Shown in pieces: positions 1 through 35,850 of a stretch of DNA of 35,850 nucleotides (position 1 is its first letter; each line of letters opens with the position of its first letter). This DNA comes from Saprospiraceae bacterium. Its GTDB lineage: Bacteria > Bacteroidota > Bacteroidia > Chitinophagales > Saprospiraceae. Made by a program: the position numbers and the translations under genes. Location of the stretch: the NCBI GenBank assembly GCA_025055285.1, contig JANWXM010000033.1:1-35850 (forward strand), given 5' to 3'. The notes beneath the pieces were generated by a model. The model saw nothing but the letters and a program-made list of their open reading frames with translations, was not told the origin of the DNA and did no database searches.

Positions 1-44
1 CATCGAAACATCCTTTCCCTGCTTTCCTACTGGGATTTTTATTC

Positions 45-929
45 ATGATTTTCTACTTTTGGGGTGCGGAAGATGCAGAACAAGACCGAGCAACAAATGC
101 CACCTCCTGCTGCGGAGTGGGCACGCCCGGGACGTATACCATCATGTCGGAGTCGTATGCTCATTTGTCGGGCTACGAACCCGAAGCCGATCTGGGCTTA
201 GGCTGCGGGGTACCTACGGAATACGCCCACATTCAACCTGGTGACGTCGTCCTTGACTTGGGCTGTGGGGCTGGCAACGACGCCTTCGTTGCGCGCGCTG
301 AGACGGGCGAAACAGGTAAGGTCATTGGCGTAGACTTTACACCATCCATGATTCACAAGGCGCGCAAGAATGCCGAAAAGTTAGGCTATACCAACGTAGA
401 GTTCCGCGAGGGTGATATCGAGGATTTACCGGTCGCTGATAATTCAGTGGACGTAGTCATAAGCAACTGTGTCTTAAACCTGGTACCTAACAAGGCAAAA
501 GCATTTGCGGAAATGCTGCGCGTACTGCGCCCTGGAGGTCGCTTCAGTATTTCGGATGTAGTTCTAGTGGGGGTGTTGCCCGAAAAGCTTCAACAGGCTG
601 CGTCGCTGTACGCTGGTTGCGTAGCAGGAGCAATGCAGCGCGACGCATACGTTTCCCTTCTAGAACAGACAGGATTTGAGCGCGTGACAATCGCCAGGCA
701 AAAACCCATTCTCATTCCTGATCATATCCTTTTGGAATACCTTTCGGCAGTGGAATTAGAGGCATTTCGGAGGAATCCAGTGGGCATTTTTAGCATAACG
801 GTTTGCGGCTACAAGCCAGGAGGCGACGCTCAGAAACGCGCGAAGCAGGCGGCTAAGCCCAAAATATTGCTGCGCAATTTAGCGAAAGGCACAACGAGCT
901 GTGGGCCAGACTCTGGCTGCTGCTGCTAA
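45..929 (+). CDS. arsM: Arsenite S-adenosylmethionine methyltransferase (ArsM)
   Basis: The product methylates As(III) with S-adenosylmethionine in the cytoplasm, an arsenic detoxification step. The class I methyltransferase fold is clear: motif I VLDLGCGAG at residues 69-77, then VIGVD at 93-97. The arsenic-binding cysteines of the family are all present: C54 in DLGLGCG, C142 in SNCV and C192 in GCVAG, plus the C22-C23 pair near the N-terminus. A Cys-rich tail (SCGPDSGCCC) closes the 294-residue protein, a common ArsM trait. The reading frame stays open from position 3 to the ATG at 45, so the true N-terminus could lie left of the window. Residues 1-20 do not resemble the usual ArsM N-terminal helix, so the start is uncertain while the family call is firm. 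The phospholipase D gene follows after 32 bases. Confidence 0.93.
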   Translation: MIFYFWGAEDAEQDRATNATSCCGVGTPGTYTIMSESYAHLSGYEPEADLGLGCGVPTEYAHIQPGDVVLDLGCGAGNDAFVARAETGETGKVIGVDFTPSMIHKARKNAEKLGYTNVEFREGDIEDLPVADNSVDVVISNCVLNLVPNKAKAFAEMLRVLRPGGRFSISDVVLVGVLPEKLQQAASLYAGCVAGAMQRDAYVSLLEQTGFERVTIARQKPILIPDHILLEYLSAVELEAFRRNPVGIFSITVCGYKPGGDAQKRAKQAAKPKILLRNLAKGTTSCGPDSGCCC

Positions 930-961
930 AGGCTTCGGATACACGCCTGTGTACTCCCTCC

Positions 962-2143
962 ATGAAAGCATATGTCAGGGCTGAGCAAGTTGAATTCATT
1001 CCCAGTGGCGAGCCCTATTTCCGTCGGCTGATCACCCTCATTGCAGAAGCGCAAAAGACCTTCCATTTGCAGGTGTACATTTTTGCCGACGACCGCACTG
1101 GCACCGAAGTGGCTGAGGCGTTGCGGGCCGCAGCGCGTCGCGGGGTACAGGTGCGAGTAATTGTCGATGGATTCGGTTCATCGGCCTTGCCTAATGCCTT
1201 CGTCGAACGAATGCAAGCAGATGGCGTTCATTTTCGCTTCTTTAAGCATTGGCTATCCTTGAAGCGATGGCAAGGTGGGCGCACCTTACACCAAAAAGTA
1301 GCCGTAGCAGATGCTCGACGCGCCCTCATTGGAGGCATAAATATTGCCGATAGGTACCGAGGAACACCAGAGGAACCCGCATGGCTCGATTTGGCTGTTT
1401 ACATCGAGGGCGAAGTATGTCGCTACCTAAATGATCTTTGCGACGACATTTTCTACCATCACTATTGGAAGCGGCGATGGCCGCAGCGCAAGGACTGGAC
1501 AGCCTGGATTGCTGCTGTGGGAAAAACAGCATGGCTTCCACCGCCTCCACGCGAAGGACTGGTTCGCTTTCGCCTAAATGACTGGCTGCGGCGCAAATCG
1601 GAGGTTTTCTACAGTTATCTGCACGCTATACGGGACGCTAAACATTCCTTAACATTGATAGCCAGTTACTTTTTACCAGGCCCAGCTATACGACAGCGGC
1701 TGGAACGCGCGGTTAAGCGTGGCGTGCTGGTACGCCTTCTCCTCAGCGGGCCTTCCGATGTGCCTTTGATGAAATGGGCCGAGCGCTATGTAGCCTATGA
1801 CCTTATCCGGAAAGGAGTACATGTCTTTTTATGGCAGCACTCCGTCATGCACGGGAAAGCCATCTTGGTAGATGGGCAATGGGCCTCGGTAGGGTCATTC
1901 AACTTAAATCCATTGAGTCGTTTTCGCAGTCTGGAAATGAACGTGGATGTAGCCGACCCTACCTTCGTCCGCACCTTATGCGACTATATCGAAACACTTT
2001 TTGAGCAGTACTGCGTACAAATCACCGCCGAACGCCTTCCAGAATTTGCTAATTTCTGGACACGCCTCAAGGCGCAGTTGGCTTATTTTGTTGCAGTACT
2101 GCTCATGCGAGTGCTCTTTGCTTCGAGCCGACAGCTGCAATGA
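962..2143 (+). CDS. Phospholipase D-family protein, cardiolipin synthase-like
   Basis: This 393-residue protein carries two HKD phosphodiesterase motifs: H110-x-K112-x4-D117 followed by GGIN, and H297-x-K299-x4-D304 followed by GSFN. Two HKD copies in one chain are typical of bacterial cardiolipin synthases, which join two phosphatidylglycerols (or PG and PE) at the membrane. Unlike ClsA it lacks the two N-terminal membrane helices. A single hydrophobic stretch near residues 370-385 could sit on the membrane, so it is closer to the ClsB/ClsC type. It starts 32 bases after arsM on the same strand and may be co-transcribed, with no obvious functional link. Other PLD-family phosphatidyltransferases or nucleases are possible. 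The ATG at 962 is the first start in frame and leaves a complete N-terminal domain. Confidence 0.85.
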   Translation: MKAYVRAEQVEFIPSGEPYFRRLITLIAEAQKTFHLQVYIFADDRTGTEVAEALRAAARRGVQVRVIVDGFGSSALPNAFVERMQADGVHFRFFKHWLSLKRWQGGRTLHQKVAVADARRALIGGINIADRYRGTPEEPAWLDLAVYIEGEVCRYLNDLCDDIFYHHYWKRRWPQRKDWTAWIAAVGKTAWLPPPPREGLVRFRLNDWLRRKSEVFYSYLHAIRDAKHSLTLIASYFLPGPAIRQRLERAVKRGVLVRLLLSGPSDVPLMKWAERYVAYDLIRKGVHVFLWQHSVMHGKAILVDGQWASVGSFNLNPLSRFRSLEMNVDVADPTFVRTLCDYIETLFEQYCVQITAERLPEFANFWTRLKAQLAYFVAVLLMRVLFASSRQLQ

Positions 2144-2294
2144 GCCGCGCTGCACTCCATGATATTTCGTGGTATCTTCAGCGCCGTGATGGGCCCAAGT
2201 GCGGTCATGAACGAAGCGTTCTGCGTCGCTAAAGCAGCGACTGCGATACGCCACCATGTCGTTTGAGCCTATACAAGGTACCTCTTCACTTGAG

Positions 2295-2343
2295 AAAAAA
2301 CGGAAAGGGCGCTGAGAACTTCTTGACATTTCTCAACGCCCTT
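2295..2343 (-). terminator. Rho-independent terminator of the repeat lipoprotein gene
   Basis: A 14-bp stem with one mismatch (2305-2318 against 2330-2343) and an 11-base loop is followed, on the minus strand, by six T residues (the A run at 2295-2300 on the plus strand). It lies 48 bases beyond the stop of the minus-strand lipoprotein. There is no T run in the plus direction, so it serves the minus strand. The rest of 2144-2390 holds only a small perfect hairpin at about 2226-2242. Confidence 0.75.
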
Positions 2344-2390
2344 CCTTCATACATTTCCTGCGCAATAAACCGCCAGCGCAAGCGGTGCGG

Positions 2391-3071
2391 TTATTTGCAG
2401 CTGTTTTTCAGAGCTGCCAATTCAGCGGCATTGTTGACAGTGATGATTTCACCTGTGCGACGCATCTTTACTTGCAAGGGAAACAGCAGCTCTGGCCGCT
2501 CTGTAGCGTTAGGATTGTTCTGTTTCCACGTGCGAAGAATTTGGCGCAATGCGCGCGCGTTTTCGGCCTGTGCCGTTGTGCCATCGGGGAACACGATCGT
2601 CACCGGGAAGACGAACTCAAAGCAAGCCACGCCGTGGCGGCCATATCCCTTGGGCCCCCGCTGATCGAACGTACCCTTGCACTCGGCGCGTAACTGACGC
2701 AATTGTTGGTCGTTTTCCACGATGATGGCTTCACCGCTAGAGTTGACCACCGAAATGGGGAAAACGAACGAAAACATTGGCCGCACGCCGCGCTTAGGCC
2801 GTCCATTAGTTTCAAAAAAGGTTTGCAGCTTCTGAGCCAGCTCTTCATAGGAATTTACCTCTGCCGTAGTACCGTTGGGCAGTTGGATGGTTACTGGAAA
2901 TACCAACTCGTAACAGCCATAGCTGCCTAATCCCCCGCGCTCTTGCGCAGCGAAGAGCGCTTGGTCTACTGCTTCTTCGCTTTCGAGAGCATTTTCATTC
3001 TTGGTGCAAGCGAGAATTCCTATTGCCGTTAGCACGGCTGCCATCATTAAAAACTTCCATACGTTTACCAT
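2391..3071 (-). CDS. Lipoprotein built of four internal repeats, function unknown
   Basis: The likely start is the ATG at 3071, because it places a lipoprotein signal at the N-terminus: charged start, hydrophobic core and lipobox ILAC with the acylated Cys at residue 22. Starts further upstream would bury the signal. The mature part contains four units of about 45-50 residues. Each has a LVFP/FVFP core followed by an NGTT or SGE turn and a short helix such as EELAQKL or AALKNSC. Units 1 and 3 (CYELVFPVTI, CFEFVFPVTI) resemble each other most, and units 2 and 4 (VFPISV, LFPLQV) differ more, so a two-unit block probably duplicated. I do not recognise a characterised family. It probably sits at the cell surface or in the periplasm. 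Its gene lies 120 bases downstream of htpG on the same strand and ends before a good terminator. Confidence 0.75.
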   Translation of the reverse strand: MVNVWKFLMMAAVLTAIGILACTKNENALESEEAVDQALFAAQERGGLGSYGCYELVFPVTIQLPNGTTAEVNSYEELAQKLQTFFETNGRPKRGVRPMFSFVFPISVVNSSGEAIIVENDQQLRQLRAECKGTFDQRGPKGYGRHGVACFEFVFPVTIVFPDGTTAQAENARALRQILRTWKQNNPNATERPELLFPLQVKMRRTGEIITVNNAAELAALKNSCK

Positions 3072-3191
3072 ATCTCTGTGCAGGTTGATTTTTGAACAAC
3101 GAATAAAAAGACCTTTAAACAACCGGTTGCACTGAATTAGGTCGGCTTAGTATGGAAGGGTTGCATGATAAGCGCTAAAAAATACGCCCTC

Positions 3192-5060
3192 CTAAAGTTT
3201 TTGTAGCGTTTTTTCCACAAATTTCGTTAATGCCTCGCCGCGCAGCATGCCTACTTGCAGTTGGGCTAGATCGTAGAGGTATTGCGCTAACTCCACGCGG
3301 CCGTTTTCATCAGAAAGTTGAACCAACTTAGACGCTATGAGCGGATGGTTAGTGTTTACTACGACGGTGTAAGAATCAAGAAAACCATCGCTGCCCACTA
3401 CGCCGTGTAGGGCTTGCATTTCTTTCATTCGGCGCAGGAACTCAGGCCGCGTGATGCTTACCGGTGCGTCGTCAGGCGCTAGCGCATGGCACTCGACCTT
3501 GGCGTGAATATTGTCACTAACTATTTTTTCAAAGGCCTTTTTTACTTGCTCGATTTCCTTATCACTAAGGACTGAATTGATTTTTTCGTCTTTTTCAACT
3601 AGTTTGTCCAGAGTGTTGGAGTCAAGTCGAGCAAAAGCGACATCTATATTGGCGCGGTATTCCAGATGCTGCATCCAATGGTTGTCTAGGACGGTATCCA
3701 TGCGCAGCACGTCGTAGCCCCGTGCCTGAGCAGCTCTAATGAGGGCATCGTGGGCTTCTGGATCATGGGTATAAATAAAAACAACCTTGTCGTGCTTATC
3801 GGTCTGATTAGCTTTCACCTTCTCCTTGTATTCAGGCAAGGTGTAAAACTCGTTCTTGACGTTGCTCACCAAGGCAAAGTTCATGGCCCGATCCTGGAAT
3901 TTGTCGTCGGCAATCATACCGTATTTGACAAATACTCCAACATCGCGCCACTTGGCCTGAAAGGCTTGGCGGTCATTTTTAAATAACTCGTGCAGTTTAT
4001 CGGCCACTTTTCGGGCGATGTAATCACTAATTTTCTTGACATTAGCATCGCTTTGCAGGTATGAGCGCGACACATTTAGCGGAATGTCGGGAGAGTCTAT
4101 GACGCCATGGAGAAGTTGAAGCCACTCAGGCACGATATCGCGCACATCATCAGTGACGAACACCTGATTGCAATACAGATGAATCTTGTTGCGCGTCGTT
4201 TCGATGACACTACCCAACTTTGGGAAGTAAAGAACACCCGTTAGATGGAAGGGATAATCAATATTCAGGTGAATCCAGAACATCGGCTCTTCGGCCGAAG
4301 GATAAAGTAAGCGATAGAAACGCAAATAATCCTCGTCCTTGAGGTCGGTTGGCGTCTTTTTCCAAAGGGGGTGAGTTTCATTAATGATATTGGGAACTTC
4401 GCGTTTTTCCTCTTTGGCCTCCTTGCCCTCGCCAACTTTCACGTACTCTGTGCGCGTACCAAATTGAATAGGCACCGGCAGGAAGCGGCAGTACTTGCGC
4501 AAGAGCTCTTCAATGCGGAAGCGGTCGAGAAATTCTGAGTTTTCCTCATTGATGTAGAGAATTACCTCGGTACCTCGGTCAGTTTTTTCGGCCGGTTCTA
4601 GGGTGAATTCAGGAGAACCCTCACACGTCCAGCGCACTGCGGGTTCTTCGCTGCGGTAAGACTTAGTGACTACCTCAACTTTATCGGCAACCATGAAGGC
4701 CGAATAAAAGCCTAAACCAAATTTGCCGATGATGTTGCTATCCTTATACTTTTCCAAAAATTCGGCAGCACTGCTGAAGGCAATCTGGTTGAGGTATCGG
4801 TTCACCTCCTCTTCGCTCATGCCAATGCCTCGGTCGCGCACGATGAGGCGCTTTTGCTCAGGCTCTACGATGATGTGTATAGTAGTATCGCCAAGTTCAC
4901 CTACTGGCTCACCGCGTTGAGCAAGCGTCTGCAATTTTGTCGTAGCGTCTACTGCATTAGAGACTAGCTCCCGCAAGAATATTTCGTGATCGGAGTAGAG
5001 AAATTTTTTTATAATGGGAAAAATATTCTCCGTTTGAACAGAAATAGTACCCTTGTGCAT
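3192..5060 (-). CDS. htpG: Molecular chaperone HtpG (bacterial Hsp90)
   Basis: This is an ATP-dependent cytoplasmic chaperone that remodels client proteins and works with DnaK. At 622 residues it is the normal length for bacterial HtpG. The GHKL ATP-binding signatures are all present near the N-terminus: LRELVSNAVDA, VRDRGIGMSEEE, IGKFGLGFYSAFMV and the RGTEVILYI strand. The middle domain carries LNVSRSYLQSD, a highly conserved Hsp90 segment, and the C-terminal dimerisation domain follows. There is no eukaryotic MEEVD tail. The ATG at 5060 gives MHKGTISVQTE, typical for Bacteroidota HtpG. No Shine-Dalgarno sequence precedes it, as is usual in this phylum. It is transcribed divergently from the structured region at 5.27-5.50 kb. 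Confidence 0.97.
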   Translation of the reverse strand: MHKGTISVQTENIFPIIKKFLYSDHEIFLRELVSNAVDATTKLQTLAQRGEPVGELGDTTIHIIVEPEQKRLIVRDRGIGMSEEEVNRYLNQIAFSSAAEFLEKYKDSNIIGKFGLGFYSAFMVADKVEVVTKSYRSEEPAVRWTCEGSPEFTLEPAEKTDRGTEVILYINEENSEFLDRFRIEELLRKYCRFLPVPIQFGTRTEYVKVGEGKEAKEEKREVPNIINETHPLWKKTPTDLKDEDYLRFYRLLYPSAEEPMFWIHLNIDYPFHLTGVLYFPKLGSVIETTRNKIHLYCNQVFVTDDVRDIVPEWLQLLHGVIDSPDIPLNVSRSYLQSDANVKKISDYIARKVADKLHELFKNDRQAFQAKWRDVGVFVKYGMIADDKFQDRAMNFALVSNVKNEFYTLPEYKEKVKANQTDKHDKVVFIYTHDPEAHDALIRAAQARGYDVLRMDTVLDNHWMQHLEYRANIDVAFARLDSNTLDKLVEKDEKINSVLSDKEIEQVKKAFEKIVSDNIHAKVECHALAPDDAPVSITRPEFLRRMKEMQALHGVVGSDGFLDSYTVVVNTNHPLIASKLVQLSDENGRVELAQYLYDLAQLQVGMLRGEALTKFVEKTLQKL

Positions 5061-5258
5061 AGTAAGTGATGTTTGATAGCAGGCCTTGCCAAAAGATGTG
5101 CCAGGCCAAGTAAGCCTGACAAAATGTCGGCTGGATACCTTTTATGATGTAAAAATCGAGATAGCCTCAATAGGGGGAAGGGTCTAGATTGTCTTGGCAC
5201 AATAGTTGTTGTGTCTATAAGGTGAAAGAAGCGGCTTTTTCCCTATAGGAAGCGGTGG

Positions 5259-5266
5259 TAAATTTG
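5259..5266 (+). promoter_or_regulatory. Bacteroidota-type -7 promoter element
   Basis: TAAATTTG matches the Bacteroidota consensus TANNTTTG. A T-rich CTTTTT stretch 18 bases upstream is a weak stand-in for the -33 TTTG. Transcription would start near 5270-5274, just before the run of hairpins that ends in a terminator at 5498. Consensus match only. Confidence 0.4.
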
Positions 5267-5272
5267 AGAAAT

Positions 5273-5498
5273 AAGGTATTTAAGAAATACAAAGACTTAG
5301 GGCCAAATGTGGCCTTAAGCCCGTGGGCGAGGGGCCAGTCCGTTGGGGGGTAGGGCTGGTCTCCTCACCACAGTTTGGCGCGCAGTCATCCTCTATACTT
5401 GCTGCCCGCAAGAGAAGGGAAGTTATTGCGTGAAATAGGCAGCAAGTGCTCGATTTCAAAGTGCGAAGCGGCGCTGACGAATGTCAGCGTCGCTTTTT
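5273..5498 (+). ncRNA. Candidate structured non-coding RNA (about 225 nt), unknown family
   Basis: The gap between htpG and the lipase gene (5061-5618) has no convincing coding sequence but shows four strong local structures in series. (1) Hairpin 5297-5318 with TTAGGGCC pairing GGCCTTAA. (2) Stem 5329-5341/5353-5366, 13 pairs with one bulged T and two G-U pairs. (3) A 9-bp perfect stem CTTGCTGCC/GGCAGCAAG at 5398-5406/5438-5446 enclosing a second 5-bp perfect stem CGCAA/TTGCG at 5407-5411/5426-5430. (4) A 13-bp terminator stem at 5466-5495. A -7 promoter element lies just upstream. I looked for hallmarks of RNase P RNA, tmRNA, SRP RNA and common riboswitches and saw none; 6S is unlikely without long-range end pairing. 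It could be a stand-alone small RNA or, if read through, a leader of the lipase gene 120 bases downstream. Nothing was seen in 5061-5258 or 5500-5618. Confidence 0.4.
5466..5498 (+). terminator. Rho-independent terminator
   Basis: A 13-bp stem with one G-U pair (5466-5478 against 5483-5495) and a GAAT loop is followed directly by T residues to 5498. No plus-strand protein gene precedes it within the gap, which is why a non-coding transcript is proposed upstream. Confidence 0.75.
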
Positions 5499-5618
5499 GC
5501 GTTAAATCGCATTAGCCAACAATATTTTTGTCGTTTAATAGAACCATTCTATCTGTTGAGTATAGGTTGAGTCCTCCATGGGCTCGATGGATACTAAAGC
5601 GAGGCCGTTGCCCTCTCC

Positions 5619-7868
5619 ATGCGTCGTTATCGTACCTTACTGTATTACTCGTTTCCGTTTCAGCTGGTGATCCTGCACTTTCGCAACCACCTGATGCTGG
5701 TAGGTCTGTGGATTTTCCTAGGGTTGTTGGTGACAGGAGCCATAGGAAGTTTTTTTGGGGTTTATCATCTGTTGCTCACGCCGGAGTATTTGGGCGAGGT
5801 AAATTTTTGGAGTTTCCTGATAACAGGTGCAGCCTGTGGTGCCTTTTTTCTAATTTGGAATTTGACTACGTACTTGTTGTGCTCCCATCGGTTTCCCTTT
5901 CTGGCTACGTTGAATGCCCCGTTTACGCTTTTTTCTCTGAACAACAGCTTTTTTCCGCTAATTTTTCTTCTTGTTTACGTCGGCACTTCAATTGTCTTTC
6001 AGGTACGGGATGAGTTAGCCAGTTTTTGGGACGTAATAGTGAATATTGCTGGTTTCCTAGTGGGCATGGGTCTAATGCTTGGGAGCCTGGCAGTTTACTT
6101 GCATTTCACCAATAAAGACCTGGCCTCTATTCTTAGGGCAGGCAATCTGACTCCGAAGCCGGGCAGCCGCCTATTTGTTCCAGAAGGGTATGTGCCCACC
6201 CTACGGCAAATCCGCAGTGGTGCTACCAGTTGGCGAGTAGATACTTATCTAAGTGAGCGGTTGCGCCTGCGTTTGGTGCGCAGCGTAATGCACTACGACC
6301 GCCGGTTGCTGGCTAGGGTATTCCAACAAAACCACCTCAACGCTGTGTTGGTGCAGCTTTTTGCGCTGGTTATCATTATGTTCTTAAGCCTTTTCATGGA
6401 GCAACCCTGGGCGCGAATCCCCACTGGAGCTACCATTTTTCTCCTAGCTAGCATGTTTATGGCCCTGTTTGGGGCAATTGTCTTCTGGTTTCGGCGCTGG
6501 GCGGTTCTGGCTTTCTTATTCATGGTAGCAGCGCTGAATGTGATTACAGGATGGGGGCTTTTCCACTACCGCAACCGAGCATATGGAATCGACTATACCG
6601 AGGAAAACCGAGCCACGTATTCTCACGAAGAATTGGAGCGTCTTTGTTCGCCTGATACGCTTGCGCGAGACCTTGCAGAAACTCGCCGCATACTCGACGT
6701 ATGGGCAAGGCAAAATCGAGGCCCAAACGGAGAAAAGCCCAAAATGGTGCTAGTATGCGTTAGTGGCGGTGGTATGCGCTCTGCAGTGTGGACAATGCAC
6801 GCCCTTCAGCAAGCTGACCAAGCAACCCAGGGTCGCTTAATGCGCCAAACCGTCCTCATCAGTGGCGCCTCGGGCGGTATCCTCGGCGCCGCGTATTGGC
6901 GCGAACTATATCTTCGGCAACAGTTGGGCGAAAACCTAAACTACAACCACCCTGACCACGTAGCCGAAATCGGCGCTGACCTCCTCAATGCCGTCAGCTT
7001 TGCTATCCTAACGAATGACCTATTTTTCCCTTTTCGAAAGTTTAAGTCCGGCAACTTTACTTATCGAAAAGACCGCGGCTATCTACTTGAATACCAACTT
7101 AATGAAAACTGTCGCGGTCGCTTTAGCCGCCGATTGGCCGACTATCGGGAGTTTGAAAAGCGCGCTCAAATTCCAATGATGGTCGTATCGCCCTTTATTC
7201 TCAATGATGCGCGCCGCCTCCTCATTAGCCCGCAGGGCGTTTCTTACTTAATGCGACCGCCTGGAGACCCAGCTGATATTCAGCCCGAAGTGGATGCAGT
7301 GGACTTCGGGCGTCTTTTCGCTCGGCAACAAGCCGATAGCCTTGCCTTTACCTCGGCTCTGCGCATGAACTGCTCCTATCCCCTCATTCTGCCTCCTGTG
7401 TGGTTGCCCACTGCCCCCCCTGTAGAAGTCATGGACGCCGGCTTTCGCGATAATTACGGCCTTGCCACCGCTATCCGCTTTGCCCATGCCCTTGCCGATT
7501 GGATTCGAGAAAACACCAGCGGCGTCGTTATTCTTCAAGTGCGATGCTGGGAGAAACGCCGCCCTATCGAAGAAAGTACTTACAAGGGCATCGTTGAAAA
7601 TTTGCTGTCTCCTCTTAGCGGCGCTGTTCATCTGACGGCTATGCAAGACTTTGAGCAAGATAATGCGCTAACGCTGTTACGCGACTTGCTTAGGCCACAA
7701 CGCTTGCAAGTGATTAGCCTAGTGTACCGCCCTCAAAACAAAGAGAACGAGGCATCTATGAGCTTTCATCTGAGCAAACGTGAAAAGCAAGACATTTTGC
7801 AGGCTATCCACGACCCTGAAGTTCAGCGTGGACTGCAACGACTGCAGTGCCTCTTGCTCCCACGCTAG
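5619..7868 (+). CDS. Membrane-anchored patatin-like phospholipase
   Basis: The 749-residue protein has two halves. Residues about 25-330 are strongly hydrophobic with roughly seven or eight likely membrane helices. Residues about 375-745 form a patatin-like acyl hydrolase domain. The catalytic signs are the oxyanion loop SGGGMR at 382-387, the nucleophile elbow SGASGG at 415-420 with Ser418, and the DAG motif starting at Asp606, which completes the Ser-Asp dyad. Such enzymes cleave acyl chains from phospholipids or related lipids. The membrane half suggests it acts at the inner membrane with the catalytic half in the cytoplasm (topology inferred). The alkaline phosphatase gene starts 24 bases downstream. 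The substrate is unknown. The ATG at 5619 is preferred because it precedes the first hydrophobic segment. Confidence 0.82.
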   Translation: MRRYRTLLYYSFPFQLVILHFRNHLMLVGLWIFLGLLVTGAIGSFFGVYHLLLTPEYLGEVNFWSFLITGAACGAFFLIWNLTTYLLCSHRFPFLATLNAPFTLFSLNNSFFPLIFLLVYVGTSIVFQVRDELASFWDVIVNIAGFLVGMGLMLGSLAVYLHFTNKDLASILRAGNLTPKPGSRLFVPEGYVPTLRQIRSGATSWRVDTYLSERLRLRLVRSVMHYDRRLLARVFQQNHLNAVLVQLFALVIIMFLSLFMEQPWARIPTGATIFLLASMFMALFGAIVFWFRRWAVLAFLFMVAALNVITGWGLFHYRNRAYGIDYTEENRATYSHEELERLCSPDTLARDLAETRRILDVWARQNRGPNGEKPKMVLVCVSGGGMRSAVWTMHALQQADQATQGRLMRQTVLISGASGGILGAAYWRELYLRQQLGENLNYNHPDHVAEIGADLLNAVSFAILTNDLFFPFRKFKSGNFTYRKDRGYLLEYQLNENCRGRFSRRLADYREFEKRAQIPMMVVSPFILNDARRLLISPQGVSYLMRPPGDPADIQPEVDAVDFGRLFARQQADSLAFTSALRMNCSYPLILPPVWLPTAPPVEVMDAGFRDNYGLATAIRFAHALADWIRENTSGVVILQVRCWEKRRPIEESTYKGIVENLLSPLSGAVHLTAMQDFEQDNALTLLRDLLRPQRLQVISLVYRPQNKENEASMSFHLSKREKQDILQAIHDPEVQRGLQRLQCLLLPR

Positions 7869-7880
7869 AGAACAACACCG

Positions 7881-7888
7881 TATTTTTG
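7881..7888 (+). promoter_or_regulatory. Possible -7 promoter element of the alkaline phosphatase gene
   Basis: TATTTTTG matches TANNTTTG only five bases before the ATG at 7893. If used, transcription would begin at or next to the start codon, giving a leaderless or nearly leaderless mRNA. The site is AT-rich and may be a chance match. Confidence 0.25.
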
Positions 7889-7892
7889 ACGC

Positions 7893-9029
7893 ATGAAATA
7901 CCTACTCCTGCTCGCAATCCTTTCCATAGTTTTCCCAAGTAGCAAATGGCTATCCTCCTCTAGACGGACAAATGTAGCGCTGTTCGTTTCTGCTCTTCCT
8001 CTTCAGCACACTCCTCGCAACATCATTCTGCTCATTGGCGACGGCATGGGCATTGCCCAAATTACTGCTGCTATTTATGCTCAAGCCGAACAGCTTAATC
8101 TCGAGCGTTTCCCTATTACAGGGTTGATGAAGACGCATTCGGCTAAGCATCGCGTAACAGACTCAGCAGCAGGAGCTACTGCTTTTGCCTGCGGATGCAA
8201 GACTTACAACGGCGCTATTGGAGTTGACCTCCACAAGAAACCTTGTCGAACTATTTTGGAAGAAGCGGCAGCGGCGGGCATGGCCACAGGCTTAGTGGCT
8301 ACTTCTAGCATTACGCATGCTACGCCTGCTGCTTTCATTGCCCACGTTAGCAAACGCTCCGAAATGGAGGAAATTGCTCCCTTTTTTCTGAAAACTCGAA
8401 TAGACCTCCTCATCGGCGGCGGCCTCAGCTATTTCAACCGACGCTCTGACGGACGCGACCTCTGCCGCGAACTTCAGGAAAAAGGCTTCGACGTTTACAC
8501 TTTCCAGCAGCATTCTTTGAATGAATGCCAACTCAATCCAACTCGCCCTTTTGCTTGGTTTTCGGCCGATAAGGAACCTGACGGCGTCCACGAGGGTCGA
8601 AATTACTTGCCTTTAGCGGCTCGAATTGCCCCAACTTTTTTGGCTCAACGCAGCCCGCGCGGTTTCTTCCTCATGATCGAGGGTTCTCAAATTGATTGGG
8701 CCTGCCATAGAAACAACAGCGAGCACGTTGTTAAAGAGATGCTCGACTTTGATAAAGCTGTTGGTGAAGCGCTGCGCTTTGCTGAACAAGATAAAAATAC
8801 CCTAGTGGTCGTAACGGCCGACCACGAAACGGGCGGTATGGCGCTTTTGCGCGGCAACGATAAGAAAGAATTGAAAATTAAGTTTTCCACCTTACACCAT
8901 ACGGCTTCTCTGGTGCCGGTATTCGCTTATGGGCCAGGTGCCGAAATCTTTAGCGGCGTATATGACAACACCGACCTTCATGCCAAAATGAAGGCGTTTT
9001 TGAAACTGGACGCTGTGGAGATGCGCTAA
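7893..9029 (+). CDS. Alkaline phosphatase (PhoA superfamily)
   Basis: This is a secreted metal-dependent phosphomonoesterase that frees phosphate from organic esters. The family's active site is readable: LIGDGMG with metal ligand D50, TDSAAGATAF with D90 and nucleophile S91, SITHATPAAF, the MIEGSQIDWACH ligand block, TADHETGG, and the C-terminal HTASLVPVFAYGPGA that supplies the last histidine. The N-terminus (MKYLLLLAILSIVFPSSK) is a signal peptide, so the enzyme works in the periplasm or at the surface. At 378 residues it is shorter than E. coli PhoA and closer to compact Bacteroidota and Bacillus forms. It lies 24 bases behind the patatin-like lipase; together they could strip acyl chains and phosphate from lipids, though this is inference. 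No Pho box could be identified by eye. Confidence 0.93.
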   Translation: MKYLLLLAILSIVFPSSKWLSSSRRTNVALFVSALPLQHTPRNIILLIGDGMGIAQITAAIYAQAEQLNLERFPITGLMKTHSAKHRVTDSAAGATAFACGCKTYNGAIGVDLHKKPCRTILEEAAAAGMATGLVATSSITHATPAAFIAHVSKRSEMEEIAPFFLKTRIDLLIGGGLSYFNRRSDGRDLCRELQEKGFDVYTFQQHSLNECQLNPTRPFAWFSADKEPDGVHEGRNYLPLAARIAPTFLAQRSPRGFFLMIEGSQIDWACHRNNSEHVVKEMLDFDKAVGEALRFAEQDKNTLVVVTADHETGGMALLRGNDKKELKIKFSTLHHTASLVPVFAYGPGAEIFSGVYDNTDLHAKMKAFLKLDAVEMR

Positions 9030-9164
9030 CGACCATGAGTAGTTTGGTTCTGTTAGAGGCGCTGGAAACAATGCGCGAGAAGCGAGCAAGTAACCGACAA
9101 ATTGCTCCAACTTTCGTAAATTAGCGCATCTTACGCGCCTTTCATTCGAATGCACGTTTGTGCT

Positions 9165-9989
9165 ATGCCTCCTTGCAACATCACCGCTGTTCCTACGCAG
9201 ACGTTGACACCTGCTGGCACAGAAGCCCACACCGACAAACTTGTCGTAGAAGAGCCTCTTGAAATTCGCATTGCCTTTGGAAGTATTGCATACCGTCAAC
9301 AGATGTCATTAGCGGTGACCATGCGCACTCCGGGAGATGACGAAGACTTAGTCTTGGGCTTCCTATTCACGGAAGGCATCCTCCAGCGGGTAGACCAGGC
9401 TCGGGAGATTCGCGTGCTGACAGAGAATACATTAGTGGTAGAATTGGACCCTGCCCTTCCGGTAGACAAGCACCGACTTACGCGGCACTTGTTCACCTCT
9501 TCGAGTTGTGGAATATGTGGCAAGGCCTCATTGGATGCTGTACAGACAGTAAGCTGTTACTATCCTACGCGCGGTTATCCGCGGTGGAAACGCGAGTTGG
9601 TTTTTCAGCTACCCTCTCGGTTGCGCCTAGCACAAGCGGCTTTTGAGGCTACGGGCGGATTACATGCCACAGGGCTCTTTGATGAACAAGGATCGTTGGT
9701 CTTGATTCGAGAAGACGTAGGTCGCCACAATGCAGCAGACAAGGTCATTGGAGCGGCCCTTCGCAAAGGAGAGACCTTGCCCTTTCGACACTATCTTATG
9801 CTTGTTAGCGGCCGCGCCAGCTTTGAGTTGGTGCAGAAGGCGGCCATGGCCGGCCTTCCTTGCCTAGCTGCCGTGGGCGCACCTTCTCACTTGGCTGTGG
9901 AGATGGCTCAAGAGGCCGGCATAACACTCGTAGGATTTCTGCGCGGCGAACGCTTTAACGTCTACAGTTACCCTGAGCGGATCATCTGA
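9165..9989 (+). CDS. fdhD: Formate dehydrogenase accessory sulfurtransferase FdhD
   Basis: FdhD moves sulfur from the cysteine desulfurase IscS to the molybdenum cofactor, which activates formate dehydrogenase. The defining loop SSCGICGKASLDAV is present, with the sulfur-carrying cysteines at residues 115 and 118. Further conserved blocks are VVEEPLEIRI, DEDLVLGFLFTEG, IREDVGRHNAADKVIG, LVSGRASFELVQKA and GFLRGERFNVY. I chose the ATG at 9165 rather than the one at 9150 because the decayed second copy at 22.28-22.77 kb aligns from this methionine and not before it. Length is 275 residues, normal for the family. No formate dehydrogenase gene is in the window, so the client enzyme is encoded elsewhere. 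The lipoprotein gene follows after 63 bases, and this pairing recurs in the decayed copy. Confidence 0.95.
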   Translation: MPPCNITAVPTQTLTPAGTEAHTDKLVVEEPLEIRIAFGSIAYRQQMSLAVTMRTPGDDEDLVLGFLFTEGILQRVDQAREIRVLTENTLVVELDPALPVDKHRLTRHLFTSSSCGICGKASLDAVQTVSCYYPTRGYPRWKRELVFQLPSRLRLAQAAFEATGGLHATGLFDEQGSLVLIREDVGRHNAADKVIGAALRKGETLPFRHYLMLVSGRASFELVQKAAMAGLPCLAAVGAPSHLAVEMAQEAGITLVGFLRGERFNVYSYPERII

Positions 9990-10023
9990 CAGCCTCTTTA
10001 AACGGCAGCGCATTGCAACGTTC

Positions 10024-10031
10024 TATTTTTG
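10024..10031 (+). promoter_or_regulatory. Possible -7 promoter element ahead of the lipoprotein gene
   Basis: TATTTTTG matches TANNTTTG 21 bases before the ATG at 10053. No clear -33 TTTG is seen. If real, the lipoprotein gene could be transcribed independently of fdhD. Confidence 0.3.
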
Positions 10032-10052
10032 CCTTGCAAAACGGCTCTGCTC

Positions 10053-10943
10053 ATGAAAAAAGAGTTTCTCTGGGGCGCTGCACTGCTCCTGTGCGCAAAT
10101 GGTTGCGAGCCTCCGGTGCGTTTACGCGCAACGGAAAAAGGCGTTGAACGAGACTCCGTCCATTACGTGGGCATTGCCGAAAACAAGAACGATATTGACC
10201 TTCGAAAGGCTCAACTGCTTGGCACAGTTAAGATTGGAGATTATGGGTTGACCCTCGATTGTCACTACGCCGATGTGCTTGAGCGAGCTTGTCGCAATGC
10301 AGGCCGCATCGGGGGCAATTTGTTAGTCATCACTCGGCACCGGCGTTACCAGGTCAAATCCAACTGCCACACCGTCAAGGCGGAAATTTACAGCGTGCCT
10401 TCTTTGGAAGGTATGGAAAGCCGTATGTACTGGCACCCAGAGCGCCGTCTGCTGAAAGGCGATCTGCGAGCAAATCCTTTAGGTGCAGAGAAGCAACTCC
10501 CTGTTGTGCACACGCATCTAACTTGTCGGTTAGGCGGCGACTTTTTTCGCGAGGCATTCATACGCACGGAGACGCTCTTCTTTCCCGACAGCGCGGCCCG
10601 CCCCTCGGATGCACGCCTCGAAGCGCTTGCTTTGCGCCGCGCTCAGCTGCATTTCGACTTGACGGAGCTCTTCGCTCGCCAACTAAAGGCTGAACTGATG
10701 ACTTTTGCTCCCGACCTAAACCGCTTAGTTGGCGAGTATCGCGCTCGAACCCACGAGTGCGTGCGCCAACTCCGCGCCGAACAGGCCCATCTCGATGCAG
10801 CACTCGTCGCTAACCTCGCAGCGGCAGATTCCATCCTCACTAATTGGGAAAACATCGTTCGAAGGAGATTGCAAGAAACGGAGGCTTACTTCGGACAGCA
10901 GCGGATTGACCTGCGCAAGCGAAAGTCCTCGCCAAAATCGTAG
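10053..10943 (+). CDS. Lipoprotein of unknown function linked to fdhD
   Basis: The start at 10053 gives a short lipoprotein signal, MKKEFLWGAALLLCANGC, with the candidate lipid-bearing Cys at residue 18 followed by EPP. The decayed copy begins at the equivalent MTRKFLW, which supports this start. The first half has a block LRKAQLLGTVKIGDYG, then ADVLERACRNAGRIGGN and LLVITRHRR, reminiscent of small envelope lipoproteins with a heavy-metal-binding-like or RcsF-like fold (weak resemblance only). The last 90 residues are rich in Ala, Arg, Glu and Leu and likely form long helices, ending in the basic tail LRKRKSSPKS. Length is 296 residues. I do not recognise a characterised family. It follows fdhD at 63 bases, and the same order is kept in the inverted copy near 22 kb. 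Confidence 0.75.
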   Translation: MKKEFLWGAALLLCANGCEPPVRLRATEKGVERDSVHYVGIAENKNDIDLRKAQLLGTVKIGDYGLTLDCHYADVLERACRNAGRIGGNLLVITRHRRYQVKSNCHTVKAEIYSVPSLEGMESRMYWHPERRLLKGDLRANPLGAEKQLPVVHTHLTCRLGGDFFREAFIRTETLFFPDSAARPSDARLEALALRRAQLHFDLTELFARQLKAELMTFAPDLNRLVGEYRARTHECVRQLRAEQAHLDAALVANLAAADSILTNWENIVRRRLQETEAYFGQQRIDLRKRKSSPKS

Positions 10944-10975
10944 ACGTACAACGAGGTCTACTCTACCCGCTTTCT

Positions 10976-11356
10976 TTGAAATCACTCGTAAACCTAATAG
11001 ATGTGGAAGACTGGGAACTAGATTTTGAATGGCTACGGGTGCGCCATGAAGTAAAAGACGCAATGCGGCGCGATAGTTTGCCTGACCTAAATGCAATGCT
11101 GTTTCTGATCGGCATTCAGGAACTGGGCTGGTGGAAGAAAAACTTTACCAAAGAGGAGAAGCAAGACCTCATGCATATTGCCGTATGTCGTCTGTTGGCT
11201 TACGACGGCTATTACGAGTTTGTGGGCCGCGATGCCGACGGCTGGCCTCATTGGCGGCAAGTGCGCAGCATTCAGGTATTACCTCTACCTGAACAAGAGC
11301 GCCTGTTGAAGGAAAAAATTATCCAGTACTTTAAAGACCTAGAGGCCGAGAGATAA
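10976..11356 (+). CDS. Hypothetical cytoplasmic protein, 126 residues
   Basis: This is a small soluble protein without signal or membrane segments. It is rich in aromatic and charged residues (ELGWWKKNFTKEEKQD, LLAYDGYYEF, DGWPHW), which gives it the look of a genuine conserved protein. I do not recognise the family. The frame is open only from 10910, and no ATG lies in the N-terminal part: the choices are TTG at 10976 or GTG at 11003, and I kept the longer. It sits 32 bases behind the lipoprotein gene and 26 bases before the cyclophilin gene, so it is probably co-transcribed with both. No counterpart was seen beside the decayed copy of the fdhD-lipoprotein pair. Confidence 0.65.
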   Translation: MKSLVNLIDVEDWELDFEWLRVRHEVKDAMRRDSLPDLNAMLFLIGIQELGWWKKNFTKEEKQDLMHIAVCRLLAYDGYYEFVGRDADGWPHWRQVRSIQVLPLPEQERLLKEKIIQYFKDLEAER

Positions 11357-11382
11357 CGATACTCAAATGCTTATTTAACGCT

Positions 11383-12036
11383 ATGTCTAAGACGACGATG
11401 AGACCAATCCTTCTTCCTCTGATGTTGGCCTTTGTGGTAAGCACCTGCCAAAAACGCCAAACCATCGTGCGTATTGAGACGAACTTGGGCGTCATTCGCG
11501 TGCGGCTCTACGATGAAACACCGCTGCATCGCGATAACTTTTTAAAATTGGCTCAATCAGGGTTCTACGACAGTTTGCTATTTCACCGCGTTATCCGTGA
11601 TTTTGTCATTCAAGGTGGTGATCCGACTTCAAAGAATGCGCCCGCGGGGGTTGTTCTTGGCAGTGGTGATACGGGCTATACCATTCCAGCGGAAATACGC
11701 TTTCCTCATGTGCGTGGTGCCTTGGCTGCTGCGCGCAAACCTGATGCCGTTAATCCTCAACGTGCCTCTGATGGAAGTCAGTTTTACATCGTGCAAGGGC
11801 AACCTCAGACGGATGCCTCTCTAGATGAATGGGAGCGCGTACTGGGCATCAAGTTCAGCCCTCAGTGGCGCGCTCGTTACAAAGCATTGGGCGGAACGCC
11901 ACAGCTAGATGGCCAGTACACCGTTTTTGGAGAGGTCGTCTCTGGCCTCGAAGTTGTGGACCGCATTGCCGCCGTGCCACGCGACGCCCACGATAGACCG
12001 CTAGAAGACATCCGCATGTTCGTGCGCGTCGAGTAG
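11383..12036 (+). CDS. Peptidyl-prolyl cis-trans isomerase, cyclophilin type, exported
   Basis: The enzyme speeds proline isomerisation during folding of envelope proteins. The N-terminus (RPILLPLMLAFVVSTC) is a signal sequence ending in a Cys, so it may be a lipoprotein, although Thr just before the Cys is unusual for a lipobox. The cyclophilin core spans residues about 27-217, with the catalytic FHRVIRDFVIQGGDP block, the DGSQFYIVQG strand and the C-terminal YTVFGEVVSGLEVVDRIA. Between the last two there is an extra stretch of about 40 residues (roughly 145-185) that many Bacteroidota periplasmic cyclophilins share. It is the last gene of the 9.1-12.0 kb group; the sugar operon begins 105 bases later with its own promoter-like element. 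Confidence 0.93.
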   Translation: MSKTTMRPILLPLMLAFVVSTCQKRQTIVRIETNLGVIRVRLYDETPLHRDNFLKLAQSGFYDSLLFHRVIRDFVIQGGDPTSKNAPAGVVLGSGDTGYTIPAEIRFPHVRGALAAARKPDAVNPQRASDGSQFYIVQGQPQTDASLDEWERVLGIKFSPQWRARYKALGGTPQLDGQYTVFGEVVSGLEVVDRIAAVPRDAHDRPLEDIRMFVRVE

Positions 12037-12089
12037 CGCTGTACCCAATAACCACTTTCCTGCATCTTTCTTTGGAAAAACCTCTTCTA

Positions 12090-12101
12090 CGCCGCGCGGC
12101 G
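12090..12101. promoter_or_regulatory. 12-base perfect palindrome next to the sugar operon promoter
   Basis: CGCCGCGCGGCG is a perfect inverted repeat whose end lies six bases before the TACCTTTG element at 12108, inside the promoter spacer. Its position suits an operator for a dimeric regulator, but no regulator gene is nearby and chance GC palindromes occur. Confidence 0.3.
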
Positions 12102-12107
12102 ATATTC

Positions 12108-12115
12108 TACCTTTG
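12108..12115 (+). promoter_or_regulatory. -7 promoter element of the sugar operon
   Basis: TACCTTTG matches the Bacteroidota TANNTTTG consensus 26 bases before the ATG at 12142, so the leader would be about 20 bases. No good -33 TTTG is visible. The same octamer sits at a similar distance before the GT2 gene at 30129. Confidence 0.45.
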
Positions 12116-12141
12116 CCCGCATTTTCGTCAAGACAAAACTC

Positions 12142-13182
12142 ATGAGCAAAAGACAAAAGATTTTATTCCTGGTCGGCTCTTTTAACCAGACTACTCAAAT
12201 GCATCAAATAGCCAGCCACTTACAAGACGAATTTGAATGCTGGTTTACTCAGTTTTTTCCCGATTCTTTGCTGGAAAAGTGGGCGCTAAAGGCTGGTCTG
12301 CTGGAGAATACCATCATGGGCGAGAAATTTAAAAAGCGCGCCGACCATTATTTAAGCGAACATAATTTACCCATCGATTACATGGGTCAGCGCAATGAGT
12401 ACGATTTGGCTGTGCTATGTTCTGACCTAATTGTACCGCGTCGGTTGCAAGCCATAAAAACAGTGTGGGTGCAAGAGGGCATGACTGATCCCGTAAACTT
12501 TCTAACTCACGTAGTAAGGAAAGTGCGCGTGCTGCCGCGCTACTTGACCCTCAACACCTCGCTCAATGGCGCTTCGAATTTGTGTGATATTTACTGTGTG
12601 GCCTCGGAAGGCTACAAGGAACACTTTGCTTGCATGGGTACAGACCCAGATAAGATCGTGGTTACGGGCATGCCTAATTACGACAACCTCCATCGCCATT
12701 TGAATAACGACTTTCCCTACCGAGGCTATGTGTTAGTAGTAACTTCGGATATTCGCGAAACTTTTCGCTACGAGAATCGCCCAGCTTTTCTGCGCAAGTG
12801 TGTGCGCATTGCGGCAGGCAGGCCCATGATTTTTAAACTTCATCCTAACGAAAATGCTGAACGCGCTATACGCGAAATTCGAGAAGTCGTTGGCCCAGAT
12901 GCGCTTGTATTCACAGATGGCGACCCATATGCCATGATCGCCAATTGCGATGAGCTGATCTGCCAATATTCTACTTTGGTGTACGTTGGAATTATCCTGG
13001 GGAAAAAAGTGCATTCTTATTTTGATCTGGAGCACCTACGCCGTCTTGCACCGTGGCAAAACGGCGGCACTTCAGCTCGTCGCATTGCCGAGCTTTGTCG
13101 GCAGTATTTGGCTTTTCCCAAAAAGGATGGACCTGCTTTTTTGCGCAGTTTAGGAATTAATCAAACGCTTTCAGTCGCGTGA
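12142..13182 (+). CDS. GT-B-fold glycosyl/glycerophosphotransferase-like protein
   Basis: The 346-residue protein has the late-domain motifs of the CDP-glycerol glycerophosphotransferase, Kdo transferase and capsule transferase superfamily: VVTGMPNYDNL near residue 173, FKLHPNE near 232, and a C-terminal loop CQYSTLVYVGIILGKKV corresponding to the SS-x-x-E-A-x-x-x-GKP segment of GT-B donors. The N-terminal part starts with KILFLVGSFNQTTQMHQIA, a Rossmann-like first strand and loop. No membrane segment is seen. It is first in the long plus-strand operon and overlaps the next gene, a CMP-sugar synthetase, by four bases (GTGA). The context suggests it uses the activated sugar made by the operon, but a 2-epimerase or PseG-like hydrolase role cannot be excluded because those enzymes share the fold. 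Confidence 0.65.
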   Translation: MSKRQKILFLVGSFNQTTQMHQIASHLQDEFECWFTQFFPDSLLEKWALKAGLLENTIMGEKFKKRADHYLSEHNLPIDYMGQRNEYDLAVLCSDLIVPRRLQAIKTVWVQEGMTDPVNFLTHVVRKVRVLPRYLTLNTSLNGASNLCDIYCVASEGYKEHFACMGTDPDKIVVTGMPNYDNLHRHLNNDFPYRGYVLVVTSDIRETFRYENRPAFLRKCVRIAAGRPMIFKLHPNENAERAIREIREVVGPDALVFTDGDPYAMIANCDELICQYSTLVYVGIILGKKVHSYFDLEHLRRLAPWQNGGTSARRIAELCRQYLAFPKKDGPAFLRSLGINQTLSVA

Positions 13183-13973
13183 GTCGCATTGTTACTGTCG
13201 TTCAGGCTCGCATGGGTTCTACTCGCCTACCTGGGAAGGTAATGCTCGACCTGGTTGGCCAACCGCTGCTGCTGCGGATGATCGAGCGCGTACAGGCAGC
13301 GCAAAAAGTGGAAACTATCGTCGTAGCAACTACTGTAGAAGCATCCGATGATCCCATTGAAGCGCTTTGCATCCAGAATGGTTTGCGCTGTTACCGCGGC
13401 AGTGTGGAAGACCTTCTCGACCGCCATTATCAGGCAGGGCGGCTATGGAACGCCGACGCCGTTGCCAAAATACCATCCGATTGTCCTCTTATTGACCCAG
13501 CAGTAATCGACCGCGTCTTCGAATACTTTTTGCAAAACGACTACGACTACGTCAGTAATCTCCATCCCGCGACTTATCCTGATGGGAACGATGTAGAAGT
13601 GATGAAAATGAGCGCCTTAGAGGTTGCTTGGAAAGAAGCCCGGCGACCCTTCGAACGCGAACACACCACGCCATTTCTCTGGGAAAATCCAAACCGCTTT
13701 TCCATCGGCAACGTCCGGTGGGAAACAGGTTTAGATTATTCAATGACTCATCGCTGGACAATCGACTACCCAGAAGATTACGCCTTTATTCGAGCCGTTT
13801 ACGAGGAATTGTACCCTAAAAACCCGCGCTTTACGCTTCAAGACATTTTAGATTTGACAGAACGCCGACCTGATATCTTTGCCCTTAACTGCCGATATGC
13901 AGGCGTCAACTGGTATCGGCATCACTTGCATGAACTCAAAACCATCACTGCTGACCAAACTCGACACGTGTGA
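13179..13973 (+). CDS. SpsF-like cytidylyltransferase (CMP-sugar synthetase homologue)
   Basis: The protein belongs to the SpsF/NeuA/KdsB group of nucleotidyltransferases that activate acidic keto-sugars with CTP. The nucleotide-binding N-terminus VTVVQARMGSTRLPGKVM is diagnostic, followed by IVVATTVEASDDPIEALC, YRGSVEDLLDRHYQA and KIPSDCPLIDP, which carries the metal-binding Asp. Length is 264 residues, as for SpsF. The start is GTG, overlapping the previous gene's stop as GTGA, and its own stop overlaps the next GTG start in the same way, so translation of the three genes is probably coupled. In Bacillus sps and many glycan clusters SpsF homologues accompany a NeuB-like synthase (SpsE), as here. 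I infer activation of the operon's own alpha-keto acid sugar. Confidence 0.88.
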   Translation: MSRIVTVVQARMGSTRLPGKVMLDLVGQPLLLRMIERVQAAQKVETIVVATTVEASDDPIEALCIQNGLRCYRGSVEDLLDRHYQAGRLWNADAVAKIPSDCPLIDPAVIDRVFEYFLQNDYDYVSNLHPATYPDGNDVEVMKMSALEVAWKEARRPFEREHTTPFLWENPNRFSIGNVRWETGLDYSMTHRWTIDYPEDYAFIRAVYEELYPKNPRFTLQDILDLTERRPDIFALNCRYAGVNWYRHHLHELKTITADQTRHV

Positions 13974-14848
13974 CAACGGATAGCCTTTCTTTTTCTCCTG
14001 CTTCGCACGCTGACTTAGCTCAGTTGGCCCTGCGCGTGCGTGAACACATCCTGCGCATGTCTACCGACGGAGGCTGCTTCACAGGCGCCTCTCTATCGTG
14101 CGCCGATCTATTCGTCTTTCTCTATACGCGTTTTTTGCGGATTGGGCCTGACCGGCTTTCTGACCCAGAACGCGATTATTTGTTGCTCTCCAAGGGCCAT
14201 GACGTACCCGCCTTATATGCTACCCTGGCCGAACTGGGTTGGATACCTGTCGAACGATTAAAAAATCATCTGAAAACCAACGACTTTATCTACTGGCATC
14301 CCAATCGCCATTTGCCAGGTGTTGAGTTCCACTCTGGCTCTTTGGGCCACTTGCCCGCTGTCGGAGTGGGTATTGCACTCGATATCAAGTTGCGTTGCGG
14401 ACAAAACCGCGTAGTAGTAGTCACAGGCGATGGCGAGCTCGACGAAGGTTCGGTATGGGAAGCACTGCTCGTTGCCTCAGCCTATCGGCTAGATAACCTT
14501 GTTATTGTCGTAGATCGCAATCACTTTCAGGCAAATCTGCCCACAGAAGAGCTCATTCCATTAGAGCCATTGGCACCTAAGTTTGAAGCGTTTGGGTGCG
14601 CCGTCGAACGCATTAGTGGCCATGATTTTGCTCAAATGGAAGTGACATTTAGCCGCCTCCCCTTTCAAACGGGCAAACCTAGCGTCATTATCGCCGACAC
14701 TATACGAGGCAAAGGCGTGCCTAGCATTGAGGCACGCGCTGACCGCTGGTTCTGTAACTTCACGCACGAGGAGGTAGAAGCGCTACTGGGCGAACTACGT
14801 GGCGAAGCCCAAGCGCATCTAACCTCTGAAACCCTTACCGTCCGCTAA
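13970..14848 (+). CDS. Transketolase, N-terminal (thiamine diphosphate-binding) subunit
   Basis: This is one half of a split transketolase, which transfers two-carbon ketol units between sugar phosphates. The ThDP-binding motif is visible as GDGE beginning at residue 153 and closing at Asn184 in VIVVDRNHFQ. Other conserved blocks are LLSKGHDVPALYA, FHSGSLGHLPAVGVGIALDIKL and TIRGKGVPSIE. At 292 residues it matches stand-alone N-terminal subunits. The GTG start overlaps the spsF-like stop as GTGA, and the C-terminal partner begins 12 bases downstream. Since it is embedded between CMP-sugar synthetase and aminotransferase genes, I infer it makes or reshapes a sugar precursor for this operon rather than serving the pentose phosphate pathway. 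Confidence 0.92.
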   Translation: MTTDSLSFSPASHADLAQLALRVREHILRMSTDGGCFTGASLSCADLFVFLYTRFLRIGPDRLSDPERDYLLLSKGHDVPALYATLAELGWIPVERLKNHLKTNDFIYWHPNRHLPGVEFHSGSLGHLPAVGVGIALDIKLRCGQNRVVVVTGDGELDEGSVWEALLVASAYRLDNLVIVVDRNHFQANLPTEELIPLEPLAPKFEAFGCAVERISGHDFAQMEVTFSRLPFQTGKPSVIIADTIRGKGVPSIEARADRWFCNFTHEEVEALLGELRGEAQAHLTSETLTVR

Positions 14849-14860
14849 CTCGCTGCGCAC

Positions 14861-15760
14861 ATGAACTACCAGGAACTCATCCGCCAAATAGCGCTTAACG
14901 ACGAGCGCATTATTGTGATGACTGCCGAAAACCGCGCTGTGCTGCGCGAGTTACCACCCGTATTGGGCGAGCGTTTCATTGACGTAGGTATCGCTGAGCA
15001 AACAATGATTGGCGCTGCTGCGGGTCTAGCCCTGCGCGGCCGAATCCCTATTTGCCATGCCCTAGCGCCATTCCTCATCTATCGCGCCTATGAGTTCGTT
15101 CGTACCGATGTAGGCATTGCTCACCTACCAGTAAAATTGAGCAGCTGGATAGCTGGCTTCCTCTCCGAGGCAAATGGCCCTACCCATCAGGCGATTGAGG
15201 ACGTGGCGCTCATGCGCGCTATTCCGGGTATGACAGTTTTCTGCCCTGCCGATGAGGCCGATATGTTGGCCATGCTACCAGCCATTTGGGCTTCACCCGA
15301 CCCAGCCTACGTCCGCCTCATCGTGCGCAAAACGGACTACACTCATGCGCCTTTTGAAATTGGCAAAGCAGAAGTTATTAGGGAAGGATCTGATATTACA
15401 CTACTCGTCTATGGTTTACTGTTCGAGGAAGCTCGACAAACCGTTCCTTTACTTGAACAAGAGGGCCTTAGCGTAGGCCTTATCAACATGCGCTCGCTTA
15501 AGCCGGTAGACGAAGAGGCCATCGTACGCGCTGCTAAAACTTCAAAGCGACTTGTAACTATTGAAGACCATCTCCTTACGGGTGGTTTATACAGCATCGT
15601 AGCTGAGGTATTGCTCAAGCACGGACTGTCGGCCGAAGTACAACCCTTGGCTCTTGAGGAGCGCTGGTTCCACCCGGCACTTCTATCTGATGTGCTTGCT
15701 CATGAAGGCTTTACTGCAGAACAACTTGCTCGACGCATTACTCTACCCGGCTGGGTGTAG
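14861..15760 (+). CDS. Transketolase, C-terminal (pyrimidine-binding) subunit
   Basis: This is the second half of the split transketolase. The catalytic glutamate that activates the thiamine ring is Glu46 in FIDVGIAEQTMIGAAAGLA. It is followed by the HQAIEDVALMRAIPGMTVFCPAD segment and a C-terminal transketolase-type Rossmann domain with ITLLVYGLLFEEA, SVGLINMRSLKPVDEE and LVTIEDHLLTGGL. Length is 299 residues, normal for the C-terminal subunit. It must pair with the preceding gene product to form the active site at the dimer interface. The 12-base gap implies co-translation in matched amounts. A 1-deoxyxylulose-5-phosphate synthase-like reaction is an alternative within the superfamily, but the split form and short halves fit transketolase better. 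Confidence 0.92.
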   Translation: MNYQELIRQIALNDERIIVMTAENRAVLRELPPVLGERFIDVGIAEQTMIGAAAGLALRGRIPICHALAPFLIYRAYEFVRTDVGIAHLPVKLSSWIAGFLSEANGPTHQAIEDVALMRAIPGMTVFCPADEADMLAMLPAIWASPDPAYVRLIVRKTDYTHAPFEIGKAEVIREGSDITLLVYGLLFEEARQTVPLLEQEGLSVGLINMRSLKPVDEEAIVRAAKTSKRLVTIEDHLLTGGLYSIVAEVLLKHGLSAEVQPLALEERWFHPALLSDVLAHEGFTAEQLARRITLPGWV

Positions 15761-15815
15761 ACTTAATGATCTTCGTTAAAAAAGGTGAAGCTCGTTTGAC
15801 CTTAATCGTTCAACT

Positions 15816-17129
15816 ATGCCTAATACTGTATCGCTCAATGCAGATTATCCGCCAATTGCCAAATCGCTAGAAATTTTGGCAAAGGCCAGCCAGATCATGC
15901 ATCCTGTTACGCAGACGCTAGCCAAGGGCCCTGGCCAATGGAGCCGCGGCGTAGCGCCCGTCTACCTAGAACGCGGCAAAGGCTCGCACGTTTGGGATGT
16001 AGACGGCAACGAATACATTGACTACACAATGGGAGTAGGCCCTATCTCTCTGGGCTATTGCTACGACCGGGTAGACGCCGCGATACGCGAGCAGTTAGAA
16101 CGTGGCATTACTTTTTCGCTCATGCACCGCCTAGAGTATGAAGCAGCAGCGGCAGTGCAACAAGCTGTGCCCTACGCCGAAAGTGTTCGCATTTCCAAGA
16201 CGGGATGCGACGTTACCTCGGCTGCAGTGCGATTGGCTCGCGCCTATACGGGTCGCGATGCTGTGGTGTGCTGCGGATACCACGGCTGGCACGATTGGTA
16301 CATAGCCTCTACGCCGCGCAATGCAGGCATTCCGCAAGCAGTGCGGCAATTAACGCGCACTTTTTCGTACAACAACTTAGATTCTCTGCGCGCCGTGCTC
16401 GACAAGGACGTGGCCTGTGTCATCCTTGAGCCGGTAGTCTTCGAGGCTCCGCGCGACAACTTTCTGCACGAAGTAGCTCGTTTGACCCGCGAGAATGGCT
16501 CGTTGCTCATTTTCGACGAAATGTGGACAGGCTTCCGCCTAGCGATAGGCGGTGCTCAAGAGTACTTCGGCATCCAGGCCGACCTAGCGTGCTTCTCTAA
16601 AGCTGTGGCCAATGGCATGCCCATTTCCTTCCTTACTGGGCGCAAAGACATTATTAGTCAGGGCGAACGCGATGTGTTCATTTTTACTACTTTCGGCGGC
16701 GAAGCACTTTCTTTAGCGGCAACTCTCGCCACCATTGCCGAAATCCGCGAGAAGAATGTACCCGCCTATCTAGCCAAGCAGGGAAAAAAGCTCAAGGAGG
16801 GCTATAATGCTCTCGCTGCTCGATTTGGCTTGCAAGACGTCACTCAATGCAGTGGTTTCGACTGCCGCACGGTGATTAATTTCACAGGTCAAGGTGGAGA
16901 TCCGCTCGTCCTCAAGACTCTTATGCAACAAGAAATGCTCAAGCGCGGTGTGCTGTGGGGTGGCTTTCACAATTTATCCTTTAGCCATACCGACGCTGAC
17001 ATAGCCTATACGCTCCAAGCCTACGAAGATGCCTTTCCAGTGCTTAAGCGCGCTATTGAAAGCGGAAAACCAGAAACCTTTTTGCGCGGCGAGGTTTTGG
17101 AAATGGTTTTCCGAAAGACAAAATACTGA
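15816..17129 (+). CDS. Class-III aminotransferase, glutamate-1-semialdehyde aminomutase-like
   Basis: This is a pyridoxal-phosphate enzyme of fold type I, class III. The N-terminal block VYLERGKGSHVWDVDGNEYIDY is typical of the class. The cofactor-binding lysine is K262 in ACFSKAVANGMPISFLTG, the Asp that holds the pyridine ring is in LLIFDEMWTGFR, and the phosphate is held by SKTGCDVTSAAVRLARA. The sequence is closest in character to GSA aminomutase relatives found in surface-sugar clusters, not to heme-pathway HemL, given the operon and the lack of HemL-like flanks. I infer it adds an amino group to a keto sugar or sugar acid in this pathway; the carbon position is unknown. Length is 437 residues. 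It lies 55 bases after the transketolase C subunit. Confidence 0.87.
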   Translation: MPNTVSLNADYPPIAKSLEILAKASQIMHPVTQTLAKGPGQWSRGVAPVYLERGKGSHVWDVDGNEYIDYTMGVGPISLGYCYDRVDAAIREQLERGITFSLMHRLEYEAAAAVQQAVPYAESVRISKTGCDVTSAAVRLARAYTGRDAVVCCGYHGWHDWYIASTPRNAGIPQAVRQLTRTFSYNNLDSLRAVLDKDVACVILEPVVFEAPRDNFLHEVARLTRENGSLLIFDEMWTGFRLAIGGAQEYFGIQADLACFSKAVANGMPISFLTGRKDIISQGERDVFIFTTFGGEALSLAATLATIAEIREKNVPAYLAKQGKKLKEGYNALAARFGLQDVTQCSGFDCRTVINFTGQGGDPLVLKTLMQQEMLKRGVLWGGFHNLSFSHTDADIAYTLQAYEDAFPVLKRAIESGKPETFLRGEVLEMVFRKTKY

Positions 17130-17195
17130 TCCGCAGGCACATGTAAAGCGAAAGTGGAGTGCCGCAGCACTCCACCATCCATAATTCGCCTAGCT

Positions 17196-17999
17196 ATGAA
17201 CCTCTTCTCCTTAAAAGGTAAAACCGCTCTAGTCACGGGTGCGTGCGGCCTATTGGGTCGCGAGCACTGCTATGCTCTGGCAGAGGCGGGTGCATCAGTC
17301 GTAGCCCTAGACATAGACGAAACAGCCTGCCGAGCATTGGCGGCCCAAATGGGCCAGCAGCACTTAGGGCTCAGGGCAGATGTTACCGACCGCTCCTCCC
17401 TTGAACACGTTCGCGATGTCGTTCTAGAGCGCTACGGCTCTATAGATATCCTCGTCAATAACGCTGCTATAAACGACATGTTCGAGAGTCCTGCCTTAGC
17501 CGCTCAACAATCTATGTTTGAACACTATCCTTTAGACATGTGGCGCAAGTCGTTGGAAGTCAATGTTACAGGAGTATTCCTCTGCTCGCAGGTATTCGGC
17601 ACTGTTATGGCCCAGCAGGGGCGCGGCAGCATCATCAACATCGCTTCTACTTACGGAATGGTTGGGCCCGACCAGAGCATCTACCAGAACGAACGCGGAG
17701 AACAGACGTTTTACAAATCACCTGCCTACCCGACGACAAAAGGTGCTATCATCAACTTTACGCGCTACTTGGCCGCGTATTGGGGCCGAAAAGGCGTGCG
17801 GGTAAACACCTTATCGCCTGGCGGCGTCGAAAACAATCAAGAACCCTTTTTCATTCAAAATTACAGCCGCAAGACAGCTTTGGGCCGTATGGCTAAGCCG
17901 TCGGACTATCGCGGTGCGATTGTTTTCTTGGCCAGTGACGCTTCGGCTTATATGACGGGCGCAAACCTAGTCGTAGACGGCGGCTGGACCGCCATATAA
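17196..17999 (+). CDS. Short-chain dehydrogenase/reductase
   Basis: This is an NAD(P)-dependent oxidoreductase of the classical SDR family. The cofactor motif TGACGLLG is at residues 14-21, NNAA follows in LVNNAAIND, the catalytic serine is S151 in NIASTYG, and the YxxxK pair is Y178 and K182 in AYPTTKG. The C-terminus MTGANLVVDGGWT is typical. I chose the ATG at 17196 because it places the first beta strand at the expected distance; an upstream ATG at 17154 would add 14 unrelated residues. Length is 267 residues. In this operon it probably oxidises a hydroxyl to supply a ketone for the neighbouring aminotransferase, or reduces a keto intermediate. The direction cannot be told from sequence. 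Confidence 0.92.
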   Translation: MNLFSLKGKTALVTGACGLLGREHCYALAEAGASVVALDIDETACRALAAQMGQQHLGLRADVTDRSSLEHVRDVVLERYGSIDILVNNAAINDMFESPALAAQQSMFEHYPLDMWRKSLEVNVTGVFLCSQVFGTVMAQQGRGSIINIASTYGMVGPDQSIYQNERGEQTFYKSPAYPTTKGAIINFTRYLAAYWGRKGVRVNTLSPGGVENNQEPFFIQNYSRKTALGRMAKPSDYRGAIVFLASDASAYMTGANLVVDGGWTAI

Positions 18000-18015
18000 C
18001 TTCTTCTTCTAATGT

Positions 18016-18534
18016 ATGGCACTCGATCACGACGCGCTTGTTCAAAAAGCTAAGCAAATACGCCTGCTGCTGACTGACTGCGACGGCGTGCTAACGGATG
18101 GAGGCGTCTATTACTCTGCGCAAGGAGAACAACTGAAGCGATTTTCCATACGCGATGGCATGGGTGTAGAGCGTTTGCGCAAACTTTGCGCCATAGATAC
18201 GGGTATTGTTACAGGCGAGCACTCGCCTATTGTGGCGCGGCGAGCGGAAAAACTTCAGATGACCCATCTTTATCTAGGCGTGAAGGATAAAGGCGCCTGC
18301 TTGCGCGATATTTTGGCCAAACACCATCTAAAGCGCGAGGAAATCGCCTTTATCGGCGATGATGTAAACGACCTGGAGGTCCTTCAATTCGTTGGCCTTA
18401 GCGCTTGCCCAGCCGATGCTTTGCCGCCAGTTAAGGCAATTGTGCACTATGTTTGCACGCAACTTGGAGGGCATGGTGCTTTTCGTGAATTCGCAGAATG
18501 GATCATTCAACTGAGGAGGACAAGCGCCTCATAA
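18016..18534 (+). CDS. KdsC-like HAD-family sugar acid phosphatase
   Basis: The 172-residue protein has the compact, cap-less HAD fold of KdsC, the Kdo-8-phosphate phosphatase. The nucleophile loop is LTDCDGVLTDGG with D21 and D23, the second motif is GIVTGE, the lysine is in LGVKDKGACL, and motif IV is FIGDDVNDLEVL. Homologues remove phosphate from Kdo-8-P or Kdn-9-P, or occur fused to or beside CMP-sugar synthetases. Its position 88 bases before the NeuB-like synthase argues that the synthase releases a phosphorylated keto acid that this enzyme then dephosphorylates. A housekeeping Kdo function is possible, but KdsA and KdsB are not here. The 16-base gap to the SDR gene supports one transcript. 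Confidence 0.9.
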   Translation: MALDHDALVQKAKQIRLLLTDCDGVLTDGGVYYSAQGEQLKRFSIRDGMGVERLRKLCAIDTGIVTGEHSPIVARRAEKLQMTHLYLGVKDKGACLRDILAKHHLKREEIAFIGDDVNDLEVLQFVGLSACPADALPPVKAIVHYVCTQLGGHGAFREFAEWIIQLRRTSAS

Positions 18535-18622
18535 CGATAGAACCACGCTTTAGGCTTCTTCTTGGCCATTGACGCTCATCGTTAGTACTCGCCTTTAAAT
18601 CAAGGACTTAAATTACACACAC

Positions 18623-19501
18623 ATGAACATTATCGAACTACCTAACGGACGAAAAATAGGCCCTGGCCAGCCATGTTTTCTAATTGCAGAAATTGGCATT
18701 AACCACAATGGGTCTTTGGAGCTGGCCTTGCGCCTCATCGAGGAGGCGGTCAAGGCCGGTTTCGATGCCGTCAAATTTCAAAAGCGCACGCCTGAATTGT
18801 GTACGCCACCCGACCAATGGGATATCATGCGCGAAACGCCCTGGGGGCGTATGCGATACATCGATTATCGCCACAAGGTGGAACTGGGGCAAGCGGAATA
18901 CGCGGCGATTGACCGTTTTGCCCGCCAACACAACATTATTTGGTTTGCCTCTTGCTGGGACGAACCGTCGGTGGATTTTATTGAGCAGTTCGACGTGCCT
19001 CTCTACAAGGTAGCTTCAGCTTCGCTGACAGATATTAATCTGCTCAAAAGGAAAAGGGCCACAGGTAAACCACTTATTCTTTCCACGGGTATGTCTACCA
19101 TGGAGGAGATTGAAGCAGCTGTAGAAGTAGTGGGCACCGACAACTTACTCATCGCCCACGCTACGTCGGCATACCCATGCGCGGTACACGAGCTGAACTT
19201 GCGTATGATCCAAACCCTTCAGCAGCGCTATCCTGAGGTCCCTATTGGCTACTCGGGCCACGAGACCGGGCTGGCACCTACGCTAGCAGCTGTGGCCTTG
19301 GGCGCTCGTTTCATCGAGCGCCATATTACCCTAGACCGCGCCATGTGGGGTTCCGACCAAGCCGCTTCTGTCGAGCCGGTTGGGATGGCAAAATTAGTGC
19401 GCGATATTCGCGATATTGAAGCCGCTCTGGGCGATGGTATTAAACGCGTCTACGAAAGTGAAATGAGTCAGCGCCAGAAGCTGCGCCGCGTAAAAAGTTA
19501 A
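18623..19501 (+). CDS. NeuB-family sugar acid synthase without SAF domain
   Basis: The product condenses phosphoenolpyruvate with an aldose to form a 3-deoxy-2-keto acid sugar. The NeuB barrel is clear: FLIAEIGINHNGSLELA, AGFDAVKFQKRTPE, LYKVASASLTDINLL, LILSTGMSTMEEIEAAV, HATSAYPC, IGYSGHETGL and FIERHITLDRAMWGSDQAAS. It ends at residue 292, right after the SEMSQRQKLRRVKS segment where NeuB, PseI and LegI continue into a C-terminal antifreeze-like SAF domain that closes the partner subunit's active site. That domain is absent, and the 48 bases before the next gene leave no room for it. A stop that falls cleanly after the barrel suggests a natural short form, not a broken gene. Substrate unknown; a phosphorylated aldose is plausible given the KdsC-like neighbour. 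Confidence 0.88.
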   Translation: MNIIELPNGRKIGPGQPCFLIAEIGINHNGSLELALRLIEEAVKAGFDAVKFQKRTPELCTPPDQWDIMRETPWGRMRYIDYRHKVELGQAEYAAIDRFARQHNIIWFASCWDEPSVDFIEQFDVPLYKVASASLTDINLLKRKRATGKPLILSTGMSTMEEIEAAVEVVGTDNLLIAHATSAYPCAVHELNLRMIQTLQQRYPEVPIGYSGHETGLAPTLAAVALGARFIERHITLDRAMWGSDQAASVEPVGMAKLVRDIRDIEAALGDGIKRVYESEMSQRQKLRRVKS

Positions 19502-19549
19502 TTCACCACCGCATCCCCGCAAGGTTCCGCTTTCAAATGGTAAGAAGCC

Positions 19550-20500
19550 ATGAGCCTGCTGACGATTACAACGAGCATTCTACTGGTCTGGATGCTGATC
19601 ATTATTGCCTTGGAGCGACGCTATCCCTACACAGCTGGCCTAAAACTTTTCCGCGAAGGATGGTGGCTCGACCTAGTATGGTATACGCTCATTCAGAGCT
19701 ATTTTCTGAAGATTCTCATTTTCGACTACATTATCCAACCGGCCGAATCCGCTTTGGGCCTATCGAAAGAAGGCTATTTGTCGCACTGGCCCCTTTGGGC
19801 GCTGGTTTTGTTTTTCTTGATTACGCATGACTTTTACATTTACTGGTTCCACCGCTGGCAACACCACAATAAAATTTTGTGGCGCACGCACGAGGCGCAT
19901 CACTCGGTTAAAACGGTGGATTGGCTGGCTGGCTCGCGTTCTCATGCCCTGGAAATCCTCATCAACCAAACCATCGAATTTGCACCTATTGTCTTTCTTC
20001 TCGATGAAAAGACGGCAGCGGTCGTCGTGCCTATTAAGGCACTCATCGATGCGATGTGGGGGATGTGGATTCACTCCAACATCGACGTTAAGATGGGCAA
20101 ACTCCAGTACTTTATCAACGGCCCGCAAATGCACCAGTGGCACCATGCTAACCACCGCGAAGTCTTCTACGCCAATTATGCTACCAAATTCGCTTTCTTC
20201 GACTGGATATTTGGCACTGGCTTCCTGCCTGGCTTAAAGCCCTTGAAATACGCTATTCTAAAGCCGCGCGAATATGGCCTGCCCTACGACTATCCGCGCG
20301 ATTACTTCCTGCAACATTGGTTTTCCTTCTGGCGCTTCGATGTAAAAAAAGTGGAAAACCTCCCTTGGCTGAAACCCTATCTAGAATGGCAGCAAACACT
20401 CTTGCGCTGGATGGGTCTCGTCCGCCCGCTGAAGAAAGCACTTACTACTGAACCGCCCTCTCTCAACACAACTACTCAAATGCCTCCTACTCACTCATGA
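19550..20500 (+). CDS. Sterol desaturase/fatty acid hydroxylase family membrane protein
   Basis: This is a diiron membrane oxygenase family member of 316 residues. The histidine clusters that hold the two irons are present: H93 to H106 in HDFYIYWFHRWQHH, H114-H118 in THEAHHS, and H195-H199 in MHQWHH followed by NHR. About four hydrophobic segments surround them. Members hydroxylate or desaturate lipids, carotenoids or sphingolipids; this sequence alone does not settle the substrate. It begins 48 bases after the NeuB-like gene and overlaps the SMR gene by four bases (ATGA). It could modify a lipid that carries the operon's glycan, or simply sit at the tail of the transcript. Confidence 0.87.
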   Translation: MSLLTITTSILLVWMLIIIALERRYPYTAGLKLFREGWWLDLVWYTLIQSYFLKILIFDYIIQPAESALGLSKEGYLSHWPLWALVLFFLITHDFYIYWFHRWQHHNKILWRTHEAHHSVKTVDWLAGSRSHALEILINQTIEFAPIVFLLDEKTAAVVVPIKALIDAMWGMWIHSNIDVKMGKLQYFINGPQMHQWHHANHREVFYANYATKFAFFDWIFGTGFLPGLKPLKYAILKPREYGLPYDYPRDYFLQHWFSFWRFDVKKVENLPWLKPYLEWQQTLLRWMGLVRPLKKALTTEPPSLNTTTQMPPTHS

Positions 20501-20874
20501 GTCCCTGGACATCTCTTGTGATCGCCTCCGCTATGGAGATCTGCTGGATCTATAGCCTCAAGTGGCTCGATTTCAAACGAATTGCTGCCTTCGGTTTTCC
20601 ACGCCTTTTCTTAGAGTGGGAGGGCTGGCTGGCTCTGATGCCACTCTTAGGATACGTCGCATTCGGGCTAGCCAACATCTACTTCTTTTCCATCGCCATG
20701 AAGGGCATTTCGCCTTCAACGGCCTTCGCCGTCTGGATGGGTTTAGCTCTGATAGGGACAAAACTGGTCGGCATCGCCTTCTTCAGAGAAGATTGGAATT
20801 GGACGCAAGTACTGTTCATCGCCCTCATCCTCATTGGTGCAGTGGGCTTAAAAAGCGAGGAAAAGGGAAGTTAG
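20497..20874 (+). CDS. Small multidrug resistance (SMR)-family transporter
   Basis: This small inner-membrane protein has four hydrophobic helices. The conserved glutamate of the SMR family is present in the first helix (SAMEICWIYSLK, Glu14), and the last half has GISPSTAFAVWMGLALIGT and a final helix ending ILIGAVGLK. The spacing fits the SugE/Gdx-type branch, some members of which export guanidinium, while others move quaternary amines or, in remote cases, lipid-linked sugars. At 125 residues it is about 15-20 longer than usual because of an insert after helix 1. Its ATG overlaps the stop of the hydroxylase gene. It is the last gene of the operon. Confidence 0.83.
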   Translation: MSPWTSLVIASAMEICWIYSLKWLDFKRIAAFGFPRLFLEWEGWLALMPLLGYVAFGLANIYFFSIAMKGISPSTAFAVWMGLALIGTKLVGIAFFREDWNWTQVLFIALILIGAVGLKSEEKGS

Positions 20875-21060
20875 CCGCAAAGCGCAAGAGCAGTGCTATC
20901 GGTAAGAGATCTGAGTAGCCTCTCCGACGTTGGCTAAGAAAAAGTATTCGAGCCCACTAAAGAGTTGAACGACGCAGAGCAGGGATTAGGGGGCATCTTG
21001 CACCACATTAATACACAACGCGCGCTAAAGCCCTTCTGTAGAGCGCTCAATTGGATTGTT

Positions 21061-21265
21061 GGCCGGTAAAGACCGGTTGCCGATCTCCGACTTCCAATGC
21101 ACGCCCTTTCCAGTCCGTTCCCCCTGATGAATCAGGCGGTTACAGGAGGTTTAACGTGCCTGTCACAACAGCGGGATACTCCCCGAGGGAAACAGCGTTT
21201 CGACTCGCTCGTGTAAGGTCAGTTGTAAAGCGGCATCTTATTGCAATAAAACTGTCGCTTTTTTT
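21061..21265 (+). ncRNA. Candidate second structured non-coding RNA
   Basis: The stretch 20875-21472 has no credible protein gene. From 21061 it shows serial hairpins: GGCCGGT/ACCGGTT (21061-21078), CCTGA-TGAA-TCAGG (21123-21136), ACAGG/CCTGT (21142-21163), a CGAG/CTCG hairpin with an inner AAAC/GTTT stem (21184-21207), then a rho-independent terminator. Two blocks, CCAGTCCGTT (21110-21119) and GTCGCTTTTT (from 21254), also occur in the same order and at nearly the same distance in the candidate RNA at 5.27-5.50 kb. No promoter element was recognised, and no known RNA family was matched by eye. It could instead be a long 3' trailer of the sugar operon. Nothing was seen in 20875-21060 or 21266-21472. 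Confidence 0.27.
21227..21265 (+). terminator. Rho-independent terminator
   Basis: A 9-bp stem with one G-U pair (21227-21235 against 21253-21261) ends in seven T residues. It is the first strong plus-strand terminator after the sugar operon, 350 bases beyond the SMR gene, so it may end that transcript or a separate RNA. Confidence 0.65.
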
Positions 21266-21472
21266 GTCAAAAAAGGGCGACTTAAACACCCTGGCCCGCC
21301 CGTGTCATCTGTGGACGGCGTTTTCTTTTCAGCTTTAATCTCCATTTAAAAAAAGGACACTGACTAAAAGATTGAGGAATCATTTCAAAAATAAACGCCT
21401 TCTGGGTATTAGAGGCTCTAGCTACGCCTGCTGTTGCGCGGTTTGGGAAAGAGCCGACATTGGATTGCATTT

Positions 21473-22238
21473 TTATTGCGCGCGTTTTCGCTTGCGCAGA
21501 TCCACCCGTTGCTGTCCGGCATAGGCCTCCGTCTCTTTCAGGGATTTCTATACCTTATCTTCCCAGCGGCCCAGCACGGCCTCAGCGTCGGTTATTGATG
21601 GAAAGTTCAGCATTGAAGGCTGTCTGGTCAGCGCGCAGTTGGCGCACATGCTTTTCGATGCAGGCGCAATATTCGCTGACTAGAAGATCGAGGCTTGAGC
21701 CGATAGATGCTGTCTGGAGAAAAGCGTCCCGATGCGAATAGAGGCCTCGCGCAGGAAGTCGCCGCCAAGTCGGCAGGTTAGGCGCGTGTGCATGGGCAGC
21801 AGCCCGATAGCGCCTTTTGGGAGCGTACTGTGCAGGTCGCTTTTGCGGAGCGGCGCTCCGGACGTTGGTACACGCAGCTTTCCACGCCCTCTGAAAAGGA
21901 GATAAGTAAATCTCGGCTTTCAGAACACAACGATTGGACTTCACCGGATTTCGGCGGTGTTGCATAAAGACTGGCAAATTGCCGCTAGTGCGGCCGGCGT
22001 TTCAGCGGGCTACGCTCCAGCGCATCGGCGCGATAGCGGTCGAGCGTGGCGCTGCGGTCGCCAATTTTGACCGTGCCCAGCAGCTGCGCTTTTCGCAGGT
22101 CGATATCGCTTTTGCAATACCGACGTAATGCCCTGAGTCGCGCGGAGTGTTTTTGTCTGCGACGCGCAGGCACGTGGGCGGCTCGCAGCTGTACAAAGCG
22201 GAAAGCAAGAGGACGGCCCACAGGAATTTTCGAGTCAT
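21473..22238 (-). pseudogene. Decayed copy of the fdhD-linked lipoprotein gene
   Basis: Read on the minus strand this matches the lipoprotein at 10053-10943 from start to stop but in broken frames. It begins with MTRKFLWAVLLL and a SCEPP lipobox (ATG at 22238), then HYVGIAK, then after a frame change DIDLRKAQLLGTVKIGD, later VKSN and LKAEIY, then HVRQLRADQ, and finally ETEAYAGQQRVDLRKRKRAQ with a stop at 21473-21475. An in-frame TAG interrupts the segment GRWEDKV just before this end. The copy is 766 bases against 891 for the intact gene, so about 125 bases are lost. The residues differ at many sites and the DNA is richer in G+C, so it is a divergent relative, not a recent duplicate. It lies 43 bases beyond the fdhD remnant in the same order as the intact pair. 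Confidence 0.85.
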
Positions 22239-22281
22239 GAGCGGGCGTTGTAAGAGCAAAAGTGGGGCGGCGCGTCAGCCG

Positions 22282-22773
22282 TTAGAGAATGCGCTGCGGG
22301 TGGCTGTACGCCTTAAAACACCCGCCGCGCAAGAAGCCGACGAGCATCATGCCCGCTCTCTGGGCTATTTCAATCGCCAGACGCGAGGGCGCGCTTACGG
22401 CGGTAAGGAAAAGGTATCCGGTATATAGCAGCTTTTTGCGCTAACTCGAAGCCTGCATGCCCACCGACGAACAGCAGATAATGGCGCAGCGGCAATGCCT
22501 CGCCTTAGCGCAAGGCAGCGCTAATGACCTTATCCATAGCGTCGTAGCGCCCAATGTCCTCGCGCAGTAGCACCAGTCGGCCTTCCGCATCGAAAGGTGC
22601 CGATGGGTACGGGCCCTTCGTCACCTCAAAAGTCGCCTGCGCCCGCCGAAGGGCACGCGGCGCTACCGTATTCCATGCGAATTTCCAGCGACTCTTCCAC
22701 GACACATATGGGTGTCCGTACGCTCTGGCGTCAGGGTGCGCATTTGAACGGCGGTGGTGATAGGTAGAGGCAT
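22282..22773 (-). pseudogene. Decayed, internally deleted copy of fdhD
   Basis: The minus strand from the ATG at 22773 reads MPLPITTAVQMRTLTPERTD, aligning with the start of the intact FdhD. It then gives VVEESLEIRMEYGSAA in a second frame and jumps directly to LRRAQATFEVTKG. About 330 bases (intact residues roughly 43-150) are missing, including the loop with both sulfur-carrying cysteines. The rest matches closely: LREDIGRYDAMDKVISAALR, then an in-frame TAA, then GEALPLRHYLL, GFELAQKAA, LAIEIAQRAGMMLVGFLRGG and a stop at 22282-22284. It cannot make working FdhD. Its direction is opposite to the intact gene. Confidence 0.88.
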
Positions 22774-22858
22774 GAGGAAATGAAAAGATGAAAAATTTGG
22801 CTTGCGTAAATGGGCCTGAACCGTACTATAGCTGTTCAAGGGCGCGACTTTTGTGTAG

Positions 22859-22872
22859 TTTTTGATCAAAAA
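22859..22872. repeat. 14-base AT-rich perfect palindrome
   Basis: TTTTTGATCAAAAA lies between the fdhD remnant and the TTG start of the glycosyltransferase at 22887. It could be a regulatory site for either direction or a chance palindrome. It falls close to where the G+C content of coding sequence rises. Confidence 0.3.
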
Positions 22873-22886
22873 AAAGACTTTTCGGT

Positions 22887-24179
22887 TTGCGTATTCTGGT
22901 TTTGACGCCGTGGTATTATCCGTTTGTGCATCCGCGCGCTTATCGGTGGACGCACGTAGCGGGTCGGTGGGCTGCCTGGGGGCACGAGGTGCATGTGGTG
23001 TGCGCGCGGCAACGCGGCTTTGCGGCTTTGCAGCAGCACGAAGGCGTTTGGGTGCATCGGGTGGGCTTCGATTCTTTGAAAGAAGTATTTTTTTATTGGG
23101 CAAACTCGCCGCAGGCGCGCGGTCGCATCGGCGCGGGAACTGAGCGCCCTTCTGCGGCTCTGCGCATGCTGTCGGCGGCGTATCGGCGGGTTTGGAAGAA
23201 CTTGTGTTTCCCCGACGACGCCTGGCAATGGTATTGGCCCGCCTTACAAATGGCGGAGGCCTTGCATCGCCAGCACCCGTTTGAGATGGTTGTATCGGTG
23301 TCGCTGCCCTTTACGACGCACCTCGTCGGGCGTGCGTTCAAGCGCCGCCATCCCGAAGTACGCTGGTTGGCCGACATAGGCGACCCGTACAGCCTCCATC
23401 CAGGGCCGTTGCAAAATCCGCTGTACAGCCTCCTGGGCCGCCGCTTTGAGCGGGCTGTCCTGACGGAAGCCGATGCTGTGGCGCTTACCAACCCGGGTCT
23501 CGCTGAGGCGTATGCGCGTCGGCTGGGCGTGCCGGCCGAGCGCTTTGCCGTTGTGCCACCTCTCTGGAACGACGATGCTACCGCACTCGAAGAGGAAACG
23601 CCGTGGATCGAAAAGTACTGGCACATTGGCTATTTTGGCACTTTTTACGCGCCCATACGCACGCCGCATGCGCTGGCCGACCTCATCCGGCGCACTTTCG
23701 CTCAGCGGCCCGAATGGCGCGCACGGCTGTTCTTTCACTTTTATGGCGAAGTTTTCCCAGAATTTTGGAACCTGCTGTACGCCCTGCCAAACACGACACT
23801 GCACGGCCTGTGCTCGCCGGCACAGGCGCAACGCCATATGCGCCGCATGCGCGCGCTCCTGAGCGTGGGCAACACCACGCCGTGGCAACTGCCCTCCAAG
23901 GCTGTCAGCTATCTGGCAGCAGGCCGACCAGTGGCGCACCTGTCCTTCATCGAAGACGATGCCTTGGTGCGCTTTTGGGCTGATAGGCCTCATCTGCTTG
24001 TCTTGCCCGTGCGTCAAGGACAGGTAACTGCGGAGGGCTTCCAGCATTGGCTCGATTTTTTAGAGAAAACACCGCCGGCGCTTTCGGAGGCCGAACGCCA
24101 ACAACTGGCAGCACCTTTCCGAACAGAAGCAATTGCGGAGGCTTATTTGCGGCTCCTGGTATCCTCAAAAAAGGCCTGA
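22887..24179 (+). CDS. GT-B glycosyltransferase (GT4-like)
   Basis: The 430-residue protein starts RILVLTPWYYPFVHPRAYRW, typical of GT4 enzymes, with WAAWGHEVHVVCA as the second strand. A middle segment WLADIGDPYS and ALTNPGLAEAYARRLGV precede the linker. The C-terminal domain has the YFGTFYAPIR strand and LPSKAVSYLAAGRPVAHL, the donor-binding loop, but with S-Y in place of the more usual Glu. The only usable start is TTG at 22887, because a stop lies at 22863-22865 and no other start codon intervenes. It probably builds a surface polysaccharide. Its DNA is clearly richer in G+C than the genes to the left. It converges on the next gene and overlaps it by 37 bases. Confidence 0.82.
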   Translation: MRILVLTPWYYPFVHPRAYRWTHVAGRWAAWGHEVHVVCARQRGFAALQQHEGVWVHRVGFDSLKEVFFYWANSPQARGRIGAGTERPSAALRMLSAAYRRVWKNLCFPDDAWQWYWPALQMAEALHRQHPFEMVVSVSLPFTTHLVGRAFKRRHPEVRWLADIGDPYSLHPGPLQNPLYSLLGRRFERAVLTEADAVALTNPGLAEAYARRLGVPAERFAVVPPLWNDDATALEEETPWIEKYWHIGYFGTFYAPIRTPHALADLIRRTFAQRPEWRARLFFHFYGEVFPEFWNLLYALPNTTLHGLCSPAQAQRHMRRMRALLSVGNTTPWQLPSKAVSYLAAGRPVAHLSFIEDDALVRFWADRPHLLVLPVRQGQVTAEGFQHWLDFLEKTPPALSEAERQQLAAPFRTEAIAEAYLRLLVSSKKA

Positions 24180-25273
24180 ACAACAGCCAGATAATGCGGC
24201 AAAACCGCGCCATCGGAGAAGCGCTCAACGACCCACTGACGCGCCTCCCGGCCCATAGCGGCGCGCTGCTCGGGCAACAGGGCGACGACGCGAAGCATGG
24301 CTTGTGCCAGCGCCTGTGCATCGCGTGGCGGCACGAGAAAACCCGTGCGGCCGTGCACCACGACCTCCCGACAGCCGGGCATGTCGGTGGCGATGACAAT
24401 TTTTTCCATGCACATGGCTTCTAGCAGGGCGCGGGGCATGCCTTCGCGGTAATAGGTGGGCAGCACAACAGCATCCGCTTCGGCTACGTACGGCCGCACG
24501 TCGTCGGCAGCGCCGAGGTACTCCACCCAACCGGCGCGATGCCATGCCAGTACCTCCTCCATGCGTAACGAAGCCGGATTGCCTGCATCGGGCGCCCCTA
24601 GCATGCGAAACGAGGCCCAGACACCCGCTGCATGTACCGCTTGGGCAGCCTGGACGAAGACGGGGACACCCTTGTTGCGCAACAGCCGCCCGCAGTAGAG
24701 AAAAGCGACCTCCGCGCGCACCGGTGAAGGGCGCGGCGCAAAGTGCGCGGCGTCCACGCCCGGCCCGGGCACAAGGACAGCCCGCGTAGAAGTGACAAGG
24801 CCCTCGCGAATTGCTTCCTGCCAGTCATCGGCGTTGAGGAAAAGAACGCTCCAGGCGCTCCGCAAGACGCTTCGAAACAGCGGGCGCCCAACGAGCCGCC
24901 AGCGCAACGCATGAGAGCCGGCATAGCCCAACCCTTCGACCACAGCGACGTAGGGTGTTTGCGTCAGCTGCGCTGCCCACCCTCCCAGCAGATTGGCCGG
25001 AGTGGTGAAAAATAGACACACCGCTGGCTGCTCGCGGCGCATCAAACGCGCCATCTCGGCAACAGCGCGCAGCAGCGCTACCGGCGAAAAACGACCGCGC
25101 TCCCACTGACGCAGCGAATGAAAAGGCGCTTCCAGGCGGGCGCTAAAGCGATCCTCTGGAGCAGCCAACAGCACTTCATAACCTCTCTCCTGCAGGGCCT
25201 GCACTAACGCCCGACGGTAGTTCCACAAATTCCAGGCGCTGTTGGCCACTATCAGGATGCGTCGAGGCGGCAT
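24143..25273 (-). CDS. Glycosyltransferase family 4 protein
   Basis: This is a retaining GT-B glycosyltransferase of 376 residues. The N-terminal domain begins RILIVANSAWNLWNYRRALVQ and has VVEGLGYAG. The C-terminal domain has FLYCGRLLRNKGVPVFVQAA, WVEYLGAADDVRPYVAEADAVVLPTYYREGMPRALLEAM, which is the E-x7-E type donor-binding region, and TDMPGCREVVVHGRTGFLVPP. These are the marks of GT4 enzymes that add hexoses to O-antigen or capsule repeats. The ATG at 25273 fits the first strand. The coding sequence is GC-rich like its convergent neighbour, and the last 37 bases of the two genes overlap on opposite strands. Both were probably acquired together. Confidence 0.92.
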   Translation of the reverse strand: MPPRRILIVANSAWNLWNYRRALVQALQERGYEVLLAAPEDRFSARLEAPFHSLRQWERGRFSPVALLRAVAEMARLMRREQPAVCLFFTTPANLLGGWAAQLTQTPYVAVVEGLGYAGSHALRWRLVGRPLFRSVLRSAWSVLFLNADDWQEAIREGLVTSTRAVLVPGPGVDAAHFAPRPSPVRAEVAFLYCGRLLRNKGVPVFVQAAQAVHAAGVWASFRMLGAPDAGNPASLRMEEVLAWHRAGWVEYLGAADDVRPYVAEADAVVLPTYYREGMPRALLEAMCMEKIVIATDMPGCREVVVHGRTGFLVPPRDAQALAQAMLRVVALLPEQRAAMGREARQWVVERFSDGAVLPHYLAVVQAFFEDTRSRK

Positions 25274-25368
25274 GTAACAAAAAATTTAGGCACTGGGGTG
25301 CCGCGCAACGCGCAGCGAATAGCAGGCAACCGACAACCAAACCTTGGAAAGGGCCGTGCCGCTGATAA

Positions 25369-25635
25369 CTAATGACCGGTAGCTAGACGCAACGTTCCCG
25401 GCCCGTTAGCTATGGCCGCAATTTGCTCTAACGTGTACTGGTTGCGGTATAGCTCGTACACCTCGTATGCCTGATCGGGCGTAATAGAGGGAAACTCGTT
25501 CAGGAACTCTGAAACACTGGCGCCGAGGCGGATGTAGTCGTAGAAAGTCTCCACGCGAACGCGGGTTCCGCTAAATACCGGAGCGCCTTTCTGGATTTCG
25601 GGGTGTACGGTAACGGAAGTACACTGTCGTCTCAC
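25369..25635 (-). CDS. DUF433 protein, likely antitoxin-type, without its usual partner
   Basis: The 88-residue protein has the DUF433 pattern: VHPEIQKGAPVFSGTRVRV, then YIRLGASVSEFLNEFPSITPDQAYEVYELYRN. The family has a winged-helix-like fold and is normally encoded just before a DUF5615 PIN-like protein; such pairs are regarded as toxin-antitoxin modules. The start is GTG at 25635. No DUF5615 gene follows in the 95 bases before the glycosyltransferase gene, and none is seen upstream, so this is an orphan. The C-terminal tail (AAIANGPGTLRLATGH) is longer than usual for the family. Confidence 0.8.
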   Translation of the reverse strand: MRRQCTSVTVHPEIQKGAPVFSGTRVRVETFYDYIRLGASVSEFLNEFPSITPDQAYEVYELYRNQYTLEQIAAIANGPGTLRLATGH

Positions 25636-25905
25636 AACTACTGTTTACGATTTAGTGAATAAATACCTCGGCATTGGTCAGACCGTACAACTCCTTCAAA
25701 AGGAGCCACAAGCGGATTAGCGGAAATCGACGGCTAATGTAAGAGGGATTTCCTGTTGGGAAAAAATTTTAGGGGAAAAATATTTTGTCTTTTGGACTAT
25801 TTAATCACCCTTTACTTTACTCGGCCCTTGTGTTCGGCATCTACATAAACGACCATACTCAAGCCTGCCGCGATGCAATAACGATGGTTTTTCGATAAAA
25901 ATAGA

Positions 25906-25964
25906 AACCGCAGAGGGCGCCGAGGGCGCGGAGGTATTCTTCTTTGCGTCTCTACTCTTCGGTT
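25906..25964. repeat. Short inverted-repeat element of the CGCAGAGG type
   Basis: The gap 25636-26016 holds no gene. Within it, AACCGCAGAG at 25906-25915 and CTCTTCGGTT at 25955-25964 form imperfect inverted ends (9 of 10 match). They flank purine-rich GGGCGCCGAGGGCGCGGAGG and TTCTTTGCGTCTC. This layout resembles the short CGCAGAGGCGCAGAG-type elements scattered through many environmental bacterial genomes. Only one copy is present in the window. Confidence 0.4.
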
Positions 25965-26016
25965 AATGGAGCCTTTAGGAAGAAGGAAAACTCTGTCGTA
26001 GCCCACATAGATAAAG

Positions 26017-27102
26017 TCACAAAAACTCATCCCCAAATTCGCGTTGCACGTCGGCGCGGGCCTGTTTGATGGCTTGTTCTTCCGATTTGGGCCACACGAG
26101 CAGCACGTCGCCCTCATCTACGACGATGTAATCGCGCAGGCCGCGTAGGACGAGGAGCTTACCCTTGGGTGCGCGCACGAGGGTGTCCTGCACGTCGTAG
26201 AGCATGGCGGTCTGGGTTTGCACGACGTTGCCCTGGGCGTCCTTAGGCGACTCCTGGTGAAGGCTTGCCCACGTGCCTAAGTCCGACCAGCCGAAGTCGG
26301 CGGGCAGCGTGAAGACGTTGTTGGCCTTTTCTAGGATGGCGATATCTACCGGCACCTTGCGCGTATTGGGGTAGTGGGTTTGCAGGAATTCAGCTTCTTG
26401 AGGCGTGTTGTAGGCGTCTTTTCCTTTTTCCAACACCTGATAGATGTCTGGAGCGTGTTGCTCAAAGGCGCGAAGGATGGCGCTGAGGCGCCAGATGAAG
26501 ATGCCGGCGTTCCACAGGTATTGGCCGGAGGCAACAAAGCGCTGGGCGGTTTCGGCGTTGGGTTTTTCGGTGAAGCGTTCGACGCGGAAGATGCCGTTTG
26601 TTTCGGGCTGGCCTAACTGGATGTAGCCGTATCCCGTGTGTGGGTGCGTGGGCTGGATGCCGAGGGTGATGAGAGCGTCGCGCTGGCGGGCGAATTCGAT
26701 GGCCTTTTGCAGGAGGCGCAGGAAGGTTTCGGGTTGCAGGACGATGTGGTCGGAGGGCGCTACGACGAGTGTGGCGTTGGGATTAAGTGCGGCCAATTTG
26801 AAGGCTGTATAGGCGACGCAGGGGGCGGTATCGTTTCGGCTGGGTTCGCCCAGGATCTGGTAGCGGCCCAGTTCGGGCAATTGCTCGGCCACTAAGTCGG
26901 TGTAAGCGGCGTTGGTAACCACAAAGATGTGCGAGGCCGGGCACAGGTCGAGAAAACGCTCGAAAGTGAGGCGCAGCAGGCTTTTACCCACCCCAAGGAT
27001 GTCTAAGAACTGTTTGGGGCGGTTTTCACGACTGCCAGGCCAGAAGCGGCTACCTACACCGCCAGCCATGATAGCCACGTAAATGTTGGAAGTGTTGTAC
27101 AT
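26017..27102 (-). CDS. manC: Mannose-1-phosphate guanylyltransferase
   Basis: The enzyme makes GDP-mannose from mannose-1-phosphate and GTP, the donor for mannose, fucose and related sugars in glycans. The signature AIMAGGVGSRFWPGSRENRPKQF is near the N-terminus. It is followed by VVAPSDHIV, LGIQPTHPHTGYGYI, RFTEKPN, YLWNAGIFIW and FGWSDLGTWASLH, which together define the ManC/RfbM family. At 361 residues it is the single-domain form without the C-terminal phosphomannose isomerase cupin. I chose the ATG at 27102 (MYNTSNIYVAIMAGG); an upstream start at 27159 would add an unrelated hydrophobic stretch. The coding sequence belongs with the surface-glycan genes on either side, although it is transcribed with the lipoprotein gene upstream. 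Confidence 0.95.
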   Translation of the reverse strand: MYNTSNIYVAIMAGGVGSRFWPGSRENRPKQFLDILGVGKSLLRLTFERFLDLCPASHIFVVTNAAYTDLVAEQLPELGRYQILGEPSRNDTAPCVAYTAFKLAALNPNATLVVAPSDHIVLQPETFLRLLQKAIEFARQRDALITLGIQPTHPHTGYGYIQLGQPETNGIFRVERFTEKPNAETAQRFVASGQYLWNAGIFIWRLSAILRAFEQHAPDIYQVLEKGKDAYNTPQEAEFLQTHYPNTRKVPVDIAILEKANNVFTLPADFGWSDLGTWASLHQESPKDAQGNVVQTQTAMLYDVQDTLVRAPKGKLLVLRGLRDYIVVDEGDVLLVWPKSEEQAIKQARADVQREFGDEFL

Positions 27103-27184
27103 GCTTACCTGCAAGAGTGTGCGGCAAAATTGAAGCAAAAAGAGGCAATGCGCGCACATATAGGTAAACGGGCGCTCGAATATC

Positions 27185-27595
27185 CTACTTTTGCTCGTAT
27201 TTAGGAACGGTGTCCACCTGGGTCCGTCGAAAGTGCAACTCGAAAGGTATGCCGTGCCATGACAGGGTCACTATCAGCGTAGTGTCGGTGAATTCCAGTA
27301 CCTCGTACGTCATCATAGGTGACGTATGATGCCGAATTGTTCGACCGGAAAGCTCATATGGAAGCGGTTCTTGCACAGTTATAGGCAAATTGGTGGTTAG
27401 CTTACCATCGGGGCTGAAGAGGAAATAAGTGCCATGCAGGGTATGCGTTTCGCGTTGATTTCGGAATCCGCGCGTAAGTTCCCAGTGGCCTTCCAAGTTA
27501 TTCGAGCTGAGATCAAGTTTTTCTGGTGAAGAGTTGCACGTCCATAGGAATACAGGAAGCGAGCAACAAGCAAATAAGGAAAGGAGAAAGCGCAT
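27185..27595 (-). CDS. Small lipocalin-like lipoprotein
   Basis: The 136-residue product begins MRFLLSLFACCSLPVFLWTC, a lipoprotein signal with the probable acylated Cys at residue 20. The mature part, starting LEGHWELTRGF, has alternating strands (GTYFLFSPDGKLTTNL, YELSGRTIRH, EVLEFTDTTLIVTL, FELHFRR), the pattern of lipocalin-like beta-barrel proteins common in Bacteroidota. No ligand can be named. It lies 82 bases upstream of manC on the same strand; no terminator is seen between them. Confidence 0.78.
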   Translation of the reverse strand: MRFLLSLFACCSLPVFLWTCNSSPEKLDLSSNNLEGHWELTRGFRNQRETHTLHGTYFLFSPDGKLTTNLPITVQEPLPYELSGRTIRHHTSPMMTYEVLEFTDTTLIVTLSWHGIPFELHFRRTQVDTVPKYEQK

Positions 27596-27735
27596 ATCGG
27601 TGCGTTTGCGGTTATTTTTTGGAAAAAACTGCAGCCTTATTTGAGTTCAAACTTGGAATAAAACGAATCCGGTGCGAAGACAAGTTTTGCGGCTTTGAAC
27701 AAAAAACCCGACCGATGTGCTTTCGCCCTGCTTTG

Positions 27736-28533
27736 TTAGGAGGTTTTAATTTCTACGCACCCGAAGCCCAAATACGGATATTCTCCGAAGCCGGCATAAT
27801 AGCAAAACTCCAATAGAGGTTTAGGCATACTCACTTCAAATTCGTATAAGAATCCGCGCAACTGCGTCAACCCGTCTGCGTTGGGCTTGAGGTGAATGAG
27901 GCGAGATTTGGGTTGGCTCAAAAGGCGATAACTCATCGGAAAAGCAGGGTCGAGCAAACCTAGCCCGGCTAGGGAGCGGTATTGCATCGCAGCCTTGAAG
28001 CGCCGAACGGCGTGATTAAAGAAACTAATGTCGTAAGTGTCGCTATCGGGCAAAATGAATTGGCGCGCATTTTTGCCTTCCTCTACGCCAGTAATAGAAA
28101 TCGGAGAAAGGGCTCTGAATTGCAAGGTCTCCTTGAGGGGGATGCGTTGCTGCACCTGCCAGTGTTTGACGCTAAACTGGGCAGGCTTTCCTTCGAAGAT
28201 ACCCATCTCCAGCGGTGTATGGCGGAACAACTGAATAATATGAGACTCATAGGCAGGATCTAGATAGAACGACACTGTGACCCTCACTTGTTGGCCCAAG
28301 AGCTTGAATTCCTGGCGCATCTGATCCATCTCGTAGGGATAAATTGCCAGGGGACTAAACGTGAAAAGCCGAAATGTCCGAGTTCCAACATCGAAGCCCA
28401 TCTGCTGGATGTGCTGCGAGAGCTCTGCACCTGCTTTGGAAAGCACCGTAAAGATCCAGTTTGAAATTTCTGATTGATAGTTAATCGGAATAACGGTGCC
28501 TTTCTGGCATGAGAGGCTAAACTGAATGCGCAT
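27736..28533 (-). CDS. cas6: CRISPR-associated endoribonuclease Cas6
   Basis: Cas6 cuts CRISPR precursor RNA within repeats to release guide RNAs. The 265-residue protein shows the expected double-ferredoxin layout: MRIQFSLSC first strand, then the helix with Tyr19 and the AGAELSQHIQQMGF segment with His41 where Cas6 enzymes carry the catalytic histidine. The C-terminal glycine-rich loop YAGFGEYPYLGFGCVEI is the family's best signature. Other conserved bits are FRLFTFSPL and FRALSPISITGVEEG, matching the LSP segment. No other cas gene and no repeat array lies in the window, so it is isolated here. It may process RNA for arrays elsewhere in the genome or be a leftover. The ATG at 28533 fits the first strand. 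Confidence 0.9.
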   Translation of the reverse strand: MRIQFSLSCQKGTVIPINYQSEISNWIFTVLSKAGAELSQHIQQMGFDVGTRTFRLFTFSPLAIYPYEMDQMRQEFKLLGQQVRVTVSFYLDPAYESHIIQLFRHTPLEMGIFEGKPAQFSVKHWQVQQRIPLKETLQFRALSPISITGVEEGKNARQFILPDSDTYDISFFNHAVRRFKAAMQYRSLAGLGLLDPAFPMSYRLLSQPKSRLIHLKPNADGLTQLRGFLYEFEVSMPKPLLEFCYYAGFGEYPYLGFGCVEIKTS

Positions 28534-28640
28534 AGAGGTTATGCCCTGATTAAAGAAAGATAGCGCCCAATAAGCCGGGCTGGTTATCGTCTTTCTGTTT
28601 CGATTTCACGGCGAAAAGTACGGAAGCTTTAGAGATGGCC

Positions 28641-28705
28641 ATAAAAAAATAAAGAGCGGTGGCTTATTGCCAGAAAACGGTTTTTTCGTTTAAGCCTCCG
28701 CTCTT
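28641..28705 (-). terminator. Rho-independent terminator of the coiled-coil membrane protein gene
   Basis: Arms 28652-28666 and 28691-28705 match at 14 of 15 positions and, on the minus strand, are followed by CTTTATTTTTTTA. It lies 26 bases beyond the stop at 28731, so it ends that gene's transcript and separates it from cas6. Confidence 0.78.
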
Positions 28706-28730
28706 GTGGATATCGGGCATGTAGAGGGCC

Positions 28731-29765
28731 TTAGGACTCAAAGAAAGCGTCGTATTGGTTGCGACCTCGTGTTTCTTTTGAGGGAATTTGCAAGGGCGCG
28801 TCTATGTCGAGCACGTTTTTAGGATCTGAAGCCTGGGCAATAAGGACGCTCTTCTCCTTGCCTAACAGGAAAGACACACCTTCCTTCTCCCACTGCTCTA
28901 ACATCCGCAAGCCCTCTTCCTCGAAAACGCCGTTTTGCAGGTCTATAGAGTCCATAAAACTCTTGGACAAATCCATAAAACGCTCCATCTCACCCACTTT
29001 GCGCCCTATATCTTCAGCCATGGCTTCCAACGCCATATCGTACATGTATTTCTTGTCGCTATTGCCCGTCAGAATGGACATAGCCGAGCGAATGGCCGAA
29101 TGACTGGCTTTGATGGCTTTGTATTCCTGCTCTTTTACGACCACCTGGTCTTGCAAATCCTCTAGCATGATTTCCGACGTCTCGTACATTTTCGTCAAAA
29201 CGCGATAAAGCACTTCCATACGCTTGTAGAGATCCTCTAACTTCATGTTAGATTCTTGAAGACGGCCCGCTCGACGCGCCTTGAGCACCATGAGTGCTTC
29301 CTTACCGCTTTCTTTCGCCCGGCTTGCCATGCCTAAACTGGTTTGAATTTCGCGCTGGTTTTGCCGAATCATCTCATTTAGACGATGCATCTGACCGCGC
29401 AACTGACTGATCTGGGCGTTCATATTTACGAGATTCTTCTTTAACTCCTCAATATAGCTTTTCAAGATACTGATCGGGTCAATTTGCACGAAAAGACCTG
29501 TAATCCAGCGCATTATAGATTTGTACACAAACCAAATCAGGTTGCGCATCTTCGGATCCAGCACAACATACAGTAGGCCGGCTAACAAGGCTAACAAACC
29601 GGCCAGGTAAAGCGTATTCTCTGCCAGCTTGATGAGCGTAGGTAAAATGTTGACGAATAAATATCCGCCTCCAATGAGCAGTGCCAACAAAAATATGGCT
29701 CCTGTAACACCCTCCGGGCGCTGCCAAAAACTCTTTGGTCTGAGTGGTTGCATTTCGGCTTGCAT
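28731..29765 (-). CDS. Membrane-anchored coiled-coil protein, possibly PspA-like
   Basis: The 344-residue protein has two likely membrane helices at about 19-44 and 50-70. A long helical region, about 100-280, follows and is rich in Glu, Lys, Met and Leu with repeated heptads (YIEELKKNLVNMNAQISQLR, MKLEDLYKRMEVLYRVL, DLQDQVVVKEQEYKAIKA). A short polar tail ends in YDAFFES. The helical layout recalls PspA/Vipp1 (bacterial ESCRT-III) proteins, but those lack N-terminal transmembrane pairs, so homology is only a guess. A role in membrane shape or stress is possible. It has a good terminator downstream, and a 48-residue membrane protein gene lies 78 bases upstream on the same strand. Confidence 0.72.
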   Translation of the reverse strand: MQAEMQPLRPKSFWQRPEGVTGAIFLLALLIGGGYLFVNILPTLIKLAENTLYLAGLLALLAGLLYVVLDPKMRNLIWFVYKSIMRWITGLFVQIDPISILKSYIEELKKNLVNMNAQISQLRGQMHRLNEMIRQNQREIQTSLGMASRAKESGKEALMVLKARRAGRLQESNMKLEDLYKRMEVLYRVLTKMYETSEIMLEDLQDQVVVKEQEYKAIKASHSAIRSAMSILTGNSDKKYMYDMALEAMAEDIGRKVGEMERFMDLSKSFMDSIDLQNGVFEEEGLRMLEQWEKEGVSFLLGKEKSVLIAQASDPKNVLDIDAPLQIPSKETRGRNQYDAFFES

Positions 29766-29843
29766 AACAATAAAAATTTTATTTTGCTATCTATTGAAAA
29801 ATTCGAACAAAAAAAGCCTGTACTTTTTGACGAAAACGCTCGT

Positions 29844-29990
29844 TTATAATGATATAATGAAGAGTAATACAAACGCTAGTGCAATAAACCAAAACTCCTC
29901 GACGACAACCTTTAGAACTTCAAACAATAGCCAGAGAAACCCAACACTGGCAAAGGGAACAACGATCGGACTTCGTAACCACTTGTTCAT
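29844..29990 (-). CDS. Small membrane protein, 48 residues
   Basis: The ATG at 29990 gives MNKWLRSPIV and then two adjacent hydrophobic stretches (PFASVGFLWLLFEVLKVVV and FWFIALAFVLLFIISL) that end at the stop, so nearly the whole protein is in the membrane. An upstream in-frame TTG at 30029 would only add an Arg-rich extension. It precedes the coiled-coil membrane protein gene by 78 bases on the same strand and could be its partner. I do not recognise a family, and a protein this short is uncertain. Confidence 0.5.
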   Translation of the reverse strand: MNKWLRSPIVVPFASVGFLWLLFEVLKVVVEEFWFIALAFVLLFIISL

Positions 29991-30097
29991 AGCTCTTCTG
30001 CGCACACATGACGTATTTTCGGCCTGCAAGTTACGGGATGTGGAAAAATCGTAAGCAAGAGGCGATAAAACAATCGCCTAGGCCCTAAATTCCACTC

Positions 30098-30105
30098 TAC
30101 CTTTG
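30098..30105 (+). promoter_or_regulatory. -7 promoter element of the GT2-aldo/keto reductase pair
   Basis: TACCTTTG, identical to the element at 12108, lies 23 bases before the ATG at 30129. No clear -33 TTTG is seen. Divergent small membrane protein gene on the other side. Confidence 0.45.
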
Positions 30106-30128
30106 TCGTCAGAGTACAAAACCTGCGC

Positions 30129-30851
30129 ATGCTTACATTCGACGTTACCATCCCAGTGCTCAACGAAGCGGCAACGCTCCAGCGGCAAGTATCTATCCTT
30201 CATCAATTTTTATGCGACCATTTTCCAGCGCGTCAGCGGCAATGGAAAATCATCATTGCTGATAACGGCAGCACTGACGCCACGCCGGAACTAGCGCGAG
30301 AACTTTCTAGGAAACTACCCGAAGTCACCCTCGTGCGAGTGCCGGAAAAGGGCGTAGGCTTGGCCCTGAAAACCTCTTGGCTGCAGAGCGAAGCCGACAT
30401 CGTCGGATACATGGATCTAGACCTTGCTACAGATTTGCATCATTTTATCCAAGCTTACAATGCTCTGGCTACAGAGGGCTATGATCTCGTCTACGGTACC
30501 CGTCTACACCCTCGAGCAAAAGTAATCGGACGCACCCTTAAGCGCGAGGTTACTTCTCGGGTGTTTAATTTCATTGTCCGCCACTATTTAGGCACCCATT
30601 TTTCCGACGGCATGTGCGGCTTCAAATGGCTTAAACGCACACACGTACCCGCGCTTATCGCTGGTGGCGCAGTAAGCAATGGCTGGTTTTTCAGCACTGA
30701 ACTTCTTGCCGTAGCCGAATGGCAAGGGCTAAACATCTGTGAGTTGCCCATTCGGTGGACAGACGACGCCAATAGCAAAGTAAACATCCCTAAACTCGCT
30801 TACGAATACCTGAAAGCCATGGTTATCCTAAAGAGGCAAAAACCAAAATGA
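30129..30851 (+). CDS. Glycosyltransferase family 2, dolichol-phosphate mannose synthase-like
   Basis: This is an inverting GT-A enzyme of 240 residues. Motifs are DVTIPVLNEAATL at the N-terminus, IIIADNGSTDATPELA, the metal-binding DLD in GYMDLDLATD, then DLVYGTR and the acceptor-side SDGMCGFKWLKR and WFFSTELLAVAEWQG. The pattern fits the DPM1-like branch that links a sugar to a polyprenyl phosphate. There is no C-terminal membrane domain. The stop overlaps the aldo/keto reductase start as ATGA, so the two are translationally coupled. The sugar and lipid are not known. Confidence 0.9.
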   Translation: MLTFDVTIPVLNEAATLQRQVSILHQFLCDHFPARQRQWKIIIADNGSTDATPELARELSRKLPEVTLVRVPEKGVGLALKTSWLQSEADIVGYMDLDLATDLHHFIQAYNALATEGYDLVYGTRLHPRAKVIGRTLKREVTSRVFNFIVRHYLGTHFSDGMCGFKWLKRTHVPALIAGGAVSNGWFFSTELLAVAEWQGLNICELPIRWTDDANSKVNIPKLAYEYLKAMVILKRQKPK

Positions 30852-31765
30852 GAAGCAAAGAATTACTCCTCGGCACCGCCCAGTGGGCTTGGACGGTAGA
30901 CAAAAATACAGCCTTTCACTTGCTCGACACCTGGCTGGAGGCTGGATACCGCGCCATAGACTGCGCAACAAACTATCCCATCGACAAAGACCCCGCGCAT
31001 TTCCGCGCTGCTGAGAGCATACTGGCTGATTACCTCAAAGCCCACAACTTGCGCGACCTGCGAATTACCATGAAAATTGGCGCTCTGGATAACCTACGCT
31101 CTTCGGAGAGTAACCTCTCGCCCTCTTTCATACGCATGATGAGTGGCGAATACCGACGCCTGTTTGGTAATAACTTACACTGCATTATGCTTCATTGGGA
31201 CAATCGGAACGACCCCAATGCTATCGCAGATACGCTGTATGCCCTCGTAGAAACCTGTCGAGAAGAAAAGCTCCAGCCTGGGCTCTCGGGTATCCGATAT
31301 CCGGAAATTTATGCTCCCATCCTGGAAAAACTAAATGTTTCTTTCGACATACAACTCAAACACAATATCTTACACTCTGACCTGCCCAGATACGCAGCGC
31401 TACAGCATCAACAACACCGCTACTTTGCCTACGGCACCAATGCTGGAGGCCTCAAATTAGACAGTGCATACGCTGCCAACAGTACCCTCAAGGCTCGAGG
31501 CGGCGACCCTGCCTCTGCTGAGAAAATCTTAGCACAAATACGCCACACTCTGCCCCAGTGGAATACAGCGGCCGTGCGCCCGCCGATCGTCGCTTTTTAT
31601 CAAATCGGCTTGCTGTTCGCGGCAATACACCCGCGCATAGATGGGATTGTCTTGGGTTGTTCCTCTCCAGCGCAATTGCGCCAAACGCTCGACTTCTGGC
31701 GCGACTTGGAAACTTTCGACTACGCAGATGTATTTGAGGCTCTTCATGAGATGATTCAAAACTGA
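30848..31765 (+). CDS. Aldo/keto reductase
   Basis: The NAD(P)H-dependent oxidoreductase has the whole AKR catalytic tetrad: D38 and Y43 in AIDCATNYP, K76 in ITMKIG and H116 in CIMLHWDN. The barrel start LLLGTAQWAW and the late VLGCSSPAQLRQTLDF cofactor segment also match. Length is 305 residues. Because it overlaps the GT2 gene by four bases, it probably acts on the same sugar or carrier lipid, for example reducing a keto sugar. Members of this AKR branch occur in surface-sugar clusters, but substrate cannot be fixed. Confidence 0.87.
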   Translation: MRSKELLLGTAQWAWTVDKNTAFHLLDTWLEAGYRAIDCATNYPIDKDPAHFRAAESILADYLKAHNLRDLRITMKIGALDNLRSSESNLSPSFIRMMSGEYRRLFGNNLHCIMLHWDNRNDPNAIADTLYALVETCREEKLQPGLSGIRYPEIYAPILEKLNVSFDIQLKHNILHSDLPRYAALQHQQHRYFAYGTNAGGLKLDSAYAANSTLKARGGDPASAEKILAQIRHTLPQWNTAAVRPPIVAFYQIGLLFAAIHPRIDGIVLGCSSPAQLRQTLDFWRDLETFDYADVFEALHEMIQN

Positions 31766-31843
31766 AAGAGCAGGTGCATTTCACGTGTAAAAAAACTATC
31801 ATCAAATGGCCAATTTAACCAAACATTCTTACCTTGAAAAAAT

Positions 31844-34687
31844 ATGAAAAAACAAGTGCTTCTGTCGCTGGGCTTTATCGGGTGCTTATTGATCGATCAC
31901 CTTTCTGCACAAGCTCCAAGCCGAATTACCTTGAGAGGTACTATTGCAATAGATACATTCGGCGAACCAGCCGCCCTGGCCACAGTCATGTTGCTCAACC
32001 CAGCCGACTCGACATTAATCACCTTTACGCGAAGCGACGAGCGCGGCGTTTTCGCATTTAAGAACCTTAGAAATACAGCCTATTTCCTCAAAATTTCTTA
32101 CGTAGGGTATCTGCCCTATCAACAGTACCTACCACCTGCAGAGAGCGAGACCGTAGATTTGGGCAGATTAGTGCTTAAGCCTATTCAACGTGAGCTAATG
32201 GAAGTTGTAGTGCGCACTGCTAAAGCTCCGCTCTTTATCCGGGGCGATACCATTGAGTACGATGCTACGATGTTCAAAGTTCCGCCTGGTTCTACGGTAG
32301 AAGACCTACTGCGCCGCTTGCCTGGGATTGAAGTGGATGAAGCTGGCAACATAAAGGCCCAAGGCCGTGACGTGCGCCGCATTTACGTGGATGGCAAAAC
32401 TTTCTTCGGCAGCGACCCAAAACTGGCCACTAAAAACTTGGAAGCAGAAATTGTCTCAAAAGTTCAGGTTTTTGATGAAAAATCCGAAATTGCTCAACTC
32501 TTAGGCATAGACGACGGCAAAAAAGAGCGCGTCATGAATTTAGAGCTCAAGGAGGAGTTCAAAAAGGGAGCCTTCGGCAAAGGTACCCTTGCTGGCGGCC
32601 CAAACGAGCGCTGGGCCGGTCGAACTAGTTACAACCGCTTCGACAACCGCCATCAGTTCTCTCTTATTGGCTACGGCAACAACATCAATGAAACTGGCGT
32701 CAACTGGCAAGATTACAGTGAATTCAGAGGCCAAGGCACATTTCAAGCCATCGACAACGGCGACTTTGGCTTCGGAGGCATGCCTACGGGAATTTATTTT
32801 TCTAGCAGTGAAGCCGAACTGCTTAACACTTTCGACGGACGCGGTTTTACACGCAATGCCGGCGGCGGCTTAAACTACAATTTTGACAACAAAAAAACAA
32901 AGGCCAACGCCAGCTACACCTACAACCAGACTTTTCTAGACTTAGACGAATTCACTCAGCGAGACAACTTCTTGAATACTGGCGCCTTTAACAACACTGA
33001 CACCCTTAAACGCCACAGCTTCCGAGGCAACCACCGCATACAGACGCGCTTTGAACACAATTTTGACTCCCTCAATACACTCATAATCAGAGGAGATTTC
33101 AGTTTAAATCGCTCCGATGACGATGAGCAACGCCACCAGCGTTTCTTTGATGGCGATGTACCTGCACGCACCATCAACCGGATTAGCGCTGACAATGATG
33201 CCGATCAGCGCAGTCGAAAGCTAGCAACCTCGGCTATCTTCCGCCATCGCTTCAAAAAGCCTGGACGCGCCTTTGCCCTCAGCGCAAGTTACAGTCAGCA
33301 GTTTTCTGAGCAACGCGAGCGCTTTTTTTCTCAAAACCAACTGTTGTTGCCTGTAGAGCGCCTTGAACGTCTCCAAACTCGCAACCTCAGCGATGCTGAC
33401 GAATGGCAATTCAAAAGCAGCGCACTGTACGCCGAGCCCATAGGAGAGCGCTGGTTTTGGCACACCTTTGTCAATGCCCGATATTCCGAAAACGCAGCCA
33501 ACCGCCAGGTGCGTGCGCCCGATCAAAACGACACTCGCATAGACAGCCTAAGCGTGTTTTATACCTTCGCAGAACAGTATTATCGCCTTGGCTCCAGCGT
33601 GCGCTATGTCGTAGAGGGCTTTAACATTACCGTTGGACTAGCTGGTCAGCAACTCACGCTCAACGGACGCTTCGCGCGCGACCGCAACTTGCCTTTGCTG
33701 GCACCGCCCATTCGACGCTCTTTCACTGACCTCATTCCATACGCAAGCATCAACCTAGAACCAATCAAGAATCTCAACCTCGATCTAGAATATATGTACC
33801 GCGTCTCGGCTCCTATGTTTACTGCACTACAGCCCATCCCAATTTTTACAAATCCCGCTTTTCAAAGCACAGGCAATCCAAAACTGGGCCCTGAACGCGC
33901 GCACAACGTCGGATTAAACGCTTTTTATTGGGATGAAGCCTCTTTTGCGAGCGTAGGTTTTTACTTCAAAGTAGACTGGTTTGATAGTCAAGTCGTCTAC
34001 AACCAACGCGTCGAACGCTCCGATAGCCTCGGGATCGTTACCCTCTCGCGCCCAGAGAACGTTGCTGGCGGACAGGCCATGTGGTCGTATTGGTGGTCTA
34101 ATGTCTCTATCGTGAAAAATCGCTTGTCTGTCTCCCTTGGCGGCAACTTTGGTCGTCGCCTGTCGCCCGCCTTCATCAACGACGTGCGCAACGAAACTGA
34201 CGACCGCAGTTGGGGCTTAGATGCTTCTCTCAACTTTACGCCCAATCCTAAACTATTCTTGAGCGCCAATGGCAATGTAAATTTCAACAACATCGCCTAC
34301 TCCATCCAAAGCGACCTCAATCAACGCATCCGCAACTTCTCGGCAGGCGCCTCTGCCAAATGGGAATTTGTCTCTAAAACCTTCTTTGAAGGGAACTTCA
34401 ATTACCGCTTCTTTAGGAATGAAGCTTTCGATTTTCGCCAACAAGTGCCCATTGTTAATGCTTCAATACGCCGCCTAGTAGGGCCCAAAAACCGCATCGA
34501 GGTGCGCCTGGCGGCCTTCGACCTGCTCAATCGCCGCATCGCTGTTAATCAGTACGGAATGCAGAATTTTATTACAACAAGTACCGCTCCTACCCTTGCT
34601 CAGTACTTCATGCTCAGCATCAGTTATAACTTCCGCGGTCATGTGGCTAAAGCAGAGGGTGACCCAGAAGGTATCATTATCTTCTAA
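31844..34687 (+). CDS. Outer-membrane beta-barrel protein (TonB-receptor-like)
   Basis: The 947-residue protein has a signal peptide (residues 1-23, ending LSA before QAPS), then a carboxypeptidase-regulatory-like beta-sandwich at about 28-110 (ITLRGTIAID, FAFKNLRNTAYFLKISYVGY), a plug-like domain at about 117-225 (TVEDLLRRLPGIEVDEAGNI, VRRIYVDGKTFFGSDPK), and a large barrel of amphipathic strands to the C-terminus, which ends in Phe (GIIIF). This layout defines the Bacteroidota outer-membrane beta-barrel family related to SusC-like receptors but without a SusD partner. The cargo is unknown. The GLPGLI-family gene starts 65 bases downstream; these two types are often neighbours in Bacteroidota, which suggests a joint function. 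Confidence 0.92.
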   Translation: MKKQVLLSLGFIGCLLIDHLSAQAPSRITLRGTIAIDTFGEPAALATVMLLNPADSTLITFTRSDERGVFAFKNLRNTAYFLKISYVGYLPYQQYLPPAESETVDLGRLVLKPIQRELMEVVVRTAKAPLFIRGDTIEYDATMFKVPPGSTVEDLLRRLPGIEVDEAGNIKAQGRDVRRIYVDGKTFFGSDPKLATKNLEAEIVSKVQVFDEKSEIAQLLGIDDGKKERVMNLELKEEFKKGAFGKGTLAGGPNERWAGRTSYNRFDNRHQFSLIGYGNNINETGVNWQDYSEFRGQGTFQAIDNGDFGFGGMPTGIYFSSSEAELLNTFDGRGFTRNAGGGLNYNFDNKKTKANASYTYNQTFLDLDEFTQRDNFLNTGAFNNTDTLKRHSFRGNHRIQTRFEHNFDSLNTLIIRGDFSLNRSDDDEQRHQRFFDGDVPARTINRISADNDADQRSRKLATSAIFRHRFKKPGRAFALSASYSQQFSEQRERFFSQNQLLLPVERLERLQTRNLSDADEWQFKSSALYAEPIGERWFWHTFVNARYSENAANRQVRAPDQNDTRIDSLSVFYTFAEQYYRLGSSVRYVVEGFNITVGLAGQQLTLNGRFARDRNLPLLAPPIRRSFTDLIPYASINLEPIKNLNLDLEYMYRVSAPMFTALQPIPIFTNPAFQSTGNPKLGPERAHNVGLNAFYWDEASFASVGFYFKVDWFDSQVVYNQRVERSDSLGIVTLSRPENVAGGQAMWSYWWSNVSIVKNRLSVSLGGNFGRRLSPAFINDVRNETDDRSWGLDASLNFTPNPKLFLSANGNVNFNNIAYSIQSDLNQRIRNFSAGASAKWEFVSKTFFEGNFNYRFFRNEAFDFRQQVPIVNASIRRLVGPKNRIEVRLAAFDLLNRRIAVNQYGMQNFITTSTAPTLAQYFMLSISYNFRGHVAKAEGDPEGIIIF

Positions 34688-34752
34688 AGCATGCACTCAC
34701 CTGCATTTAGAATATGCGCAACTATACTTCAAAACACCTGGCCATACGCTCA

Positions 34753-35514
34753 ATGCATTCAGCACGGCTCTCTGTTCTTCCTTTCTTTGCGCTGCTGCTT
34801 AGGAGCATCGCTGTCTTTGCCCAAGCCGCTGAGGGCGAAGTCCGCTACACCGTAGTACACGACTGGGTTAAAAAGTTGGCCGCCCTAGAGTATGTCTCTG
34901 CGCGCGAGCGCGAGCATGCTGCCTACATGTGGGGCAATCGCTCTGAGTGGAGGGAACACATGCGCTTGTTCTTTTCACCCCGGTGTAGCAAGTACGAAGA
35001 AGCGCAGGAGAAAGATGTAGAACAGGCAGCCTATGCCTGGCGCAAAGACCCGTTGTTGTTTTATCGCGACTTCGAGCGCCAGCGCATGTTTGACATCGTA
35101 AAGGCAGAAGGACGCCTCTACCTCATCGAGGACAGCCTATATTGCCCACAATGGAAAGTACTCAACGACATTAAAGAAGTAGCTGGCTATGTGTGCATGA
35201 ATGCCGTGTGGGAAGACTCGCTCAAGGGCCACCGCGTCGAGGTTTGGTTTGCCTTAGACCTGCCAGTGCCCGCTGGGCCAGAAGACCTCTGTGGCTTGCC
35301 CGGCCTTATCTTAGAAGCCAATTACAACAACGGCGCAATGGTTGTTACAGCCGACCAAATTGACGTGCGCCCGCTAAAAGCAGAGCTAGAATTGCCTAAG
35401 ACAAAAGTCAAAGGCAGAAAGGTTTCTTTAAGAGAATACCGCGAAGTCGTGCACAAGTACATTACTGAGCAAAAAAAGGCCGAAAAACCATGGTTTTGGG
35501 GACTTCGGTACTAA
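34753..35514 (+). CDS. GLPGLI family protein, exported
   Basis: The protein contains CGLPGLILEANYNNGAMVV, the motif that names the family. It is preceded by VWFALDLPVPAGPEDLCG, an acidic block typical of the family. I prefer the ATG at 34753, which opens a signal peptide (MHSARLSVLPFFALLLRSIAVFAQA); an earlier ATG at 34714 would add 13 polar residues. GLPGLI proteins are secreted or envelope proteins of Bacteroidota with no settled function, often beside TonB-receptor-like barrels as here. The C-terminal part is basic, ending EKPWFWGLRY. The end faces the T9SS cargo gene on the other strand. Confidence 0.9.
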   Translation: MHSARLSVLPFFALLLRSIAVFAQAAEGEVRYTVVHDWVKKLAALEYVSAREREHAAYMWGNRSEWREHMRLFFSPRCSKYEEAQEKDVEQAAYAWRKDPLLFYRDFERQRMFDIVKAEGRLYLIEDSLYCPQWKVLNDIKEVAGYVCMNAVWEDSLKGHRVEVWFALDLPVPAGPEDLCGLPGLILEANYNNGAMVVTADQIDVRPLKAELELPKTKVKGRKVSLREYREVVHKYITEQKKAEKPWFWGLRY

Positions 35515-35588
35515 ATGGCGCTCTCAAATAACTTGCCTTGGCCATTAGTCCTACCCTCCTTATCAGTGTTTTTCGGTGCAGCCCTGGG

Positions 35589-35850
35589 TTATTGTCCTGC
35601 GCGCTCGGTAGCCATCGAGTTACACCCCGGCGGTAGCGCAGAGACATCCAGACGGCCGCTCTCTACGCGCAACAACTGCACGACGCGGCCATCGGCGCTG
35701 TGCAGCCGAGCCAACATCGGGCCTGCGTGCGCACCGGTGTAACGCACCACGTCACGGCAGGGATTGGGCGAAAGCACCGACGGCTCCGCGCGCAGCGGCT
35801 CATAGGCCGCCTCCTGCGCGCTGACTACTGGGTCGCCGTTGGGAGAGAAT
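35589..35850 (-). CDS. C-terminal end of a T9SS-secreted protein (sorting domain), partial
   Basis: The frame is open from the right edge of the window and reads FSPNGDPVV, then VLSPNPCRDVVRYTG, LARLHSADGRVVQLLRVESG and LDVSALPPG. This is the type IX secretion system (Por-type) C-terminal sorting domain, which directs export across the outer membrane and surface attachment. Normally LPPG is followed by GVYLVRV or similar strands and a basic end. Here the frame continues CNSMATERAGQ and stops at 35589-35591, while the +1 frame gives GV, a stop, then LDGYRARRT, reminiscent of the missing strand. So the last strand may be broken by a frameshift. The bulk of the protein lies outside the window, so its activity is unknown. 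Confidence 0.75.
   Translation of the reverse strand, partial: FSPNGDPVVSAQEAAYEPLRAEPSVLSPNPCRDVVRYTGAHAGPMLARLHSADGRVVQLLRVESGRLDVSALPPGCNSMATERAGQ

What the first reader, a model, noticed from the sequence alone, without database searches (positions are those of the whole stretch)
12142..19501. Operon for a possibly undescribed acidic keto-sugar: split transketolase with NeuB-like synthase, KdsC-like phosphatase, SpsF, GSA-type aminotransferase and SDR
Eight plus-strand genes with gaps of -4 to 88 bases combine a NeuB-like PEP condensation, a KdsC-like phosphatase and an SpsF-like CMP activation, which together define nonulosonate or Kdo-type chemistry. The usual suppliers of the substrate (NeuC, PseB/PseC/PseH, LegB, KdsD) are missing. 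In their place are a complete two-subunit transketolase, a class-III aminotransferase and an SDR. The inferred route is: transketolase reshapes a sugar phosphate, SDR and aminotransferase install an amino group, the synthase adds three carbons, the HAD enzyme removes phosphate, SpsF activates with CTP and the first gene transfers the product. Kdn synthesis in Bacteroides thetaiotaomicron also uses a KdsC-type HAD phosphatase, but no transketolase. The order of steps is my inference.
Basis: partly seen in the sequence, partly recalled or inferred. Interest (0 to 1): 0.78.

Follow-up and report, generated by a model that had tools for sequence, protein, structure and literature searches.

The report
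Conserved pathway for unknown sialic-like lipid
A set of eight to ten bacterial genes, kept together or inherited together across many families, looks like an undescribed pathway that builds a nitrogen-containing relative of sialic acid and probably attaches it to a membrane lipid.

Summary
In an even draw of 395 genomes of the phylum, the aminotransferase has close relatives (>=54% identity) in 53. In 44 of the 52 fetched loci (45 if a stretch of unknown bases is allowed for), genes A, B, E, F and H lie together. The hydroxylase is inherited with the aminotransferase (49 genomes have both, 4 each alone, 338 neither), even where the two lie apart. Split transketolase C was found only in genomes with the aminotransferase (38 of 38), but the pair is missing from 13 of 44 clusters, once replaced in place by a single-chain transketolase. 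NeuB-type synthase H lacks the SAF domain and fits none of the Neu, Leg or Pse active-site signatures. Gene A is a GT-B enzyme without UDP-GlcNAc 2-epimerase motifs. Some clusters adjoin aminolipid acyltransferases (OlsF, OlsB/OlsA), a few adjoin heptosyltransferase-type genes. Best reading: synthesis of a CMP-activated amino-3-deoxy-ulosonic acid for a membrane lipid. Chemistry, step order and acceptor are inferred. No description was found in the library searched.

The parts
12142..13182 (+). gene A: GT-B fold enzyme, probable transferase for the CMP-activated sugar acid
13179..13973 (+). gene B: SpsF-type cytidylyltransferase
   Evidence: PF02348 E 1.9e-32; nearest PDB 6oew cytidylyltransferase 3.3e-40, then CMP-Kdo synthetases
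13970..14848 (+). gene C: transketolase N-terminal (ThDP-binding) subunit
   Evidence: PF00456; GDG...N motif conserved at 97% or more in 99 sequences; orthologues found only in genomes with E
14861..15760 (+). gene D: transketolase C-terminal subunit
   Evidence: PF02779+PF02780; Glu46 of GIAEQ conserved in 102 sequences (catalytic role recalled); nearest PDB is the split transketolase 6yaj, 1.4e-46
15816..17129 (+). gene E: class III (GSA-type) aminotransferase
   Evidence: PF00202; PRK06209-type 402 bits, below its cut-off of 486; K262 and D234 invariant in 16
17154..17999 (+). gene F: SDR dehydrogenase (start probably 17196)
   Evidence: PF13561/PF00106; Ser165, Tyr192, Lys196 and the Gly motif conserved in 118 sequences
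18016..18534 (+). gene G: KdsC-type HAD phosphatase
   Evidence: TIGR01670 151 bits, over its cut-off of 106.95; D21, D23, K92, D115, D116 conserved in 81 sequences
18623..19501 (+). gene H: NeuB-type PEP-condensing synthase without SAF domain
   Evidence: PF03102 E 3.5e-78; E23, K51, Q53, K129, S132, H213, E232, H234 invariant in 24
   Evidence: PF04116 E 3.1e-27; histidine cluster conserved in 55 sequences; co-inherited with E, 49/4/4/338
   Evidence: PF00893 E 5.4e-13; in 41 of 49 named loci but only 6 of 52 even-draw loci

Best explanation
The genes make a CMP-activated amino-3-deoxy-2-ulosonic acid (a sialic acid/Kdo-like keto-sugar acid carrying nitrogen) and attach it to a membrane lipid. 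Proposed route: transketolase C/D trims or reshapes a sugar phosphate; SDR F makes a keto or aldehyde group and aminotransferase E replaces it with an amino group; H condenses the resulting aldose phosphate with PEP; G removes the phosphate; B activates with CTP; A transfers the sugar to a lipid; hydroxylase I oxidises the lipid part (or the glycolipid) using oxygen; J, where present, helps move the product across the membrane. The transketolase and phosphatase steps may be ordinary enough for housekeeping enzymes, which would explain why C/D and G are the genes most often missing from otherwise complete clusters (13 and 10 of 44; I is missing locally in 7). Shown: gene set, conserved order, co-inheritance of I, restriction of C to genomes with E, conserved motif residues, in-place exchange of C/D. 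Inferred: substrates, order of steps (amination before condensation as in aminoDAHP, or after it as in Kdo8N), the lipid acceptor, the role of I, and that housekeeping enzymes stand in for C/D and G.
For: Fixed gene order in 49 named loci and most of 52 even-draw loci. Hydroxylase I co-inherited with E: 49 both, 4 and 4 single, 338 neither, p 6.5e-53, in ten of these genomes with I outside the fetched E locus. C orthologues only in E-positive genomes, 38 of 38. Motif residues conserved in B, C, D, F, G, I, H and E. C/D missing in 13 of 44 clusters with no orthologue elsewhere, scattered on the E tree (6 changes, at least 4 forced), and replaced in place by a 654-aa single-chain transketolase in L164. 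Lipid link: OlsF-like genes beside the cluster in 6 of 52 loci, an OlsB/OlsA-like pair in 2, LplT plus an OlsB/OlsA-like pair after the cluster in Methylomagnum. Homologues of eight glycosyltransferase or ManC probes lie within the fetched stretch of only 5 of 52 loci. Precedent for a transketolase feeding a PEP-condensing step: aminoshikimate route, PMC8788734 (passages read).
Confidence: 0.42

Rival explanations
1. The same chemistry makes a new ulosonic acid that is attached to LPS core, O-antigen, capsule or a glycoprotein instead of a free membrane lipid.
For: NulOs are found on cell surfaces (PMC7371886, passages); all 53 cluster genomes carry WaaA against 233 of 342 others, p 1e-8; heptosyltransferase-type genes lie upstream in L121, L135, L139, L153 and L073; A has a GT-B fold; glycosyltransferase genes follow 2 kb after J in the window.
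Against: In 47 of 52 loci none of eight glycosyltransferase or ManC probes found a homologue (the probes do not cover all such families); recurrent neighbours include lipid acyltransferases; the co-inherited hydroxylase is of a lipid-acting family. The WaaA link may reflect ancestry only.
Confidence: 0.3
2. The transketolase pair works like Rif15: it grafts a two-carbon ketol unit onto an unusual acceptor, making a branched or extended sugar or lipid, and is not a supplier of aldose phosphate.
For: Rif15 is a two-subunit transketolase with this use (PMC6002545, abstract and passages); C forms a pathway-specific group at 60% identity or more, against 44% or less for other matches.
Against: C/D is lost several times while the rest is kept, and once exchanged for a single-chain transketolase. 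A changed product in those genomes would also explain this.
Confidence: 0.13
3. A variant of a known pathway: Kdn, Neu, Pse, Leg or Kdo made with recruited helper enzymes.
For: G scores 166 bits against the KDN-9-phosphatase model (cut-off 180) and 151 over the KdsC subfamily cut-off; H keeps the PEP site.
Against: H is below the NeuB and PseI equivalog cut-offs and has Ala133/Ser182 where Neu/Leg have Gly and Asn/Tyr, and Pse has Phe/Ser; no aminotransferase or transketolase is needed for Kdn or Kdo (recalled); WaaA is already present in these genomes.
Confidence: 0.12

Closest known systems
Nonulosonic acid (nab) clusters: NeuB/PseI/LegI with a CMP-transferase
   Same: PEP condensation by a NeuB-family enzyme, then CMP activation; an SpsF-like domain may replace NeuA in one Vibrio cluster (PMC7371886, passages)
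   Different: No NeuC, PseB/C/G/H or Leg genes among the ten; H lacks the SAF domain and has different C2-site residues; KdsC-type phosphatase, transketolase and hydroxylase are added
Aminoshikimate (AHBA) route of rifamycin
   Same: Dehydrogenase + aminotransferase + phosphatase + transketolase + PEP-condensing synthase (PMC8788734, passages)
   Different: RifH is a DAHP-synthase type and RifK another aminotransferase family (recalled); the product is aromatised there, CMP-activated here
Kdo8N synthesis in Shewanella (KdnA/KdnB)
   Same: Dehydrogenase + aminotransferase place an amino group on an ulosonic acid (recalled)
   Different: KdnB is an iron alcohol dehydrogenase and KdnA another aminotransferase family; no transketolase or NeuB-type enzyme (recalled)
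Rif15 two-subunit transketolase
   Same: Split transketolase used outside central metabolism (PMC6002545)
   Different: Acts on rifamycin S; here C/D is dispensable and exchangeable
OlsF/OlsE aminolipid synthesis
   Same: OlsF lies beside the cluster in some genomes; I shares the OlsE superfamily
   Different: I scores 86 bits against the OlsE cut-off of 475; 34 of 53 cluster genomes have no detected OlsB-type domain

Membership tests
N-acetylneuraminate (Neu) pathway | NeuB equivalog score | tested here: not met
   253.9 bits, cut-off 399.65
N-acetylneuraminate (Neu) pathway | Gly at the C2-reading site and Asn/Tyr at nmNeuB position 184 | tested here: not met
   Ala133 and Ser182 invariant in 24; site mapped by alignment; the paper numbers the C2 site 132, the alignment puts the Gly/Phe after the conserved Ser, at 133
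N-acetylneuraminate (Neu) pathway | C-terminal SAF domain on the synthase | tested here: not met
   292-aa protein, only PF03102 matched
N-acetylneuraminate (Neu) pathway | NeuC-type UDP-GlcNAc 2-epimerase in the cluster (gene A) | tested here: not met
   Pfam 23.7 bits, cut-off 30.6; epimerase motifs absent; the fold is shared
Pseudaminic acid pathway | PseI equivalog score | tested here: not met
   213.7 bits, cut-off 340.25
Pseudaminic acid pathway | Phe at the C2-reading site | tested here: not met
   Ala133
Pseudaminic acid pathway | Ser at nmNeuB position 184 | tested here: met
   Ser182 of H
Kdo pathway | KdsC-type phosphatase | tested here: met
   TIGR01670 151.1 bits, cut-off 106.95; the narrower KdsC model PRK09484 156.5 of 208 is not met
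Kdo pathway | KdsB equivalog for gene B | tested here: not met
   39.3 bits, cut-off 155.2
Kdn pathway of B. thetaiotaomicron | KDN-9-phosphatase equivalog for gene G | tested here: not met
   166 bits, cut-off 180
Two-subunit transketolase | N and C subunits with ThDP motif and catalytic Glu | tested here: met
Two-subunit transketolase | Transketolase activity | not testable with these tools
   needs enzyme assay
Glutamate-1-semialdehyde aminomutase | HemL or PRK06209 cut-off for gene E | tested here: not met
   240.7 of 527.3; 402 of 486
Ornithine lipid synthesis | OlsE equivalog for gene I | tested here: not met
   86.5 of 475
Ornithine lipid synthesis | OlsF beside the cluster | tested here: inconclusive
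   over cut-off in L073 (721 of 620) and L163 (737 of 620); OlsF-like in 6 of 52 even-draw loci, not beside the window cluster
AHBA-like route | Amination before PEP condensation | not testable with these tools
   needs assay

The most novel reading that the evidence does not exclude
The cluster makes a class of bacterial membrane lipid not known before: a lipid whose head group is a CMP-delivered amino-ulosonic acid built by a transketolase/NeuB route and finished by an oxygen-dependent hydroxylase, spread over many families of one phylum and, without the hydroxylase, present in at least one gammaproteobacterium.
Probability: 0.28. Interest if true: 0.87.

Novelty: new variant of a known kind. 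Interest (0 to 1): 0.7.

Why it matters
If true, ulosonic acids would be found as lipid head groups in environmental bacteria (Hymenobacter, Chitinophagaceae, Ignavibacteria, Thermochlorobacteriaceae), made by a route that joins central-carbon transketolase chemistry to sialic acid chemistry. It would give a genetic handle on some of the unidentified aminolipids and glycolipids listed in descriptions of such bacteria (recalled), and a marker for them in metagenomes.

Tried and rejected

Kdo substitute: rejected because all 53 cluster genomes carry WaaA.

E-F fusion: L152 seemed to encode E and F as one 940-aa protein; the join runs through a long stretch of unknown bases, so it is no evidence of a fusion. 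For that reason F was missed there in the tally (44 of 52; 45 with it).

General link to aminolipid synthesis by genome presence: not seen (19 of 53 against 152 of 342, p 0.30); only adjacency is notable.

'Clusters lie outside all polysaccharide loci', my first wording, was withdrawn on recheck: heptosyltransferase-type genes lie upstream in 4 even-draw loci and L073, a GT4 gene about 5.5 kb past I in L133, and glycosyltransferases follow in the window. I lowered the lipid reading from 0.45 to 0.42 (novel case from 0.30 to 0.28) and raised the LPS/glycan rival from 0.27 to 0.30 for that.

Virus-borne copies: 80 best of 243 viral relatives of H (59% identity or less); B near 16, F 4, G 2, C 1; no cluster.

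Promoter and terminator scans were near chance (5 against 7.9 +/- 2.7; 15 against 10.8 +/- 3.8). Paper searches found nothing; others listed nothing on this gene set by title and shown abstract.
Full report
Observation. The window is a whole 35,850-base contig of a 3.6-Mb genome; the loci closest to its gene E come from Saprospiraceae MAGs (84-94% identity). The eight genes are at the stated places with the stated families. B overlaps A, and C overlaps B, by 4 bases. The same strand continues with I (19550-20500, FA_hydroxylase PF04116) after 48 bases and J (20497-20874, SMR/EamA type), which overlaps I by 4 bases.

Conservation. Aminotransferase E was sought in 395 genomes drawn evenly from the phylum: 78 match at E <= 1e-60, in two groups, 53 at 54% identity or more (own included) and 25 at 39% or less. 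I fetched all 52 others of the first group and 6 of the 25 of the second. Of the 52 loci, A is found in 46, B 46, C 37, D 37, E 52, F 44, G 35, H 45, I 38, J 6; A, B, E, F and H lie together in 44, from 13 families (45 with L152). None of the 6 controls had the cluster; one (L172) had weak H and B matches of 39% or less. In the named set (80 best of 532 relatives; 49 loci of 21 kb or more) A, E, F, H are in 49, B and I 48, C and D 47, J 41, G 32; hosts include many Hymenobacter species, Chitinophaga, Puia, Arcicella, Ignavibacterium, Kapaibacterium and Saprospiraceae.

When the cluster is broken up, parts persist. In the six f29 genomes, C-D lie within about 6 kb of E in four and on another contig in two (G125 and G133; in G133 both lie near contig ends, so an assembly break is possible). 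G-H-I lie together elsewhere in three (G288, G079, G133), I is beside H in a fourth (G137), and only H was seen in the fetched stretch of two (G390, G125), whose I lies on another contig. In G005, A-B-C-D-E and F-G-H-I are apart. I did not look for A, B and F of the f29 genomes. The tree of E (quick method, SH-aLRT only) largely follows the genome families, so the pathway is mostly inherited within families.

Hydroxylase I. Sought in the same 395 genomes: 53 clear orthologues (49% identity or more), then three matches at 33-37%. Both E and I in 49, E alone in 4 (G322, G333, G345, G389), I alone in 4 (G128, G237, G272, G338), neither in 338; Fisher p 6.5e-53. Related genomes are not independent, so the p value overstates. 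In ten of the 49, I lies outside the fetched E locus: on the same contig in G087, G016, G137 and G005, on another in the rest. Its histidines are conserved, so it should be an active membrane di-iron enzyme (family function recalled). Its substrate is unknown.

Transketolase. C and D carry the ThDP motif and the GIAEQ glutamate. The genome also has a 674-aa frame that matches transketolase. In 365 genomes, C orthologues (60% identity or more) occur in 38, all E-positive; the next match has 44%. Split transketolases of other groups are common: 35 further rows have frames of 276-347 aa at 37-44% identity. C/D is missing in 13 of the 44 clusters; in all 13 genomes (E <= 1e-20) finds only matches of 40% identity or less. 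On the E tree the loss needs 6 changes, at least 4 forced by well supported branches. In G389 (L164) a single-chain transketolase of 654 aa lies exactly between B and E. So the step is probably a transketolase step that a less specialised enzyme can do; or genomes without it make a different product. G is missing from 10 of the 44 clusters; I did not search for it elsewhere.

Synthase H. The PEP-site residues of NeuB are invariant in 24 homologues (their roles and nmNeuB numbering partly recalled, alignment). PMC7371886 (section 7 read) names the C2-reading position as Gly in Neu/Leg and Phe in Pse, and position 184 as Asn/Tyr, Tyr and Ser in Neu, Leg and Pse. In the alignment the Gly of nmNeuB and the Phe of PseI (8h2c) fall on Ala133 of H, and Asn184 on Ser182: a pair matching none of the three, though Ser alone fits Pse. 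The paper numbers the C2 site 132, one off from this alignment. There is no SAF domain, as in the 290-residue Leptospira-type entry 6ncs (organism recalled). These point to an acceptor other than the usual 2-acetamido sugars.

Context. NCBIfam names the gene after I in L073 as OlsF over cut-off (721 of 620), likewise one in L163 (737 of 620); OlsF-like genes adjoin 6 of 52 loci and OlsB/OlsA-like pairs 2. The Methylomagnum plasmid has A-B-C-D-E-F-H-G followed by LplT and OlsB/OlsA-like genes, the latter below their cut-offs. Other recurrent neighbours are a calcineurin-like phosphoesterase (12 loci) and, in 4 loci, a membrane protein that matches LPG_synthase_TM in the one tested. Against a lipid-only reading: the OlsB-type domain is not enriched in cluster genomes (19 of 53 against 152 of 342); heptosyltransferase-type (GT9) genes lie upstream in four f35 loci and L073; all 53 cluster genomes have WaaA against 233 of 342 others; glycosyltransferase and ManC-type genes follow from 22.9 kb in the window. 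Homologues of eight glycosyltransferase/ManC probes were found in 5 of 52 loci; the probes do not cover all such families. The window's own genome has one OlsB-type domain, in a frame of 557 aa on another contig.

Mechanism and order. Two published precedents frame the transketolase step. PMC8788734 (passages) describes aminoF6P cut by transketolase to iminoE4P, which RifH condenses with PEP, and AHBA formed in E. coli carrying rifF, H, K, L, M and N, with no rif transketolase gene named. PMC6002545 (abstract and passages) shows that the rif two-subunit enzyme grafts a C2 unit onto rifamycin S. The loss and exchange pattern here favours ordinary sugar-phosphate chemistry. That C, D and E stay near each other when the cluster splits in G288, G079, G137, G390 and G005 mildly favours amination next to the transketolase step, hence before condensation. 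This remains inference.

Novelty. No paper was found that holds the combination (none; 37: 18 papers with three of six terms; 76: nine with four of six; 78: 31 with four of six, 20 listed; none on such a cluster by title and shown abstract). The library lacks most subscription journals. I rate it a new variant of a known kind (ulosonic acid pathways), widespread and apparently undescribed.

Noticed in passing
window 27736-28533 (-): A Cas6-family protein (PF01881, E 3.3e-16); no repeat array among direct repeats of 24 nt or more in 9000-29000; the stretch beyond 29000 was not searched.
   Followed up: partly
window 21582-21977 (-) and 10029-10943 (+): A short frame at 21.6-22.0 kb resembles part of the lipoprotein-like gene at 10.0-10.9 kb by eye; possibly a decayed copy. 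The latter has no Pfam match.
   Followed up: no
L198-L277 (viral contigs): NeuB-type synthases 44-59% identical to H are common on IMG/VR contigs; 16 of the 80 loci kept have an SpsF-like gene nearby.
   Followed up: partly
L198: One viral contig carries a NeuB-type gene (59%) and a transketolase N-terminal homologue (36%) about 3 kb apart.
   Followed up: no
L121, L124, L127, L141 and eight others: A calcineurin-like phosphoesterase recurs near the cluster in 12 of 52 loci from 3 families; the L073 copy's best NCBIfam match is an anti-phage phosphoesterase, far below cut-off (74.7 of 420).
   Followed up: partly
window 45-929 (+): Class I methyltransferase resembling ArsM arsenite methyltransferases (that name is recalled; Pfam gives Methyltransf_31).
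   Followed up: no
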